DNA from: Armatimonadota bacterium
GTDB taxonomy: Bacteria; Armatimonadota; Fimbriimonadia; Fimbriimonadales; Fimbriimonadaceae
Length of the DNA stretch: 64,000 nucleotides
Assembly: GCA_016223145.1 (NCBI GenBank)
Contig: JACRPN010000012.1
Span: forward strand, 1-64,000
Direction: 5' to 3'
The translations under genes were made by a program, and so were the position numbers. The number at the start of each line of letters is the position of its first letter. Position 1 is the stretch's first letter. Below the pieces are notes generated by a model, which made no database searches, was not told where the DNA came from, and saw nothing but the letters and a program-made list of their open reading frames with translations. Shown in pieces: positions 1 through 64,000 of this stretch.

Positions 1-618
1 GGTCATGCGTTTTCGGTAAGTTCCGCTGTTTATTCGGCTGACGGAAGGCGAATCCTGACTTCGGCCTGGGACCATACCGCCCGAGTCTGGGATGCCGGGA
101 CGGGCAGAGAGCTGATGAAGCTAGAGGGCCACTCCTGGGGCGTCCCTTCAGCTGTCTATTCGGCCGACGGAAGGCGAATCCTGACTTCGTCCTGGGACAA
201 GACCGCCCGAGTCTGGGATGCAGGAACGGGCAGAGAGCTGATGAAGCTAGAGGGCCACTCCGACGATGTCAATTCCGCTGTCTATTCGGCTGACGGAAGG
301 CGAATCCTAACTTCGTCCCGGGACAAGACCGCCCGAGTCTGGGATGCAGGAACGGGCAGAGAGCTGATGAAGCTAGAGGGCCACTCCGGGCGCGTCTTTT
401 CCGCTGTCTATTCGGCCGACGGAAGGCGAATCCTAACATCGTCCTGGGACCATACCGCCCGAGTCTGGGATGCAGGAACGGGCAGAGAGCTGATGATGCT
501 GGAGGGCCACTCCCACTTTGTCAGCTCCGCTGTCTATTCGGCCGACGGAAGGCGAATCCTGACTTCGTCCTGGGACCAGACCAGCCGCATTTGGGACTCA
601 GTTACGGGTAAGCAACTC
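1..618 (+). repeat. Tandem 126-bp WD40-coding repeats, near identical
   Basis: Units begin at 115, 241, 367 and 493, and a partial unit covers 1-114. Units 1-3 share their first 21 bases and last 36 bases exactly. Differences concentrate in codons 8, 9 and 11 (WG/P, DD/N, GR/F, HF/S) and codons 27 and 29 (W or R; K, H or Q). Unit 4 is more diverged at its 3' end. The array may continue upstream of the window. Repeat number is likely unstable through recombination. Confidence 0.9.
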
Positions 619-2439
619 TGTTCCCTAATCTCCTTCACCGACGGCACCTGGGCCGTCGTGGACCCCGATGGCCGCTACGACGCCAGCAACGGAGGCGACA
701 TTCAGGGCCTTCATTGGGTGTATTCCGACCCCAAGAACCACATCCTCGAACCCATCGAGCTCAGCCAGTTCAAAGACCTCTACTACGATCCCGGTCTTCT
801 GGCAAAGAAGCTAGGCTTCAGCCCAGAGAAGCCCCGGCAGGTGCCGGACATCAAGTCCGTTAAGCTCTTCCCAACGGCGAAAGCCACACTCAGTTCAAAC
901 CACCAAAGCGCCCACGTGGAGATCGCCGAGCAAGCCGGCGGAGGGATCGGCGCATACAAGGTCTTCCTGAACGGATCGCAGATCTTTGAAGGCAAGGCGC
1001 CGCCGGGAGTCAAGAAGCACACCCTCGACCTCGATCTCAGGCCCTATTCCAAGCGCCTTATCCCGAAGGACGACCTCGCCAAAGGCCAAAGCAACAAACT
1101 GGAGGTCTTCGCCTATAACGGCGCCAACTCGCTCTCCAGTCGAGGGGTCGAGGTAGAGGTCCCAGCTCCCGCAACCAAAGGCGGTCCCCCCAAGCTCTTT
1201 ATCGTGGCTGCCGGGTGCTCGGACTATGAGGGTGAGGCCCTCGACCTCAAATACGCCGCCAAAGACGCCGTCGACTTCGCCAAAGCGCTCACGTTTGCCT
1301 CAACCAATCTTCTCGGCGCAGACCGCGTAGAGACCACGATCCTCGCCACCGGAAAGGCCGTCACCGGCTATGAGGAAGCCAGCAATGAGAACATTCGTTC
1401 ATTGCTCACTGCCCTGAAGTCGAAGGCAAGCGCCACGGACACGGTCGTGCTCTACCTTTCGGGCCATGGCGTTGCCCGAGCCGGCGAGGACTCGGACTAC
1501 TACTATCTGACCAAGGAATCGGGTCTTGCCAACCTCGACCGACCTGAAACCCGGTCCCAGCTTGCCATCTCGGGCAAGGAGCTCGCCGATTTGCTGGCTG
1601 CTATCCCCGCCAACAAGAAGGTCCTGATCCTGGACACCTGCGCGTCGGGCGCGGCCGCTCCCGACTTGACCAAAGGGCAGGATGTGGGATCGGACATCAA
1701 GCGCGCGTGGGAGCGGCTCAAGGACCATGCGGGCGTCTATGTCCTGGCGGGATGCGCTGCAAGCTCGGTCAGCTATGAGGCGACCAACGTGCGTCAAGGA
1801 CTACTCACGTATAGCCTCCTGGAGCCTTTGAACAAAGTGGATCCCCAGGTGCTGAAACTCACGCCGGAGGGAAGCTACCAGCTCGAGGTTTTGCCATGGC
1901 TCAGCTACAGCGAGCAGCGCGTGGGAGAACTGATCCAACAGCTTCAGCTCAGCGGCAGCCAGAAACCGGAGCTCAAGCCGGCGGCGAGAGCCCAGTCGTT
2001 TCCGGTTGGGCAACTCTCAAAGTCGGACGCGGGGAAGATCACCTTGGAACAGCCCAAAAAGGTGGTCCTGATGCGGGACTTTGAGAATGCGGAACGCGAG
2101 GACCCCCTGAGGCTTTCTTTTGCCATGGATGAGGCCCTAACCAAAGCCAGCGCCGAAGGGGCCTACGGCATGATCTACTGGCCCACGGTCCGCGACCACC
2201 CGACCGCCCACGTCTTGCGAGGTGAGTATTTAGAAAAGGACGGGGTCGTCTCGCTCAAGGTGTTCGTGCAGGCCTATGTGACGGGTGCAGACGGCCAGAA
2301 GTCCCGCAAGACGGTGAAGGAGTTCAGCGTGGCCGGTTCAAAGGACAAGCTCGCCGAGCTATGCAAGACCGTACTTGCTCAGGCAGGAAAAGAGCTGTGG
2401 GCTCCGAATCCAACCGCATCCAAGGTGTCGCTTCGATGA
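1..2439 (+). CDS. WD40-repeat / caspase-like (C14) protease fusion, 5' truncated
   Basis: The reading frame is open from base 1, so the N-terminus lies outside the window; 812 codons are visible. Five 42-residue WD40 repeats (one partial) occupy about codons 1-206 and end in ARVWDAGTGREL-type strands. They are nearly identical in DNA, with changes clustered just after GHS and in the WDxT turn. A linker containing WAVVDPDGRYD and GLHWVY follows, then a caspase-like p20 fold (about 395-560) with the expected His in YLSGHG (codon 489) and Cys in LDTCASG (codon 547). The C-terminal 140 or so residues resemble a TolB-N/CsgG-like alpha-beta domain (inference). The stop overlaps the next start as ATGA, implying translational coupling. 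A protease role is inferred from the dyad; substrate and location are unknown. Confidence 0.85.
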   Translation, partial: GHAFSVSSAVYSADGRRILTSAWDHTARVWDAGTGRELMKLEGHSWGVPSAVYSADGRRILTSSWDKTARVWDAGTGRELMKLEGHSDDVNSAVYSADGRRILTSSRDKTARVWDAGTGRELMKLEGHSGRVFSAVYSADGRRILTSSWDHTARVWDAGTGRELMMLEGHSHFVSSAVYSADGRRILTSSWDQTSRIWDSVTGKQLCSLISFTDGTWAVVDPDGRYDASNGGDIQGLHWVYSDPKNHILEPIELSQFKDLYYDPGLLAKKLGFSPEKPRQVPDIKSVKLFPTAKATLSSNHQSAHVEIAEQAGGGIGAYKVFLNGSQIFEGKAPPGVKKHTLDLDLRPYSKRLIPKDDLAKGQSNKLEVFAYNGANSLSSRGVEVEVPAPATKGGPPKLFIVAAGCSDYEGEALDLKYAAKDAVDFAKALTFASTNLLGADRVETTILATGKAVTGYEEASNENIRSLLTALKSKASATDTVVLYLSGHGVARAGEDSDYYYLTKESGLANLDRPETRSQLAISGKELADLLAAIPANKKVLILDTCASGAAAPDLTKGQDVGSDIKRAWERLKDHAGVYVLAGCAASSVSYEATNVRQGLLTYSLLEPLNKVDPQVLKLTPEGSYQLEVLPWLSYSEQRVGELIQQLQLSGSQKPELKPAARAQSFPVGQLSKSDAGKITLEQPKKVVLMRDFENAEREDPLRLSFAMDEALTKASAEGAYGMIYWPTVRDHPTAHVLRGEYLEKDGVVSLKVFVQAYVTGADGQKSRKTVKEFSVAGSKDKLAELCKTVLAQAGKELWAPNPTASKVSLR

Positions 2440-4577
2440 CGAAAACCTGCCTCTTGGCGGTTGCTGCCGCGATCACGGCCGGAGTGAGCCTGTTTGGCGG
2501 CTCCGCCGAAAATGCGCCCGTCGCAAACCGCTACGCGCTCCTCGTCGGGATCAGCGACTATTCCAAGGGCACGAACCCAAAGGACGGTTGGAGGAGCCTC
2601 AACACGGGTCCCGATCTGGTCCACCTAAGGCGCGTTCTGGAGGAGAGCTATGGGTTTCAAAACCTCCTGGTCCTCGAGAATTCGCAGGCGACTCAGGAGG
2701 AAATCAAGAAAGCGTTCCGGTCCCAACTGATCGAGAACGCGAAGAAGGCGGCTCCAGGCTCATCTTTTGTGTTCTATTACACCGGCCACGGGCACCAGGT
2801 CTGGAACCAGAAAGATGGAGAGCCGGGCCGTGACGCGGAGCCCGACGACAAGGATGAGTGCTTGGTGACCTGGGTGTCCGCTGCAGGTCAGAGCAAACCC
2901 GATGCCGAGCGCCTGAACGAGATGTACCTTCGCGACGACGATCTGAACGCGCTGCTTCGCGAACTCTCCGCCGCCACCGGTGGCAAAAGCAGCATCACTG
3001 TAATTCTGGACAGCTGTCATTCGGGCACGGGTGCCAAGGGATTCGCCGAGCAGAAGGGCAGAGCGTGGAGCGACGCATTCGATCCCCCAAGGCCACCGGA
3101 ACTCGGTGCCGATCCTTCGGCCCACGGTCCCTTGGCCACGCCTCAAGGGTCGCAAGACGGCGAACAAAGCGGATGGAGCACGGAAGAGGGCCTCCCGAAA
3201 GGAGTCGTGTTCGTTTCCGGCTGTGAGAGCGGCCAGTTCTCCTACATGATGGACGACAAGGCTGAAGGCAGCGTCATGACCTACTTCCTCTGCCAAGCCC
3301 TTACGGAAGCGGCGATTCCGACTGCCGCAGCGTCAAATGCCCCGGCCTTGGACGAGGTGACTTACCGTTCGATCCACGAGTGGGTTCAGCCGAGGGTCAC
3401 GGGCAAAATGCCTGCGCAATGGCCCCAGGTTGAGGGCCCGATCGACACGCCGATCTTCGGCGACGGGAAGCCCATCGCCTCCCGGCCCTATCTTTTGGCC
3501 ACTAAGGCCACCGGGACCAACCCGATCACGCTGACGTTCGCATCGGGGAAGCTGCGAGGAGTGACCGAAGGTTCGACCTACACGCTTTTCAAGCCCGGCT
3601 CCAACGTTGATGCCCCTGCAAACCGCATCGCTGAAGTAAAGATCATCCCCGGGAGCGTAGGGATGTTCGAGTCCCAGGCTACGGTGGTCCGTTTCACTGG
3701 CCCACCACTGGAGGCGGCAAAGATGGTCAGCGCCAGGGCCATGCCCAAAGAAATTGCTCTGCCGTTGCGGCCCCTTGCCGTTTCGCTTGCCAAAAGCGAC
3801 CCGAGGTTTGAGGCGATTGCCAACCTGCCTTTCGTTCGGGCAGAGACCACGGAAGGCAAAGGCGACGTCGCCTTGGCTTCCGTGGGCGGCAAAAAGGTCT
3901 GGCAGCGCTCGACTGGCATGACGCTGCTCGAGGATTCAGCAGATTTGGAAGCCATCACGGCTCGGCTGCTTGCCGAGTGGCGCTGGCAGGAGTTGACCCG
4001 GCTCGCATCTGGCCCCAATGCCCCAAGGGTCAAGGTACGGCTGGTGCGGGTGAAGCCGGGAATGCCCAGAGTCGAGACGGGTGAGGTCGTCGGCCCGGAT
4101 CTCATTCTCCCAAGCAGTGCAGAGCCTGGGGGCGTCGAGACGCTCTTGGAGGGCGATGAAGCCTACGTGGTTTGCGAAAACCGCTCCTTCAAACCCCTTC
4201 ATGTGGCGTTACTTTACTTGCTCGTCGATGGGAGCATTAGGGTGTATCCGGACCCTGCGCGCGGCGTGTTCGATATCCAGATCGAGGGCGATGGGAAGCC
4301 GCGCAGAATCGCATTCCTGCGTAACGCGGGGCACTACTTGACTCCAAACAAGGTGGACCGAGAGGTTTTCAAACTGATCGCGAGTGAGAAGTACATAGAC
4401 CTCACTGGCGTTGCTTACGAAGCAAGCGAGCGCCCGAACACGAAGGGTGACAAGCACGGACTGCAGGACCTGCTTCTTGGCATCCGTGATGGCCGGTCGA
4501 AAGGTCCCGATGTGGAGTTCGATGCGGGAGCAAGCTTTGCCGTCTCGGATTTGACTCTGGTGACGAGGAGAAAATAG
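2436..4577 (+). CDS. Secreted caspase-like (metacaspase-type, C14) protease
   Basis: 713 aa. The start at 2436 overlaps the previous stop as ATGA and gives a clean signal peptide (MTKTCLLAVAAAITAGVSLF). An upstream in-frame start exists but would place 25 extra residues before the signal. The caspase domain spans about residues 33-310: YALLVGISDYSKG strand, catalytic His118 in YYTGHGHQ, catalytic Cys194 in LDSCHSG. Acidic residues around GRDAEPDDKDE match the metacaspase-type calcium or basic-P1 loop. The C-terminal half includes a stretch with LLYLLVDGSIRVYPDP, resembling a DUF4384-type domain (tentative). The signal peptide predicts activity outside the cytoplasm. It sits between two WD40-caspase genes, so it may be activated by or act with them; that is inference. 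Confidence 0.85.
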   Translation: MTKTCLLAVAAAITAGVSLFGGSAENAPVANRYALLVGISDYSKGTNPKDGWRSLNTGPDLVHLRRVLEESYGFQNLLVLENSQATQEEIKKAFRSQLIENAKKAAPGSSFVFYYTGHGHQVWNQKDGEPGRDAEPDDKDECLVTWVSAAGQSKPDAERLNEMYLRDDDLNALLRELSAATGGKSSITVILDSCHSGTGAKGFAEQKGRAWSDAFDPPRPPELGADPSAHGPLATPQGSQDGEQSGWSTEEGLPKGVVFVSGCESGQFSYMMDDKAEGSVMTYFLCQALTEAAIPTAAASNAPALDEVTYRSIHEWVQPRVTGKMPAQWPQVEGPIDTPIFGDGKPIASRPYLLATKATGTNPITLTFASGKLRGVTEGSTYTLFKPGSNVDAPANRIAEVKIIPGSVGMFESQATVVRFTGPPLEAAKMVSARAMPKEIALPLRPLAVSLAKSDPRFEAIANLPFVRAETTEGKGDVALASVGGKKVWQRSTGMTLLEDSADLEAITARLLAEWRWQELTRLASGPNAPRVKVRLVRVKPGMPRVETGEVVGPDLILPSSAEPGGVETLLEGDEAYVVCENRSFKPLHVALLYLLVDGSIRVYPDPARGVFDIQIEGDGKPRRIAFLRNAGHYLTPNKVDREVFKLIASEKYIDLTGVAYEASERPNTKGDKHGLQDLLLGIRDGRSKGPDVEFDAGASFAVSDLTLVTRRK

Positions 4578-4581
4578 GGAC

Positions 4582-7500
4582 TTGATACGAAGACATGTTC
4601 TGAAGATTGGTCTGGCCATTGCCGCGCTGTCGCCGCTCGGTGGCTCGCCGACAGCGGCGAAACAGACTGCACATCCCAAGCCAGAACAGGAACTGCGTCT
4701 CCTCGTTTCCGATATGCAGATTGTAATAGCCCTAGACGTGTCCCGGGACGGCAAGCGGGTGTTAACCGGGAGCACAGATTCTATCGTCAGGCTCTGGGAC
4801 CTTGAATCCGAGAGCGAAGTGCTGAAGCTCGTTGGGCACACAGGCCAGGTGTGGTCGGTTGCCTTCGCATCGAATAAGACAATCGCCGTCACAGCGTGTG
4901 ATGACGGGACCATCCGCAGATGGAGCTTAAAAACAGGCAAGGAGATCAGTAGGATCACGCTCAAGGGAGGCGCCGGCAAAGTCATCTCAGTGTCGCCGGA
5001 TGGCAAGCGCTGCTTGGCAAATGGACTTCGCGGGACAGCCATTCTATGGGATCTTGAAACGGCCAAGGAACTAATGGTGCTTGATGTCCCCAATGATGCA
5101 GTGCACTCGGTCGCGCTCTCCCTGGATGGCACGAAGGCACTAACAGGCAGCGTTAGCGGTCCAGCCCACTTTTGGGACTTGAAGACTGGAGAGGAGCTCT
5201 TCAAACTCGATGGGCACAGGGGCCTATCCACGGTCGTCGCGTTCTCCCCGAACGGAAAACTGGCCCTAACCGGCAATTGGGACAAGACCGCATTGCTATG
5301 GGATCTGGTCGCGAAGAAGATCGTCTGGAGGCTCGCAGCACACACTCAGATGGTTACTTCGGTGTCCTTTTCCGATGACGGAACGAAGGTGCTGACAGGT
5401 TGTGCGGATGGAACTGCAAGAGTGTGGTCGGTCGCAACGGGCAAGGAGATCACCAGGTTTTCAACCAACAACAGGGGCGTTACCTGCGGGATGTTTTTGC
5501 CCGGCGGAACACAAGCTGCTACGGGCGGTTATGACAAGACAGTCCGAATCTGGTCGACCCAGACCGGAGCAGAGGTAAAGGCCTTGAGAGGCTACTGCGA
5601 GGGCGTGAGTTCCGTTGCCGTGGCAGATGGCGGCAAGCAAGTCGTAACGGGAGGCACCGAGGGCTACTTCCATCTTTGGGACTTCGGAGCCGGAATGGAA
5701 CTGCCCAGACGCGGTTTGCGGGGTGAGGCAATCCCATCCATTGCCATTCTTCCCCAGGCCAGGCAAGTTCTTGCCGGCTATGCACGAGGTCCATCCAAGG
5801 TCTGGAACATAGACACTGGAGAGGTGATTCGAGAGCTGGCAGTCGGCGATCGCGGTGTCGTCAAGGTTGCTGTGTCACCGGACGGAACCAAGGCACTTAC
5901 GGGTTATTGGGAAAAGTCCGTGGGCCTATGGGACCTCGCCTCAGGCAAGGAGTTGCTGAAGATCGACGGGCTCAAGTCGTGGGCCAGTGCAGTTGCGTTC
6001 TCTCCAGATGGAACGAAGGCCATTGTTGGGAGCCTCACGTCCGCTTACTTGATCGATCTTACGAATGGCGCCAAGGTTCAGACCCTAGATCAAGGCAGAA
6101 ACCTTGTGCTCTCCTGCGTGTTCTTCCCCGATGGGAAGCGTGTCCTCATTAGTGGAAGCAGGGGAAGCTCTGTGATATGGGACCTCTCGACGGGAGCGAC
6201 GAGCCATACCTTAAGCGCAAATCCTGACATCGTATTCTCCTCTGCAATCTCTCCCGATGGCGCCTTGGCATTAACAGGTGGACTGGATGGCGTCTTGCGT
6301 CTCTGGGATCTGGAGTCGGGGGGGCTGCGGCACCAGTTTCTTGGGCATACAGGACGCATCGATGCAGTTGCTTTCTCTAACGGGAGTAACTTCGCGGTCA
6401 CCGTCAGTTCCGACAACTCCGCCCGACTCTGGGATCTCAGCACTGGCAAGCAGATCTGTGCTCTGTATTCCTTCGACGATGGCAATTGGGCGGTAATCGA
6501 CCCTGAGGGCAGATTCGATTGCTCGGACGTTCAAAGCACAAAGGGCCTGCATTGGGTTTATGAAGACCAAGCGAAAGGGGTTCTGGAACCCATAGACTTA
6601 GCCCAGTTCGCGCCTTACTATCAAGAGCCCGGCCTGCTTCGGAAGATCTGGAAGGGCGAAAAGCTCGGACCAGTGCCGAAGATCGAGGACGTGTTGCTCT
6701 ATCCCAAGGTCGAACAACTGAAAGTGGACAAGGGGATCGTGTCCTTCAGCCTAAAGGACCAGGGCGGCGGGATTGGGAAGAGCAGGGTTCTCGTCGATGG
6801 AATGGAGGTCAAGGAGTTTGGTCCGGGAGCAAAGCACACGTTCGACCTCTCCAAAGTGCTAGAGGGGAGGAAGGATGCCCGTGTCTCGGTCGTCACCTAC
6901 GACGCAAAGAATTTCCTAGCCAGCCGTTCGGTCGAGGTGGAGTCCACAGTTCCAAAGGAGTCGGCACTTTCAAAGCCAGCAAAGATCGTCGCCGTGGTCG
7001 GAGGAATTGAGACCTATAGCTCGGAGAGACTCAAGCTCAACTACGCCGAGGACGACGCGATCGCCGTTGCGCAAACCCTCATAGCGCTTGCAGAAGGCCT
7101 GAAGGCGCCAATTAAGATCTCGCTGTTGTGCTCTGACCCTGCCGCCAAAGGTCTGCCAAAAGACAAAGTCACCGTCCTGGCCCCAAGCAAGGCGAACTTT
7201 GAGAAGGCGTTCTTGGATGCCGCAGCTGCGGCATCCGATCCCCTGGACCTGTACCTCGTATACCTTTCGGGCCATGCAACGGCTCTTGGCACCCCAGCGA
7301 AGTACTTGTATCTCACCCAGGAGGCACGAGGCGGGACGCCGGAGTATTTCTCCCAAAACTCCATCCAGAAGCAGCAGGCCATCTCAAGCGATGAACTGGT
7401 TTCTTGGATGGGGTCACGCAACCTCAGGGCTAAGAAGAGGGTGATCGTTCTGGACACTTGCGCCGCCGCCGCGGCAGAAGGCGTCGTCGTGGCCATGCGA

Positions 7501-8220
7501 AACGACGATCCCAGTCAAGCGCGAGCGATCAGCGCCTTTCAAAGCCGTACTGGAATGCACGCGATTCTCGGGTGTCCATCGGACCTTTTTAGCTATGAAG
7601 CGCCTGCCTATCGCCACGGGCTCCTGACCGCAAGCCTCCTCAAGGCAATTAAGAGCCAACCATTGGGCAACGACGCTTCGCCCGACGCCGTGCTCGTGGA
7701 CCGTCTCTTTCAGTTTGCGCGGGATGAGACCCCAAGAATGGCTGCTCGGCTTGGCTCACGTCAATCGCCCTCCGTGATCGGCGGCGACAGCTTTCCGATC
7801 GGGTTCTTGAATGACGAACTGCGAAAACAGATTCCGGCAACCGACCCTTCGCCTGTGTTCGTTAGGCCGACACTCTTCAACCCGGACGAGGGCGGCGACA
7901 CGATGAAGCTCTCGGATGCCCTTTCAGAAGCGCTGAACGAGATGGCCCTGGCCACGCGTGGACCAGGCAACGTAGCCCCGTTTGCAGTCTTCAGCGACCG
8001 ATCCCAATTGCCCGATGCCTACAAGATCCAGGGCTCGTACACCGTTTCTGGAGACAGCGTTACCCTCAGGATTTCCCTGTGGCAAAACGACAAGAGGCTG
8101 GAACCCGTGCTGACCGAAATCAAGTCCATCAAGTCCGAGGCAGTTCGGGATGTGTTAAGCGCAGTGAAGGCCTGGATGGACCACCGTCGCGCTCCGGTGC
8201 TGAGCGCCGCGAAGCGCTGA
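4582..8220 (+). CDS. Exported double WD40 propeller / caspase-like protease
   Basis: 1212 aa from a TTG start four bases after the preceding stop. No ATG gives a better N-terminus, and the TTG yields MIRRHVLKIGLAIAALSPLG, a signal peptide with twin arginines (possible Tat). About 14 WD40 repeats (residues 40-645) would make two seven-bladed propellers; they are diverged, unlike those of the first gene. A conserved linker (WAVIDPEGRFD, GLHWVY) precedes the caspase domain, with His898 in YLSGHA and Cys960 in LDTCAAA. The C-terminal tail from about 1095 resembles that of the gene at 1-2439. It is likely co-transcribed with the two upstream caspases. The partner or ligand of the propellers is unknown. 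Confidence 0.85.
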   Translation: MIRRHVLKIGLAIAALSPLGGSPTAAKQTAHPKPEQELRLLVSDMQIVIALDVSRDGKRVLTGSTDSIVRLWDLESESEVLKLVGHTGQVWSVAFASNKTIAVTACDDGTIRRWSLKTGKEISRITLKGGAGKVISVSPDGKRCLANGLRGTAILWDLETAKELMVLDVPNDAVHSVALSLDGTKALTGSVSGPAHFWDLKTGEELFKLDGHRGLSTVVAFSPNGKLALTGNWDKTALLWDLVAKKIVWRLAAHTQMVTSVSFSDDGTKVLTGCADGTARVWSVATGKEITRFSTNNRGVTCGMFLPGGTQAATGGYDKTVRIWSTQTGAEVKALRGYCEGVSSVAVADGGKQVVTGGTEGYFHLWDFGAGMELPRRGLRGEAIPSIAILPQARQVLAGYARGPSKVWNIDTGEVIRELAVGDRGVVKVAVSPDGTKALTGYWEKSVGLWDLASGKELLKIDGLKSWASAVAFSPDGTKAIVGSLTSAYLIDLTNGAKVQTLDQGRNLVLSCVFFPDGKRVLISGSRGSSVIWDLSTGATSHTLSANPDIVFSSAISPDGALALTGGLDGVLRLWDLESGGLRHQFLGHTGRIDAVAFSNGSNFAVTVSSDNSARLWDLSTGKQICALYSFDDGNWAVIDPEGRFDCSDVQSTKGLHWVYEDQAKGVLEPIDLAQFAPYYQEPGLLRKIWKGEKLGPVPKIEDVLLYPKVEQLKVDKGIVSFSLKDQGGGIGKSRVLVDGMEVKEFGPGAKHTFDLSKVLEGRKDARVSVVTYDAKNFLASRSVEVESTVPKESALSKPAKIVAVVGGIETYSSERLKLNYAEDDAIAVAQTLIALAEGLKAPIKISLLCSDPAAKGLPKDKVTVLAPSKANFEKAFLDAAAAASDPLDLYLVYLSGHATALGTPAKYLYLTQEARGGTPEYFSQNSIQKQQAISSDELVSWMGSRNLRAKKRVIVLDTCAAAAAEGVVVAMRNDDPSQARAISAFQSRTGMHAILGCPSDLFSYEAPAYRHGLLTASLLKAIKSQPLGNDASPDAVLVDRLFQFARDETPRMAARLGSRQSPSVIGGDSFPIGFLNDELRKQIPATDPSPVFVRPTLFNPDEGGDTMKLSDALSEALNEMALATRGPGNVAPFAVFSDRSQLPDAYKIQGSYTVSGDSVTLRISLWQNDKRLEPVLTEIKSIKSEAVRDVLSAVKAWMDHRRAPVLSAAKR

Positions 8221-8308
8221 TCGCTTGGGATGGCGAAGCACTCTCTATTGAGAAAGCTGCACCAGGAATGTGTTGGGCCGGAGGCGCTCGACGATTGCCA
8301 ATGGGAAT

Positions 8309-8331
8309 TGGCGGAGAGAGAGGGATTCGAA
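8309..8331 (-). repeat. tRNA-Ser 3'-end fragment, att-like direct repeat
   Basis: These 23 bases are identical, in the same orientation, to 16767-16789, the CCA end, acceptor 3' strand and part of the T arm of the intact tRNA-Ser. The sequence beyond it does not fold into the rest of a tRNA. A tRNA 3' end duplicated downstream of the intact gene is the footprint expected of site-specific integration. No integrase is visible between the two copies. Confidence 0.7.
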
Positions 8332-8427
8332 TTCCCCTCGTTGAACCTGCGAACCTGCAAGCCCTGCCTGATTCGAGGTTCCCAGGTTCCCAAGCATCCG
8401 GTAGATGAGCGTCGATGACAACAGGCT

Positions 8428-8456
8428 TTGACAACAGGCAAATCATCATTTAGATT
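8428..8456 (+). promoter_or_regulatory. Candidate sigma-70 promoter upstream of the ECF sigma gene
   Basis: TTGACA at 8428-8433, a 17-base spacer and TAGATT at 8451-8456. The -35 element is perfect and the -10 matches four of six. It would give a leader of about 375 bases before the sigma factor start at 8837, which is long, so the assignment is tentative. Confidence 0.4.
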
Positions 8457-8836
8457 CATTGCGCTTGCGACGAGAGATTGTGCATAGCAGAGCCTCACCG
8501 ATTCCCGCAATGGGATGCGCAGTGTTGGAAACAGCCCCGCACGAAGCTCTGGAGGACGACTCCAGCACTGGGCAGAGCGACGGATGAAACGGACTACGAT
8601 TCGCACCTGGCTCTGACCTGCGGAAGGAGACGCCGTGTCCCGTCGACCAACATCCACACTCTTCACTAAGTGAAAACACTGAGTTGTTCCGGGGGGTAAC
8701 TCGCGCGAATGAGGTCTTATACTCGGTGAAGGCGAGCCGGACGCTTGCGATCCTAACGATCGTCACAAGTGAACAAGGCTATCAGCTGATTGATTCTGCT
8801 GGTTGCTTGTGGTCAAACGACCCCGGCGTCGAAGCT

Positions 8837-9484
8837 ATGGCAATTGTTGAGGCGACGAAGCTGCCGCAGGCAGACGTGACCCGCGTGCATCGCATGGCAC
8901 GCGGGGACGAGGAAGCGACGCGGGAGGTGATGGATGCGCACCTCGACCCGCTGTTCTGCTTCGTCCGGCGTCGAATCGGGGGCTCGGTCGAGGACGCGGA
9001 AGAGATCGCCCAGGACACGCTGCTGACCGCCTGCGAGATCGGACTCACCTACGACGGCTCGTGCTCGGTGACGACCTGGCTCTGCTCGCTCGCGAGGCTT
9101 CGCATCAGCGACTTCCTTTCGCGAGAGGGCCGCCAGAAGCGCATCCCCAAGGAGATGCTTGTGAGGATTGACGACGATTCGAGAAACGCTTTGCGCTTGG
9201 CTCAGGACCCGGACGCGAACCTGGAGCAAATCGTAGACCAGATGGACCGCGTCAAGATGGTCCAAGCGCTGCTCGACACGCTGACCCCCGAACAGCGCGA
9301 GGCGATGACTATGCGCTACGTGGAGGAGTTCTCCGTCGCCGAGATCGCGCGTATCATGGGCCGCTCGGAAAAGGCTGTCGAGCGCCTTCTCGAGCGCGCC
9401 AAGGAGAAACCCCGCAAAGAGATGCTGCGGTGGCTCGGCGAGGCTGAGTTCCGAGTGTTGTGCCTGAGTTTGTTGGCGATATGA
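8837..9484 (+). CDS. ECF-type RNA polymerase sigma factor
   Basis: 215 aa. Region 2 is seen around FVRRRIGGSVEDAEEIAQDT and VTTWLCSLARLRISDFL, and region 4 around LTPEQREAMTMRYVEEFS with the helix-turn-helix VAEIARIMGRSEKAVERLL. I chose ATG 8837 because conserved sigma sequence starts soon after it; the open frame extends to 8684 without recognisable content. The stop overlaps the start of the FecR-PDZ-TPR gene as ATGA (9481-9484), so the two are coupled. That membrane protein is the obvious candidate for controlling it. The regulon is unknown, but the secreted proteins downstream are natural first targets. Confidence 0.88.
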   Translation: MAIVEATKLPQADVTRVHRMARGDEEATREVMDAHLDPLFCFVRRRIGGSVEDAEEIAQDTLLTACEIGLTYDGSCSVTTWLCSLARLRISDFLSREGRQKRIPKEMLVRIDDDSRNALRLAQDPDANLEQIVDQMDRVKMVQALLDTLTPEQREAMTMRYVEEFSVAEIARIMGRSEKAVERLLERAKEKPRKEMLRWLGEAEFRVLCLSLLAI

Positions 9485-12400
9485 ACGTTCAAGACCTGAG
9501 ACGCGCGTTTCTGGACCTGCTGGCCGACCTGCGGTCGGCGGGCAGGGGCGCGTCTCAGGGGGCGATCGGGGAGCTGTTCGACAAGAGACTGCCGGCCATG
9601 TTGTCGGCATTCGACGGGCACGGCGGGGAAACGGTCGCTCAGACGTCTCGCGACCGCATATTGATGACGGTGGTATCGACGACCAGGGCGCGCATCGAGC
9701 TTCACGGAGAGCCTTCCGCGTCGATGAACGGCCATGCCCACGGCATCCTCTGGCCTTGGCAGCCAGCGACACAGCCGCGTCCGGCAGCCCGACGATGGTC
9801 CTGGGGGCTGGGACTTGCCGGCGCGGCGGCGCTCCTGATGGTGGGCTGGATGTTGTACACGGCCCTCAACAAACCGGTGATCGTCAAGCAGGATGAGAAG
9901 TCCGGCACATCCGTTCCCATCCCCAAGGCACCCGAGAAACGCCCGGATGGCCCCATGGTCAAGGGCGGCACGCCTCCCGAGAAGAAGCTGGTGCCGAAGC
10001 CGGGTCCCAGGAAGCAAGATCAGCGGGTCGCCGTCACACAGCCGGAAGTCGGCAAGCTGGACTCGGTGATGGGCGAGCCTCTAGTCTACGCCCCCGGCAG
10101 CAAGAAGGGAATCACAGCCAGGCCCGGGATGAAGGTGGCGATGGGCTCGACCATCGAGACCGGGGACGCGGACAAGCTGGAACTGAAGTTCACGGACGGC
10201 ACGGTGCTGCGGCTCGACTTCAACACCAAGATCGAGATTCCGAGGGCAGGAGGCGCCAAGGTCACTTCATCGCTTGTCAGACCGGACAGCATCACGCTTG
10301 CCGAAGGCCGCCTCTACGCCATGGTCACCCACCACGAGGACGGGGCGCACTTCAAGGTGGAGACTCCTGCCGCCACTGCCGAAGTGCTGGGCACGGAGTT
10401 CGGGCTGACGGTGGAAAGGCTAGCGAAGAAACAGGACGGCCCCGACTACAAGACCACCTTACAGGTCAAGCAGGGCAAAGTCAGATTCTTCAATGATCTC
10501 GGCGAGAGGACCGCGACCGACCTCACGGAGATTTGGGCCACTGAAGACTCCATGCCGACCGCGCCAAAACGAGTTTCCAGCGTTGGCACGATCAGGCTGT
10601 CGGGATCTCATGTCATTAGGGTAATGACCTCGCGCATGACCTATGGGGAGTCGTTCGAGTCGATGGCTGGATCGATTGGCACCGTTGGGTGGCAGATTTA
10701 TGCCCTGGCCAACAGCAAGGTGGGTATTTCCAAGCGTGAACCAAAGGGCCCAGTTGGCAGCGTCGGACTACGCCCCACCGATCAGGTTTTCAGCGTAAAC
10801 GGCCTGCCTGTAAGGGGCGACCTTGCCACCTGGCTCACCGTTGCCGAAAGAGCCGGAGGCACAGTGACTTTGGGTGTCCTGCGCGAGAATCGGGTCTTGG
10901 TACGTACGGTCCAGGTTCGCGCTGGGCACCCTGACGCCGATTCGAATGCGCGCGGCTACTCTACGGCGCTTAGGGCGGCCACGTTGCGGGCGCTCAAGGA
11001 TAGAAACGAAGCGGGAAGGCAGGGGCTGGGCCTACTTGTAGACGAGTTCGCATCCGCTGCCGCAGCGAACAACCTCGGAGTGTCCCATGAGAGCTCGGAC
11101 GATATGGCGCGGGCAATCCGCTATTATCGACTGGCGATTGATCGTAACCCGGCTTCTCCCCTCTTCCATGCGAACTTGGGTCGTGCGCTCTATAAGATTG
11201 GCAACCTCAGGCGAGCAACTGAGGAATTCGGGGAGGCTTCTGCCCTTGCCCCAGCCTGGCTCGAAGCGAAGAAGCAGTGGATCAAATGCCTCTACCTCAC
11301 GAACCGAGCCTCGGAAGCGCTCGATGAGGTCCAGAAGCTACTTGATGCTTCCCCAAACTCCGCCGAGTTGCTCGCACTGAAGGGAGAGGTGCTCACAGTC
11401 TTGGGTGATCCCCAGCAGGGGATCGATGTGCTCACTCGGTCCGTTTCGATTGACCCATTTGATGCCCACGCATGGTTTGAGCTGGGTGAAGCCCACCACG
11501 ACTTGAAGAACCTCGCAGAAGCCGAGACCGCTTTCAGAAGAGCAACCGAGATCGATCCGGCCGATGCGGGGCCCGAAAACAACTTGGGTGTCGTACTCAT
11601 GCAGGCTGGAAAGCTCAAGGAGGCCGAAGCTCACCTTCGGAGAGCCGTCGCGATCTATCCCCGTTGGACCGTTGCGGTCAACAGTCTAGGAAGTCTGCTG
11701 TTTGATCTCCAGCGTTACCGAGAGGCGGAGGAGTGCTTCCGAACGGCTCTGGAGATTGAGCCTTCCAACATGCTAGTTCTCGGCAACCTTGGCAACGTGC
11801 TACGGCAGACAGGTCAGGTAAAGGAGGCGGAGAAGCTGCTGCGAGGAGCTATCGAGCGAAGCCCTGGCCACCCGGCCCCGTACGACATGCTCGGCCTACT
11901 TCTTTGGCAGACCGGGAGGCCGGCAGAAGCCGAAAGGTACGCGAGGGAAGCCTGTCGATTGGACTCCGGCAACGCGCTCGTCCACGTCCGGCTGGGCGTC
12001 ATTCTTGGCGCGTTGGGCAAGGTTCAGGAACAAGAGCAAGCCCTCCAAGCCGCCGTTGCCGCCGAGCCTAACAACTTCTACGCGCATGACAACCTGGGAG
12101 CGCTTTTCTCGGGCATGGGACGCTGGGCCGAAGCAGAGAAGCACAGTCGAAAAGCAATCGAGCTGAACCCCAGGTTCCCTGGGGCATACAACAACTTGGC
12201 TTGGTCGCTTTGGATGCTGGGCCGATCCGAGGAAGCGATGGAGGCCTTTCGCAAGGCGATCGCGCACCCTCGCAGGGAAGCGCTCGCTTTCGTAGGCTTT
12301 GGAGACATCCTGCTTCGGTCAGGACATGGCGCCGAGTCGGTAGAAGTCCTTCGAAAGGGCACTCGGGCCTTCCCCAAGGACGCCCTGGTTCACGCGATTC

Positions 12401-12744
12401 TGGCGCTGACCATTGCTCTGACGTCCGGAGACCTCGATGAGGCGCTTCGGCTTGCGCAGGCGGCGACGGAGCTCGATCCGCTCCTGATGGAAGCACGGGC
12501 TATCCTCGGGACCGTCCACCTCCATCGCAATGAAGTGGCGAAGGCCGAGGAGCATCTGTCCGCTGCGCTTCGGGGAACGGCCTTCGGCAGGTCGGGGTTC
12601 TCTGCGATACGGTGGGCGGACCTCGGGCTCGTCTACGAGCGCGGCGGCAGAAATGATCTTGCGAAGGGAGCTTACGGGGAAGCTCTCCGACTCGATCGCA
12701 ACGAGCAAAGAGCCGTAGAGGGCCTCAAGCGCCTCGGCGGATAG
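9481..12744 (+). CDS. Membrane FecR / PDZ-like / TPR protein, putative sigma regulator
   Basis: 1087 aa from the ATGA overlap with the sigma factor; an earlier in-frame start at 9460 would overlap more and is unlikely. About 105 cytoplasmic residues precede one transmembrane helix (about 107-128, LGLAGAAALLMVGWMLYTAL). A Pro/Lys-rich stretch leads to a FecR domain (about 190-345), a PDZ-like segment (about 393-480, with GLRPTDQVFSVNGLPV) and roughly fifteen TPR repeats filling 533-1087. FecR proteins relay outside signals to ECF sigma factors or act as anti-sigma factors. The N-terminal segment lacks the zinc-binding anti-sigma motif, so how it would bind sigma is unclear. The fusion of FecR with PDZ and so many TPRs is unusual. 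Confidence 0.8.
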   Translation: MNVQDLRRAFLDLLADLRSAGRGASQGAIGELFDKRLPAMLSAFDGHGGETVAQTSRDRILMTVVSTTRARIELHGEPSASMNGHAHGILWPWQPATQPRPAARRWSWGLGLAGAAALLMVGWMLYTALNKPVIVKQDEKSGTSVPIPKAPEKRPDGPMVKGGTPPEKKLVPKPGPRKQDQRVAVTQPEVGKLDSVMGEPLVYAPGSKKGITARPGMKVAMGSTIETGDADKLELKFTDGTVLRLDFNTKIEIPRAGGAKVTSSLVRPDSITLAEGRLYAMVTHHEDGAHFKVETPAATAEVLGTEFGLTVERLAKKQDGPDYKTTLQVKQGKVRFFNDLGERTATDLTEIWATEDSMPTAPKRVSSVGTIRLSGSHVIRVMTSRMTYGESFESMAGSIGTVGWQIYALANSKVGISKREPKGPVGSVGLRPTDQVFSVNGLPVRGDLATWLTVAERAGGTVTLGVLRENRVLVRTVQVRAGHPDADSNARGYSTALRAATLRALKDRNEAGRQGLGLLVDEFASAAAANNLGVSHESSDDMARAIRYYRLAIDRNPASPLFHANLGRALYKIGNLRRATEEFGEASALAPAWLEAKKQWIKCLYLTNRASEALDEVQKLLDASPNSAELLALKGEVLTVLGDPQQGIDVLTRSVSIDPFDAHAWFELGEAHHDLKNLAEAETAFRRATEIDPADAGPENNLGVVLMQAGKLKEAEAHLRRAVAIYPRWTVAVNSLGSLLFDLQRYREAEECFRTALEIEPSNMLVLGNLGNVLRQTGQVKEAEKLLRGAIERSPGHPAPYDMLGLLLWQTGRPAEAERYAREACRLDSGNALVHVRLGVILGALGKVQEQEQALQAAVAAEPNNFYAHDNLGALFSGMGRWAEAEKHSRKAIELNPRFPGAYNNLAWSLWMLGRSEEAMEAFRKAIAHPRREALAFVGFGDILLRSGHGAESVEVLRKGTRAFPKDALVHAILALTIALTSGDLDEALRLAQAATELDPLLMEARAILGTVHLHRNEVAKAEEHLSAALRGTAFGRSGFSAIRWADLGLVYERGGRNDLAKGAYGEALRLDRNEQRAVEGLKRLGG

Positions 12745-12880
12745 CCGTTCTGCCCAAGCTTCTTACCAGGATTCGTGCTTGTTGGTTCGGCGCGGGGGGA
12801 ATCGCTCGAGAACGAAGTCTTCAAGGTCCGAGGCACCCAAAGGCTGGCCAGAGGGCCAAACCCGGAGGGAGAAGAAGACT

Positions 12881-14173
12881 ATGAAGACCATCGTTCAACG
12901 ACTCGCCGAATTCGGGCTCTGCGCCGCCCTGCTGGGCGCCGTGCTCGCCCTTGGCCCTGTCGCCGAAGCGCAGAAGGGCGGCACCAAGCCTCCGACGCCC
13001 ACAGGTCTTACCGCAGCCGCCGGCCAGCTAAAGGTCACGCTCAGTTGGAACGTCAGTTCCGGCGCGACCAGCTACAAGGTCAAGCGCTCGACCGTATCGG
13101 GCAAGAATTTCGCCGTGATCGCGAGCCCGACGACCACGGGCTACATTGATTCCAACGTGGTCGGCGGCACGAAGTACTACTACGTGGTCTCCGCGGTCAA
13201 CGCCTACGGTGAGAGCGCCAACTCGACCCAGGTCAGTGCGACGCCACAAGCCGCTGTGTTCGACCCTGCGATCGCGTTCAGTTCCGGCGGGTTCTTGAAG
13301 GCCATCAACGCGGACGGGCAGTGCCCGACGCTCCTTACCAGCTACACGGTCGGCCGGCCCGCCTTCTCGCCGAACGGCCAGAGGATCGCGTTCCTCGCCG
13401 GCTCTGGCGCCCCGCAAGGTATGGGCCTCTACGTCATGAACAAGGACGGTTCGGGCCTCTACAAGGTGCGCCCGATCAACCAGTTCTTCGTTTCGGGCGG
13501 CTACGCCTACAACGCTCAAGTGGATTGGGCGCTGATGCCCGACGGCGTCGAGCGGATCGCCTACACGGACGTCCAGCCCAACGACGGCGATTACTCGGTG
13601 ATGCTCACCGATCTGGCAGGGACGGAACTCCGGGTGGTCGGGCCCTGCTCGTCCGTAAACGGCGCGTGTATGTCGCCTTCCTTTAGCGGCGATGGCTCGA
13701 CGATCTTCTACACGACGATTTCGGGAGACAACAGCTTCTGGTCCGGCGACATCGTCGGCGTGCACTATTCGACGCTCGGCGGGCTCTTGATCGAGCAGAG
13801 CCGAACCAACTGCGTGTACGGCGTGGCTGTCAGCCCGTTCTTCTTGGAGTCCCAAGGAGGCGACCCCTGGCTGTTCGACAGCGTTTCGGCGTCGCGGACC
13901 GGTAACAAGCTCGTCGTCGAAGCCTCTCGCTCTTCGAGCCTGGTTTCAGACATTTTCGTGATCGACCTGGACGATCCGACATACCGTCTGCAGCTCACGA
14001 ACTCGCCGACGGTTCAGGACGAGTTCCCCGCCTTCAGCCCTGATGGCTCGAAGGTGGCGTTCAGCACCGTGATCGGCAGCAGCCGGGTGATCGCGACGAT
14101 CCCCGCAGCCGGAGGGACTGCCACGAGCCTCAGCTCGACGGGCAACCAGCCCGCCTGGAGACGACAACCGTAG
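12881..14173 (+). CDS. Secreted FnIII plus WD40-like (PD40) beta-propeller protein
   Basis: 430 aa. ATG 12881 follows GGAGGGAGAAG and starts a signal peptide (LCAALLGAVLALGPVAEAQ). One fibronectin type III domain (about 38-125, ending YYYVVSAVNAYGE) precedes TolB-like PD40 strands such as PAFSPNGQRIAFLAG, PSFSGDGSTIFY and PAFSPDGSKVAFST. The architecture points to an extracytoplasmic binding or structural protein; no catalytic motif is seen. It lies downstream of the sigma/FecR pair with a 136-base gap and ends in a strong terminator. Confidence 0.75.
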   Translation: MKTIVQRLAEFGLCAALLGAVLALGPVAEAQKGGTKPPTPTGLTAAAGQLKVTLSWNVSSGATSYKVKRSTVSGKNFAVIASPTTTGYIDSNVVGGTKYYYVVSAVNAYGESANSTQVSATPQAAVFDPAIAFSSGGFLKAINADGQCPTLLTSYTVGRPAFSPNGQRIAFLAGSGAPQGMGLYVMNKDGSGLYKVRPINQFFVSGGYAYNAQVDWALMPDGVERIAYTDVQPNDGDYSVMLTDLAGTELRVVGPCSSVNGACMSPSFSGDGSTIFYTTISGDNSFWSGDIVGVHYSTLGGLLIEQSRTNCVYGVAVSPFFLESQGGDPWLFDSVSASRTGNKLVVEASRSSSLVSDIFVIDLDDPTYRLQLTNSPTVQDEFPAFSPDGSKVAFSTVIGSSRVIATIPAAGGTATSLSSTGNQPAWRRQP

Positions 14174-14193
14174 CGAGGAGCGCGGCCAATCGA

Positions 14194-14223
14194 AGCGCGG
14201 GCCGGAAAGGGCCGGCCCGCGCT
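14194..14223 (+). terminator. Intrinsic terminator
   Basis: A perfect 12-bp GC-rich stem (14194-14205 with 14212-14223) and a six-base loop, followed by CTTTCTC. It lies 21 bases after the FnIII/propeller stop and separates that gene from the beta-helix gene. Confidence 0.85.
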
Positions 14224-14322
14224 CTTTCTCAAACGAATTCACACAGCGAGAGGGACCTGAAACAACATCCGGCGCGCCGGTCGGCCGTGGCCCGAGGAAG
14301 CGCCGAGGAGGAAGCACACACC

Positions 14323-16623
14323 ATGAACGCTAATCGAAACCACTTGTCAGCGGCGGCCCGTCTGGTCGCGGCGCTCCTCGTCACCGCCTGGGGGCTAACC
14401 GGCTCAGCGCAGGCCGCGAACCTGAAGGTGCCCCAGCAATACCCCACCATTCACGCGGCTGTCGCAGCAGCTCAGCCTGGCGACAGGATCGTCCTTGCGA
14501 ACGGCACACACTTTGCGGACGACGGTACTGGCACCATCGTGCTTGACAAAAGCCTCACGATCCGGTCGGCCTCAAACGACCCGACCAAGTGCATCGTGGA
14601 TTTCACGGATAGCGCAACTTCCGAGTACTTCAACTTTGGCTTCTTCGTTGGCAACTTCTGGGGCGTCGGTACAGTTCTTCCAAACACAATTGACGTGTCC
14701 ATTTCTGGCATAGGCTTCAGGAACGGGTACGTAGGCGCAATCCTGGTGGAAGAACAAAAGCTCACGGTTACGGATTGTGCTTTCTCCGATCTTGGAGTCA
14801 AAGGCGGATATCCGACTTCGTACGGCGCAATAGCTGCAATCCGATCCGATGTCTCCGTCAACCGGTGCCGGTTTGAGAACAACTCGGTTGGAGGACGCTA
14901 CCCCTATTCGGGAATCGATACTCTATCGGGGTGCGTCGTGGCGGTTGGCGGTTCCTGTAGGATTACTGCTTCGACCTTTATTGGCAACGAGGAGCGGTAT
15001 GGCATGAGACTGACAGGAACGGCTGTTTGCACATTTGGGACGCTCGCTGAAATCTCCAATTGCGAGTTCATTGACAACCGTGCCGAGTCGCCCGGGCCGA
15101 TGACCGATGCAGCAGTTACAGTGTTCGGTTCTGGCAAGATCAACGGATGCTTGTTCCGTAACAACGCCGGCTGGGTTGGCGGCGCAATCTACGCGCGCAG
15201 CACTGGTGTCGATAGCCTCGGGGTTCAGATCTCGGGATGCTACTTCGAAGCGAACACTGCTTGGCAGGGCGGCGCGATTTCCGGAAATGCGGTCATTGCG
15301 GATTCCACGTTCAGCAATAACGTTGCGGCGAGCCCGTATTCGGGTGCCGGCGGATCGGGTGGAGCCCTCGCTCTGGGCGGGTATGGAAAGGCCATGAACT
15401 GCACATTCACTGGCAACGCGGCCGACTATGGAAGCGCCGTGAGCTTGGGAATTGCCGTCCTCCAGAACTGCACGTTCGCAGGAAACGGCGCGACGCTTAC
15501 TGGCGCCGTGTACAGCGAAGCCCTGACCCACTGGGACACCAACACCTACCCCCAGCCTGTGATCGCAAACTGTGCATTCTGGGGCAACCAAGGCCTGAGC
15601 ATTTCTCGAAAGGCAGACTACACGGACGGTACACACAGTTACGAGTACTGGGACCCGCTGGTCCAGAACTGCCTTCTGGAATCGGCCAATCCCCTCTTCG
15701 TAGACCCCGCCAACGGCGACTTTCGGTTGCAGCTCGGCTCGCCGTGCATTGATGCGGGCAATGCGTCACTGCTCCCGCCCGACATCTTCGACCTGGACAA
15801 GGACGGGAACACCACCGAGCCCTGGCCCTACGACATGGACGGCAACGTGCGCGTGTGGTCGCCCGTCGGAGGCCCGCAGCTTCTCGACATCGGCGCCTAC
15901 GAGTACGTCCAGAACACCGACGTCGGCCTGGCGGTCACGGCGCTTGCCGCCGGAGACGCGACGCTCACGTTCGACGCGGTCACGACGGCCGGCAACACCA
16001 CGGTGCAGACCCTGATCGGCGTGCCGCCGGTGCTTCCGGCGAACTTCGCTGTTCAGGGCGCAACCTACTACGAGATCCAGACCACAGCCACCTACTCGGG
16101 GAGCATCCAGGTGCGGCTGCCCTACACGGGGCTGACCAACCCCAGGATCCTCCACTTCGAGAACGGGGCGTGGGTGGACGTGACCACCAGCGTGGATGCG
16201 CAGTACGTCTACGGCACGGTGACGAGCCTGTCTCCCTTCGCCGTGGCGGAGACAAGGGGCTACCCGGTGGAGATCGACATCAAGCCGGCCTCCACGGTCA
16301 ACAGCATCAACCTAGGCTCGAACGGCGTGATCCCGGTGGTGATCTACTCCTCGGAGACGTTCGACGCGACGACCATCGACCCGGCGTCGGTGCTGCTGGC
16401 GGACTCCGGCATCAAGGTGCGCGGCAACGGCACTTACCAGTACTCGCTGACCGACGTGGACGGAGACGGGCTGCGGGACATGGTGGTGCAGATAAGCACC
16501 GTGGGCATCCAACTCTCCCAGGGCGACACCGAAGCGGTGCTGACGGCCATGACGCGCCCGACGACCGAACACCCTCAAGGCGTGCAAATCATCGGCATCG
16601 ACACCGTGAGAATCGTGCCGTAG
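14323..16623 (+). CDS. Secreted right-handed beta-helix protein
   Basis: 766 aa. ATG 14323 follows GAGGAGG and opens a signal peptide (LVAALLVTAWGLTGSAQA). The body starts KVPQQYPTIHAAVAAAQPGD, the usual opening of parallel beta-helix proteins of the pectin-lyase fold. It continues with repeated NCTF/GNxA coil motifs as in polymorphic outer membrane repeats. After the helix, DIGAYEY marks the end of the fold. A C-terminal domain (EIDIKPASTVNSINLGSNGV) of the kind found at the ends of many secreted proteins follows. A surface adhesin or polysaccharide-binding role is possible; no lyase residues could be assigned. Confidence 0.75.
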   Translation: MNANRNHLSAAARLVAALLVTAWGLTGSAQAANLKVPQQYPTIHAAVAAAQPGDRIVLANGTHFADDGTGTIVLDKSLTIRSASNDPTKCIVDFTDSATSEYFNFGFFVGNFWGVGTVLPNTIDVSISGIGFRNGYVGAILVEEQKLTVTDCAFSDLGVKGGYPTSYGAIAAIRSDVSVNRCRFENNSVGGRYPYSGIDTLSGCVVAVGGSCRITASTFIGNEERYGMRLTGTAVCTFGTLAEISNCEFIDNRAESPGPMTDAAVTVFGSGKINGCLFRNNAGWVGGAIYARSTGVDSLGVQISGCYFEANTAWQGGAISGNAVIADSTFSNNVAASPYSGAGGSGGALALGGYGKAMNCTFTGNAADYGSAVSLGIAVLQNCTFAGNGATLTGAVYSEALTHWDTNTYPQPVIANCAFWGNQGLSISRKADYTDGTHSYEYWDPLVQNCLLESANPLFVDPANGDFRLQLGSPCIDAGNASLLPPDIFDLDKDGNTTEPWPYDMDGNVRVWSPVGGPQLLDIGAYEYVQNTDVGLAVTALAAGDATLTFDAVTTAGNTTVQTLIGVPPVLPANFAVQGATYYEIQTTATYSGSIQVRLPYTGLTNPRILHFENGAWVDVTTSVDAQYVYGTVTSLSPFAVAETRGYPVEIDIKPASTVNSINLGSNGVIPVVIYSSETFDATTIDPASVLLADSGIKVRGNGTYQYSLTDVDGDGLRDMVVQISTVGIQLSQGDTEAVLTAMTRPTTEHPQGVQIIGIDTVRIVP

Positions 16624-16661
16624 AGGGCGCGGCGCGGTTCATCAGGGAGGAGGAACCGAGG

Positions 16662-16687
16662 GGGCCCGGCCATACGGTCGGGCCTCT
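16662..16687 (+). terminator. Intrinsic terminator after the beta-helix gene
   Basis: GCCCGGCC, a four-base loop ATAC and GGTCGGGC form an 8-bp stem with one G-T pair, followed by CTCTTTG. It lies about 40 bases past the stop. Confidence 0.75.
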
Positions 16688-16766
16688 TTGCCCGCTGCTC
16701 TCTGCAGCATTCGGGTCCGCAGAGAGGCTCTGACAACAGCCGAAGGCCAGTAATAGGTTCATATCC

Positions 16767-16852
16767 TGGCGGAGAGAGAGGGATTCGAACCCCCGGGACT
16801 TGCGCCCAACGGTTTTCAAGACCGCCGCAATCGACCACTCTGCCATCTCTCC
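16767..16852 (-). tRNA. tRNA-Ser (UGA anticodon)
   Basis: On the minus strand the gene runs from GGAGAGATGGCAGAG to an encoded CCA end. The acceptor stem GGAGAGA pairs with TCTCTCC. The anticodon stem GCGGT/ACCGT carries loop CTTGAAA, so the anticodon is TGA (plus bases 16816-16818). The long variable region and GTTCGAATC T loop are typical of serine tRNAs. Its last 23 bases are duplicated at 8309-8331. Confidence 0.95.
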
Positions 16853-16875
16853 GGCGCAGATGATACCGGAAGGAG

Positions 16876-16960
16876 GTTCGGGGGACGGGAGACTGGGAGA
16901 AGATGGGATGAGTCGGTGAGTAGGTGAAAGGGTGAGTGGGTTAAAAGGGGAGGGGAACCG
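16876..16960. repeat. Purine-rich low-complexity intergenic repeat
   Basis: A stretch of imperfect GGGAGA / GGTGAGT / GGTGAAAG units with few pyrimidines between the tRNA and the GH95 gene. It has no hairpin or coding character. It may be a remnant of an intergenic repeat family. Confidence 0.5.
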
Positions 16961-17015
16961 GTTAACCGCCACCCGGCCAGAAGGGCAGGCCGCTCCTCGC
17001 CCCGAATCTCAGACC

Positions 17016-19427
17016 ATGCACTTCTTGGCAGCCGCAATGCTCGTCTCAAATGGGATGGCCACACCAGTCGATCACCAGATCCAGAGCAGTGCGCTCACCC
17101 TCTGGTACCGCCAGCCCGCCAGGAACTGGAACGAGGCGCTTCCCATCGGGAACGGCCGAATTGGAGCGATGGTGTTCGGCGGCGCCGAAGAGGATCGACT
17201 CCAACTCAACGACGACACGATCTGGGAAGGCGCTCCGAGCGACCGCGTGAACCCCAAGGCCAGGGCCGCGCTCGACGAAGTCCGCCGCCTGATCTTTGCC
17301 GGCAAGAACGAAGAAGCCGCGAAGCTTGCGGGATCAGACATGATGGGCGTGCCCCCCACCATCGAGTCCTACCAGACCTTGGGCGACCTCAAGATTCGTA
17401 TACCGGAAGCTTCATCATCGCCGACCTATGAGCGCTCCCTGGACCTCGATTCTGCCCTTGCCACGTCGACGTGCTCCTATCGTCAGGGTCTCCTGACGCG
17501 GACAGCCTTTGCGTCAGCAGCTGACGATGTGATCGTCGTGCAGCTTCGCTCGGTCGCCGCCGGACCCTTGAACCTTGAGGTCTTGCTGGAGCGCTCTGCC
17601 AATGCGAAGACCACGGCGCACGGCTCCGATGGCCTTCACCTCTCAGGGCGCGCAGGAGATCGCGGCGTGAGGTTTGATGCCTTGCTCAGGGCAACGGTCG
17701 AAGGCGGCGCGGTTCAAGTGGATGGAAGCCGGCTGCTCGTGCAGGGGGCTCAGGCGGCCACGCTCTATCTGACCTCCGAGAGTGACTACAACCTCAAAAA
17801 CCCCGCAAAACCGCTCACCCGAGATCGGCTCGAAGCTTGCCAGAGTGCTTTGGATGCGGCGATGAAGAAGCCGTACAGGAAGCTCCTTTCCGACCACGTC
17901 ATCGAGCACCAGCGGCTCTTCCGCCGGGTCCGGCTGGACCTTGGCGCCCACCAAGAGGACCGGATTCCGACTGACGTTCGGCTTGCCGAGGTTCAAAAAG
18001 GCCGAGACGATCCCGCGCTGGCGGCGCTCTATTTTCAGTACGGGCGCTACCTGATGATGTGCTCGTCCAGGCCGGGCGATATGCCCGCGAACCTCCAGGG
18101 GCTCTGGTGCCAAGACATGAAGGCGCCTTGGAACGCGGACTACCACACCAACATCAATCTTCAGATGAACTACTGGCCCGCCGAAGTCGCGAATCTCTCG
18201 GAGTGCCACACCCCCCTCTTCGACCTGATGAACGAGATCGCCAAACCTGGAGCCGACGTCGCTAAGCGCATGTATGGCGCGAGGGGTTGGGTGGTCCACC
18301 ACCTGACGGATGTGTGGGGCTTCGCGACGCCCGCCGACGGGGTCTGGGGTGTGTGGCCGGTGGGTGCGGCCTGGCTCGCGCAGCACCCTTGGGAGCACTT
18401 TCAGTTCACACGGGACCGCAAGTTCCTGAAGGACCAGGGCTATCCGCTTATGCGAGGCGCGGCGCTCTTCTTGCTCGACTTCCTGGTTCCTGCGCCCGCT
18501 GACAGCCCGGTTGCGGGCAAGCTGGTGACCAATCCGTCCCATTCGCCAGAGAACGGGTTCCGGAAGCCCGATGGGACGACCTCGATGTTCACCTACGCCG
18601 CGACCATGGACCTTGAGATCGCCCACGACCTTTTCACAAACTGCATTAAAGCGATCGACGAGCTCGCCAAGAACCGTGCTGGGTTCGACAAAGACCTCCG
18701 AAAGGAACTTTTGTCGGCGCTGCGGCAGCTTGCCCCACTGCAGATCAGTCCCAAGACTGGAAGGCTCCAGGAATGGGTCGAAGACTATGATGAGCCGGAG
18801 CCGGGGCACAGGCACATGTCCCACCTCTTTGGGCTCCATCCGGGCCGCCAGATCTCCCTGAAGGGAACCCCTGAATTGGCCGCCGCCGTCCGCAAGTCCC
18901 TGGAATATCGGCTCTCGCACGGGGGAGGCCACACCGGTTGGAGCCGTGCCTGGATCGTCAACTTTTGGGCGCGTTTGAGAGATGCTGAGAAGGCCCACGA
19001 AAACCTCACCGCGCTCTTTGCGCATTCCACCTTGCCCAACCTCTTCGACAACCATCCGCCGTTCCAGATCGACGGAAACTTTGGGGGATGCGCGGGGATC
19101 GCCGAGATGCTGCTGCAAAGCCACGAGGGCGGGCTCGCCCTGCTGCCGGCTCTGCCAAACGCCTGGCCCGAAGGCGCGGTCGAGGGATTGAGGGCAAGGG
19201 GCGGCTTTGAGGTCTCGATGGTGTGGTCCGGGGGCGTTCTGAGCCAAGTGGGCATCAAGTCTCTGGCTGAGACGCCCGTCTGCAGGCTGCAGGTCCCGAC
19301 AAATGTCGCGGTTGCATCCGCATCGGTCGATGGCAAGGAGATCACGGTGCGAGAAACCGGCGGGTGGATGAACCTGACGATCCGCAAGGGAAAGTCGGCA
19401 ATCCTCAAGATCAAGCCTCGAACCTAA
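17016..19427 (+). CDS. GH95 family alpha-L-fucosidase
   Basis: 803 aa. It opens [20 protein letters not shown] and [10 protein letters not shown], the signature N-terminal sandwich of GH95 inverting 1,2-alpha-L-fucosidases (some members act on L-galactosides). The (alpha/alpha)6 catalytic part shows [19 protein letters not shown], where the two catalytic Asn lie, [20 protein letters not shown] with the acid Glu region, and FQIDGNFGG with the conserved Asp. The start is uncertain: ATG 17016 or 17040 would both give a short hydrophobic leader, so export is likely. Fucose isomerase at 35357-37162 provides the next metabolic step. It converges with the GH20 gene, eight bases apart. Confidence 0.9.
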
Positions 19428-19434
19428 GGGGCCG

Positions 19435-21369
19435 CTACCAGTTGCCCACGCGCCGGACCCGGATGTCGCCGTAGGAGTCGGTGCCGCCGTCTGTGCGGGC
19501 CGTAATGCGGAGAGAAACGTGGGCTATGGGCGGGAGCTTGGCCACCTTCAGCCTGTAGCGATTGCCCTTGTTGACACTGCCTGTAGACCCATCGTGAACG
19601 TCTTCAGCAACGACGCGGCCATTCACGACCAGTTGCACCGACTGGATGTCCAGCCGGCAATCGCCATAGGCGTATTCGAGCAGAACCTCGTAGATTCCAG
19701 GCACACGATCGAAGGACTTAGCGGGCCAATCGACCGTTCTGCAGGACTCCCCAAAGGTCTCGGGCGACCAGCTTCCCAGTTTGGGCGGAGCTGGAGGGTC
19801 TATGGGATGGTGGCGTACCCCCATGGCGTCCAGCCGTGCGACGTGGGCTTTGAGCCTTGGCAGGAACTTAGCATAGGTGGGTCGCTCCATTTCGGACCAA
19901 ACCACTTCGCTGAACACGCTGAGCCTCGGGAAGAGCTGATACTCGGCGATGTCCCAGGTTGGGATCGCCTCGGTCCATAGGGCGCTCTGAGCTCCCAAGA
20001 CATGATGCTTCAAGTCAGGCTCAAGCTGATTCGGGACCGGCTCATAGGACCAAAGCCGCTCGAGGCCGAGCTTGCCCCAGGGGCGCTTGAGCTCCAGTTT
20101 CGGGTCACTGGTCTGGGCTTGGTCGAAGTAGCAGAAGGCTGCGGGAGACATGATCACGTCGTGGCCCTGGCGAGCCGCTTCGATCCCCCCGGCCTCGCCA
20201 CGCCAGCTCATTACCGTGGCTCCCTGCGCGAGAAAGCCCTCCAGAATCTCGTCCCAGCCGATGAGCTTTCGCCCCTTAGAGGCCAGATAGCGGTCCATCT
20301 GCGAGATGAACCACGCCTGAAGCTCTTCTTCGTTTTTGAGGCCAAGGCTCATCATCTTGGCTTGCGCCCGCTCGCTGGCCTTCCATTGGCCCTTGGGCGC
20401 CTCGTCTCCGCCGATGTGAATGTAGCGGGAAGGGAAGATCGCCAGGACTTCGTCTAGGACGTTCTGCATGAAGCGGACCGTCGAGTCTTCCACGTTCAGG
20501 ACGTCGACGTGCGTGCCCCAACCCGTGGCCACTTCGAGTGGGATGCCGGTATTCCCCAGTTCCGGATAGGCCGCGATGGCGGCCTGGGAGTGGCCGGGCA
20601 TTTCAATCTCGGGGAGCACCGTCACGTGCCTTTGGGCGGCGTACTTGACGATTTCACGAAGGTCGCTCTGTGTATAGAAGCCAGAATGCGGCTTCCCTGA
20701 GAACTCGTCGGGCGCATCGTTGACTTGGGTGTCCCTGCGCTTGCTTCCGATCTCGGTGAGCTTTGGATAGCGCTTAATCTCGAGCCGCCAGCCCTGATCG
20801 TCGGTCAGGTGCAGGTGAAGCACGTTCATCTTGTGCATCGCGAGAAGGTCGATGAACCTGAGAATCTTGGGTTTTGGGAAAAAGTGCCGGGCGACGTCGA
20901 GGTGGGCGCCGCGCCAGGCGAATCGGGGCCTGTCTTCGAGCGTCAGGCAGGGGAGTTTCCACTGGCGGCCCCTTGGTTTGGCCGAGCCAAAGGAGGAATG
21001 CGGGAGCATCTGCCGCAGAGTCTGAACTCCGCAATGGACCCCCGCAGGTGTCGAGGACTCAATTCGGATCCCACTTGGATCAACGTGCAGCCGATAGCCC
21101 TCGGAGCCGAGCGTCGAAAGCCGCTTGTCGAGAATCAGACGAATGCTGCGAGAGCCTTTGGCCCGCTTGCCGGGCAAGGGCAGTTTGGCGGGCTTGCCGA
21201 TCCAATGCCTAAGCAGCGAAGCCTCGTTCGCCAGGCCAGGGTCTGCGACGAGGCTCGTTCGGCGGTCGAGGATGAAGGCACCTGGCAGCGGGCGCGCCGT
21301 TGCCGGCCTCGGCAGAAAGCAGGACCCTTGCCCGGTGAAGAGAATGGAAAGCGCCGCAAGCACAACCAT
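19435..21369 (-). CDS. GH20 beta-N-acetylhexosaminidase, secreted
   Basis: 644 aa from ATG 21369, which directly starts the hydrophobic leader MVVLAALSILFTGQG; an upstream start at 21393 adds eight residues. An N-terminal alpha-beta domain precedes the barrel beginning RFAWRGAHLDVARHF. LHLHLTDDQGWRLEIKRYP and GGDEAPKGQW, the Asp-Glu pair of substrate-assisted catalysis, are both present, as is the Trp-rich substrate pocket (WRGEAGG). The last 130 or so residues after the barrel look like a carbohydrate-binding beta domain. It is transcribed divergently from the GntR-type regulator, with a palindromic candidate operator between them. Confidence 0.92.
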   Translation of the reverse strand: MVVLAALSILFTGQGSCFLPRPATARPLPGAFILDRRTSLVADPGLANEASLLRHWIGKPAKLPLPGKRAKGSRSIRLILDKRLSTLGSEGYRLHVDPSGIRIESSTPAGVHCGVQTLRQMLPHSSFGSAKPRGRQWKLPCLTLEDRPRFAWRGAHLDVARHFFPKPKILRFIDLLAMHKMNVLHLHLTDDQGWRLEIKRYPKLTEIGSKRRDTQVNDAPDEFSGKPHSGFYTQSDLREIVKYAAQRHVTVLPEIEMPGHSQAAIAAYPELGNTGIPLEVATGWGTHVDVLNVEDSTVRFMQNVLDEVLAIFPSRYIHIGGDEAPKGQWKASERAQAKMMSLGLKNEEELQAWFISQMDRYLASKGRKLIGWDEILEGFLAQGATVMSWRGEAGGIEAARQGHDVIMSPAAFCYFDQAQTSDPKLELKRPWGKLGLERLWSYEPVPNQLEPDLKHHVLGAQSALWTEAIPTWDIAEYQLFPRLSVFSEVVWSEMERPTYAKFLPRLKAHVARLDAMGVRHHPIDPPAPPKLGSWSPETFGESCRTVDWPAKSFDRVPGIYEVLLEYAYGDCRLDIQSVQLVVNGRVVAEDVHDGSTGSVNKGNRYRLKVAKLPPIAHVSLRITARTDGGTDSYGDIRVRRVGNW

Positions 21370-21393
21370 GGTTTCGCTACTAGAGTGACACAA

Positions 21394-21407
21394 CTTCTAT
21401 GTAGAAG
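21394..21407. promoter_or_regulatory. Candidate operator between GH20 and regulator genes
   Basis: CTTCTA-TG-TAGAAG is a perfect 14-base inverted repeat 25 bases upstream of the GH20 start and in the -35 zone of the regulator's promoter. The left half, AACTTCTAT, recurs at 22637-22645 upstream of the lipoprotein gene. It is a plausible binding site for the adjacent GntR-type regulator. Confidence 0.55.
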
Positions 21408-21421
21408 CGGTGCATCGCGTG

Positions 21422-21427
21422 TATAAT
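21422..21427 (+). promoter_or_regulatory. -10 element (TATAAT) of the regulator gene
   Basis: A perfect TATAAT 84 bases before the regulator start. No good -35 is present at the right spacing; the position is occupied by the palindrome at 21394-21407. This would suit repression or activation by the bound regulator. Confidence 0.5.
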
Positions 21428-21510
21428 CAACTTGTCGGTTGGACCAGTTCGGACCTAAGCGCTGGCCGCAGGCGCTTTTGCCCGCAGACCATCGGGATTT
21501 CGATTCAGTC

Positions 21511-22596
21511 ATGGCAAGAGCGCAACCCAAGTATCTCCGACTCCACGAGCAACTCGCCGCCCGCATCGACCGCGGGGAATGGCTGCCCGGAGACCGTCTG
21601 CCCAGCGAACCACTGATTGCCGAAGAGTACGGCGTCGCGTACATGACCGTCCGCAGCGCGATCAGCCAGTTGGTGCGCACGGGGCAATTGCGCCGCATCA
21701 GGGGTCGGGGCACCTATGTCGTTGAGCCGGAACAGCCGGACGTGCGCCCGGCCATTGGTCTGCTCTTGGCGGCAAACTGGCACAGTCTGGACCCGTTTTA
21801 CTTCCCGCCGCTGGTTTCCGGGTTTGTGGAAAAGGCGGAGCAGTTGGGCTATCAGGTACATCTGGCCGACCGGTCTGAGCCGCTGCTTGAGATCTTCCGA
21901 TTCCGCGAACTGCACGTGAGCGCCGTGGCCTGCGTTCTAGTGGACGAGGAGGATCTGGACGACGCTCATGAGCTTTGGGACAAAGGTGTCTTGGTGGTAG
22001 CGATCAACCACTACGGAGGTTCGCGGCGAGTTCCAAGCGTGACGGCAGACAACCAAGGCGCTGCCTATCTTGCGGCCAGACAACTGGTTCAGCTTGGGCA
22101 CCGATCCTTTGCGTATCTTGCCGGGCCCCCCTGGAATCTCGACGCCAAGGAACGGGGCAAAGGCGTGCGCCGCGCGCTGCGCGATTCAGGGATTCCCTCC
22201 GATTCGCTGCTGGTCATGGAAGGTGGCTTTTACGAGGAGAGCGGTTACGCGCGCGGCAAGGAGCTTCTCTCGAAAGACGAGCTTCCCACGGCGGTGATGT
22301 CGGTCAGCGACCTCGCGGCGATTGGCTTTTTGCGGGCGGCGCACGAGCTGGGAGTCCGGGTGCCAGAGGACATCAGCGTTTTCGGATTTGGGGACTTTCG
22401 GCTCTCCGGATTTGTGCGGCCGGCGCTCACGACGGTGCGCCTGCCGATCAGCGAAATCGGGCGGCGAGCAGCCGAGTCGCTCATCGACCAGGTCCGCGGA
22501 ATGAGGCCAGACCCTATCACCCTCGAGTGCTCGATGGTACTTAGGGAATCCATCGCTCCACCGAGGTCCCATCCGTTCCCTGGAAAATCTTCCTGA
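21511..22596 (+). CDS. GntR-type HTH / LacI-type sensor transcription regulator
   Basis: 361 aa. ATG 21511 starts just before the winged-helix domain (residues 5-72): LHEQLAARIDRGEWLPGDRL, then EEYGVAYMTVRSAISQLVRTG and RGRGTYV. The rest is a periplasmic-binding-protein-like sensor domain as in LacI/AraR regulators (IGLLLAANW at its start, VTADNQGAAYLAARQL, SVFGFGDF near the end). AraR-type proteins with this arrangement bind sugars and repress sugar genes. The divergent GH20 gene and the palindrome upstream suggest a glycan-derived effector. It probably also regulates itself. Confidence 0.88.
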   Translation: MARAQPKYLRLHEQLAARIDRGEWLPGDRLPSEPLIAEEYGVAYMTVRSAISQLVRTGQLRRIRGRGTYVVEPEQPDVRPAIGLLLAANWHSLDPFYFPPLVSGFVEKAEQLGYQVHLADRSEPLLEIFRFRELHVSAVACVLVDEEDLDDAHELWDKGVLVVAINHYGGSRRVPSVTADNQGAAYLAARQLVQLGHRSFAYLAGPPWNLDAKERGKGVRRALRDSGIPSDSLLVMEGGFYEESGYARGKELLSKDELPTAVMSVSDLAAIGFLRAAHELGVRVPEDISVFGFGDFRLSGFVRPALTTVRLPISEIGRRAAESLIDQVRGMRPDPITLECSMVLRESIAPPRSHPFPGKSS

Positions 22597-22601
22597 TCTC
22601 T

Positions 22602-22650
22602 TTGCACCGCCAAAAACCTATGCTATACTCGTGTTGAACTTCTATAGAGA
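22602..22650 (+). promoter_or_regulatory. Promoter with candidate operator upstream of the lipoprotein
   Basis: TTGCAC (22602-22607), a 16-base spacer and TATACT (22624-22629) form a good promoter. Just past the expected transcription start lies AACTTCTATAGAGAG (22637-22651), whose first nine bases match the left half of the palindrome at 21394-21407. Regulator binding here would block transcription. Confidence 0.5.
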
Positions 22651-22667
22651 GGTGAGTCAGGATCGAC

Positions 22668-22922
22668 ATGCGCAGTACCATGCTCCTCAAAGTCGCTCTC
22701 GCACTTGCCGTCGGCGTTTTTGCCGCGGCCTGCGACAAGGACACCAACAACGCGACCCCCGACACCGTGGCGGAAGCCCAGAAGCAGCGGGAGCAGATGA
22801 TCGATAACGACAAGACCATGACGCCGGAACAGAAGGACGCCATGAAGCGTGCCCTTCGGATCACGCCGGGCGGTCCTCCGGGATCGAACCCCAAAGATCG
22901 AGGCAGCAACCCAGGCAAGTAG
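22668..22922 (+). CDS. Small lipoprotein of unknown function
   Basis: 84 aa. The N-terminus is a type II signal peptide with lipobox FAAAC (Cys22), so the mature protein is about 60 residues tethered to a membrane. The mature part is charged (AEAQKQREQM, MTPEQKDAMKRAL) and ends in a Pro/Gly-rich tail. No family was recognised. It has its own promoter and a possible operator half-site shared with the regulator upstream. Confidence 0.7.
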   Translation: MRSTMLLKVALALAVGVFAAACDKDTNNATPDTVAEAQKQREQMIDNDKTMTPEQKDAMKRALRITPGGPPGSNPKDRGSNPGK

Positions 22923-23068
22923 CGTCTGAGCCGGAGAATCGTCATGCGAAGAAGCATCCGATCAAAGACACCTTGGAGTTTTCTCCGGGCATTCCCCATG
23001 TCCCGGGAGATTGATTCACGGACCCGAACCGCGGAGCCACGAGCTTTTGCGTGTTTGGAGGAGTTGAA

Positions 23069-24013
23069 ATGACCCTAACACACCCACACAAGCGCCGCTT
23101 CCTTCGCGGCTTTACTCTCATCGAGCTGCTGGTCGTGATCGCGATCATCGCGATCTTGGCCGCCATCCTGTTCCCCGTGTTCGCTCAGGCTAAGAGCGCC
23201 GCCAAAAAGACGCAGTCCCTCTCCAACATCAAGCAGTTGGCGATGGCGGTGATTATGTATATGGGCGACTACGACGACGTGATCCCGATGTCGGAATACG
23301 ACAGTGGCGACCGCTATATCAGCTGGGCCACCATGGTCGATCCCTACATCAAGAGCGGCAAGAACCTGCCCAACACGAACTCCGGGATCCTCCAGAATCA
23401 TGCCTCCGATGGTCTGTATCGCAGCCCCGGCAACCCCGTTGGCTATCAAGACGGTCCGAGCTCTGGCTCTTTCAGCTACGGCGTTCACATGTCGCTGTTC
23501 GTGTCCAACTACTACGAGTCTTGGGCCGGATATCCGGGAGTCGACACGCCCGCCAACCCCGGCGTGCCGTACAACTTCCTGGACGCGCCCGCCGACAAGA
23601 TCATGATGATGGAGAAGGGCGCCAACGACCCGGCAGCGGGCTGGAACTACCCGTTCTTCCACGACTGGCAGCAGATGTGGATCGGCCCGATCTGCACGAC
23701 CGCCGGCGACCCCAACACGGTCTACCGCGACGGCGTCGAGGCGTACACTCCTGGAACCACGGTCTATCACCCCATGTTCGACAACGACTGCCCGAGCTGG
23801 TGGAGCGGCGGTTGGGAGTGCGCGGCGCACGCCCGCTATCGCTTCAACCGCAACGCCCCAATGGCCTACATGGATGGCCACGCCAAGACCATGACCAAGG
23901 GCGCGATCAAGTGGTTCAAGAACATTTGGGTCGACCGACGCAATATGAACCACTACAGCTGGTTCTATGACTATCTGAACGGCGGAGGCTGGGGCTTCCC
24001 AGGCATCCACTAG
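23069..24013 (+). CDS. Prepilin-like secreted protein (DUF1559 / H-X9-DG type)
   Basis: 314 aa. ATG 23069 has the SD GGAGGAG. The type III signal ([20 protein letters not shown]) follows a basic RRFLRG leader and would be cut before Phe by a prepilin peptidase. [13 protein letters not shown] is the junction wording typical of Armatimonadota prepilin-like proteins. The C-terminal region carries [16 protein letters not shown], the H-X-DG style motif of this family. Such proteins occur in many copies per genome; this one is rich in Tyr and Trp. A role as a pseudopilin or surface protein is likely. Confidence 0.88.
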
Positions 24014-24023
24014 TTTCGTTTCA

Positions 24024-24048
24024 CGCGGGAGCGCGGGCAAGTCCCGCG
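24024..24048 (+). terminator. Hairpin after the prepilin-like gene
   Basis: CGCGGGA (24024-24030) pairs with TCCCGCG (24042-24048) eleven bases after the stop. There is no T tract, so on its own it is a weak terminator; a better one follows at 24075. Confidence 0.5.
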
Positions 24049-24074
24049 ATCATTGCGGACCTGCATGAACGAGT

Positions 24075-24100
24075 GAGGCGGGCGGCTTGCCGTCCGCCTC
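24075..24100 (+). terminator. Intrinsic terminator
   Basis: GAGGCGGGCGG, loop CTTG and CCGTCCGCCTC form an 11-bp stem with one G-T pair, followed by TATTTGCTTG. The remaining sequence up to 24329 shows no gene. Confidence 0.8.
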
Positions 24101-24329
24101 TATTTGCTTGTGCGCCTTCCTCGTTCACGGGCCTTCCCGGTGCCCGATGGGTGGGAGGAAGGGATGGAGGCCATACCCCCTAAGTGGGGCCATGTTGATC
24201 CCTTCACCCGGTTCGTTAGCGCTCAGGGACCTCTCCCCGGCGGGAAGAGGAGGCAGCTAACCCTACGGTTATCGCGTGGAGGGTGGAGGTTCGGGACCGG
24301 GGTTTTCGTTCACCGCCCCAAAGGACCGG

Positions 24330-25307
24330 CTATCTCAACGCCTCACAGATGAACGCCAGGTCGTCCGAAGTCAGCTCCCTGCCATCCGCCGTCAGGTTGC
24401 AGGCCACTTGACGTTCGTTCCTGAACCCCGGGATGACGCAGGCCACGCTGGGCTGGGCGAGGATGTAGTTGAGCGCGATCGCCGCGAGGTCTTCGGTCTT
24501 TTCACCGAAGCGGGCCTTCAGCCTTGCGAGCTTTGGCTTGAGCTCCGAGAGCGCCTCGGCGGAGAAGGCTCTTGAGTTCAAGCGGTGATCTCCAGGCTCG
24601 AACTGGGGCGGTGTCGAGGCGTCGTACTTGTCGAGCAGCCTCGCCTGCGCGAGCGGGCTGAAAGCGACAAACGAAATCCCGCGCTCTTGCATCAGGTTGC
24701 TGACCCGCGAGCCGGGACGCACAAAGTGATCGTCCAAGGCGTGGGCCCAGCTTTGCAGGACCGAGGGTTTGAGCTTAGGGACGATGTGCTCGAAGTGGTC
24801 CTCGGAATAGGCCGATTGCCCTTTCAGCCGGACCTTTCCCTCATCGACCAGGCGGTTCATCACCTCGATGGCGCCGTCCAGGTACTTCCAGTTCTCGCCA
24901 AAGTCGCCGTGGTGGAAGTAGTAGATGTCGATGTGGTCACGCCCCAAGTTGATGAGCGACTGCTCGCACTGGTGCCGGATGTGCGCGGGCTCGTAAGCAT
25001 GCTCCGCCGTGCCGGGGAACCAGCCGATTTTTGTGGCGATGACGAAATCGGTGGATTTCAGGCCAAGCCGATCGAGCACCCGCCTGAGCATCTGTTCGGC
25101 GCGGCCGTTGCCGTAGACGTCGGCATTATCGAAGTGGTTGACGCCACGGTCCACGGCCACCTTGATCGCCTGCGTGATTTCGTCCTCGTCGACGTTGGCC
25201 CAGCCGTTGGGGTTGCCGTTGACCCAGTTCAGGCCGCCCATGGTCCAGCAGCCGAGGCTGATCTCCGACACCTTGACGCCCGAGGTTCCAAGTTCGCGGT
25301 ACTTCAT
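24330..25307 (-). CDS. Aldo/keto reductase
   Basis: 325 aa, the usual length for the family. It starts MKYRELGTSGVKVSEISLGC, and the (beta/alpha)8 barrel tetrad can be placed: Asp and Tyr in NHFDNADVYGNG, Lys in VIATKIGW and His in IYYFHHGDF. The C-terminal part has the NADP-binding stretch around IPGFRNERQVACN. It most resembles bacterial YdjG/IolS-type enzymes that reduce sugar- or keto-type carbonyls. The substrate is unknown and the gene appears monocistronic. Confidence 0.88.
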   Translation of the reverse strand: MKYRELGTSGVKVSEISLGCWTMGGLNWVNGNPNGWANVDEDEITQAIKVAVDRGVNHFDNADVYGNGRAEQMLRRVLDRLGLKSTDFVIATKIGWFPGTAEHAYEPAHIRHQCEQSLINLGRDHIDIYYFHHGDFGENWKYLDGAIEVMNRLVDEGKVRLKGQSAYSEDHFEHIVPKLKPSVLQSWAHALDDHFVRPGSRVSNLMQERGISFVAFSPLAQARLLDKYDASTPPQFEPGDHRLNSRAFSAEALSELKPKLARLKARFGEKTEDLAAIALNYILAQPSVACVIPGFRNERQVACNLTADGRELTSDDLAFICEALR

Positions 25308-25515
25308 AGCATCAGTATGTCGAAGGCGAGCTCAGAGCAGGGAGGGGCTCGCTGCCCGCGGACAAAGGCTTGCCGGCCATTTGGGAAGTCTGTATCCGGA
25401 CCCTCGGTGAAGGAATCTATACAAAATTCTCCAGTGCCCGGTTCAATCAGCAGAAATGTGAAATCGCCCTCAGAACGGCTAGGCCAGGCTCGTTCAGGTC
25501 TAGCACCATTAATCC

Positions 25516-26541
25516 ATGCTCACGTTCCTCGCGCCAATGCTCCTGGCGCAGACACAGGATTCAGTTCTCGTTGGCGACAACCCCAAGGAGCCTCACCTCA
25601 GAAACGTCCGCCAGCTCACCTTTGGCGGCCAGAACGCCGAAGCCTATTGGAGTTTCGACGGAAAGCAGATCGTGTACCAGACGCGACAGCCCGAGTGGCC
25701 GGATGAGCAGATCGTGGTCATGAACGCCGATGGATCGGGCAAGCGCCTGCTTTCTACGGGCCTGGGCCGCTGCACGTGCAGCTACTTCACTCCCGACGGC
25801 AAGTGGCTCTATTTCAGTTCGACCCACGATAGGAACAAGGGCGCGCAGACCCCGGTGGACCACTCCAAGGGCTACGTCTGGATGGTCAATCCCCAGTTCT
25901 CGATCTACCGGGTCCGGGCGGACGGTTCTGGGCTGACGAAGGTGATCGACAAGAACGCCTATGTGGCCGAGACGACCATCGATCCAGGCGGAAAGTACAT
26001 GACCTGGACATCCAACTTCGAGGGCGACCTCGAGATCTACCGCTCAGACCTGAACGGCGGCAACGTGAAGCGCCTCACCCGCAACGTGGGCTACGACGGC
26101 GGCCCGTTCGTGAGCTGGGACGGCAAGAAGATCGTGTATCGGCGGTATGACCTAAAGACGCAGACAGAGGTGGACGACTACCGAAAGCTCCTGGCCGAGA
26201 ACCTGGTCAGGCCTTCGAAGCTGGAGGTCTACATGATGGACGCGGACGGTAAGAACCCCCGGCGGGTGACCAGCCTCAACTGCGCCAGCTTCGCACCGTT
26301 TCTATCGCCAGACAACCAGTGGATCATCTTCTGTTCGAACTTCGGCGACAAGAAGGGCCGGGAGTTCGACCTGTGGCGTATCCGGGTGGACGGGACGGAC
26401 CTCGAGCGCATCACCCGCAGCCCAGAGTTCGACGGGTTCCCGATGTTTAGTCGCGATGGGAAGCACCTGGTCTTCGCGAGCAACAGGAATGGCAAGGTTC
26501 GCGGCGAAACAAACGTGTTCGTGGCGGACTGGATCGAATAG
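25516..26541 (+). CDS. TolB-like WD40/PD40 beta-propeller protein, probably exported
   Basis: 341 aa. A short leader (MLTFLAPMLLAQTQ) suggests export. At least six PD40 strands are visible, for example AYWSFDGKQIVYQT, SYFTPDGKWLYFSS, PFVSWDGKKIVYRR, PFLSPDNQWIIFCS and PMFSRDGKHLVFAS. Inter-strand motifs MNADGSGKRL, VRADGSGLTK and VDGTDLERIT are typical of TolB C-terminal propellers. It lacks the TolB N-terminal domain and a Tol-Pal neighbourhood, so it is not TolB itself. It probably binds a ligand or protein. Confidence 0.78.
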   Translation: MLTFLAPMLLAQTQDSVLVGDNPKEPHLRNVRQLTFGGQNAEAYWSFDGKQIVYQTRQPEWPDEQIVVMNADGSGKRLLSTGLGRCTCSYFTPDGKWLYFSSTHDRNKGAQTPVDHSKGYVWMVNPQFSIYRVRADGSGLTKVIDKNAYVAETTIDPGGKYMTWTSNFEGDLEIYRSDLNGGNVKRLTRNVGYDGGPFVSWDGKKIVYRRYDLKTQTEVDDYRKLLAENLVRPSKLEVYMMDADGKNPRRVTSLNCASFAPFLSPDNQWIIFCSNFGDKKGREFDLWRIRVDGTDLERITRSPEFDGFPMFSRDGKHLVFASNRNGKVRGETNVFVADWIE

Positions 26542-26877
26542 CGTCGGGTAACATGTCGAAAGTACTGGAATGCGTCGGGGCTGTCCCGAGTACGTCGAGA
26601 CAAATGGCATATTCTAGTTAGCGTCTTTTCCCACCTAAGCCTCCTTAGTCCTCTGCCCCAGGACGGGAGGCTTAGGGTATCCTCTTCATCCCGGCCGGGA
26701 TGACGCTTCCCCCTCGCCTGGTTGGGACAGCAGATCGTCGAATGACGAATGTTGGATTTTAAGTGTGGAAATCGGGACCGGCGAATGCGTGCTGAGAGCG
26801 TGTGCCAATCCACCGCCTTCCGCGTTTGAGATCGCGACTCTCGTTACTCCGTCACTCGACATCCCAAGGTAACCGCC
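26542..26877. other. Intergenic region upstream of rplK
   Basis: 336 bases without a gene. It holds a strong two-part hairpin at 26634-26676. No clear promoter for rplK is recognisable, and no L1-binding or leader motif was seen. Confidence 0.5.
26634..26676. repeat. Long inverted repeat / hairpin
   Basis: CCTAAGCCTCC (26634-26644) is perfectly complementary to GGAGGCTTAGG (26666-26676). Inside, GTCCT and AGGAC (26648-26652 with 26660-26664) extend the stem to a seven-base loop. No T tract follows on either strand, so it could be a repeat-family element or a factor-dependent terminator. Confidence 0.7.
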
Positions 26878-27303
26878 ATGGCAAAAAAGATTTCCAGCGT
26901 CATCAAGCTCAACATTCCTGCCGGAAAGGGAACTCCTGCCCCGCCCGTTGGCCCAGCGCTCGGCCAGGCCGGCATCAACATGATGGAGTTCCTGAAGAAG
27001 TTCAACGAGATGACCCAGCCCCAGATGGGCTATGTGCTTCCCGTTGAGATCACGGTTTTCGAGGATCGGTCGTATGCGTTCGTGGTCAAGCAGCCGCTGA
27101 CCACTGACCTGATCAAGCAGGCGATCGGGCTGGAGAAAGGCTCCAGCAACCCCCGAAAGGAAATCGTCTCATCGATCGGAAAGGACAAGCTTCGCGAGGT
27201 CGCCAAGAAGAAGATGGCCGACTTCAACACCTCCGACGAGGAGATGGCGATGCGGATCGTCGCCGGCTCAGCGCGTTCGATGGGTGTGAAAGTCGAGGAC
27301 TAA
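26878..27303 (+). CDS. rplK: 50S ribosomal protein L11
   Basis: 141 aa, standard length. It contains the N-terminal IKLNIPAGKGTPAPPVGPAL with the conserved flexible Pro-rich loop, NMMEFLKKFN, and the C-terminal RNA-binding part ending MRIVAGSARSMGVKVED. L11 forms the GTPase-associated centre with 23S rRNA helices 43/44. It is normally followed by rplA and preceded by secE-nusG. Here it stands alone, with a propeller gene upstream and an opposite-strand gene 15 bases downstream. Confidence 0.97.
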   Translation: MAKKISSVIKLNIPAGKGTPAPPVGPALGQAGINMMEFLKKFNEMTQPQMGYVLPVEITVFEDRSYAFVVKQPLTTDLIKQAIGLEKGSSNPRKEIVSSIGKDKLREVAKKKMADFNTSDEEMAMRIVAGSARSMGVKVED

Positions 27304-27305
27304 GT

Positions 27306-27339
27306 CCTTCGGCGAGCCTCACTTTTCGTCGCCTGAAGG
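27306..27339. terminator. Convergent terminator-like hairpin
   Basis: CCTTCGGCGA (27306-27315) pairs with TCGCCTGAAGG (27329-27339) apart from one bulged base. It lies between and into the ends of the convergent rplK and rhomboid-like genes. CACTTTTC lies in the loop, so T runs are weak on both sides. Confidence 0.5.
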
Positions 27340-28113
27340 GCCCTCGAGGAGCCTCTTCAGGCGTTCCTTTTCGGCTCGGTCCCTCTCGCGGCGCTTGACG
27401 TCGTCGAAGTACTCCTTGGAATAGAAGCCCGCGCCCCGAACGAAGTCGTTGCCTTTTGCACCCCGCTCAGGGATCCCAGGGAGCTTCATTCTACGTGTGC
27501 CAAGTGACCAGGCGAAGACGAGCGGCAATGCGGCAAAGACTGCGAGCCCCGGGGCGTAGCGCATTTGGACGCTGTAGGCCCCGAACAGGACGAGCAAGGC
27601 AGCGAGCCAGGCGATCGCCCGACCACTTACCGGTACTACAAAGAAGAGGAGCATCCGCGCGCTCGCGTTGCGCAGCCCCCAGACCATCGTAAGGCCCGCA
27701 AGAGGCACCCAGGGACCGATCAACAGGCCGTCTGCGCCGAGGACCTTGGAGCCGACCCAGAACGTGATGGGGCAGAGCAGCGACTCGACCAGCCAGAAAC
27801 TGGCCAGCGCTTTGGTGCCTATATCGCGCTCCAGGGCGCCGCCCATCGTCCAGAGCCAGTAGCCCGCGAAGAGCACCGAAACAACGCCCGAGTCGCAATA
27901 AGCGTAGGTCAGGGCGGTCCACGGACGCGAGCCGAAGAGGTTGGTCTGAAAGCGGAATGCCTCAAAGGTCCGGAACGAGCGGTCAAACCAGCAGAGCAGA
28001 AACCCGATCAGAACGGCAGACACGATGACGGTCGTCGCCGGCGCGCCGTTCCTCAGCTTGAAGTTGCGGAAGTCGTTGGGGTCTCTCGTGACCATGGGTG
28101 GATGCCTGTTCAT
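27319..28113 (-). CDS. Rhomboid-fold membrane protein lacking catalytic residues
   Basis: 264 aa with about six transmembrane segments. The stretch RPWTALTYAYCDSGVVSVLF followed by YWLWTMGGALERDIGTK matches the rhomboid pattern of loop 1 (W-x-L-x-T-Y ... G-x-x-x-E-x-x-x-G). Where active rhomboids have GxSG, this protein has GADG (Asp128 in place of the nucleophile Ser), and no His is seen in the last helix. It is therefore probably an inactive rhomboid (pseudoprotease) or a distant relative. A charged C-terminal tail (KRRERDRAEKERLKRLLEG) extends into the cytoplasm. It is transcribed convergently with rplK. Confidence 0.65.
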   Translation of the reverse strand: MNRHPPMVTRDPNDFRNFKLRNGAPATTVIVSAVLIGFLLCWFDRSFRTFEAFRFQTNLFGSRPWTALTYAYCDSGVVSVLFAGYWLWTMGGALERDIGTKALASFWLVESLLCPITFWVGSKVLGADGLLIGPWVPLAGLTMVWGLRNASARMLLFFVVPVSGRAIAWLAALLVLFGAYSVQMRYAPGLAVFAALPLVFAWSLGTRRMKLPGIPERGAKGNDFVRGAGFYSKEYFDDVKRRERDRAEKERLKRLLEGPSGDEK

Positions 28114-28149
28114 GATTACTTACGGCTCGGCCAGGGCATTAGGACCCCT

Positions 28150-28683
28150 ATGCTGAAACGATTGCGGCGATTTCAGGGTAAATCCTATCGGCGCGCGCGA
28201 TTGGCGCAAGGTGGAGTGTTGCGGTACTACGTCGTGTTTCCAGATGGCCAACGGTTCGGTCCGGCGGACCTGCAGACGCTGCAGCTCTGGGTGGCCGAGA
28301 ACCGGGTGGGGCCGGCGACCCTCCTTGAAGAGGAGGGGACCGGGCGCTCCATACAGGCCTACGCATTGCCGTCGCTGGGTTTGAGCCTTTCGCAGCCTGG
28401 CCCGCAGCCTGGCCCGCCCTCCAACCAACCTTACGCTGGCTACTATCGGCCCGATCTCTATCAAGCGCCGCAGGCCACAGGATTGGAGACGCGTTGGGCG
28501 TGGGTGCTCGGCGCCTTGGGGCTCTTTTGCGGCCAGTTGGCCAGCATCGGCGGAATCGTCCTGGCGATCATCGGCCTCACGAAGCGGCAGCGGGGGGCGA
28601 CGGCAGCGCTTGTTTTTTGCGGCGCGACCTTCATCCTTCACACAGTCTGGGGCTTGGCGCTCGGTTCGATCCTGCGGTTTTAG
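28150..28683 (+). CDS. GYF_2/DUF4339-domain small membrane protein
   Basis: 177 aa from ATG 28150, preceded by AGGA at five bases; a GTG at 28216 nearer the domain is an alternative. Residues 24-70 form a GYF_2/DUF4339-type domain (RYYVVFPDGQRFGPADLQTL), thought to mediate protein interaction. A Pro/Gln-rich linker (QPGPQPGPPSNQP) leads to two transmembrane helices (WVLGALGLFCGQLASIGGIV and TAALVFCGATFILHTVWGLA) separated by LTKRQRG, like the DUF4190 family. Its role is unknown. Confidence 0.7.
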   Translation: MLKRLRRFQGKSYRRARLAQGGVLRYYVVFPDGQRFGPADLQTLQLWVAENRVGPATLLEEEGTGRSIQAYALPSLGLSLSQPGPQPGPPSNQPYAGYYRPDLYQAPQATGLETRWAWVLGALGLFCGQLASIGGIVLAIIGLTKRQRGATAALVFCGATFILHTVWGLALGSILRF

Positions 28684-28724
28684 GGGCTCACCGTTTCGTT
28701 GGGTCCGCCGGTAAGCTCGAATTC

Positions 28725-29828
28725 ATGGGAACGTGGAACGTCGGCGTCGTCGGAGTCGGAAACATCAGCGGCATCTACCTAGAGAATTTGGGCGCCTACG
28801 CGCGGACCCAGGTCGTCTCCTGCGCGGACTTGGACATGGACCGCGCCAAGAGCGTGGCTGAGGCCAAGGGTATCCCGAAGGCCCAAACGGTGGACGCGCT
28901 CTTGGCCGATACGGAGGTTGATGTCGTTCTCAACCTGACCGTTCCCAAGGCGCACTACGCCGTCTCAAAGGCCGCACTGGAGGCCGGAAAGCACGTCTAC
29001 GTCGAAAAGCCGCTATCGGTGAACCGAGATGAGGCGCGCGAGCTGAAAGAGCTTGCCGATGCGAAGGGCTTGAGGCTGGGCTGCGCGCCGGACACGGTGC
29101 TTGGCGCGGGAATTCAGACGTGCAGAAAGCTCATCGACGACGGCGCGATCGGTGAGCCCGTAGGCGCCAACGCGTTCATGCTCTGCCCGGGACACGAAAG
29201 CTGGCATCCGTCCCCGGAGTTCTATTACGAGAAGGGCGGCGGTCCGATGCTCGATATGGGCCCCTACTATGTGACCGCATTGGTCACGCTGTTGGGCGGG
29301 GTGGGCAGCGTTTTCGCCGAGTGCCGAACCCCCCGCGCCACGCGCACCATTACGAGCGAGCCGAAGAAGGGGAAGGTCGTTCCGGTAGAGACCCCTACCC
29401 ACATCGTCGGGCTTCTTTCGTTTCAAAACGGTGCGGTGGGGCAGATCACAACGAGCTTCGACGTGCAGCGCACGACGCTGCCATGCATCGAGGTCTACGG
29501 GTCAGAAGGCTCGATATTGGTGCCCGATCCGAACGGTTTTGGCGGCCCCGTCAAGCTGTTCCGCAAGGGCGAAAGCGACTGGCATGAGGTTCCGCTGACC
29601 CACGGTTTCGCCAAGAACTCGAGGGGCCTTGGCTTGCTCGACCTGGTTTGCGCCATCGACTACAGTAGGCCGAACCGGGTGGACGGCGGCTTGAGCTATC
29701 ACGTGACCGACGTGATGCTGAGCCTCCTCGACGCTTCGGACAAGGGGACCAGGATGGCCCTGAACAGCGCCGTAGAGCGGCCCGCCCCGATGCCCGGGGC
29801 CACCGACGAACGCGACCTTCCAGGATAG
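28725..29828 (+). CDS. Gfo/Idh/MocA family oxidoreductase
   Basis: 367 aa. The Rossmann motif GVVGVGNISGIYLENL is at the N-terminus and the family signature HVYVEKPLSVN at about residue 90. GCAPDTVLGAGIQTCRKLID and GGPMLDMGPYYVTALV are characteristic of the C-terminal beta-sheet domain. Members are NAD(P)-dependent dehydrogenases of sugars, inositols and related substrates. It follows the GYF_2 gene by 41 bases on the same strand and may be co-transcribed. The substrate cannot be told from sequence. Confidence 0.9.
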   Translation: MGTWNVGVVGVGNISGIYLENLGAYARTQVVSCADLDMDRAKSVAEAKGIPKAQTVDALLADTEVDVVLNLTVPKAHYAVSKAALEAGKHVYVEKPLSVNRDEARELKELADAKGLRLGCAPDTVLGAGIQTCRKLIDDGAIGEPVGANAFMLCPGHESWHPSPEFYYEKGGGPMLDMGPYYVTALVTLLGGVGSVFAECRTPRATRTITSEPKKGKVVPVETPTHIVGLLSFQNGAVGQITTSFDVQRTTLPCIEVYGSEGSILVPDPNGFGGPVKLFRKGESDWHEVPLTHGFAKNSRGLGLLDLVCAIDYSRPNRVDGGLSYHVTDVMLSLLDASDKGTRMALNSAVERPAPMPGATDERDLPG

Positions 29829-29878
29829 CAGCTGGTTCTGACCAGCAAGTACAGATTCAGCCCTGCGATACTTAGGGC

Positions 29879-30304
29879 ATGAGGATGGATCTGGAATGGA
29901 AGGGCGACCTCGCCTTTGAGATCACGGACGCCGAGGGCGACAAATGCATGATGAACAGCGACCGGGATGCCCCGAGCCACCTGAAGGGCCCCAGCCCCAT
30001 GCAGGCGCTTGCGGCTTCGATCGGCGCATGTGCGGCGATGGACGTCATCGCGATCCTCAAAAAGAAGCGTCAGGAAGTGACGTCGTATCGCGTCGTGGTT
30101 GAAGCTGAGAGGGTGCCCGAGGGCACTTACCCGCGCCCGTTCACGTCGGTGGCCGTCAGGCACATCGTGAAGGGCCGCAACCTCGACGAGGCGGCCGTGA
30201 AACGAGCGGTAGAACTCAGCGAACAGAAGTACTGCTCTGTGGCAGCGACGCTGCGGACGTCACCGCCCATGACGCACGTTTACGAAATCGCTGAAGCGAG
30301 CTGA
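29879..30304 (+). CDS. OsmC-like protein
   Basis: 141 aa, typical for the family. The two conserved thiols are present: GACAAMDV (Cys at about 51) and KYCSVAATL (Cys at about 121). SPMQALAASIGACAAMDV is the usual helix. Members act as thiol-dependent peroxidases for organic hydroperoxides. The gene lies 50 bases after the Gfo/Idh/MocA gene. Confidence 0.9.
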   Translation: MRMDLEWKGDLAFEITDAEGDKCMMNSDRDAPSHLKGPSPMQALAASIGACAAMDVIAILKKKRQEVTSYRVVVEAERVPEGTYPRPFTSVAVRHIVKGRNLDEAAVKRAVELSEQKYCSVAATLRTSPPMTHVYEIAEAS

Positions 30305-30339
30305 AACGCGGCGATAAACCACGAAAGGCACTATTCAAC

Positions 30340-31302
30340 CTAGAACGGGTTGAACCCAAAGATCCCCTGTCGGGAGAGCAGGTTGAAGATCCAAACGGTG
30401 TTGACCGCTCCGGAGATTTCGCTGATAGGAGGCGTCTTCGTCTTTGAAATGAAGACGATATCGCCTGGCCTGAGCGTGATGTCCTGCGTGAAATCGCCTT
30501 TCATGAAGAACTTGACCAAATCGCATTTGATCGGCCGGTATTGGTCGTTTTGGCCTGCGATCGGCCGGAATACGATCGTCTCGCTGAACTTGGTCCGCCC
30601 CGGGATCTCGCCCCCACCGATCGCAATGAGGTCGGTCAGCTTCATCCCGTCGCGATAAGGATACTGGCTCGGCCTTTGGATGGTGCCGATCAAGTTCACG
30701 TGGTTCCGAGTGTCCTGCGGGACGAAGAGTTCGTCCCCGTCTTCGATTTCGTAGTTCTGCGACGTATCCGCCCGGTTCAAAAGCGAATAGAGGTCGATGG
30801 GGATCTGCTCTTGGGATCGTGCTTTCCTCAAGGTGGCACGGTAAGGGTCGGCTCGCTCGGTGTCGAGTGCGGCTCGGCCCAGCAACGTGACGATCGTTTC
30901 GCCCTTTCGAATCGGAAAGCTTCCTGGTTGCCGAACGGCGCCTATTACGGTTGCTTTGAGCTCACGAAACCGGATGATCGTCACCGAAACGCGGGGGTCT
31001 CGAAGGCGAAGCCTTTGGATGTAGAGCTGAGTGAGTTCGGCGGCGAGTTCGTCGATAGTGCGACCCGCTGCCTTGACGCTTCCCACGAAGGGTGCCGCGA
31101 TGTTGCCATCGTAACCGACTGGCACCTGAGAATCCACTTGAGTTTCGTTGTAGACCTGAATCCTAAGAACGTCTTCAGACTGAAGCTGATAGGTCGGGGA
31201 TTGTCCAGCCGAGAATGACGCAAGCATCGTGAGCAGCCCCAGGCAACATGTTGCGAGGAGCCAACTACGGCCGTTATTGATCAGGTGCAACGCACTCACC
31301 AT
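30340..31302 (-). CDS. Polysaccharide export protein (Wza/GumB-like)
   Basis: 320 aa with an N-terminal signal peptide (LLATCCLGLLTMLASFSAG). The Poly_export domain (YQLQSEDVLRIQVYNE, DGNIAAPFVGSV) is followed by SLBB-like repeats: VIGAVRQPGSFPIRKGETI, DELFVPQDTRNHVNLIGTIQ and LRPGDIVFISKT. These proteins form the periplasmic/outer membrane channel for capsule or exopolysaccharide. No lipobox is evident, so it may be a soluble-type member. No polymerase or kinase gene lies next to it. It is downstream of rsmI, 23 bases away. Confidence 0.85.
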   Translation of the reverse strand: MVSALHLINNGRSWLLATCCLGLLTMLASFSAGQSPTYQLQSEDVLRIQVYNETQVDSQVPVGYDGNIAAPFVGSVKAAGRTIDELAAELTQLYIQRLRLRDPRVSVTIIRFRELKATVIGAVRQPGSFPIRKGETIVTLLGRAALDTERADPYRATLRKARSQEQIPIDLYSLLNRADTSQNYEIEDGDELFVPQDTRNHVNLIGTIQRPSQYPYRDGMKLTDLIAIGGGEIPGRTKFSETIVFRPIAGQNDQYRPIKCDLVKFFMKGDFTQDITLRPGDIVFISKTKTPPISEISGAVNTVWIFNLLSRQGIFGFNPF

Positions 31303-31325
31303 AGGTTCGAACCAACCAAGCTCCC

Positions 31326-32024
31326 TTACCTTACCCCAACATCGTGCCCAACCTTGCGCTTTCCTTCAATCACTAAGGTCCATTCGCCCTTCTCCGGCAC
31401 TTGCTGTTGAGACGGAACAGAGGGCAGAGTGGATCGAAAAACCTGCTGATGAAGCTTGGAAATTTCACGACAGATGGTGTAGCGGCGCTCGCCCAATGTG
31501 GAGTAGGCAGTCTCAATGAGATTCTTGGCTCGAAACGGGCTTTCAAACAGGACGATTGTGAGCGGACTATCTGTAAAAGCATCCAACTCCTTTCGGACTG
31601 CCCCAGCCTTTCTTGGAAGATAGCCGAGAAAAGCGAACCGCTGGGCGTAGTAACCGCTGAGCATCAGCGCCGTGGTCACCGCGCTGGGACCTGGGATGGC
31701 GTCCACTTGCTCGCCGGCCTCATACCAGAGGTCTGCAAGGTGGGCGCCGGGGTCGCTGATCCCGGGACAGCCTGCGTCGGTGATCAAGGCCACCGAGCCC
31801 GCGCTCTCGATTTCCCGCAGCAGCGCTCCATACCGGGACTCTGGCGTATGGTCGTTGAGCACCACCATCCGCTTCTTCGTGTTCAACGCGGCCTGCAGCT
31901 TCGCACTTTGGCGCGTGTCCTCCACGATCCAGAAGTCCGCTGCGATGAGCGTCTCGGCGGCCCGGGGTGAGAGGTCCCCGAGGTTGCCGATCGGCGTCGC
32001 GACAAGGATCAGCTTAGCCGGCAT
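31326..32024 (-). CDS. rsmI: 16S rRNA (cytidine-1402-2'-O)-methyltransferase RsmI
   Basis: 232 aa, shorter than the roughly 280-residue E. coli enzyme at the C-terminus. Motifs are clear: LILVATPIGNLGDLSPRA, ITDAGCPGISDPG, AIPGPSAVTTALMLSG and FLGYLPRK. It methylates the 2'-O of C1402 in the decoding centre of 16S rRNA with SAM. It lies between the PpiD-like gene and the polysaccharide export gene, all on the minus strand with gaps of 15 and 23 bases, suggesting an operon. Confidence 0.95.
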   Translation of the reverse strand: MPAKLILVATPIGNLGDLSPRAAETLIAADFWIVEDTRQSAKLQAALNTKKRMVVLNDHTPESRYGALLREIESAGSVALITDAGCPGISDPGAHLADLWYEAGEQVDAIPGPSAVTTALMLSGYYAQRFAFLGYLPRKAGAVRKELDAFTDSPLTIVLFESPFRAKNLIETAYSTLGERRYTICREISKLHQQVFRSTLPSVPSQQQVPEKGEWTLVIEGKRKVGHDVGVR

Positions 32025-32039
32025 CGGCCACCTGGCGCC

Positions 32040-34052
32040 TTACTTCCCACCTTTGCCTGCGTTTGTTGGCGGTGCAGTGCCCTGGCCCGTCGCGCCTGGC
32101 TGGCCAAAGGTGCTGCCACTTTTGGAGCCTGCGCTGCCCGTGCCGCTCGTTCCCGCCTTGGCGGCCGCCTTGTCTTTCTCGGCTTGGGCCTTGGTCTCTT
32201 CTTCCAGCTTTTTGCGCTCGGCCGCGGCCTCGTCGTCCAGTTTCTTCTTCTCGACCTTGTACTTCTGGATCAGTGCCGCGACCTCGGAGACCTGCGCGTC
32301 GGTGATGAAGCCGAGACCTTTGGCCACCGACATCTGGGCTTGGATTTGCTTGTTCAGGGCTTCACCTGTCGGAGAGTAGTCCTGGTTCGACTCGGCCTGG
32401 CTCTTAAAGAACTCAAACGCTCCGTTGCGGTAGGTGTCCAGGTTCTCGTTGACTAGCTTGAGCGACTCCGCGTCCACCCCTGCGGCGGCAAGTTTGGCGT
32501 TCATCGCGTCGACCCGCTTGTAGTTGGCGATGGACTTCTCGTCGTAGGTGAATAGAAGCTGAGCCGCTGAAGAAACCTGTTCGAGCGCTTCGTCCGGCTT
32601 CTTCTGGTCGATGAGGAGGTTCGCAAGCTCCATCCGGAGGTCAAGGCTATCCGACATGGTGAGGATGTCGGTCAGCACTTCCACGCGGTCGGCCTTGAGC
32701 TCGTTGCGCTGCTCGTCGCTTGAAAGCTTCCAGAGGTCCTCAAACGCGCCGTATTCAGCCAGCGTCGCGGGGCGCTCGTCCAACCCGCCGCCCTCCGCAA
32801 GTACAGCCTTGGCGTCTTCGTAGGCCTTTTGAAAGGCCTCGCGACGTTTGGCTTCATCGGTCGCCAGGTCCGGGTCCGCCTTGGCTTCGGCCCAGTCAAA
32901 AATGGCCTTGAAGCCCTTGGAGGTCCACTTCACCGTCCCGTCCTTCTTCGCCTTGACGACGCGGTTGTAGACCTCGTTCGACGCGTAGCTGTCCTGCAGT
33001 TGGCTCACTCGCTGCGCCTTGCTCTTTTCCCAGTCCTTTGGCAGGCTCGATCCCAGCCGAACCAGGCGATAGATCGCCGCACCGGACCCGGTGTCCACAA
33101 TCGCCGTCGTTTCGCCCGGCTTCAGGCTCAATATCGGCTTGAGGTTTCGGTCGTGCTCCAGGTTCGAGCGTTCGTAATCGATCGTCGATTCGCTCTTCGT
33201 CTTCTTCCCCGGCGCCACGGGATCGTCGCTGAACTGGTTCATCGCGGCCTCGAAATCCATGCCGCCATCCAGCGCCGCCTTCACCTTCTCCATGCGCTCG
33301 CGCGCGGCGGGAAAGTCGGGCCGATTCGGGTCTTTTTTGAACGCATCGGCAAAGACGCGCTTCGTGATCCAGGTGTCATAGCTCTTCTTGATGTCGTCAT
33401 CGGAAAACTGCTTGCCGGCCTTGAGCTTGCTCACCAGGGCGATTTGGATGACCTGGCGGTACATGGTTGCTGCTTTCTCTGGGTCCTGAAGGTCAGCCTT
33501 GATCTGCTCGGCCTGCTTCTCTTTGAACTCGCTGGGCGACATTGAATGCTTGTTTTTGAAAGCAAGGGCAAAGTCGGCTTCCGACTTGCCCACTCCGAGG
33601 GTTTGCTTTTCAAAGGCGATGGTCTGCTCGGCTTGCTCGGCTGCAACCTTGTTGACTTCCTGGTCGAGCGAATCCGGCTCAATGGAAATGCCGTTCTGGG
33701 TGGCCAAATATTCGAAAACCGCGTCGTTGGCCGCAAAAGAGACCGCCCGGCCGAAGTTCTGGGCGACGATGGCGGGATCGGGCGACTCCCCAAGCTGGCC
33801 GGAGAGCTGGGTGTAGTAGCGGTCCACGGCCTCAGCGGTGATCGCGCGATCGCCTACAGAGCCGATGGAGGTCTTGGGGCCCTCGGCCATGTTCGGCCCG
33901 CCCGTACAGTTGCCGGACCACAGGAATCCGATGATGAGCATCAGGCCCACAACGGCCGTGATGATGGTGCCGCAACCGGATTTTTCGAAGAAATGGCGAG
34001 TTTTCGTAATCGACACAGGTTCCACCGCGCGCTCATCGAGCGCTTCAAGCAA
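32040..34052 (-). CDS. PpiD/SurA-like membrane-anchored peptidyl-prolyl isomerase
   Basis: 670 aa from TTG 34052; GTG 34016, preceded by GGTGGA, is an equally good start. A single N-terminal transmembrane helix (about 28-45, IITAVVGLMLIIGFLW) anchors a large outside part. A SurA-N-like helical region with KEKQAEQIKADLQ follows, then a parvulin-like segment (GGMDFEAAMNQFSDDP, LSLKPGETTAIVDTGSGAAI). TPR-like helices and a Lys/Ala/Gly-rich low-complexity tail end the protein. It would act as a periplasmic chaperone. The parvulin core is degenerate, so isomerase activity is uncertain. Confidence 0.75.
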   Translation of the reverse strand: MLEALDERAVEPVSITKTRHFFEKSGCGTIITAVVGLMLIIGFLWSGNCTGGPNMAEGPKTSIGSVGDRAITAEAVDRYYTQLSGQLGESPDPAIVAQNFGRAVSFAANDAVFEYLATQNGISIEPDSLDQEVNKVAAEQAEQTIAFEKQTLGVGKSEADFALAFKNKHSMSPSEFKEKQAEQIKADLQDPEKAATMYRQVIQIALVSKLKAGKQFSDDDIKKSYDTWITKRVFADAFKKDPNRPDFPAARERMEKVKAALDGGMDFEAAMNQFSDDPVAPGKKTKSESTIDYERSNLEHDRNLKPILSLKPGETTAIVDTGSGAAIYRLVRLGSSLPKDWEKSKAQRVSQLQDSYASNEVYNRVVKAKKDGTVKWTSKGFKAIFDWAEAKADPDLATDEAKRREAFQKAYEDAKAVLAEGGGLDERPATLAEYGAFEDLWKLSSDEQRNELKADRVEVLTDILTMSDSLDLRMELANLLIDQKKPDEALEQVSSAAQLLFTYDEKSIANYKRVDAMNAKLAAAGVDAESLKLVNENLDTYRNGAFEFFKSQAESNQDYSPTGEALNKQIQAQMSVAKGLGFITDAQVSEVAALIQKYKVEKKKLDDEAAAERKKLEEETKAQAEKDKAAAKAGTSGTGSAGSKSGSTFGQPGATGQGTAPPTNAGKGGK

Positions 34053-34144
34053 GGGTTAAGTATGACACGTCTGGAGCTTGAGCCGAGTTCCCGATGCGTC
34101 ATTCCGTAGAGGCTCCTTGCGCGTTCTACAATGGAACCGGAGCC

Positions 34145-35050
34145 ATGCCCGAGTTGCCTGACGTGATGGTGTATGTGCGCGCCCTGCGGCAGCGCGCGGT
34201 GGAACAATCCCTGACGGAGCTGAGGGTCTGGAACCCGTTCGTGCTTCGCACGGTCGATCCGCCAGTCTCGGCGCTGAAGGGTCAAACGGTCCTCGATGTG
34301 CGGCGCTTGGGGAAGCGAATTGCCGTCGGGTTTGAAGACGATCTGTGGCTGGTGATCCACTTGATGATCGCCGGAAGGCTCCGCTGGTTTGAGCCGGGCA
34401 AGGGGCCCAAGGGCAAGCCGCCAAAGATCTTCCACGCCTCGCTTCAATTCGAGACGGGCATGTTGGTCTTGACGGAGGCCAGTTCGCACAAGCGGGCGTC
34501 GATCCATGTGGTGAGGGGCGAAGACGCCCTCGCTGCCCATGATCCAGGCGGTATCGAACCCCTGGAGTGCAGCCTCGAATCGTTCCGACAACAAATATTG
34601 TCGGAGAATCGTACCCTCAAGAGGGCGCTCACCAACCCCAGAGCCTTCAGCGGAATTGGCAACGCGTATTCGGACGAGATTCTGCACGCAGCACGGCTTT
34701 CTCCCCTAAGGCTCACACGAAGCCTCGCCGCTGAGGAGGTGGAGCGCTTATGGAGTCAGACCCGCCGGACACTTTCCGACTGGTCCGAGAAGCTGTGGAC
34801 CGAATTTGGCGGCCGATTCCCTGGACCTGGCGAGATCACGGCGTTTCGCCCCGATTTCGCCGCCCACGGCAAATTTGGAATGCCCTGCCCGGTGTGCGGC
34901 TCGCCCATTCAGAGAATCCGCTACGCCGAGAACGAGACGAATTACTGCGCCAACTGCCAGAACGAAGGCCGGCTGCTCGCGGACCGCGCTCTATCCAGGC
35001 TCCTGAAGAGCGACTGGCCGAAGACGCTCGAAGAAATGGAGGGGGGGTAG
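34145..35050 (+). CDS. Formamidopyrimidine-DNA glycosylase / endonuclease VIII family
   Basis: 301 aa. ATG 34145 gives the invariant MPELPDV N-terminus, in which Pro2 becomes the catalytic amine after Met removal and Glu3 assists; an upstream in-frame start at 34094 would bury it. The helix-two-turn-helix NPRAFSGIGNAYSDEI and the C-terminal zinc finger (CPVCGSPI, CANCQNEG) are complete. The enzyme removes oxidised bases and nicks DNA. The middle residues do not decide between Fpg and Nei specificity. It is divergent from the PpiD-like gene. Confidence 0.93.
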   Translation: MPELPDVMVYVRALRQRAVEQSLTELRVWNPFVLRTVDPPVSALKGQTVLDVRRLGKRIAVGFEDDLWLVIHLMIAGRLRWFEPGKGPKGKPPKIFHASLQFETGMLVLTEASSHKRASIHVVRGEDALAAHDPGGIEPLECSLESFRQQILSENRTLKRALTNPRAFSGIGNAYSDEILHAARLSPLRLTRSLAAEEVERLWSQTRRTLSDWSEKLWTEFGGRFPGPGEITAFRPDFAAHGKFGMPCPVCGSPIQRIRYAENETNYCANCQNEGRLLADRALSRLLKSDWPKTLEEMEGG

Positions 35051-35055
35051 GATCG

Positions 35056-35313
35056 GTGAAGCCGGAACGAGCCGTTAAGGTGCTGCCCTGGATCACCTGC
35101 ATGCTGGCAGCAATCCCGTCGGTATGGCAGTTCGTGGTCCGGCCAGTGGTCAATGACCTCGATGAGTGGGGCAAAGGGCTGGGCGAAGCACTCTACATTG
35201 GGCTTCCGTTCTATTTGTCGTGGATTTTGCCCTTGGGTTATGGCGTTGGATGGCTAATCCGGCACTGGATCCTGAAGAGGAGGTCGGTACGGGCCGATTC
35301 ACCCACTTCGTGA
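35056..35313 (+). CDS. Small two-helix membrane protein
   Basis: 85 aa from GTG 35056, whose SD lies in the preceding gene's GGAGGGGGG end. Two hydrophobic segments are separated by a conserved-looking loop (VNDLDEWGKGLGEALYIG): one at residues 8-28 and one at 48-68. The C-terminus is basic. No family was recognised. It is probably co-transcribed with the glycosylase. Confidence 0.6.
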   Translation: MKPERAVKVLPWITCMLAAIPSVWQFVVRPVVNDLDEWGKGLGEALYIGLPFYLSWILPLGYGVGWLIRHWILKRRSVRADSPTS

Positions 35314-35356
35314 AGTGGAGAGCGATAGCGAGGATTCTTTAGGCGCGCTCCTCCCT

Positions 35357-37162
35357 TCACCCATACAGCGGCCCGTAAGCCGCACAAGCCCGAAAATCCG
35401 CGCCAATCGGCTCATTGACCCCAAACCTCGACCACACTGCCGGCTGGAACACCCGATCCTGCGGCACGTTGTGCATGTCCACCGGAATTCGCAGCATCGA
35501 AGCCAGCGTCATCATGAGGTCGCCGACATGCCCGTAGCAGATCGCGCCGTGGTTGGCGCCCCAGTTGTTCATCACGTTGTACACGTCGTCAAACGGGAAA
35601 CGGCCGTTTAGCACGGGAACGAACCAAGTGGTGGGCCAGGTCGGACTGGTCCTTTCGTCTAGAGCTTTGTGGACATCCTCCGGCAACTCGCCGGTCCAAC
35701 CTTCTGCGATCTGGAGCACGGGGCCAAGGCCGTGGACGAGGTTCAACCGGGCCATCGTGACAGGCATCCCTTCGCGGGTTGTGAAGTCGGTTGACCAGCC
35801 TCCGGCGGGGAAGTACCCGAGGTCGCTGGTACACCACTTTGTCGCGTTCAGGCAGCGCTCGGCATCTGTTCCGGTGACGGCCCACCAGGGCTTGAGAACG
35901 GGCTGGCCGTGGCTGTTTTGTTCGCCTGTCCAGTCGAGAGCCGCCGGACCCGAGTTGATGAGGTGCAGAATGCCGCCCTCTCCGCCCCCCGAGAGCGAAT
36001 AGTTGGCGACGCGCTCGACCGAGCCTTGGCTCCAATAGGTGCGGACATCGGCAAAGAGCTGGGCGGACCCGGTAAGCAGGTGCCCGAAAAGCATGGTCGC
36101 GCCGTTGAGCGAGTCGTTCTCGGTTGCGACGATGTAAGGCTGCCGGATGCCGTTCCAATCGAAGCTGGTGTTGAGGATGGCCTCCATAAAGTCGCCATTG
36201 GGAAGGTGGTCGGTCCACTGACGCTGGCCCTGAAACCCACCGGCGATCGCATTCCGGCCGCGCGCCTCTTCCTTAAATCCCATGTCGGCAAGCTTGGGGT
36301 TGCCAACCATCAGATCGCGCGCGATCAGCGCCATTTTGACGCTGGTCTGCCAGTCTTGGTCCTTCTGTTCTCGGGTCCGCTGCTTCTCAGGGGCATTCCA
36401 GTCCTTGCCTTCCTTACAGTGCTCGCGGCTCCAGGCCATCGCCTTGCCGAACTCTTCCGGGTCGAATATCCCTCGCTCCATGCGCCGGATGAACTCGGTC
36501 ATGTCCACCGATTCGACCCTCATGCCGAGATAGCGCTCGAAGAAACTGTGGTCCACGTTCGAGCCGGCGATGCCCATGCTGACCCCGCCCATGGCCAGGT
36601 AGCTGTTACCGCGCATGCTCGCCGCAGCGATTCCTGCGCGAACGAACTTGAGGATTTTCTCCTGGACGTCGTCCGGAATGTCGGTGTCGCCGAGGTCTTG
36701 AACGTCCTTGCCATAGATGCCAAAGCAGGGAAGCCCCTTCTGTGCATGCCCGCTCAGCGTGGCTGCCAGATAGACGGCGCCGGGCCGCTCGGTTCCGTTG
36801 AACCCCCAGATGGCCTTGGGCCGAAGGGGGTCCATGTCCATCGTTTCGGTGCCGTAACACCAGCAGGGCGTGACGGTCAAGGAGACGCCAACGCCTTCTT
36901 TCTGGAACTTGGCGGCGCACTCGGCCGCTTCGGCCGCGCCTCCGATACAGGTGTCATGGACGACGCATTCCACCGCGAGCCCGCAGGAATGAAAGATGCG
37001 CTTTTCGATGAGCTCTTTGGCGGCTTTCGCCATCGCCATGGTCGGGCCCTCGAGCGACTCTCGGACGCCGCCGTAGCGCCCGTCGATGGTGGGGCGGATT
37101 CCTACTTTGGGAAGGGCGGTCTTGAGGCGATTTTCGGGGCGTTGGACTTTGAGCGTTGCCAT
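35357..37162 (-). CDS. fucI: L-fucose isomerase-like protein
   Basis: 601 aa, near the 591 of E. coli FucI. ATG 37162 begins [12 protein letters not shown]; an upstream frame extension has no conserved sequence. [20 protein letters not shown] and [21 protein letters not shown] are family signatures, and [10 protein letters not shown] contains the Mn-binding Glu/Asp pair. The enzyme interconverts L-fucose and L-fuculose (also D-arabinose). It complements the GH95 fucosidase 18 kb away, but fuculokinase and fuculose-phosphate aldolase genes are not in the window, so the pathway is only partly visible. Confidence 0.92.
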
Positions 37163-37231
37163 GGCTAAACCTGCTTCCCAGTTTGCCACAGACGGCCCAG
37201 CCCGGCTTAGGCGGCAGCTAGACAAATCGAA

Positions 37232-37262
37232 GCGGGCTCAAGGGAATAGCCCTTGAGCCCGC
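37232..37262 (-). terminator. Intrinsic terminator of the PEP-CTERM gene
   Basis: A perfect 13-bp stem (37232-37244 with 37250-37262) and a five-base loop, 33 bases past the PEP-CTERM stop. On the minus strand it is followed by TTCGATTTG. Confidence 0.8.
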
Positions 37263-37295
37263 CGGTCAAATGCAGCTTGCTTTCGCGGTTGCGGC

Positions 37296-38081
37296 CTAGC
37301 GGCGCTTTCGGGCGAGGGCCACAAGGATCCCGCCGGCAAATACCAGAACGCTCGCGGGCTCGGGTACCGTGCCGACGATCTGGAAGGCAAAGTCCTGTGC
37401 GTGAACGTCGTCCACGACGTCGTACCAGCCACCGTGGAACGCGGTGTCAAAGGCAGAAGCATTGGCGCCTGCCTTTCCGCCTTGGCCAAGGTAGGTGACG
37501 AGCGTCATCGTGGGGCCGGAGCCAAGGGAGCCCGTGGCGGCCCAGACGACGGCGTAATGGCCTTCGCCCAGTGACACGTCGACAGCGGCGTCGATCGACA
37601 TCAGCGGCCTGGTGTTGTTGGCAAACCCTTCGGTCTCACCCATCCGATAGATGTTTGTAAACGAGGAACCTGAGAGCCGGTTCGTGGCGTCGTCGCCAAA
37701 GACGAGCGTGCCCGTGGTAGGGTCCGTCGAGCTCGTGGGGTTGGCGTAGATCATGACGTAGAGCCCCGTCATGGTGGACGTCGTCGTGGAGCCCTTCTGA
37801 TAGCCGAAGAAGGTCATCTGGTCGATGTCCCAGGTCTGGCCTGCAGCGACTTCGAAATCGTCAGAGACCCAGAATCCGCCGGCTTTGTTCGCGGTGATGC
37901 CGGCCACGGCGAGACCCAATGTGTCGTCCTGGACCAGGCTGGCGTCCGCGCCGCCGGAGGCTGCGCCGGCGTTGGTCACCATGGGGCCGTTATCATAGAG
38001 AAGCGTCGCCTGCGCGGCAACTGCTGTAGCGAGAAGGGCGCTAGCAAAGAGCACCCGCGTCCAAGCACGATTCAACACCAT
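37296..38081 (-). CDS. PEP-CTERM sorted secreted protein
   Basis: 261 aa. ATG 38081 is preceded by GGAGGAATT, a strong SD. A signal peptide (RVLFASALLATAVAAQA) opens the protein. The C-terminal tripartite signal VPEPASVLVFAGGILVALARKRR-type (Pro-Glu-Pro, hydrophobic helix, basic end) is recognised by exosortase for surface delivery. The middle is beta-rich (WVSDDFEVAAGQTWDIDQMT), with a jelly-roll or choice-of-anchor character. The upstream untranslated region contains a perfect hairpin at 38138-38157. Confidence 0.88.
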   Translation of the reverse strand: MVLNRAWTRVLFASALLATAVAAQATLLYDNGPMVTNAGAASGGADASLVQDDTLGLAVAGITANKAGGFWVSDDFEVAAGQTWDIDQMTFFGYQKGSTTTSTMTGLYVMIYANPTSSTDPTTGTLVFGDDATNRLSGSSFTNIYRMGETEGFANNTRPLMSIDAAVDVSLGEGHYAVVWAATGSLGSGPTMTLVTYLGQGGKAGANASAFDTAFHGGWYDVVDDVHAQDFAFQIVGTVPEPASVLVFAGGILVALARKRR

Positions 38082-38137
38082 AATTCCTCCGTCATTTCCA
38101 AGGGCCCGCCACCTCATGCGGCCGCGGAGCCAATAGC

Positions 38138-38157
38138 GGACAGCAAGACTGCTGTCC
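38138..38157 (-). promoter_or_regulatory. Hairpin in the 5' region of the PEP-CTERM gene
   Basis: GGACAGCA, loop AGAC and TGCTGTCC form a perfect 8-bp hairpin 57 bases before the PEP-CTERM start. It could stabilise the mRNA or bind a regulator. No T tract follows. Confidence 0.5.
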
Positions 38158-38246
38158 ATCTCACCTAATACTGTAAACCATCCGAGGCGCTTGTGCCAAG
38201 CGCTTCATGAGAACACAACCCTAACCCGTATTTTTGCCTGCCAAGG

Positions 38247-39026
38247 TTAGGGAAGCAAGACGGCTTCGCCGCGCCGGTTCACCGCATCCCAATCGATGAC
38301 CTTCAGGTAGGCGTCGATGTAGGCGCCACGGTTGGTGGCGAAGTCCAGATAATAGGCGTGCTCGTAGACGTCGAGCGCGAGAACCAGCGTGTGGTTCCAG
38401 ATCGGGAAGGTGTTCTGCGCGTCGCCAAGGTAGTTGAAAACCCGCTTCTCGGCATGGTCGTAGGCCAGATAGACCCACCCGCGCGCGGCAATTCCGGTGG
38501 CTTTCAGGTCGGCGGCCCAATTCTCAAAGGAGCCATAGGCCTCCTTGATCAGGTCGGCGACCTTGCCGGTAGCGGGTCCGCCCTTCCCGCCAATGGTGTC
38601 GAAATAGACGTTGTGGTTGACGAACCCTTCGTAGGCGAACGAGTAATCGGCCTTCAGCGCGCGCATCTGGCTATAGATCTGGTTGGCCTTGGCGGGGTCC
38701 GGCACACCCATCTCGGCGAGGGCGGTGCGGATCTCGTTGGTCTTTCGAGCGTAGCCCTGCCAGAGCTTCAGGTGTTCGTCGTGGGTTCTTCGACTGATGC
38801 CGACGCTCTCCGTCGTATAGACCTTTTCAGGAATCGCGGAGGGTACTTCGACGAGCTTGGGTCCAACGGTGGTTTCCATGGTTTTCTCGCTTGCGGGCGC
38901 TCCAAGAGTGGCGCTCAGAGCCGTCAGGTTGGGGGTCAGCGCCGCTCCGGCACAGGCCTGAAGGAGGCCACGCCTGCTCCATTTGGAGGTTACCGCAGGC
39001 TCGCTATTGGGGGCGTCTGACACCAA
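38247..39026 (-). CDS. sod: Fe/Mn superoxide dismutase with Tat signal
   Basis: 259 aa from TTG 39026 (GTG 39023 is equally possible). The N-terminus has a twin-arginine motif SRRGLLQACAGAAL, so the enzyme is exported folded. The SOD core shows THDEHLKLWQGY with the first metal His, YEGFVNHNVYF with the second, and LDVYEHAYYLDFATNRGAYI with the Asp and His ligands. Most Fe/Mn SODs are cytoplasmic and about 200 residues long; the extra length here is the Tat leader. It would remove superoxide outside the membrane. Confidence 0.9.
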   Translation of the reverse strand: MVSDAPNSEPAVTSKWSRRGLLQACAGAALTPNLTALSATLGAPASEKTMETTVGPKLVEVPSAIPEKVYTTESVGISRRTHDEHLKLWQGYARKTNEIRTALAEMGVPDPAKANQIYSQMRALKADYSFAYEGFVNHNVYFDTIGGKGGPATGKVADLIKEAYGSFENWAADLKATGIAARGWVYLAYDHAEKRVFNYLGDAQNTFPIWNHTLVLALDVYEHAYYLDFATNRGAYIDAYLKVIDWDAVNRRGEAVLLP

Positions 39027-39111
39027 TTCATACTACCTTGTCAAGATTAGCGGCCGCAGTTGGTGAGGAGAGTCCCCAACGTCCCCATGCCGGTTCGGTT
39101 AGAATCCGCTC

Positions 39112-39585
39112 ATGAACCCGTATCTGTTTCCATCGCTCGACAAAGGACCGATCGTGATCGAGCGGCTGCTGGGCCTGATCACCCCGGACAAGGTGGACCG
39201 GCCGACGCATCCGGGCCGCTTCACGCCCCGCGAAGTGGTGGCACACCTCGCGGATTGGGAGCCAATACTCTTGGGCCGAATGAAGGCAGCGTTACTGGAT
39301 TCGGGATCGAGTATTGAAGGCATCGACGAAGGGGAGCGGGCGCTCGCGATGAACTACGCTTCCCTCGATTGGAGGGCTGAGGCCGGGGCCTACGCCGACC
39401 GTCGGAACGCGACCATCGCTTGGCTCAGGAACCTGAGCGAGGGCGACTGGGACAAGTTTGTCGTGCACAGCGAGCGCGGAAAGCAGACCATCTGCGACCA
39501 AGCCAACCTCCTGCTTGGGCACGATCTGTATCACATCGAGCAGGTCCTAGACGCCGCGGTGGGGCGGTCGGTCGGCACCTGGTGA
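39112..39585 (+). CDS. DinB-like superfamily protein
   Basis: 157 aa, predicted four-helix bundle. The three-His metal site is partly visible: EVVAHLADWEP at about residue 46 and LLLGHDLYHIEQV at about residue 140. DinB-fold proteins use a Ni/Zn site, in some cases for thiol transferase reactions. The substrate is unknown. It is convergent with the IorB fusion gene, with a hairpin between. Confidence 0.82.
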   Translation: MNPYLFPSLDKGPIVIERLLGLITPDKVDRPTHPGRFTPREVVAHLADWEPILLGRMKAALLDSGSSIEGIDEGERALAMNYASLDWRAEAGAYADRRNATIAWLRNLSEGDWDKFVVHSERGKQTICDQANLLLGHDLYHIEQVLDAAVGRSVGTW

Positions 39586-39733
39586 GGCCCCAGTTTCATT
39601 GCGAGGAACGCTGTACAGCGGAATCGGTCCACTCGAGCAAAGGCGTTGGGGCGTTGAGGCACTTGAGAACTGGAACATTTGGACATTGGGGCTCCTGGCA
39701 TCCGAGCGGGTCGGGTGCGCCCAATCTGTGTAG

Positions 39734-39752
39734 CCCAGGCGTGCCGCCTGGG
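39734..39752. terminator. Bidirectional hairpin between convergent genes
   Basis: CCCAGGCG, loop TGC and CGCCTGGG form a perfect 8-bp stem, midway between the DinB-like and IorB-fusion stops. No T tract is present. The surrounding GTAGCCCAGG...CCTGGGTAGC looks like a small palindromic repeat element. Confidence 0.55.
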
Positions 39753-39780
39753 TAGCCCCACCGCCACCTTGTAATTGGGC

Positions 39781-42774
39781 CTATCTCCTCAACCGGTGCT
39801 CCATCCACCGGCGAAGTCGCAGCACGGCCTCGTCGGCAGATCGAAACACAGGAATTTCCAATCGGCGGATGGCGGCGGCAAGCGGGTCAAACTGGGCGCC
39901 GCTGTCCACGACGAAGACCACCGGCTTCCCGGACGATAGCCATCGCTTGGCAAGTTCGGGGAACGAATCGGCCTGCCCAAGATCGGCCTTCAGAGTCTTG
40001 AGCGAAGGCGCCAGCGGCACACAGGACACCACCACGCAGTCCACGTCCTTCGAATCGAGCGCAAGCCGCACGACCTCGTCGTAGACCCGCTCGCTCGCCA
40101 TGGGGGTGAGATCGAGGGGATTCCTCGGGTTCACAATCGAGTCAAGCCCGTGGGCCGTGAGAATGGCCCCGATGCCGGCCTCCAGGTCCGGGGTGAGCTC
40201 CGCCAGGCCCGCGCGAACGCCATTCCGCTCATGGCCCGGGTCGGCCGCAGCGCCGCTGCTTCCTAGCGCGTCGGCCACTGCCACGGCCTCCATCCCCGCG
40301 TTCGTCATGCAGAGCACCCTGCCGCCCGAAACCTGCTTTTGGTCGAGCAGCACCGCCAACTCCAGAAGCTGGGAGAACTCGCGAAAGCTCTCGGTCACCA
40401 AGGCGCCACTTTGTTCCAGGGCAGACTGGCAGATGTCGTAATCGCCCGCGATTGCGCTGGTGTGGCCCTGGGCGGCGGTTCGCCCCGACTCGGTTCGGCC
40501 CGCCTTATAGAAAACGATGTTGCGCCCTGCCTCTGCCAGCCTTTTCATGGACCGGGCGGCTTTTAGGCCGTCCAGCGTCGAAAAACCCTCCAAGTAAACG
40601 CCAATAGTGGTGATCTCCGGCTTCGACTCGAGGTAGGCCAGCAGGTCGGAGAGTGAAACATCAGCCTGGTTCCCAAGAGAGACCGCCAGCTTCGGATTGA
40701 AGCCTTCGAAGCTGCTGAGCCGGGAGACGACGAACGCGCCGCTTTGCGAGAGGATCGCTACGGGCATGGAAGGCAGCGACCTGCCGCTTGCCAGCTTGTC
40801 GTCTGGGACGAAAAACGTGTCATAGGGTCCGGAAGCAGACCTCACGCCAAGGCAGTTCGGCCCCAAGAAGACGGGCCCCTCAGGCTTGGCCCTTGCTTCA
40901 GACAAGGCTCGCGCGACCTCGGCGCGGAGCGCTTCGGTGCCCTCGGTCTCCCCCACACCACCCGATATCAGAATGGCGGACCGCACCTTGCCGGAGTCCG
41001 TTGCTGAACGAATGACCTCGGGGAGCGCCGAGCTCGGGGTGCTGACCACCAGCAGGTCCACAGGCTCCGGCAAAGCCTCGATCGAGGGGACGCACGAGAC
41101 ACCGTCAATCACCTCGACGCCTTCCTTGACGCACCAGATTCGCCGGGCGTCAAACCCGCTGCGCAAAATGTTGCCCAGGATGACGCGCCCCAGGCCGTCG
41201 GGCTTGGAAGGGACGCCGATGACGGCGATGCTGCTCGGTTCGAGCAGGTTCGCAACGCTCTTTTTGGGCCTAGCGGGGGCATCTTTGGCGGCCGGCTGCA
41301 ACCGGCCCCGCCCATCGAGGGGCACGGGCTTTTGGCCCACGAACGCGAACGGGTTGACCTCCAGCTCGCCGATGTCTGGCCCCTCTTCACCGCGATCGAC
41401 GCAGAACTTGCGAGCGATGGCGATGAACGCGCCGAAACAGCGCAGCAGTTCGCGATCCTCGACCACACGCTTGTGCCCTCTGGCCTGGCCCGAGAGAAGC
41501 TCATACGCGACCGTTTTCTTGAAAAGATCCAAAAACGCTTCCGCATCCACTTCGAAGGCGAGCGCCTTAGCGGCTGCAATTCCGGGCCGTAGTTTGGAGG
41601 CCAGAAACTCGGTTTCAAGCCCGCCCAAGCCCGCCGCAATCACGGGGCCAAAGTCGCGGCTGGCGCGGATGCCCACGAACAGCTCGCTGCCCAAACCTCC
41701 GACTTCGTGCTCGACGAACTCGACGACAAGGACGCCCGCGACGGAAGAGGTTTCCGCGTGCCGGGAGACCATGCGGTCGATCGCCAGCTTAACCGCCTCG
41801 ATCTCTTTGGGCACGAAGAGCACGGCCTTGGCTTCGGTTTTGTGGATGACCTGCGGCGAGACCAGCTTCACCACCACTTGCTGTCCGGAAAACTGGGCCA
41901 GCACCTCGGGCGAGATCGAGGAGCCCTTGGGGACGAAGGCATGACGTGGAGGCGCGATAGCGCCCACCAATTCGATCAGCCGGTAAACCTCGTGCTCGTA
42001 GAGCTGGCGCCGCCCTTCGGTATAGGCGTCCATGAGGATGCTCTCGAACGCGTGTGCTTCTGGACCACTCAGGCCAACGTCCGCGCTAGGTTCCCCCGCA
42101 AACACGGGGGCTTCATCGGAGGCGAGCATTTCAGCCGGAATCTCCTCGATCCAGCTTCGGACGCTTCGCGGGAGCGCCCCGTTGGCGAGCGCGTCGACGT
42201 AGGCCGAGGCCGCGGTCCTGCCAAACCGCAGCGCGCGAAGGTTCACGTCGATGAACCGCTCGCCCTTGCGCTGGAAGACCCTCTCGATGGAGCTTTCGAT
42301 TTCGGAGGCCGAAAAGGGAAGAAAGGGCAGTGCCGCACCGAGCGCGGCGACGTTTGCCGCGAGCGTGCTACCGGCGGCACGGCCGAGCTTGTCCATGTCG
42401 AGCGCGACGTGGTTTCGGAACGCGGTGATGTGGTCGAGCACCGTCTCGATGGGGGGATAGTCGTTGATGTTCGCGACCGCGTTCGTGTTGGCGACAATTG
42501 CTCCGGAGGGCTTGAGCATTGGTACGTAACGCAGGGCTTCCAAGGGCTCCACGGCTAAAACCAGGTCCCCTCGCCCTGCAGGAATGAGCTCACTATAGAT
42601 CTCGGAATCGGAGATGCGCAGGTGCGAATAGACGGCTCCGCCGCGCTGGGACATGCCGTGCGTTTCAGCTTGCTTGACGTGAAGGCCCTTCTCGATCGCC
42701 GCTTCGGAGAGGATCCGCGCAATCGTCAGGATGCCCTGGCCACCCACACCGGCGAGAATGATGTTGAGCTGCAT
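39781..42774 (-). CDS. Fusion: indolepyruvate oxidoreductase beta subunit + ADP-forming acyl-CoA synthetase
   Basis: 997 aa. Residues 1-190 are an IorB/pyruvate-ferredoxin oxidoreductase gamma-type domain (LNIILAGVGGQGILTIARIL, ETHGMSQRGGAVYSHLR). Residues about 238-480 are an ATP-grasp domain like the beta subunit of ADP-forming acetyl-CoA synthetase, with the phosphohistidine candidate His311 in VIHKTEAK. Residues about 505-800 are the alpha part: CoA-binding Rossmann fold (SSIAVIGVPSKPDGLGRVIL) and the ligase domain with the active His771 in QGHTSAIAG. A third sub-domain fills 800-997. The fusion would pass aryl-CoA made by IorAB to ATP formation. It lies three bases after iorA; both read on the minus strand as an operon. 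Confidence 0.88.
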   Translation of the reverse strand: MQLNIILAGVGGQGILTIARILSEAAIEKGLHVKQAETHGMSQRGGAVYSHLRISDSEIYSELIPAGRGDLVLAVEPLEALRYVPMLKPSGAIVANTNAVANINDYPPIETVLDHITAFRNHVALDMDKLGRAAGSTLAANVAALGAALPFLPFSASEIESSIERVFQRKGERFIDVNLRALRFGRTAASAYVDALANGALPRSVRSWIEEIPAEMLASDEAPVFAGEPSADVGLSGPEAHAFESILMDAYTEGRRQLYEHEVYRLIELVGAIAPPRHAFVPKGSSISPEVLAQFSGQQVVVKLVSPQVIHKTEAKAVLFVPKEIEAVKLAIDRMVSRHAETSSVAGVLVVEFVEHEVGGLGSELFVGIRASRDFGPVIAAGLGGLETEFLASKLRPGIAAAKALAFEVDAEAFLDLFKKTVAYELLSGQARGHKRVVEDRELLRCFGAFIAIARKFCVDRGEEGPDIGELEVNPFAFVGQKPVPLDGRGRLQPAAKDAPARPKKSVANLLEPSSIAVIGVPSKPDGLGRVILGNILRSGFDARRIWCVKEGVEVIDGVSCVPSIEALPEPVDLLVVSTPSSALPEVIRSATDSGKVRSAILISGGVGETEGTEALRAEVARALSEARAKPEGPVFLGPNCLGVRSASGPYDTFFVPDDKLASGRSLPSMPVAILSQSGAFVVSRLSSFEGFNPKLAVSLGNQADVSLSDLLAYLESKPEITTIGVYLEGFSTLDGLKAARSMKRLAEAGRNIVFYKAGRTESGRTAAQGHTSAIAGDYDICQSALEQSGALVTESFREFSQLLELAVLLDQKQVSGGRVLCMTNAGMEAVAVADALGSSGAAADPGHERNGVRAGLAELTPDLEAGIGAILTAHGLDSIVNPRNPLDLTPMASERVYDEVVRLALDSKDVDCVVVSCVPLAPSLKTLKADLGQADSFPELAKRWLSSGKPVVFVVDSGAQFDPLAAAIRRLEIPVFRSADEAVLRLRRWMEHRLRR

Positions 42775-42777
42775 GGC

Positions 42778-44388
42778 CTACTCCTGCCCTCCGGCTGCGG
42801 CGCTTGCGGCTTCGATCTTGGCGGGTTTGAGCCTAACGCAAGCCCGGCGAGCGACGACCACGCTCAAGCCCTCGTGGGCGATTCCCTCCTTGATGGCGGC
42901 GACGTTGGCTGCGTGGTGCTTGGGCAGGGGGTCGAAGTCGAGCACGTGCTTCACCCCAAGCCCCCGGATGATCTCCATGAGCCCCTCGCCCGTCGCCATG
43001 GAATCTTGGGCGCCAGTCATCGCGGTGGTCGCGTTGTCGAGGATCATGACGGTGATGTTCGCGTCCTCGTGGACGGCCCCCAGCAACCCGGCCATTCCAG
43101 AATGGGCGAAAGTGGAGTCGCCGATGGTGCAGAGCACGGGATGCCTTCCGGCACGAGCGGCCCCCATCGCCATCCCAATTGAGGCGCCCATGTCTACGCA
43201 CGAATGCACCGCGCTAAACGGCGGCATGATGCCCAGGGTGTAGCATCCGATGTCGCCGAACATGAGGGGGTGATCATGGCCTGCGGTCGCGTCGATGATT
43301 GCGTTGAAGGTGCTGGAATGCGGGCACCCCTTACAGAACTGTGGGGGCCTGCCTGCGACCAAGGAGTCTGCAGGCATCCCTTCAACTTGGGGTATTCCAA
43401 GCGCCCTAGAGACGATGTCCGGCAGAAGCTCGCCATCCAGGGGAAGTGAGCCCTCCAACTTGCCCCGTATCTGCTTGCCCGGCACCCCATAGAGTCCGCA
43501 TAGGCGCGACTCGATGAAGGGGTAGCCCTCTTCGAGGACCACGATCTCGTCGCAGTGGTCCACGAGCTTGCGAATCAGGTTGCCCGGCAGCGGGTATACG
43601 CCGACCCGCAACAGCGAATCGGCTGCGTCCTCGCCGACGGCTTCGCGAACGTAGTTGTAGGCCGTGCTGGTGCAGAGGACCCCTCGCTTGCCGGCGAGCC
43701 GCAGCCGGTTGAACGGCGACTCTTCGGCAAACGCGAGGAATTGTGCCTGCAAATCGAGCAAACGGCGGTTCCTGCGGCGCGCGTTGGCGGGGACGAGCGT
43801 CCAGTCATTCGGGTTGGGCAAATCGAGCAGGACCGACCGCCGCTCTCGTTCGTTTTCCTCGGGCAGAACGACGGTCGAGCGACTGTGCGCGAGTCGGGTC
43901 ACGAGCCTTAGCAGCACGGGGGTCTGGAAACGCTCCGAGACCCGGAATGCCTCGCGGACCATGTCGTAGCACTCTTGGTGCGTACTCGGCTCGAAGCAGG
44001 GGATGCGCGCGAACTCGGCGTAGAACCTGGAATCCTGCTCGTTCTGGGAGGAGTGCATGCCCGGGTCGTCAGCGACGGCGATGACGAGCCCGCCGTTGAC
44101 GCCTGTCAGTGCGGAGCTCATCAGGGGGTCAGCGGCGACATTTAGGCCGACGTGCTTCATCGTGACCAAGGCGCGCTTGCCGGCATAGGACATGCCGAGC
44201 GCCTCTTCAAGGGCCACCTTTTCATTGGCGGACCATCTGGCATCCAGGAACGGCGCGAAGATCTGGATGGACTCGAATATCTCCGTCGAAGGGGTTCCGG
44301 CATAGCCGAAGGCGCCCGCGACACCGGCGTCGATGGCCCCCCAAGCGACCGCTTCGTCGCCCAGGAGCAGCTCATACCTTTCAGGCAT
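42778..44388 (-). CDS. iorA: Indolepyruvate oxidoreductase alpha subunit, lacking ferredoxin domain
   Basis: 536 aa from ATG 44388 (a TTG six bases upstream is possible). N-terminal transketolase-like pyrimidine domain: FGYAGTPSTEIFE, KHVGLNVAADPLMSSAL. TPP/Mg site: GDIGCYTLGIMPPF at about 380 and GDSTFAHSGMAGLLGA to ILDN at about 422-450. Archaeal and other bacterial IorA proteins are about 610-650 aa and end in a two-cluster [4Fe-4S] domain. Here the protein stops at RRACVRLKPAKIEAASAAAG with no CxxCxxC cluster motif. Electron transfer must use another partner or another cofactor. The enzyme oxidatively decarboxylates aryl pyruvates to aryl-CoA. Confidence 0.87.
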   Translation of the reverse strand: MPERYELLLGDEAVAWGAIDAGVAGAFGYAGTPSTEIFESIQIFAPFLDARWSANEKVALEEALGMSYAGKRALVTMKHVGLNVAADPLMSSALTGVNGGLVIAVADDPGMHSSQNEQDSRFYAEFARIPCFEPSTHQECYDMVREAFRVSERFQTPVLLRLVTRLAHSRSTVVLPEENERERRSVLLDLPNPNDWTLVPANARRRNRRLLDLQAQFLAFAEESPFNRLRLAGKRGVLCTSTAYNYVREAVGEDAADSLLRVGVYPLPGNLIRKLVDHCDEIVVLEEGYPFIESRLCGLYGVPGKQIRGKLEGSLPLDGELLPDIVSRALGIPQVEGMPADSLVAGRPPQFCKGCPHSSTFNAIIDATAGHDHPLMFGDIGCYTLGIMPPFSAVHSCVDMGASIGMAMGAARAGRHPVLCTIGDSTFAHSGMAGLLGAVHEDANITVMILDNATTAMTGAQDSMATGEGLMEIIRGLGVKHVLDFDPLPKHHAANVAAIKEGIAHEGLSVVVARRACVRLKPAKIEAASAAAGGQE

Positions 44389-44875
44389 GCACAAGATGTA
44401 CCTGGAAGTGTGGTTTGGCTAGTGGGGGCCAGAGCCTGCGCCGCGGTTTGCGAGTGGGCGCTCGACTCTCACCAAGCCCCAAGTTGAACCTGAGTGCTCC
44501 GTTTGCGGAGCAATGGTGAGATCCGAATCTCTACTTTTTTGTTTGCGTCAATGAGTCGCTGCAGCTTCGAATCGAGTTGCTTCAGCGAGCTTCATTGGGA
44601 CTGTTGAAGGCTGGCTTGCCAGGTTTTGCCGGAGTCGTTCCGGAGCCTAACGACATCTTTCTCGGAAATCGGGTCGGCGGTCGCCTTCAGGTTGGGTCGA
44701 GGCAGAACAAGCGAGGGCCGGGAGCCGACAGGCCAGGACCGGCCTCAAGGCCCATGGGCGGAAGGGGGTGCGCGGAGGAGACGGTGGTTTGGCAATGCAC
44801 CCAAGCCCCCGATGGGATTAACCACGGGGGCATGGGCATTGAGTCCTCAGAAGACTCATCTGCAGGATGGCCAGA
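44389..44875. other. Intergenic region, no gene seen
   Basis: 487 bases between divergently unrelated minus-strand genes. Open frames here have no SD, signal or family motif. A weak hairpin (TGAGTC / GACTCA, 44840-44858) lies just past the PEP-CTERM stop. Somewhere near 44400-44570 should lie the promoter for the iorA operon, but no clear -10/-35 pair was found. Confidence 0.5.
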
Positions 44876-45445
44876 CTAACCTCGGCGTGAACGCTTCCGA
44901 CCGAGAAGCACCAGCCCGGCACCGACGACGGCCAAGCTGGCCGGTTCGGGCACAGCGCTGACTTCAAAGTTATCCCAGTAGATCGAGTTCGGGAATGGGC
45001 CTTCGCCTGAGCAGATCACGTAGGCGATGCCGGAACCGGAAACAGACACCGGCCCTGCAGGCCCAGAAGCGCCTCCATAGAGGACGGAGTCGGTATCGAC
45101 CACGACGTCCGAAGCGTTGTACGCGGTCAAGGTTTGGGATCCGTCATCGTCCGCGCCGAAATCGCCGAAGTAGGCGGAAACCGAAGTAACGGCTGACGAG
45201 AAGTCCACTCGCATATTCGGCCGGGGGTTGGGGGAAGACGAAATGAGGGAAGCGCCGCCAAAACCTGAGAAGCCAGTCGACGTTACGGTGATGCCTTGGC
45301 CGCCCGAGGCGGTCGCGGTCAAGCCGGAAACGGTCTGCGAGACGGTGCCGTAATCGCCTTCAGAGAGGTTTTCCCAGTCGAAGACGATGGCTTGCGCGCT
45401 AACAGCCGACGCAAGGACAGCTAGAATTGATGCTCTTTTCAACAC
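44876..45445 (-). CDS. PEP-CTERM sorted secreted protein
   Basis: 189 aa from GTG 45445, which follows GGAGGATCATT and gives MLKRASILAVLASAVSAQA as signal peptide. An earlier in-frame start has no SD. The beta-rich middle (VFDWENLSEGDYGTVSQTVS, MRVDFSSAVTSVSAYFGDFG) is of the choice-of-anchor type. It ends VPEPASLAVVGAGLVLLGRK plus a basic tail, the PEP-CTERM sorting signal. It is the second exosortase substrate in the window; no exosortase gene is present. Confidence 0.87.
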   Translation of the reverse strand: MLKRASILAVLASAVSAQAIVFDWENLSEGDYGTVSQTVSGLTATASGGQGITVTSTGFSGFGGASLISSSPNPRPNMRVDFSSAVTSVSAYFGDFGADDDGSQTLTAYNASDVVVDTDSVLYGGASGPAGPVSVSGSGIAYVICSGEGPFPNSIYWDNFEVSAVPEPASLAVVGAGLVLLGRKRSRRG

Positions 45446-45630
45446 AATGATCCTCCGTGGTGCGGCAGAACCCGCGCCACGGCTAATAGTATAAGTCTGT
45501 TTGACAGATCTGGCGACAAACTGGCTGAATCCAGGCAAAAATGGCAGGTGCGGACGGTTAACGAAGATACAGAGGCGCGCCTCTCTTTATAAGCCAGCCA
45601 CGACGCGCCAAGGTACAATCTCATCTCCCC

Positions 45631-47454
45631 ATGCCCTCTCAAATCCGCAATGTCGGCATCATTGCGCACGTCGATCATGGCAAGACCACCCTCGTGGACG
45701 CCATCTTTCGGCAGGCGGGGCTCTTTCGCGCCAACCAGCACGTGCACGACCGCGTCATGGACTCCGGCGACCTGGAACGCGAGAAGGGCATCACCATCCT
45801 CAGCAAGGTCGCGAGCGTCCACTACAAGGACTACAAGATCAACATTGTCGACACTCCAGGCCACGTGGACTTCGGCGGGGAGGTCGAGCGGGTGCTCAGC
45901 ATGGTGGACGGTGTGCTCCTGGTCGTCGACGCCAATGAGGGCCCCATGCCCCAGACCCGGTTCGTGCTGAAGAAGGCGCTGCTGAACAAGCTCAAGCCGA
46001 TCGTGTGCATCAACAAGATCGACCGTGAGGGAGCGAGGCCGCTCGACGCCTACGACAAGACTATCGACCTCTTCATCGACCTTGGTGCAAGCGAAGACGA
46101 CATCTTCTTCCCACACCTCTACACCAGCGGGTCGGGGGGCTTTGCACGAGTCTCGCCGGATGGCTCCGAACACGACATGCGCGAGTTGTTCGAGATGATC
46201 GTGAATGCTGTGCCGCCGCCGTCGGTCGAGCGTGAGGGTCCGGCGATGCTGCAGGTCAACAACCTCGACTACTCGGAGTATCTGGGCCGGATGTTCGGCG
46301 GCAAGCTGCTGCGGGGCTCGATCAAGGTCGGCGACCGAATGGTCCGCTCGCGAGAAGGCAAGCAGCTCTCGTTCGGGGTCACCAAGATTTGGACTTACGA
46401 AGGGATCGAGCTCAAAGAGATCGACGAAGGCAAAGCCGGCGAGATCGTGATGCTCTCGGGGCTCGATGACGTGCAGGTCAGCGACACCCTGAGCGACGCC
46501 TCACAAGTCGAGGAAATGGCGCCCATCGCCGTCGAGCCGCCGACTTTGGCGATGAGCTTCTACGCGAACATTTCGCCGCTCGCCGGGCGCGATGGCGGAA
46601 AATTCCTGACCATCCACAAGATTCGCGAGCGGTTGGAGCGCGAGGCCAAGATCAGCGTGGCGCTCAGAATTGACGACACCGCTCCGCCCGAGACGGTCAA
46701 GCTGAACGCGCGCGGCGAATTGCAGCTTGCCATTTTGATCGAGACCATGCGCCGCGAGGGCTACGAGATGGCCATCAGCCGCCCGGAAGTGCTGCTCAGG
46801 CGCGATGACGAGGGCGTCAAGGAGCCCATCGAAGAACTGGCGCTTGAACTGCCGGACGACTCCGTTGGCCCGGTCATGGAGGAGCTTAGCCGCCGAAAGG
46901 CCGACCTGCGCGATATGGCCCGCAACGAGCATGGACGCGCCAAGCTGATCTATAGCATTCCCACGCGCGGCCTGATCGGGTTTCGGTCGATGTACCTGAC
47001 CCTTACTCGTGGTGAGGGCTTGTTGGCGCAGATGCTCCTCGGCTACCAGCCTTATCGCGGCGAAGTGCAGTCCCGATCCAGGGGTTCGCTCATCGCCAAG
47101 GACCCGGGCAAGGTCACCCGGTACGCCTATGAGGACATTCAGGAGCGCGGCCAGCTCTTCTGCCCAGTGGGCACCGATGTCTATGGCGGCATGATCGTGG
47201 GCGAGTGCTCACGCGACGAAGACATGGTGGTCAACATCTCCAAAGAGAAGGCCGCCAACAACATGCGATCCTCGACTTCCGACCAGACCATGGCCCTTGA
47301 CCCGCACAAAGATTTCTCGCTTGAGCAGGCGCTGGCTTGGATCCGTGACGACGAGCTCCTGGAGGTCACGCCAAAGTCTCTGAGATTCAGGAAGAAGATC
47401 CTCGATCACAGCGAGCGGCGAGTTTCTGAACGACGGTCCGAGATCACTGTTTAG
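45631..47454 (+). CDS. typA: GTP-binding translation factor TypA/BipA
   Basis: 607 aa, standard length. The G1 motif AHVDHGKTT, effector region ERERGITIL-like stretch ([15 protein letters not shown]), [20 protein letters not shown] and [10 protein letters not shown] are all present. The BipA-type C-terminal domain ([40 protein letters not shown]) distinguishes it from LepA and EF-G. It binds ribosomes and helps 50S assembly under stress and cold. The gene stands alone. Confidence 0.97.
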
Positions 47455-47510
47455 CCTTGGCCGCCATCGACTTCGGCTACGGCAAGGCGCGATCCCCCTT
47501 CATTAAGGGC

Positions 47511-47798
47511 CTAGTCCTCAGTAGTGCCTTTGACGCTGTCGATCCAGTCGGCAGCTTCTTCCAAACCATGCTCTTTCATGGCTTTGGCAAAGGCCCCGTT
47601 CTCATCCATCACGAGCCGTTGATAGGCCGCCTCATCTTCGTAGGCATGGACGGCCGTGGCAACCTCGCCGTCGAAGATCGTGTTCAGGAACACGACCCCG
47701 GGTTGGGCTCGGAGCATCGTTCGAACCTGTCTTGACTTGTTCTTGACTTCTTCTGCCTTCCCGGGTTTGGCGCGCCAGCGCGAAATGACCATATACAT
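47511..47798 (-). CDS. Antibiotic biosynthesis monooxygenase (ABM) domain protein
   Basis: 95 aa. ATG 47798 has the SD AAGGAGAAG eight bases away; the longer frame upstream lacks conserved sequence. It is a single ferredoxin-like ABM fold (MVISRWRAKPGKAEEVKNKS, then VHAYEDEAAYQRLV). Such proteins include small heme- or quinone-acting monooxygenases. No catalytic residue could be assigned. A good promoter lies 74 bases upstream. Confidence 0.75.
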   Translation of the reverse strand: MYMVISRWRAKPGKAEEVKNKSRQVRTMLRAQPGVVFLNTIFDGEVATAVHAYEDEAAYQRLVMDENGAFAKAMKEHGLEEAADWIDSVKGTTED

Positions 47799-47871
47799 GG
47801 GCGGACTTCTCCTTGTGTCTCGAGTTCCCGGCCCCAACCAATGCCGTATCGGCCGGCAACAGTGACAGTCT

Positions 47872-47900
47872 AGTATAGATTCAGTTACAGGGGAATGCAA
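47872..47900 (-). promoter_or_regulatory. Promoter of the ABM-domain gene
   Basis: On the minus strand TTGCAT (47900-47895), a 17-base spacer and TATACT (47877-47872), ideally spaced. It would start transcription about 65 bases before the ABM gene. Confidence 0.65.
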
Positions 47901-47921
47901 CCTGAATCGGATCAGTCCCCC

Positions 47922-49418
47922 TCAAGACCTCGCTACTGCGCCGAGCTGCTGAGACCCCGTCGCGATCCGCTCGATGAAGGCCGCATCGTGGCTGGTGAAG
48001 ACGACGGCCCCAGGGAACTGAAGGATCGCTTCCTCCAGCGCCTCCATCGCCGCGACGTCGAGGTGATTGGTTGGCTCATCGAGCAGCAGGACGTTGGCGG
48101 GAGAGAGTAACAGAGCCACGAGTTCAGCTTTCGTCCGCTCGCCTACCGAGAGCACGCCAACCGGCTTCTCGGCGGCGACGTTCCTCAGCCCCAAGCACGC
48201 AAGCAACGTACGCACAGAGTCCTCATCGCCCTCGATTGCTTCGGCGAGAGGCAACTCAGCGTCCAGTCGTTCTCGACCCTGGGTGAGATAGGCCGCCTTG
48301 GCGTCCGGCGCCCATAGCACTGTGCCGCGGTCCGGCGCGATCTCGCCAAGCAGGATCTTTAGGAGCGTAGTCTTTCCCGAGCCGTTGGGCCCGAGCAGCG
48401 CGACTCGTTCACCGGCACACACCGTGAGGTTGAGTCCAGAAAAGAGTTCACGATCGCCAAAGCGCTGCCACAGACCGCGAACGGTGACGGCGTCCGAATA
48501 GCGCAGCGGCCGCGAACTGAACCTGAGCGACACCTCATCGGGATCGAAGGGCTTTTCGGTTCTCTGAGTCACAACCTTTTCTGCCTTTCTCCTGAGCGCG
48601 CGTGCCGTCTTCGCGATTTTGGCTTCCTTGGCCGCATAGAACGGCGAGTGAAAGGGATCGTAAGTCTGGCCCGATGGGCGCTTCGTCATCGAGACGGCGT
48701 GGGCGATCGTTTCCAGAGCAACGCGCTTGAGGCGCCGCTCCTCCTTTTGGCTCCGCTCGTAGGCGGCGCGCTGCTGGGATTCGGCCAGGGCTTTGGCCTC
48801 CCTCGCTTCGCTGTAGCCGCCGGCGTATTCGGACAGCCCGCCGCGATTCAGTTCGAGAGTGCGGTCGGCGACGGCGTCGATCACGGCCCGGTCGTGGCAG
48901 ACCATGAGGCAGGACCCTTGCCAGCCGAGCAAGAACCGCACCAACCAGTCCTTGCCTTCACGGTCTAGGTGGTTCGTGGGCTCGTCGAGAAGCAGGATGT
49001 CCGGCGACGATGCGGCGGCGCGCGCGATCTCTGCGCGGACCCGTTCCCCGATGCTGAAGTGAACCGCGGGTTCATCAAGGCGCGAGGGCAGAATGCCCAG
49101 CTTGGCGATCGCTCGGTTAAGCTGAGCCCTGGTCGCGCCGTCGTGGCCCGCGGGAAGCAGGGCATCCACAAGGGCTCCCTCGACCCGCGTCGCCACATCC
49201 TGAGAAACGTAGGCCAGTGTCGCGCCGTCCTGCAACACCACACGGCCGCTTCTTGGCGAGAGTAAGCCCGCGAGAATCTGGATAAGGCAGCTCTTTCCGG
49301 CCCCGTTTGGGCCGATGAGGCAGACAAGTTCCCCTCGGTCGACGGAGAGGTTCAGTGATTCGAAAAGAGGGGCAGAAAGCGGCCCGGGCTGATAGGAAAG
49401 GTGGAAGGCTTGTAACAA
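47922..49418 (-). CDS. ABC-F family ATPase
   Basis: 498 aa with two nucleotide-binding domains and no membrane segment. Walker A motifs are GPNGAGKS and GPNGSGKT; Walker B with the ABC-F style LLLDEPTNHLD occurs twice. Signature motifs are the variants FSIGERVRAE and LSVGERTKAE. The linker (about 210-290) is charged and Arg/Lys-rich, as in ribosome-binding ABC-F proteins. The TTG start has a perfect SD (AGGAG, six-base spacing). ABC-F proteins rescue stalled or antibiotic-bound ribosomes at the E site. Which subgroup this one belongs to cannot be told, but its leader resembles that of resistance-type members. Confidence 0.9.
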   Translation of the reverse strand: MLQAFHLSYQPGPLSAPLFESLNLSVDRGELVCLIGPNGAGKSCLIQILAGLLSPRSGRVVLQDGATLAYVSQDVATRVEGALVDALLPAGHDGATRAQLNRAIAKLGILPSRLDEPAVHFSIGERVRAEIARAAASSPDILLLDEPTNHLDREGKDWLVRFLLGWQGSCLMVCHDRAVIDAVADRTLELNRGGLSEYAGGYSEAREAKALAESQQRAAYERSQKEERRLKRVALETIAHAVSMTKRPSGQTYDPFHSPFYAAKEAKIAKTARALRRKAEKVVTQRTEKPFDPDEVSLRFSSRPLRYSDAVTVRGLWQRFGDRELFSGLNLTVCAGERVALLGPNGSGKTTLLKILLGEIAPDRGTVLWAPDAKAAYLTQGRERLDAELPLAEAIEGDEDSVRTLLACLGLRNVAAEKPVGVLSVGERTKAELVALLLSPANVLLLDEPTNHLDVAAMEALEEAILQFPGAVVFTSHDAAFIERIATGSQQLGAVARS

Positions 49419-49422
49419 GGGA

Positions 49423-49509
49423 AACTCCTGGCGATGACGAACGGCAGGGCTCGAACCCAGGTATGTGTGGGCTCTGAGCAGGTGGCCGAATTCAGGAGTT
49501 GTCTGTCAT
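49423..49509 (-). promoter_or_regulatory. Candidate attenuator leader of the ABC-F gene
   Basis: On the minus strand a five-codon reading frame ATG ACA GAC AAC TCC TGA (49509-49492; peptide MTDNS) precedes the gene. Its last bases, AACTCCTG (49500-49493), are perfectly complementary to the ABC-F SD region CAGGAGTT (49430-49423). An inner stem (GAGCCC with GGGTTC) fits in the loop. A ribosome translating or stalled on the leader would free the SD. The leader itself has no evident SD. Confidence 0.5.
49492..49509 (-). CDS. Putative leader peptide MTDNS
   Basis: Five codons plus stop, starting about 18 bases after the predicted transcription start and ending inside the anti-SD arm. It is too short to judge by composition. 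Its support comes only from its position relative to the promoter and the SD-sequestering stem. Confidence 0.4.
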   Translation of the reverse strand: MTDNS

Positions 49510-49533
49510 AGCGGTCGCGCGGGCGACGACGAG

Positions 49534-49542
49534 ATTATAGCA
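49534..49542 (-). promoter_or_regulatory. Extended -10 promoter of the ABC-F gene
   Basis: TGCTATAAT on the minus strand is a perfect extended -10 element. No TTGACA-like -35 is present, as is common for this promoter type. Transcription would begin near 49527, giving a leader of about 110 bases. Confidence 0.65.
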
Positions 49543-49577
49543 TAGGAAGTTCTGTGTCCCACCCTGACCTATAGGAG

Positions 49578-49618
49578 CCCCTCCCTTGGTTTTCGCGAAG
49601 CGGAAACTGAGGGAGGGG
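49578..49618. repeat. Long near-perfect hairpin
   Basis: CCCCTCCCT (49578-49586) pairs with AGGGAGGGG (49610-49618) and the intervening bases extend the stem to 19 pairs with a GAA loop and a few G-T pairs. TCCCACCCT and GGGGTGGGA outside it can add another stem. It lies between the DUF-like membrane gene and the ABC-F promoter and could end transcription from the former, although no T run follows. Confidence 0.7.
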
Positions 49619-49640
49619 TTGGGGTGGGAGACCAGGGGAG

Positions 49641-50201
49641 CTATACGGCCGCCGCAGCCGCTTGGGGCCACATCCAGCCAAACACGGCCCCGGTGATCAG
49701 CCCGTAGACGATGCCATCAAAGAGGTAGGCCCAGAACCCCGACTTCGTGGTTCCATACCAAACAGTCCCCGGCATCCACCCAAACGTGTAGGCCATGACC
49801 GCAGCCACGCCGGTGATACGGAACACGTGCATGAAGTCTCCGGACAGGTTCATCGCATGCGCCTGATACGCCACGAACACGCTCACCAGCAGGTTGATCA
49901 CGAACATAAGCCCCAGGTTCCTGCCGAAGCTGAACGGCCCGCAAAGCCGGATTGTGCCCATGGGCCCGGTCTTCATCTTCTCCTGAATCTCGGGCGATTT
50001 CATCGTCTCCGAGGTGCAGTAGGGGATCATGTATTGTCCCGGGGGCACCCCTTGGAGAGCCTCGTCGACCTTTGCCTCATCGGGGAGTTGGCCGTAGTCT
50101 CCCTTGTGGAACGGAAGCACCATATGAAAGACGCTGCTGGCTACAAAGACGAGCGCGGCCGACACGACGATCGGCATCCATAGCTCGGTAAGGAAGCCCA
50201 T
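49641..50201 (-). CDS. Uncharacterised four-helix membrane protein
   Basis: 186 aa. ATG 50201 has the SD GGAGG. Transmembrane segments occur at about 9-28, 97-115, 128-147 and 157-178. Between the first two is a soluble stretch with FHKGDYGQLPDEAKVDEALQ and GQYMIPYCTSETMKSPE. No domain name could be given with confidence. The gene is monocistronic or paired with the DinB-like gene upstream (80-base gap). Confidence 0.7.
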   Translation of the reverse strand: MGFLTELWMPIVVSAALVFVASSVFHMVLPFHKGDYGQLPDEAKVDEALQGVPPGQYMIPYCTSETMKSPEIQEKMKTGPMGTIRLCGPFSFGRNLGLMFVINLLVSVFVAYQAHAMNLSGDFMHVFRITGVAAVMAYTFGWMPGTVWYGTTKSGFWAYLFDGIVYGLITGAVFGWMWPQAAAAAV

Positions 50202-50281
50202 GTTTAACCTCCGGTATCGTCCCCAAAACTAATCTGGACGCTACAGTATAGATACGGGCTAAAAACCTCGAAAGACTCCCG

Positions 50282-50752
50282 CTAGAACTTCCAATGCATA
50301 GCGTCATCGCCGGTCAGCGTCTGAATGTAGGCAAGCTGGGCGTCGTGATAGATCGGGTGCCGCACGGCGATGCTCGCAATCTCCAGAGCTGAAGTCTGGC
50401 CAGACGGAACCATGATCGGGGTCTCCATCTGGTCCTCCGGGAACGTATCCCAGGCAGCAAGCAGTTCGGAGAGCGACGACTCCAGGTCTTCGACCATCTG
50501 CTGCCTGGTGGTGTAGCCCTCGGGCGCCTTGGTCCAGGGCATGGGGGTCCATGGGTCGGGCACCTCGCCGCGCAGCCGCTTGGCGATCCGCCGGGCCACA
50601 AAGGAGACCTCAAAGCTGAGATCGGCGGGCGTCCTCGCGCACCCCCCGGGACTTTGCGTAAGCTGATCTTCAGGAATCGCTTTCAGGTCGTCGAGAAAGA
50701 GATTGGTGTTTTGGCTCATCCCATCGCGGATGTACTGCTTCAGACTGGTCAT
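50282..50752 (-). CDS. DinB-like superfamily protein
   Basis: 156 aa, alpha-helical. The N-terminal MTSLKQYIRDGMSQNTNLFL and the C-terminal AVRHPIYHDAQLAYIQ with its paired His suggest the DinB/YfiT-like fold. The expected first His near residue 45 is not obvious, so the metal site may be incomplete. It is the second such protein in the window (the other at 39112-39585) and is not closely similar to it. Confidence 0.68.
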   Translation of the reverse strand: MTSLKQYIRDGMSQNTNLFLDDLKAIPEDQLTQSPGGCARTPADLSFEVSFVARRIAKRLRGEVPDPWTPMPWTKAPEGYTTRQQMVEDLESSLSELLAAWDTFPEDQMETPIMVPSGQTSALEIASIAVRHPIYHDAQLAYIQTLTGDDAMHWKF

Positions 50753-50832
50753 GACGCAGGATCATACCGAAAGATGGTGAGTTCCGAGTTCCCCCAGGAG
50801 GACAGAGCCGCTGTCCGGCGAAATCTGGACCC

Positions 50833-52689
50833 ATGATCCGAAAGACCACGTTCACCCTGGCCCTGTTCATAGCCGTCTTGTCGACTTCTCCGGCGCAGAG
50901 CAGCTACGTTCGCGAGCATTTCAATAAGATGGAAGTGCAGATCCCGATGAGGGATGGCGTCAAGCTGTGGACGACCATCTATGCACCCAGCGACGCGGGG
51001 GCGGCAACGCCCTTCCTGATGATGCGCACCCCCTACAGTTGCGCTCCCTACGGCGCCAACAACTATCGGGATTCGCTGGGCCCGGAGTTCACCTTCACAC
51101 AGGAGCGGATGATCTTCGTCTATCAGGATGTTCGGGGGCGGTACATGTCGGAGGGCGGTTTCCAATGGATGACGCCTTATATCCCCAACAAGAAGCCTGG
51201 GCAGGTGGATGAGGCAACGGACACCTGGGACACGATCGATTGGCTGCTCAAGAACGTGGCCAACAACAACGGCCGAGTAGGGGTTTATGGCACGAGTTTT
51301 CCCGGGCATTACGCGGCACAGTGCCTGATCGAGCCGCACCCCGCGCTAAAGGCCGTGAGCCCGCAGGCGCCCATGGCGGACAACTGGCTTGGCGACGACA
51401 TGCACCACAACGGCGCGTTCTGGCTGCCCCACGCCATGGGTTTCCTCTCCGGATTTGGCGTCAAGCGAGACGGCCCGACCCAGCGCTATGGTCCACGCGC
51501 CTATTCGATGGACACTCAAGACGGCTATGACTTCTACCTCCGCATGGGGCCGATCGCCAACGCGTTGACGAAGTACAACATGAACCGCATCGAGCTCTGG
51601 AAGAAGTGGGTCGAGCATCCTGATTACGATGCGTATTGGGCGCCGCAAAACGTGCCGCAGCACCTAAAGAAGGCAGGCAATGTGGCCGTGCTCATCGTCG
51701 GAGGGTGGTGGGACGCGGAGGATCTGCAGGGCCCCCTGAAGATCCATGAAGCCATTGAGAAGTTCTCACCGCAAAACAACACGAAGATCGTGATGGGACC
51801 CTGGTACCACGGCTCATGGAACGGCGGCCCCGGCACGTCGCTCCACGACATCCAGTGGACCACCAAGACGGGCGAAGACTTTCGAGCCAACCTGCAGAAG
51901 CCGTTCTTCAGGCACTATCTGCTGGACGCCGATGCGCCGAATATTGCAGAGGCAACGTTGTTCGACGTCGGCGCGGACAAGTGGCGTGAATTCAGGCAGT
52001 GGCCCACAAAGGACGCGAGGGCCACATCCTTCTACTTGGGCCAAGGGGGCAAGCTCGGGTTCACTGCCTCGACGGCCAAAGGGCTGTTTGAGGAATACCT
52101 GAGCGATCCGGCCAAGCCGGTGCCCTCCTCAGGCTCGATTTCGCCTGGCATGCCTCGGCAATACATGATCGAGGATCAGCGCTTTGCCTGGACCCGGCCG
52201 GACGTGCTCACGTTCAGCACGGGCGACTTGGCCAAGGACACCACGTTGGCTGGACCGGTCAAGGTCTCCCTCTTTGTTTCGACGACGGGCACCGATGCCG
52301 ACTTTGTGGTGAAGCTGATCGACGTGTTCCCGAACAACTCCGGCGCAAAGTCCCCGCGCGAAGCCAATTACCCGATGGGCGGATATCAGATGCTCATTCG
52401 CGGTGAGCCGATGAGGGCCCGTTACCGGCAGTCGTGGTCAAAGCCGATTGCGATGAAGCCGGGCAAGGTTGAGAAAGTGGAGTTCACGATGCCTGACGTG
52501 GTGCACACGTTTGGCAAGGGCCACCGGATCATGGTGCAGGTTCAAAGTTCTTGGTTTCCGGTGATGGACCGGAACCCACAGACCTTCGTGAACATCATGA
52601 CGGCCAAGGCTTCCGACTTCAAAAAGGCGACGCACCGAGTGTATGTGTCCGGCAAGACTCCAAGCCGGCTGATCGTGGGTGTTCTATAG
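50833..52689 (+). CDS. CocE/NonD (X-Pro dipeptidyl-peptidase S15) hydrolase, secreted
   Basis: 618 aa with a signal peptide (TFTLALFIAVLSTSPAQS). The S15 alpha/beta hydrolase core begins VQIPMRDGVKLWTTIYAP, with DVRGRYMSEGGF and the nucleophile in VGVYGTSFPGHYAA (Ser at about residue 155). The His of the triad is likely in GPWYHGSWNGG. The C-terminal jelly-roll (DFVVKLIDVFPNN, GHRIMVQVQSSWFPVMDRNP) completes the family architecture. Close relatives include alpha-amino-acid ester hydrolases and glutaryl acylases. A soluble periplasmic peptidase or esterase is expected. Confidence 0.9.
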   Translation: MIRKTTFTLALFIAVLSTSPAQSSYVREHFNKMEVQIPMRDGVKLWTTIYAPSDAGAATPFLMMRTPYSCAPYGANNYRDSLGPEFTFTQERMIFVYQDVRGRYMSEGGFQWMTPYIPNKKPGQVDEATDTWDTIDWLLKNVANNNGRVGVYGTSFPGHYAAQCLIEPHPALKAVSPQAPMADNWLGDDMHHNGAFWLPHAMGFLSGFGVKRDGPTQRYGPRAYSMDTQDGYDFYLRMGPIANALTKYNMNRIELWKKWVEHPDYDAYWAPQNVPQHLKKAGNVAVLIVGGWWDAEDLQGPLKIHEAIEKFSPQNNTKIVMGPWYHGSWNGGPGTSLHDIQWTTKTGEDFRANLQKPFFRHYLLDADAPNIAEATLFDVGADKWREFRQWPTKDARATSFYLGQGGKLGFTASTAKGLFEEYLSDPAKPVPSSGSISPGMPRQYMIEDQRFAWTRPDVLTFSTGDLAKDTTLAGPVKVSLFVSTTGTDADFVVKLIDVFPNNSGAKSPREANYPMGGYQMLIRGEPMRARYRQSWSKPIAMKPGKVEKVEFTMPDVVHTFGKGHRIMVQVQSSWFPVMDRNPQTFVNIMTAKASDFKKATHRVYVSGKTPSRLIVGVL

Positions 52690-52749
52690 GCCAAGGGAGA
52701 GCGACAACGCCAATGACAGGGCTCGATCGAATCCACTAGACTGATCGCG

Positions 52750-54780
52750 ATGGTCGGGATACTTGTGGCGGCGGGGCTGGGTGGTTCGATGGGAACATTG
52801 GTGTGGAAACCGGTAGCACCTGGTGTATGGCAGGCTCAGGTCGGCAGGCGAGACCTTCCGACCTTGATGACGGCGGCGGGAGGAACACCCGCCAAGGTGG
52901 GTTTGGAGGGCCTTGGCAGAGGGTTGGCAGCCGATTCCGGCTCCTCAGGAATGGCCGCCGGAGGATTTGCTTCGGCCCGCATCCCGATCGAGCCCTCCGA
53001 AAAGATCTACGGGCTTGGACTTCAGATGCACGGGCTGAACCGGCGCGACGGCATCTATCGGCTGCGCGTCGATCACTATTCCTCGGGCAACGAGCGGCTG
53101 CATGCTCCGGTGCCGCTCTATGTGAGCAGCCGGGGCTATGCGGTGCTCTTCGACACATCGCGGCCCATCACAGTGAGTGTCGGCATTGGCAATCAGCGCG
53201 GCGCTCCAAATCCTCCAGCCCGCGACCGAAACACCGATCCGGCATGGGACGCACAGCCCTTCTCGGGCGCTGTGGAAGCCAGCGTGCAGGGTCCAGGACT
53301 CACGATCTATTGGTTCGAGGGCCCAACCCCAATGCAGGCCGTGCAGCGCTACAACCTGTTCTGTGGGGGTGGCGCCATGCCCCCGCGCTGGGCGTTAGGG
53401 TTCTGGCACAGAACGCCCTCGCTTGCGGACCAGAACGCCGTGTCAAGCGAAGTGTCGGAGTTCGAGAAGCGCGGCTTTCCGATCGACGTGATCGGCCTGG
53501 AGCCAGGATGGCAGTCCAGTTCTTACCCTTGCACCTTTGAATGGAGCGCTAAGCGCTTCCCGAACCCGGGGCGGTTCGTGAAAGACATGTCCGTAAAGGG
53601 AGTTCGCGTGAACCTTTGGACCAACCCGTATGTGTCCGAAAAATCTCCCATATATGAGGCATTGGAGGGCCATTTTGGCAGCCACATGGTTTGGCTCGGC
53701 GCTGTTCCCGATATGATGCAGCCCGCCGCTCAGAAGACCCTGACGGACTACTTCCAGAACGAGCATCTGCGGATCGGCGTCAGCGGCTACAAGATCGACG
53801 AAGTCGACGGCTTCGACAATTGGCTTTGGCCCGACCACGCGGCGTTTCCTTCGGGGCTCTCGGGGGTTCAGATGCGCCAGGTGTACGGTCTGCTTTGGCA
53901 GAGAACCCTCGAAGACCTTTATCGCAAAGAAGGCAGGCGCTCATTCGGGCTCGTTCGCGGTTCGAACGCTGGATCCAGTCGATTTCCCTATGCGATCTAC
54001 AGCGACACCTACGACCATCGCGAGTACCTCACAGGCATGATCAGTACGGGGTTCGCCGGCGTGCTCTGGTGTGCAGAAGCCCGAGATGCCGCAAATGGCG
54101 AGGAATGGGTTCGCCGGATGCAGACGGCCGCCGTCTCGCACATCGCCCAACTCAACGCCTGGGCGTCGGGGACGAAGCCCTGGAGCTTCCCAGGGTTTGA
54201 AGACGCGGTGCGCTCGGCTATGAGACTTCGAATCCAGCTCGTGCCGTACCTGTACACCGCCTTTGCGAAGTACCACTTCGAAGGTCTGCCCGTCATTCGT
54301 CCCATGGCCCTTGTCGACGGCGGCCAGGAGATGGACCAGTTCCTCCTGGGAGACGACCTCTTGGCGGCCCCGATGCTTACTGGTCAGAGGTCGCGCAAGG
54401 TGCGGCTCCCAAAGGGTCGCTGGTTTGATTTCCATACCGGGGTCCTGGTTGGAAGTGGGGAGACGATCGAGGTCCAGCCCGGTCTGGAAACGATTCCCCT
54501 CTTCGTTCGGGACGGTGCGCTTATCCCCGCCTTGCCCACAGGCGTCAAGAACGCGTCCTATGGGGAGAGCGAGCCGTTCGAAGTTCGCCGCTATGGCGCC
54601 GCACACGCTCGAGGGTGGCTCTACGACGACGATGGGACCAGCTTCGCCTATGAGCAAGGGGCCTATGCGATGCGCGAGCTTCAAGTCGGAACAGATGGGG
54701 CGCTTGTATCGAACCTGAAGTCTGGGAAACCGTCGCTTGGCGGCCGAAAGCTCAACCTAAGGGCGATGGGTGGCACGTGA
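52750..54780 (+). CDS. GH31 family alpha-glycosidase
   Basis: 676 aa. An N-terminal beta-sandwich (EKIYGLGLQMHGLNRRDGIY) is followed by a (beta/alpha)8 barrel. MPPRWALGFWHRTPSLADQN marks the first strand region and GVSGYKIDEVDGFDNW holds the nucleophile Asp in KIDEVDG. SDTYDHREYLTGMISTGFAG carries the acid/base region. GH31 members hydrolyse alpha-glucosides, alpha-xylosides or sulfoquinovosides; I cannot tell which. No clear signal peptide follows the ATG (MVGILVAAGLGGSMG is short), so the location is uncertain. It lies 60 bases after the S15 hydrolase gene. Confidence 0.9.
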   Translation: MVGILVAAGLGGSMGTLVWKPVAPGVWQAQVGRRDLPTLMTAAGGTPAKVGLEGLGRGLAADSGSSGMAAGGFASARIPIEPSEKIYGLGLQMHGLNRRDGIYRLRVDHYSSGNERLHAPVPLYVSSRGYAVLFDTSRPITVSVGIGNQRGAPNPPARDRNTDPAWDAQPFSGAVEASVQGPGLTIYWFEGPTPMQAVQRYNLFCGGGAMPPRWALGFWHRTPSLADQNAVSSEVSEFEKRGFPIDVIGLEPGWQSSSYPCTFEWSAKRFPNPGRFVKDMSVKGVRVNLWTNPYVSEKSPIYEALEGHFGSHMVWLGAVPDMMQPAAQKTLTDYFQNEHLRIGVSGYKIDEVDGFDNWLWPDHAAFPSGLSGVQMRQVYGLLWQRTLEDLYRKEGRRSFGLVRGSNAGSSRFPYAIYSDTYDHREYLTGMISTGFAGVLWCAEARDAANGEEWVRRMQTAAVSHIAQLNAWASGTKPWSFPGFEDAVRSAMRLRIQLVPYLYTAFAKYHFEGLPVIRPMALVDGGQEMDQFLLGDDLLAAPMLTGQRSRKVRLPKGRWFDFHTGVLVGSGETIEVQPGLETIPLFVRDGALIPALPTGVKNASYGESEPFEVRRYGAAHARGWLYDDDGTSFAYEQGAYAMRELQVGTDGALVSNLKSGKPSLGGRKLNLRAMGGT

Positions 54781-54792
54781 TACCGGCCATTG

Positions 54793-55299
54793 TCAAAGCT
54801 TGATCGCCATGACCGCATGCGCGAAGTCAAAGTAGGGGACCACCCGCTCGAACGACATCCCCAGCTTGCGCGCGAGCGCCATGGAGGGCTCGTTTTCCGG
54901 GCGGATGAGGGCAATCGTACGTTGGGCGCCGACCACATCCCTGGCGTAGTTCAGGCAGCCCAAGGCTCCCTCAAAGGCATAGCCCAACCTCCAGAAAGGC
55001 CGGTGGACGATCCAACCCAGACCGAGTTCGGTGGTCTCCCCGACCTCCTGGTGTAAGAGCCCGATTTGCCCGATGGGCTGGCCAAGAGCGCGATCCAGAG
55101 CGAGCCAATAGCCGTAGGAGTGATCGCGATAGCGTGCCCGGTGTCTCTCGATCCACTGCTCGCACTCCTCAGCGTGATAGGGCCTCGGCCAGAAGCGCAT
55201 GACCTCGGGATCGCCGAGCATTTCGACAAGAAACCCTAGGTCGTTCCACTCCAGCTCGACCAGATCGAGCCGTTCGGTTTGGAGGATCGGCTTGCGCAT
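54793..55299 (-). CDS. GNAT family N-acetyltransferase
   Basis: 168 aa from ATG 55299 (MRKPILQTERLDLVELEW); longer frames would overlap the divergent VOC gene. The RimJ/RimL-type fold shows YGYWLALDRALGQPIGQIGL, ELGLGWIVHRPFWRLGYAFE (acetyl-CoA loop, R/Q-x-x-G-x-A variant) and ENEPSMALARKLGMSFE. It transfers an acetyl group to an unknown amine. Convergent with the GH31 gene. Confidence 0.85.
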   Translation of the reverse strand: MRKPILQTERLDLVELEWNDLGFLVEMLGDPEVMRFWPRPYHAEECEQWIERHRARYRDHSYGYWLALDRALGQPIGQIGLLHQEVGETTELGLGWIVHRPFWRLGYAFEGALGCLNYARDVVGAQRTIALIRPENEPSMALARKLGMSFERVVPYFDFAHAVMAIKL

Positions 55300-55327
55300 G
55301 GCCTCTGGCGCTATTATGAAGACCATC

Positions 55328-55798
55328 ATGGAAACTCCTTCACCCCTCAAGGGCTTCAAACTGGCGCAAGTCGCGATGGGTGTTCGCGATATCGAGGCCG
55401 CTTCGCGCCGATGGGCGGCGGCTTTGGGGGTTGACGTGCCGCCGGTGATTGAAGTGGATTCGGGCGACAAGGTGCGGATGCGGTATCGGGGTGTGGCCTC
55501 CGAAGCTCGAGTTAGGTTGGCTTTCTTTGATCTAGGCGGGGTGCAGCTCGAACTGGTCGAGCCGGTGGGTGAGAACAGCGCCTGGGAAGAGGGGCTGGCG
55601 CGGAACGGGGAGTCCGTCCATCACTTGGCGTTCTGGACCGAGAACATGGTTCAGTCTGCAGAAGACCTTAAGGCTCACGGCGTGACCCTGATCCAGCGCG
55701 GCGACATGGGAGAGGGACAGTACGCCTACTTCGACGCCTACGAACCGTTTGGCTGCATGATCGAGCTCCTGGAGCGAAAGAGGTCGGGAGAGGTTTAG
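55328..55798 (+). CDS. VOC (glyoxalase-like) superfamily protein
   Basis: 156 aa from ATG 55328; ATG 55316, four codons earlier, is equally possible. Two beta-alpha-beta-beta-beta modules are seen: FKLAQVAMGVRDIEAASRRW with LAFFDLGGVQLELVEP, then VHHLAFWTENMVQSAEDLKA with GCMIELLERK. The ligand His is replaced by Gln in the first strand, but Glu (QLEL), His (HHLAF) and Glu (IELL) are kept. It resembles methylmalonyl-CoA epimerase and lactoylglutathione lyase relatives. The specific reaction is unknown. Confidence 0.8.
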   Translation: METPSPLKGFKLAQVAMGVRDIEAASRRWAAALGVDVPPVIEVDSGDKVRMRYRGVASEARVRLAFFDLGGVQLELVEPVGENSAWEEGLARNGESVHHLAFWTENMVQSAEDLKAHGVTLIQRGDMGEGQYAYFDAYEPFGCMIELLERKRSGEV

Positions 55799-56176
55799 CT
55801 ATCGACCTGTTTCGGAACTCTCGGTCGGCTCTTCCCGCCCCTCCCGTCGGCCTATCTCGCGGGCGCAAAGCGCCATCAGAAGCGAGACGAATCCAAACGC
55901 CAACCAGTAGAGTGGCGACTTGGCAGGAACCAGCAGCCAGTAGAGGGCCATCGCAAAGAAATACAGGCTCATGACCCGAAAATAGGTACGCAGGTGGCGT
56001 CTTGGAGTTAGGAACCCGAGCCCAACGGCAAGGCCGAGCCCGGTCATCCCAATAAGGTCTGACAGGATGCTCGTTGGACTTCCCAGCCCAAAGACGCCGA
56101 CAATTCCCAGGACTGTCAAACCAACCAGAAAACGCAGCCAGTCTTGCATCCGGAGCAGCCGATCGCCTGCTTCCAT
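55799..56176 (-). CDS. Small multi-pass membrane protein
   Basis: 125 aa from ATG 56176 (a GTG at 56200 directly after the preceding stop is also possible). Four hydrophobic helices at about 13-30, 35-53, 63-82 and 85-103, with a basic RRHLRTYFR loop after the second. The C-terminus is charged (GRREGREEPTESSETG). No family was recognised. It lies directly behind the 360-residue unknown gene. Confidence 0.65.
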   Translation of the reverse strand: MEAGDRLLRMQDWLRFLVGLTVLGIVGVFGLGSPTSILSDLIGMTGLGLAVGLGFLTPRRHLRTYFRVMSLYFFAMALYWLLVPAKSPLYWLAFGFVSLLMALCAREIGRREGREEPTESSETGR

Positions 56177-56200
56177 GATCCCATTCTGTCTCTGTCGCAC

Positions 56201-57283
56201 CTAGGAGAGATAGGCCTTGCTCGATTTCCAGTCCGGTTCGCGGCCGGAGTAGAAGGTCACCACGATGCTGTTGGCCTCGGGACTCCGGCGAACCGCTGCC
56301 TGGAGCCGATAGTCGTCTTTAAGTTTCTCAGCCATGCGGCCGAGGGTCAGCAGGTACGAATCGTCCACGACCTTTCCGCCTGCCCCAGGCTTGTACTGAA
56401 GGATGACGCTGTGCCCAAGGACGCCGGCGGTCTCAAACGGCTTCCTGGCAACGATGAAGTCCTTCTTGTACTTGCTGACGAGCTTCTTGCAGGCGCGATA
56501 GGTGGACCCCTTGAAGAGGGAGAAATCCAGGGGGGTCCAAACCCTGGGCCGCTTGGCGACCAGCCTAAACTGCGGCCGAACCCCATAAAGCGAGGACACA
56601 TAAGCTTTGTGGGTCGTGAAGAAGATCGAGGTGAGGTCGCCCTCGCGCTCAGTTTCCGCCTTGATCTTGTACTGCCTGGCAAAAGCGTCTGCAATCAGCG
56701 GCACGATGCGGTCGTAGGTCGCCTGAATCCCTGCCTCGTCTTCTCCTTGAGGTTGAGGGTAGCGAAGCAAGATCGCGAAGCCATGATAGTCTCGCTCGAT
56801 CATGACGAGCCGCGCTGCGAACGGCTCGCGAACGCGAAACCCTTTGCTGACCAGCGTCTTGCCGAGCGCGAGGAGCGCGCGATAGGCTTTGGGCTGCATA
56901 GCGAGCCATATCCGTTCCCTCAGGCCCAGCTTTCGGTCGGTTTCAGGCTCGCCCGCAAGCAGAAACTCCGCGCGGGCCGAATCTTCCTTCCACTGAACTT
57001 GCATCTGCAACTGCTTGCAGATGGAGAGCGCCCTGCCATACGCCTCCACACGGTCCTTGAAGGCCTCGGGAAACCCGGCCTTGGGCGACCGAAAGTCCAC
57101 CGAGTGCCCAATGCCGACGGACTCTCGTTCAATGACTCGCGGAACGACGTCGCTGGAGACGCGGTAGTCCAGTACGGCGCCGCTCTCCTCCAGATGCTCG
57201 ATGAACTGCCTAACCGATCGGCCCGCCCTTTCGAGCCGATGGGAGTCGGGGGAGATGGCGATGGCGGTCGAACTTGTACTCAC
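56201..57283 (-). CDS. Conserved-looking protein of unknown function
   Basis: 360 aa from GTG 57283, which has SD GGAGG six bases before it. It has no signal peptide or transmembrane helix. Mixed alpha/beta composition with many aromatic and basic residues (FRVREPFAARLVMIERDYHG, KGSTYRACKKLVSKYKKDFI). Possible repeated beta-strand blocks end in FYSGREPDWKSSKAYLS. I do not recognise the family. It overlaps no neighbour and probably forms an operon with the small membrane protein behind it. Confidence 0.65.
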   Translation of the reverse strand: MSTSSTAIAISPDSHRLERAGRSVRQFIEHLEESGAVLDYRVSSDVVPRVIERESVGIGHSVDFRSPKAGFPEAFKDRVEAYGRALSICKQLQMQVQWKEDSARAEFLLAGEPETDRKLGLRERIWLAMQPKAYRALLALGKTLVSKGFRVREPFAARLVMIERDYHGFAILLRYPQPQGEDEAGIQATYDRIVPLIADAFARQYKIKAETEREGDLTSIFFTTHKAYVSSLYGVRPQFRLVAKRPRVWTPLDFSLFKGSTYRACKKLVSKYKKDFIVARKPFETAGVLGHSVILQYKPGAGGKVVDDSYLLTLGRMAEKLKDDYRLQAAVRRSPEANSIVVTFYSGREPDWKSSKAYLS

Positions 57284-57456
57284 GGTGCCTCCTTGGCAAC
57301 TCTGCGGCGCGATGCGAGCTTTTCAGATTGTATAGGAAAGTACTGGTTTTGAGAAGTACTTCTTGCAGGTTTACGAGTGCATCTCGCAAAGGTGTCGGAG
57401 GACGCCGGTGGGCGGAGGCGTTGACACGAAGCGCCGCCGACTTCCATGATCAGGCG

Positions 57457-57972
57457 GTGAGCGCCCGCAAGGAAACCTGGATTGGCTGCCTCGTCTATGG
57501 AGGGTTCGGCTCCATCGTTTTCGGCTTCATGATGCTGTGGGTGTTCACTCTGGGAGGGGCTCTCAGATTCCTCAACAGCAAGGGCTCAGACGGGCTGATG
57601 TACGCGTTAAAGGGCCTTGGCTTCGTCCCTATCGTGGCCGGGGTAGCGATGGTCGTGTCCGGGCTGGTTCAGGGGTTTCGGGCGAGCCGCGCCGCTCAGG
57701 TTGGGACCGGAAAAGCGGTCTATCGGGACCCTGGTGTTCGGGTGATCGCCAGGTTTGGGCTGGACGACGAGGGCCGGACGATCTTCGAGGGCTGGCAGAT
57801 CGAAGATCAGAACAAACCCAGGTACCTGGTGAAGCTCGAACACTCGGATGGGCGCGTCGCGGAGTATTACACGCGTCCGGAGGTCTGGGCACGCTGTGGC
57901 GAAGGGATGCGCGGAGAGGCGCTGTTCGACGGTGGCTGGCTGGGCGGATTCGTGCCCCGCATCGGACCGTAG
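57457..57972 (+). CDS. Two-helix membrane protein with soluble C-terminal domain
   Basis: 171 aa from GTG 57457 (a TTG at 57421 with GGAGG close by is an alternative, and the frame is open further upstream). Two helices (about 7-30 and 47-67) precede a cytoplasmic or external domain of beta strands (VRVIARFGLDDEGRTIFEGW, KPRYLVKLEHSDGRVAEYYT). It is similar in layout to DUF3592-type proteins but not assignable. Function unknown. Confidence 0.6.
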   Translation: MSARKETWIGCLVYGGFGSIVFGFMMLWVFTLGGALRFLNSKGSDGLMYALKGLGFVPIVAGVAMVVSGLVQGFRASRAAQVGTGKAVYRDPGVRVIARFGLDDEGRTIFEGWQIEDQNKPRYLVKLEHSDGRVAEYYTRPEVWARCGEGMRGEALFDGGWLGGFVPRIGP

Positions 57973-58009
57973 GATAAATGCTGGGAACGCGTGATCCGCG
58001 CCGCCGAAC

Positions 58010-58038
58010 TTGACACCCCCACCCCCCTGTGGTAATAT
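58010..58038 (+). promoter_or_regulatory. Strong sigma-70-type promoter upstream of speD
   Basis: TTGACA (58010-58015), an exact 17-base spacer and TAATAT (58033-58038). Transcription would begin near 58045 and leave an untranslated leader of about 85 bases. The leader is GC-rich with short complementary stretches but contains no riboswitch class that I can recognise. Confidence 0.8.
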
Positions 58039-58130
58039 TCCCCCGCTTCGCGGTTAGCCGTGAGGCTGGTAGGGTAGCGTGTGAGCCCCGCTGGTTTCTG
58101 CGCACGGATAACTTTGTGAGGTCGATGTGA

Positions 58131-58781
58131 TTGGTCCCGATTTTTGTTTTCAGTAGCTTTGTCGCCCTGGCGGCCATCGCATTGGAGTCCGATCGACGGA
58201 CTCCGCTTTCCCCCACACCTAGCCTTTGGCAGCGGCTCGGCTCCTGGTTGGTCCGCTTGTTCACGCTGGGACGTTCAGGCAACGCGCGATCAGCCGTGAT
58301 TCTGGCCGCGCCCGTGGTTACCCGCGAGCCCGGCTGGACCTTTGTTCGGTCTGACGACGTCGCGGCGTTTGAGGAATGGCTCGGCCGTGACGAGCAAGGT
58401 TTCCCCGTGGATGAGGGCGACCCGGCGCTAGGCTCGCACCTGCTCATCGAACTCTACGGTTGTCCGGAGCAACTCCTGACTCGAGTGAACACTGTCGGCC
58501 AGGCCATGCGCCATGCGGCGGACGAGAGCGAGGCAACAACTGTCGCCACAAGTTTTCACGAATTTGAGCCCTATGGCGTCAGCGGCGCGGTGATCATTCA
58601 GGAGTCGCACTACACCATTCACACCTGGCCCGAGCACGGCTATGCCGCAGTGGACCTCTTCTATTGCGGTGGCACCATCAAGGTCCACCGCGCGATCGAA
58701 GTGCTTCAGAGCCGGTTCCAGCCGAACAAGATGAAGTTCCTCGTTGTCCGTCGAGGGCTTAAGAGTGAGGTTGGGGGGTAA
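58131..58781 (+). CDS. speD: S-adenosylmethionine decarboxylase proenzyme
   Basis: 216 aa from TTG 58131 (SD GAGG ten bases away). The SpeD core is residues 95-216: GSHLLIELYGCPEQLL, HEFEPYGVSGAVIIQ and ESHYTIHTWPEHGYAAVDLF. Self-cleavage between Glu158 and Ser159 makes the pyruvoyl cofactor. Typical bacterial SpeD proteins are only about 120-140 aa; the extra N-terminus begins with a hydrophobic helix (VPIFVFSSFVALAAIAL). An internal GTG at 58407 with AAGG before it would give a standard 124-residue protein, so the extension needs checking. The product decarboxy-SAM feeds SpeE next door. Confidence 0.92.
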   Translation: MVPIFVFSSFVALAAIALESDRRTPLSPTPSLWQRLGSWLVRLFTLGRSGNARSAVILAAPVVTREPGWTFVRSDDVAAFEEWLGRDEQGFPVDEGDPALGSHLLIELYGCPEQLLTRVNTVGQAMRHAADESEATTVATSFHEFEPYGVSGAVIIQESHYTIHTWPEHGYAAVDLFYCGGTIKVHRAIEVLQSRFQPNKMKFLVVRRGLKSEVGG

Positions 58782-58790
58782 AAGGAGCCA

Positions 58791-58826
58791 GTCGGACGTG
58801 TCCGACAAGTCCGACCTGTCTGACGA
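58791..58826 (+). repeat. Tandem 9-bp repeats (GTCCGACnn)
   Basis: Four copies of a nine-base unit, GTCGGACGT, GTCCGACAA, GTCCGACCT and GTCTGACGA, lie between speD and speE, just after the speD stop. They are in frame with speE but upstream of its start. They can form alternative stem-loops because GTCGGAC is complementary to GTCCGAC. Confidence 0.75.
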
Positions 58827-58860
58827 GCGGGACCGAACTGCTCGACTCTCGGTTACCAAA

Positions 58861-59790
58861 ATGACCCAACAATCCACCGGCCTTTTCATCACTGAGACGC
58901 ACACCGATGCCATGACCTGGCATTTCACCGTCGAGAAAATGCATCTCAGCGGGAGAACGCAGTACCAGGAATACCAAATCTGCGACATTCCAACCTTTGG
59001 GAAGACCCTCTTCCTCGATTGGAAGATCCAGAGTTCCAGCCTCGACGAATTTATCTTCCATGAGTCCCTCTGCCAGCCGGCGATGACGGTACACCCAAAC
59101 CCAAAGAAAGTGGCCGTCTGCGGAGGCGGCGAAGGCGCCACGCTGCGCGAGGGGCTTTCGCATAACACGGTCAAAGAGGCCGTGATGATCGATATCGACG
59201 AGGAGCTTGTCGGGATGGTCAGGGAGCACATGCCCGAATGGCACAAGGGGGCCTTTGACGATCCGCGAACTACGCTGCTTCACACGGACGCTCGAAAGTA
59301 CCTCCAAGACAACAAGGGCGCGGGGTTTGACGTGGTCCTAAGCGACCTGCCCGACCCTCTCGAGGCCGGTCCCGCGGTTTACCTCTTCACGAAGGAGTAC
59401 TTTCAGATTTGCGCCGACGCCATGAGCGACGACGGAGTGCTCGCGCTCCAGGCCGGCTGCGCGAACATGGCGTATCCCTACTGTTTCGCGGCGGTGGCCG
59501 CCACGCTGGAGTCGATGAAGGAGACGTATAAGTACGTCCGGCCCTATGCGGCGTTCATCACCACCTTCCAGCTTCCGTGGGGGTTCGTCTTGGCCAGCAA
59601 GAAATACGATCCGCTCGATCTGGACCAGGAGGAAATCGCGAAGAGGTTTCTGGCCCGAGGTGTGAAGAACAAGTTCTACACGCCTCGTTACCACCAGGCG
59701 CTCTTTACGATGCCTGACTACCTCGAGGATGCGATCGCCAAGCACGGCCGGGTCCTCACGGACAACGAGCCGTTCATTTGGAGCGCCTGA
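58861..59790 (+). CDS. speE: Spermidine synthase (aminopropyltransferase)
   Basis: 309 aa. ATG 58861 begins MTQQSTGLFITETHTDAM; the frame is open back into speD but contains only the SDxSD repeat. Motifs: LDWKIQSSSLDEFIFHESL, AVCGGGEGATLREGL (Rossmann SAM site), VMIDIDEELVG and VVLSDLPDP with the catalytic Asp. ITTFQLPWGFVLASKK is typical of the C-terminus. It transfers the aminopropyl group from decarboxy-SAM to putrescine. It follows speD by 79 bases under one promoter. Confidence 0.95.
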   Translation: MTQQSTGLFITETHTDAMTWHFTVEKMHLSGRTQYQEYQICDIPTFGKTLFLDWKIQSSSLDEFIFHESLCQPAMTVHPNPKKVAVCGGGEGATLREGLSHNTVKEAVMIDIDEELVGMVREHMPEWHKGAFDDPRTTLLHTDARKYLQDNKGAGFDVVLSDLPDPLEAGPAVYLFTKEYFQICADAMSDDGVLALQAGCANMAYPYCFAAVAATLESMKETYKYVRPYAAFITTFQLPWGFVLASKKYDPLDLDQEEIAKRFLARGVKNKFYTPRYHQALFTMPDYLEDAIAKHGRVLTDNEPFIWSA

Positions 59791-59799
59791 GTCGGGTCG

Positions 59800-62700
59800 C
59801 TACCGAATCTCCACCCGCTGCGCCGACCGCAGCATCACAGGGCCCATCAACCCAGAGGCCAGTAGCTTCGAATCCTTGTGGTAGTAGCGCCACGTGGTGA
59901 AGGCGACCCGTCCCGTCTTGGGCCGAGGTTCGCCCTTCTTGTACCAGTCCGGCCAGTCTTTCAGATGGTTGCCCTGCCACTCGACGTCCGGAGGAAGCTG
60001 CTCATCGCCGATCAGCCGGTTGGGCCACAGATTGGTGACTTGGACTTCCAGAGTATTCGACCCCGTTCGAATGAGACCCGTGACATCGACGACAAACGGT
60101 GCTTTCCACAGAATGCCGAGCGGCTTGCCGTTCAGCTTGACCTGCGCGAAGTTCTTGACTTCGCCAAGATCAAGGAAGACCTTTCGGCCGGGCCCGAGCA
60201 CCGCCTTGTCGGCGACGAAGAACTCCTTCTTGTAGGTCGCGGTGCCCGAGAAGTACTTGATGCCGGGTACGTCGCTCTCAGTCCACGAGAGGAGCTTCGG
60301 AAAGACCGCCTTCGGTGGTGCCCCAAGGTTCGGTGCGAAGGCCACATCCCACGCGCCGCCTATCGCAAGGTCCTGCGCGCCGGACTTGACCTGAAGCGTT
60401 CCCTTAGTCCCGTCGCTGTACTGCATCCTATAGGTCCCGCCCTTTATGGGGACCAGAGCCGCACCGCTCGACTTGCCGAGTATCGTATAGGAGGCCGACT
60501 TCGGCCCGCCGGGCAGTTGAAGGAGCACAACGGTCTGGTTTTCGCCGACCGTCTGGACCAGGGTTCGGCCGTCCACCGAGTAGTCGATCGTGAGTTGCTT
60601 GACGACGTTCACCACCGGATCGCCAAAGTTGCCGTTGGTGGCTTCGATTTCGGTCGCTCCTTCCTGAACGAGCCTTCGGACCACGTCCGTCACGTCGGCA
60701 CCGCGGCCGTCTGCAGTCCCGTAGCGCGCGCTTCGAATCTCGATCTTGTGTTGAGCCGCGGAGATGCGTTCGCCCTCGCGCTCGAAGGAAACCAAGTGCC
60801 GAGGCCCTTTGGCCGAGATCGGCTTTCTGAAGATGACGAACACCGATTCGGCAGGCTGGAAGCGGAGCGAGACGATGGTTCTTCCTCCCTCTTCGCGCCA
60901 AACGGGTGCCGGCTCTATTTCGCCGGTCTCAGGATGCCAGAGCTCCGGCAGCTTCCCGGACACACGAAACGTGCAGTCTGCGTCGGCTTGGCTGTAGCGC
61001 TGATTCGAGACGAAGTAGGCTTCCGCGCCCGAGATGTTTCGATGGATATACGCGAGCTTGGTGGCCGCGCCGAATCCGCGGAATTCGAAGTCGGGAGGCG
61101 TGGCCGACGTCTTCAACACCTCAGCCAAGGTCGCTCCCCAGTAAACCGTTCCCTTGCCATATCCGCGGGAGGTCTTGGTCTTGCCATCCAGATCGCCCCA
61201 TACCTCTGCGGCGATCTTGGCGACCTCTTCGTCGCAGGCGGGGTAGTTGACGAGACTCGGGGACTTCTCAGGTCTTGGACCCACGATCGTCGCGCCGTCA
61301 AGCACCAGCTGGCGGACCCGTCGCAAGGTCTCCGGCGTCATGAACTTGGTTTCAGGCATGACCAGCACGCGGTAGCTCATGCCGTCGGGCAACACCACCC
61401 GCCCGTTCTTCACGGTGGCACGCTCGCGGATGATCGTCGCATCGCAGCCGTCGTAGTCATAGCCGGCGGGGAGCTTGGGGTTAAGGTTGGCTCTGGAGGG
61501 AAGGGTGTTCGGCCCGTTGTCCCCATAGAAGTAGAGCGTGTCGGCCACGAAAAGGCCCTGCTGAAGCATGGATTGGCATCGCGCGACATAGGTCAGCCAA
61601 GCCGGCGCCAGGTTCCACCAGGTGTTGTGTCGATCAAGATGGGATCCCCACGGCCCCATTGTCATTCCGGGCTTGAGGTCCATCCACGGCTGCATGGCGT
61701 AGCGGTGGAAGATGTACCGGTTGATCCCTTGCGTGAACACATAGTCGCCGAGCGCCTTGATGGAGTAGGGCTCGACTGTGTACCGTCCCTCGCCCTCACC
61801 GGCGGTAAACGCTTCGGCGCCAACAATCTTCTTCCCGTAAATGTGGGCTGCAGAGGAGGCGATCTTCGTAGTTTCCATCGCACCGCCGCCGATCCAGAAC
61901 TCGCCCATGGGGATGTCGGCCTTGCCGCCTGCTTGCAAGTCGTCGAACCCGCCATTGCCGTAGGGCTCGTTAGAATATAGGATTCCAGCCTTGCGGCACA
62001 TCTCGCCAAAGGCGGCGAAATAGTTGTCGGTGAACATGTCGGCGATGGTCCTGCGGAAATCCCACAAGAAGCGCTCGGTGACCTCCTTGCTTTCGACGCC
62101 GACGCCTGCGACCGTTGGCAGATACGCCATCAGATCATAGCCCCGCCGTTTCTGGAACTCCTCGCGCATCCTCGGGGTCCAGTTCTGGCTGCCCACTTCA
62201 TAGCTATCGATGAGGGCGTTGTTGAGCGACTTGCCCGCCAGGGGCCCTGCGTCGGCGAGCACCTTGGCCATGATCCCGTCCCAGTGCGTCTGCAGCGCCT
62301 CGCGGCTCAGCTTGTCCACTTCGAGGCCATCGCCTTCAGGCGGTGAAGGGTGGTTGTCCTTGCCTGTGGGCACGTGGCCCATCCTTAGAATCGTCCAGTT
62401 GCCTTCCGGGACGTTCCAGGTCAGCTTGCCGCTGGCGTCCATCTTGCCGGTGAGAAGGAAGAAACCCTCCTTAGGGACATGGAGGCCGGCGGCTCCGGGC
62501 GTGAGGTCTGGGTCGAGCCCGTCTTGGCGGTGGACGCCGGTTTTGCCGAGATGGACGGACTGAAAGAGGTTTTCAGGTGTTAGGGTGTTCAGGTTTTCAG
62601 GCCATGCCGTGCTTGGCTCCACAACTCCGGTTGCCTGACTACCTGAAAACCTGACAACCTGAGAACCGATGTCCTCTCCCTCCGTCGGCGTCCGGAACGC

Positions 62701-63207
62701 AAAAGCCGCGATGTCCTTGTAATAGTCCACTTTGGCGTACACATGCGGCGCTTTTGGCATCGGCAGCACTTCCTCGAAGTGCTTCGGCCCTTCCACCTGC
62801 ACGCTCGACCACGCGATCACCTGCATGGCGTTCTCGGGGGTGATCCAGGGACCGCCGCTGCTCGACCAGCCCGCGCAGTTGTGGATGCAAAGCTCGATGC
62901 CAAGCCGCGCGGCCTCTTGGACGGCCCACTTGGTCATCTCGCGCCACTGGGGGCTCATGTAGCCCACGGGGCCCTTGGGGATGCTCTCGGGGACGGTGAA
63001 CATCTGGGCGCCGCCGATGCCAGCGCGCTTCATCGCCTCAAGGTCGGCCGTGATGCCCTCCTTGGTCACGTTGCCGTTCATCCAGTGCCACCAGGTGTGG
63101 GGCTTGGCGCTTGCAGGTGGATGGCGGAATGAATCTACCAGGGGATCTTGGACTGGAAAGGCTCTGGGCGCGAGGGTGAAGGCGAGGCAGAGAGTGACGG
63201 CAAGCAT
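59800..63207 (-). CDS. GH106-like alpha-L-rhamnosidase, secreted
   Basis: 1135 aa from ATG 63207, which has AAGGA four bases before it and begins a signal peptide (MLAVTLCLAFTLAPRAFPVQ). HTWWHWMNGNVTKEGITADL and MKRAGIGGAQMFTV are hallmark GH106 opening motifs. LGIELCIHNCAGWSSSGGPW and NNALIDSYEVGSQNWTPRMR, with acidic residues for catalysis, follow. NRYIFHRYAMQPWMDLKPGM belongs to the barrel. The C-terminal third is beta-rich with a galactose-binding-like end (KVFLDLGEVKNFAQVKLNGK). Residues about 202-222 appear to derive from an inserted repeat (see findings). It is convergent with speE. Confidence 0.85.
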   Translation of the reverse strand: MLAVTLCLAFTLAPRAFPVQDPLVDSFRHPPASAKPHTWWHWMNGNVTKEGITADLEAMKRAGIGGAQMFTVPESIPKGPVGYMSPQWREMTKWAVQEAARLGIELCIHNCAGWSSSGGPWITPENAMQVIAWSSVQVEGPKHFEEVLPMPKAPHVYAKVDYYKDIAAFAFRTPTEGEDIGSQVVRFSGSQATGVVEPSTAWPENLNTLTPENLFQSVHLGKTGVHRQDGLDPDLTPGAAGLHVPKEGFFLLTGKMDASGKLTWNVPEGNWTILRMGHVPTGKDNHPSPPEGDGLEVDKLSREALQTHWDGIMAKVLADAGPLAGKSLNNALIDSYEVGSQNWTPRMREEFQKRRGYDLMAYLPTVAGVGVESKEVTERFLWDFRRTIADMFTDNYFAAFGEMCRKAGILYSNEPYGNGGFDDLQAGGKADIPMGEFWIGGGAMETTKIASSAAHIYGKKIVGAEAFTAGEGEGRYTVEPYSIKALGDYVFTQGINRYIFHRYAMQPWMDLKPGMTMGPWGSHLDRHNTWWNLAPAWLTYVARCQSMLQQGLFVADTLYFYGDNGPNTLPSRANLNPKLPAGYDYDGCDATIIRERATVKNGRVVLPDGMSYRVLVMPETKFMTPETLRRVRQLVLDGATIVGPRPEKSPSLVNYPACDEEVAKIAAEVWGDLDGKTKTSRGYGKGTVYWGATLAEVLKTSATPPDFEFRGFGAATKLAYIHRNISGAEAYFVSNQRYSQADADCTFRVSGKLPELWHPETGEIEPAPVWREEGGRTIVSLRFQPAESVFVIFRKPISAKGPRHLVSFEREGERISAAQHKIEIRSARYGTADGRGADVTDVVRRLVQEGATEIEATNGNFGDPVVNVVKQLTIDYSVDGRTLVQTVGENQTVVLLQLPGGPKSASYTILGKSSGAALVPIKGGTYRMQYSDGTKGTLQVKSGAQDLAIGGAWDVAFAPNLGAPPKAVFPKLLSWTESDVPGIKYFSGTATYKKEFFVADKAVLGPGRKVFLDLGEVKNFAQVKLNGKPLGILWKAPFVVDVTGLIRTGSNTLEVQVTNLWPNRLIGDEQLPPDVEWQGNHLKDWPDWYKKGEPRPKTGRVAFTTWRYYHKDSKLLASGLMGPVMLRSAQRVEIR
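62589..62654. repeat. Inverted repeat inside the GH106 coding region
   Basis: TCAGGTTTTCAGG (62589-62601) and CCTGAAAACCTGA (62642-62654) are perfect 13-base complements. A second GGTTTTCAGG lies at 62569-62578. The frame stays open through the element. The corresponding protein segment is a low-complexity linker. Confidence 0.7.
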
Positions 63208-63255
63208 CGTTCCTTTCAGTTCTATCAAGGGCGCCAAGATTCCTGGTTGAATCAG

Positions 63256-63477
63256 CTAGCTCTTGGGCCGCGAGATCTCTCGAAGCAAGAGCGACGCTGC
63301 TACTCCGGCTCCGAAGCCAAGTAGTGCCATGAGCAAGACTCCTGATACGGGATCAAGGCTCCTTCGTTCAGCCATTGGGTATCCGAAGGTGAGCAGGGAT
63401 CCGATGAGGATCATCCCAGACCCTGCGAGCAGTAGAAGGACGCCCTCGACTTTCAGGACAGAGTTCCAGAGAATCAA
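63256..63477 (-). CDS. Small two-helix membrane protein
   Basis: 73 aa from a TTG at 63477. Two hydrophobic segments are seen: VEGVLLLLAGSGMILIGSLL at about 10-32 and VSGVLLMALLGFGAGVAASL at about 44-63. An AERRSLDP loop separates them. It sits behind GH106's start on the same strand. Function unknown; the start is weakly supported. Confidence 0.5.
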   Translation of the reverse strand: MILWNSVLKVEGVLLLLAGSGMILIGSLLTFGYPMAERRSLDPVSGVLLMALLGFGAGVAASLLLREISRPKS

Positions 63478-63519
63478 ATCTCTTGTAGTCCCTCCATAAG
63501 GTCGCAGCCTGGCGAACCC

Positions 63520-64000
63520 TTAGCCGCCACGGGGCTTGTCCGCCTCTTCGACCACCACTTTCGGCGACATCTCTTCCAGGTAGCACCGTGCCTCAGCCAC
63601 GGTCCGCTTGAACCAATGGCCCGTGGGGCACACCAGCGGGAACCACCAGGCGCTCGGCCGGTGCGCCGACTTGCGAAGCCCCTTTGACGCGATGATGGCC
63701 GACCGGATCAACCGCAGGCGCTTGAGTTCCGCCTCGAGCTCGATTTCGCGCCTGCGCTCATGGATGCGCGACACGCTCGGATCCTGGACTAACCTCTTTT
63801 GTTCGCGCAGGAGGGCATGGACGCGCTCGCGGATGACCGCGCATTCATGAATCAGTGCCTCGATCTCCGTCCCATACGATCGGCGCTTCTCTATGTCCTG
63901 ATCGCTGGGCGTCTTCTCGAAGATCTTTTCACGAAAATGGCGTCCTTTCTCGATCTCCAGTTCCTGGCGCCGGTGCCTGAGTGCCTTTGCCTGCTTGTAG
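63520..64000 (-). CDS. Coiled-coil protein, C-terminal part (gene runs off the window)
   Basis: The minus-strand frame is open from 64000 to a stop at 63520, 160 codons. The visible part begins with a long charged helix (KALRHRRQELEIEKGRHFRE), continues RLVQDPSVSRIHERRREIEL as coiled coil and ends in a compact Trp/Cys-rich motif (SAWWFPLVCPTGHWFKRTVA). The gene therefore starts beyond the window. No family was recognised; a regulatory or structural role is possible. Confidence 0.55.
   Translation of the reverse strand, partial: YKQAKALRHRRQELEIEKGRHFREKIFEKTPSDQDIEKRRSYGTEIEALIHECAVIRERVHALLREQKRLVQDPSVSRIHERRREIELEAELKRLRLIRSAIIASKGLRKSAHRPSAWWFPLVCPTGHWFKRTVAEARCYLEEMSPKVVVEEADKPRGG

What the first reader, a model, noticed from the sequence alone, without database searches (positions are those of the whole stretch)
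1..618. Internally conserved WD40 repeats with hypervariable codons fused to a caspase
The 42-residue repeats of the first protease are nearly identical at the DNA level, but codons 8, 9 and 11 after GHS and codons 27 and 29 in the turn differ in almost every unit. High internal identity plus change at a few surface positions is the pattern known from fungal NLR WD40 sensors (HET-D/E/R), where repeats are reshuffled and diversified for ligand recognition. Here it is joined to a caspase-type protease, with two further caspase genes in the same operon. This suggests a self-diversifying recognition protease.
Basis: partly seen in the sequence, partly recalled or inferred. Interest (0 to 1): 0.85.

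Follow-up and report, generated by a model that had tools for sequence, protein, structure and literature searches.

The report
Exported caspase with hypervariable WD40 array
A bacterial caspase-type protease, probably exported from the cell, carries a chain of near-identical WD40 repeats that differ mainly at the few positions expected to touch a binding partner, so it looks like a diversifying recognition protein, although what it recognises is unknown.

Summary
Window 1-630 encodes five 42-residue WD40 units. The window begins at a contig start inside the array: the gene's N-terminus and two further full units plus a partial one lie on another contig of the same genome (at least seven full units, total unresolved). 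Seventy-six percent of amino-acid variation sits in five codons, all among the seven known hypervariable positions of fungal HET-D/E; in the model they lie in the top-face loops. Core codons are under purifying selection (pN/pS 0.07-0.09); at the five codons pN is about 2.5 times core pS. The genome has no reverse transcriptase hit, so a DGR is unlikely.

The protein belongs to a widespread family: signal-peptide-like N-terminus, usually 14 WD40 blades, linker, caspase, often in tandem with other caspase genes. Most members, including the closest relative found, have ordinary diverged repeats; near-identity is episodic. In one Nitrospirota pair, DNA identity falls from about 0.9 to 0.6-0.7 exactly over the array and recovers in the caspase half; a Bacteroidota pair shows no drop.

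Highly repetitive WD40s with variable hotspots, and WD40-caspases, are already published. New here: an apparently exported, NTPase-free caspase with array-limited turnover. The ligand, and same-species strain variation, remain untested.

The parts
1..630 (+). WD40 array: five 126-nt units (GHAFSVSS, GHSWGVPS, GHSDDVNS, GHSGRVFS, GHSHFVSS); the 5' part of the array is missing at the contig start
   Evidence: remainder of array and gene start on contig C20:1-~400 minus strand
10..21 (+). Hypervariable codons 4, 5 (10-15) and 7 (19-21) of the first unit (repeat every 126 nt); d-a loop and start of strand a
   Evidence: variation; secondary structure; Wu 2012 R1-2 and R1 hotspots
67..75 (+). Hypervariable codons 23 (67-69) and 25 (73-75) of the first unit (repeat every 126 nt); b-c loop, flanking the Asp
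   Evidence: Wu 2012 D-1 hotspot
631..1212 (+). Conserved linker between propeller and caspase (SFTDGTWAVVDPDGRYDAS..., then a mainly beta region), shared by the family
1213..1860 (+). Caspase (Peptidase_C14) domain of gene 1; catalytic His in YLSGHG (codon 1465-1467), Cys in LILDTCASG (codon 1639-1641)
   Evidence: both columns invariant in 15 aligned members
1861..2439 (+). C-terminal region of gene 1, conserved in the family
2436..4577 (+). Gene 2: caspase without WD40 repeats; signal-peptide-like N-terminus; ATGA overlap with gene 1
4582..8220 (+). Gene 3: signal-peptide-like N-terminus, about 14 diverged WD40 repeats, caspase (6988-7659); a paralogue of gene 1 without the near-identical repeats
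8684..9484 (+). ECF-type sigma factor, downstream and on the same strand; whether it belongs to the unit is uncertain
9460..12744 (+). FecR-domain protein with TPR array following the sigma factor

Best explanation
Gene 1 encodes an exported sensor-protease. A cleavable N-terminal segment takes it to the periplasm or cell surface; two seven-bladed WD40 propellers (the family norm of 14 blades; the number here is unresolved) present a top face built from the variable codons; binding of a partner to that face controls the C-terminal caspase, which probably acts together with the caspase of gene 2. The blades are kept alike by recombination between repeats (concerted evolution), while selection keeps the five or so contact codons different, so new binding surfaces arise by reshuffling blades. 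The likely role is recognition of a partner that itself varies (phage, competitor or kin marker). Shown here: domain order, position of the variable codons, rate contrast, catalytic dyad, signal-peptide-like N-termini, tandem caspases, and array-limited turnover in one other pair of the family. Inferred: export itself, ligand binding, activation of the caspase, link to gene 2, and the role in conflict or recognition.
For: Hot codons are HET-E positions 11, 12, 14, 30, 32; the seven HET-E positions hold 84% of entropy, P = 5e-6 (positions from PMC12222747). In the AlphaFold model of the window protein (array pLDDT about 95) strands are 6-11, 17-22, 26-31, 37-42 of the unit, so codons 4, 5 lie in the d-a loop, 7 at the start of strand a, 23 and 25 in the b-c loop, the top face of Wu 2012. 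Core pN/pS 0.07-0.09; pN at hot codons 0.56-0.60 against core pS 0.21-0.24; neutral simulation at 1x, 1.5x and 2x the core rate gives P at or below 0.0005. The same positions dominate in 17 other similar-repeat arrays of various architectures. The family has the same plan across many phyla, with an N-terminal hydrophobic segment in 31 of 40 members. A 14-repeat member is modelled as two seven-bladed propellers, each within 0.7-1.0 A of designed WRAP propellers. Nitrospirota pair L181/L183: about 0.9 identity in leader and upstream gene, 0.61-0.76 over the array, 0.78-0.99 in the caspase half, repeats not collinear, hot residues 84% different against 9% in the caspase half. Tandem caspases in 32 of 76 loci, and one natural fusion of a gene-2-like caspase with a 14-WD40 caspase (L155). 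No reverse transcriptase hit and no second similar array in the genome.
Against: At the hot codons pS is also high (0.66-0.80), so pN/pS within them is about 0.7-0.9; five codons cannot separate diversifying selection from a locally raised rate, and the simulation no longer rejects neutrality at 3x (P = 0.13). No strain of this species is available. The closest relative found (L115, 50% in the best aligned segment of the caspase half) has ordinary diverged repeats, and its WD40 and caspase parts lie in two separate open frames. Bacteroidota pair L157/L165 shows no turnover at similar caspase divergence. No neighbour is a recognised defence gene; PADLOC gives only weak or generic hits. The gene-1 signal sequence lacks a charged n-region.
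Confidence: 0.55

Rival explanations
1. The array is simply a recently amplified WD40 propeller. Blades were copied from one blade, the core is held by folding constraints, and the five positions vary because they are the least constrained surface positions. There is no recognition of a varying partner; the propeller is a scaffold or substrate-docking platform.
For: New propellers are amplified from single blades in all lineages (PMC9218822). The same positions vary in arrays of every architecture examined. pN/pS within the hot codons is below 1. Most family members have diverged repeats.
Against: pN at the hot codons exceeds core pS by about 2.5-fold, and neutral simulation at up to twice the core rate does not reach it. 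The residues are large and chemically diverse (W, R, F, H, D, G). Array-limited turnover between two related genomes is hard to explain by relaxed constraint alone.
Confidence: 0.3
2. A diversity-generating retroelement or another targeted mutator writes the variable codons.
For: Variation is confined to a few codons, and synonymous change is also raised there. DGRs diversify sensors near caspase-type effectors in other bacteria (PMC10907252).
Against: No reverse transcriptase hit in the genome assembly (97% complete). Variable codons include TGG, GGG, CGG, AAG and TCG, not the A-to-N pattern expected at AAY codons (expectation from general knowledge). Changes are spread over repeated units rather than a single 3' variable region.
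Confidence: 0.03
3. The difference between the two GHAFSVSS first units, and part of the variation, reflects mixed strains or misassembly of the repeat array rather than one real array.
For: Both contigs end inside the array and share an exact 59-nt start of unit before forking. Similar arrays also lie at contig ends in G073, G069 and L135. Short-read assemblies are known to omit or create such repeats (PMC12222747).
Against: The variable codons are consistent on both contigs, and the pattern recurs in arrays on uninterrupted stretches of other genomes (L101, L104).
Confidence: 0.12

Closest known systems
Highly-Repetitive WD40 proteins of bacteria and fungi (Hu et al. 2017, PMC5587647)
   Same: Near-identical WD40 repeats, conserved except at the predicted interaction hotspots; about half of the 305 described are bacterial
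   Different: Described as sequence statistics. Here the array is in an apparently exported caspase family, and array-limited turnover between two genomes is shown for one pair.
HNWD genes het-d, het-e, het-r of Podospora anserina (PMC12222747, PMC4986451)
   Same: 42-residue WD40 units with high internal conservation, the same variable positions, array fused to an effector domain
   Different: HNWD proteins are intracellular NLRs with a NACHT domain and known allelic partners (HET-C). Here there is no NTPase, the effector is a caspase at the other end, and export is predicted.
WRAP propellers of cyanobacteria (Npun_R6612, PDB 2ymu; Dunin-Horkawicz et al. 2014 as cited in PMC9218822)
   Same: Highly symmetric WD40 arrays proposed to serve bacterial innate immunity; 2ymu is the best PDB match by sequence (E 4e-123), and a family member's double propeller aligns to it over 559 residues
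   Different: WRAP proteins are described with STAND ATPases and TIR or caspase domains; gene 1 has no ATPase.
WD40-containing prokaryotic metacaspases/orthocaspases (Asplund-Samuelsson et al. 2012, PMC3501461)
   Same: WD40 is the commonest partner domain of bacterial caspases (10.9%); extracellular location was already suggested for some
   Different: Near-identity of repeats and hypervariable positions are not treated in the passages read; the best-known WD40 architecture there has a NACHT between caspase and WD40.
DGR-diversified conflict systems of multicellular bacteria (PMC10907252; Kaur et al. 2020, PMC7159879)
   Same: Variable sensor coupled to protease effectors including caspases
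   Different: Diversity comes from reverse transcription into C-type lectin domains; none is found here.

Membership tests
Prokaryotic caspase homologue (Peptidase_C14) | C14 domain with His-Cys dyad | tested here: met
   Pfam PF00656 E 5e-14; YLSGHG and LDTC motifs present, both invariant among 15 members. Activity not tested.
Highly-Repetitive WD40 (Hu 2017) | At least six repeats within eight contiguous ones with all pairwise identities above a threshold | tested here: inconclusive
   Seven full units, protein identity 67-93%, but split over two contigs so contiguity is unproven, and the paper's threshold was not read
Highly-Repetitive WD40 (Hu 2017) | Variation concentrated at R1-2, R1 and D-1 hotspots | tested here: met
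   Three hotspot codons hold 50% of entropy, P = 3e-4
HNWD fungal NLR (het-d/e/r) | HIC WD40 repeats variable at positions 10, 11, 12, 14, 30, 32, 39 | tested here: met
   84% of entropy at these positions, P = 5e-6; six of the seven vary among the non-last units, position 39 does not
HNWD fungal NLR (het-d/e/r) | NACHT NTPase and HET effector domain | tested here: not met
   Pfam finds neither among the listed hits; frame is leader, WD40, linker, caspase
HNWD fungal NLR (het-d/e/r) | Allelic repeat-number polymorphism | not testable with these tools
   No second strain of the species in the collections used
Diversity-generating retroelement target | Reverse transcriptase in the genome | tested here: not met
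   No PF00078 match in G000; controls matched
EACC1-associated caspase system (NF047832, Kaur 2020 System 4) | Caspase above the NCBIfam cut-off | tested here: not met
   63.4 bits against cut-off 140
EACC1-associated caspase system (NF047832, Kaur 2020 System 4) | Upstream EACC1 gene | not tested
   No EACC1 model was searched; the upstream genes gave no NCBIfam hit naming it
Exported WD40-caspase family defined here | Signal-peptide-like N-terminus, WD40 array, linker, caspase half alignable over its length | tested here: met

The most novel reading that the evidence does not exclude
A family of caspases outside the cytoplasm, spread over many bacterial phyla, serves as self-renewing recognition receptors: blades are reshuffled within strains and the contact codons are under diversifying selection, giving bacteria an envelope-located counterpart of the fungal HET/NLR system that triggers a caspase cascade without any NTPase.
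Probability: 0.22. Interest if true: 0.85.

Novelty: new variant of a known kind. Interest (0 to 1): 0.52.

Why it matters
If right, it places a diversifying WD40 recognition surface, so far best understood in fungal incompatibility, on an exported bacterial caspase, and gives a concrete family in which to ask what bacterial caspases sense. The Nitrospirota pair shows that the array can turn over while the gene on both sides stays about 90% identical, which makes the question testable by resequencing.

Tried and rejected
Strain comparison within the species: not possible; the two same-genus genomes lack the gene, and the first scan of named genomes found no relative. DGR: no RT hit. A donor array elsewhere in the genome: only C12 and C20 match at DNA level. 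Defence-system libraries: only weak or generic hits. RNA element: only a tRNA at 16770-16852. Conservation of the upstream genes or of the sigma/FecR genes with the caspase: not found in the relatives fetched, apart from one weak sigma hit. Seven-blade periodicity in 14-repeat members: no clear peak at lag 7. The Foldseek search with the window model listed only propellers in its top rows, so it says nothing about the linker or caspase half. More close Nitrospirota relatives: only two of 14 family genomes carry the gene. A structure-pair count was called on a protein alignment by mistake and returned nothing.

Full report
What is there. The window is the start of contig C12 of a 3.87-Mb assembly in 23 contigs. 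Position 1 is not a gene start: the frame 1-2439 is open at the 5' side, and the missing part lies on contig C20, minus strand, positions 1 to about 400. There the gene begins with TTG, a short hydrophobic segment (MLAVALLVSFLGAPNPGHG...), then LHLVPQT and the repeats GHAFSVSS..SSDDKT, GHSHVVNS..SSYDKT and a cut third. C12 begins with the same 59 nt as the first C20 unit and then differs. So either two units of this type exist in one array, or strain variants were assembled apart. At least seven full units exist; the true number is unknown. Full-length relatives in which the repeats are well detected mostly have 14.

Variation. Over seven full units, DNA identity has median 84% and protein identity 86%. 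Codons 4, 5, 7, 23 and 25 carry 76% of the amino-acid entropy. The seven HET-E positions, taken from PMC12222747, carry 84%, P = 5e-6; the three hotspots of Wu 2012 carry 50%, P = 3e-4. Core codons show pN/pS 0.07-0.09. At the hot codons pN is 0.56-0.60 against core pS 0.21-0.24; neutral simulation at up to twice the core rate does not reach the observed value (P at or below 0.0005), at three times it does (P = 0.13). The pS at the hot codons is itself high, so selection and locally faster change are not fully separated; linked retention of older differences around selected codons is another possibility (inference).

Structure. The window protein is modelled with the array at pLDDT around 95. 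The variable codons sit in the d-a loop, the start of strand a and the b-c loop. By Wu 2012 these loops form the top face, where WD40 proteins bind partners. A 14-repeat relative, L176, is modelled as two seven-bladed propellers (residues 1-281 and 292-572) matching WRAP-T designs at 0.7-1.0 A and 2ymu over 559 residues. By sequence the array's best PDB match is 2ymu, and the caspase half matches metacaspases.

Family. The caspase half finds relatives at roughly 34-42% identity in 27 of 85 family genomes (some are weaker) and 76 named loci in Armatimonadota, Acidobacteriota, Bacteroidota, Planctomycetota, Nitrospirota, Proteobacteria and others. They share a hydrophobic N-terminus (31 of 40 members with a 12-residue mean hydropathy above 2.0), the WD40 array, a linker and a caspase with invariant His and Cys. 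Most arrays are diverged; higher internal identity recurs in L135 (Flavilitoribacter), L149 (Pyrinomonadaceae) and L176. The closest relative, L115 (50% in the best segment), has diverged repeats, so near-identity in gene 1 is recent or re-established.

Replicates. Seventeen other similar-repeat arrays, both in this family and in TIR, STAND-like or stand-alone exported proteins of Fimbriimonadaceae, have three to six of their seven most variable columns among the HET positions. Where core pS is below 0.35, pN at those positions exceeds it 1.5- to 2.8-fold.

Between genomes. L181 and L183 (Nitrospirota) are syntenic. Identity along the alignment is mostly 0.84-0.96 upstream and in the leader, 0.61-0.76 over the array, then 0.78-0.99 in the caspase half and 0.88-0.94 just downstream; other flanking genes are near 0.78. 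The repeats are not collinear: between-array identity (0.67) equals within-array identity (0.67-0.71). Aligned residues differ at 84% of hot positions, 35% of WD40 core and 9% of the caspase half. L157 and L165 (Bacteroidota), with the same caspase-half DNA identity (0.91), keep collinear repeats at 0.92-0.98 and nearly the same hot residues. Turnover is thus episodic. L059/L061 also show a faster array half (0.68 against 0.83).

Context. Gene 2 overlaps gene 1 by ATGA and gene 3 follows after 4 nt. Upstream on C20, same direction, are an overlapping 634-aa gene, a 280-aa gene and a CHASE2 protein. Two or more caspase genes occur in 32 of 76 loci, a lower bound because many stretches are short. 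L155 is a natural fusion of a gene-2-like caspase (whose catalytic Cys column reads Ser) with a 14-repeat WD40-caspase. These support joint action of the two caspases (inference).

Known or new. Hu 2017 reported hotspot diversity in highly repetitive WD40s of bacteria; Asplund-Samuelsson 2012 reported WD40 as the commonest partner of bacterial caspases and suggested extracellular roles; Pereira and Lupas described WRAP and repeated amplification. The present case is a new variant of that known kind. What is added is the combination of predicted export, NTPase-free caspase fusion, the rate contrast at positions known from elsewhere and array-limited turnover in one pair. Recognition of a ligand and activation of the protease are not shown.

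Noticed in passing
L181 (3178-6513) against L183 (6027-9317): Between two Nitrospirota genomes the WD40 array of this caspase family has turned over completely while leader and caspase half stay about 90% identical.
   Followed up: yes
L101:5473-6324 and 6526-7497 (minus), L109:4117-5094 (minus): One Fimbriimonadaceae genome (G017) has three stand-alone exported WD40 proteins of 6-7 similar blades with almost the same leader (MNKNKLITILLLACIAGAALA); the arrays differ at the same hot positions.
   Followed up: partly
L104:5374-8502 (minus): A non-caspase protein in G072 has nine WD40 units (median 85% identical) in which hot-codon types recur (EPVY, SLVV), suggesting block duplication of blades.
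   Followed up: partly
L155:3300-9710: Planctomycetales protein of 2136 aa fusing a gene-2-like caspase (catalytic Cys column reads Ser) to 14 WD40 repeats and a second caspase.
   Followed up: partly
L011:404-2308, 2339-3181, 3203-5242 (minus strand, contig C20): Genes upstream of gene 1: a 634-aa and a 280-aa protein without Pfam hits and a CHASE2 protein; no homologues of them were found beside the caspase in the relatives fetched.
   Followed up: partly
window 16932-21393 and 52750-63237: Several glycoside hydrolases (GH95, GH20, GH31, GH106) suggest a polysaccharide-degrading lifestyle.
   Followed up: no
window 8684-12744: ECF sigma factor overlapping a FecR-domain protein with a long TPR array, just downstream of the caspase genes.
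   Followed up: partly
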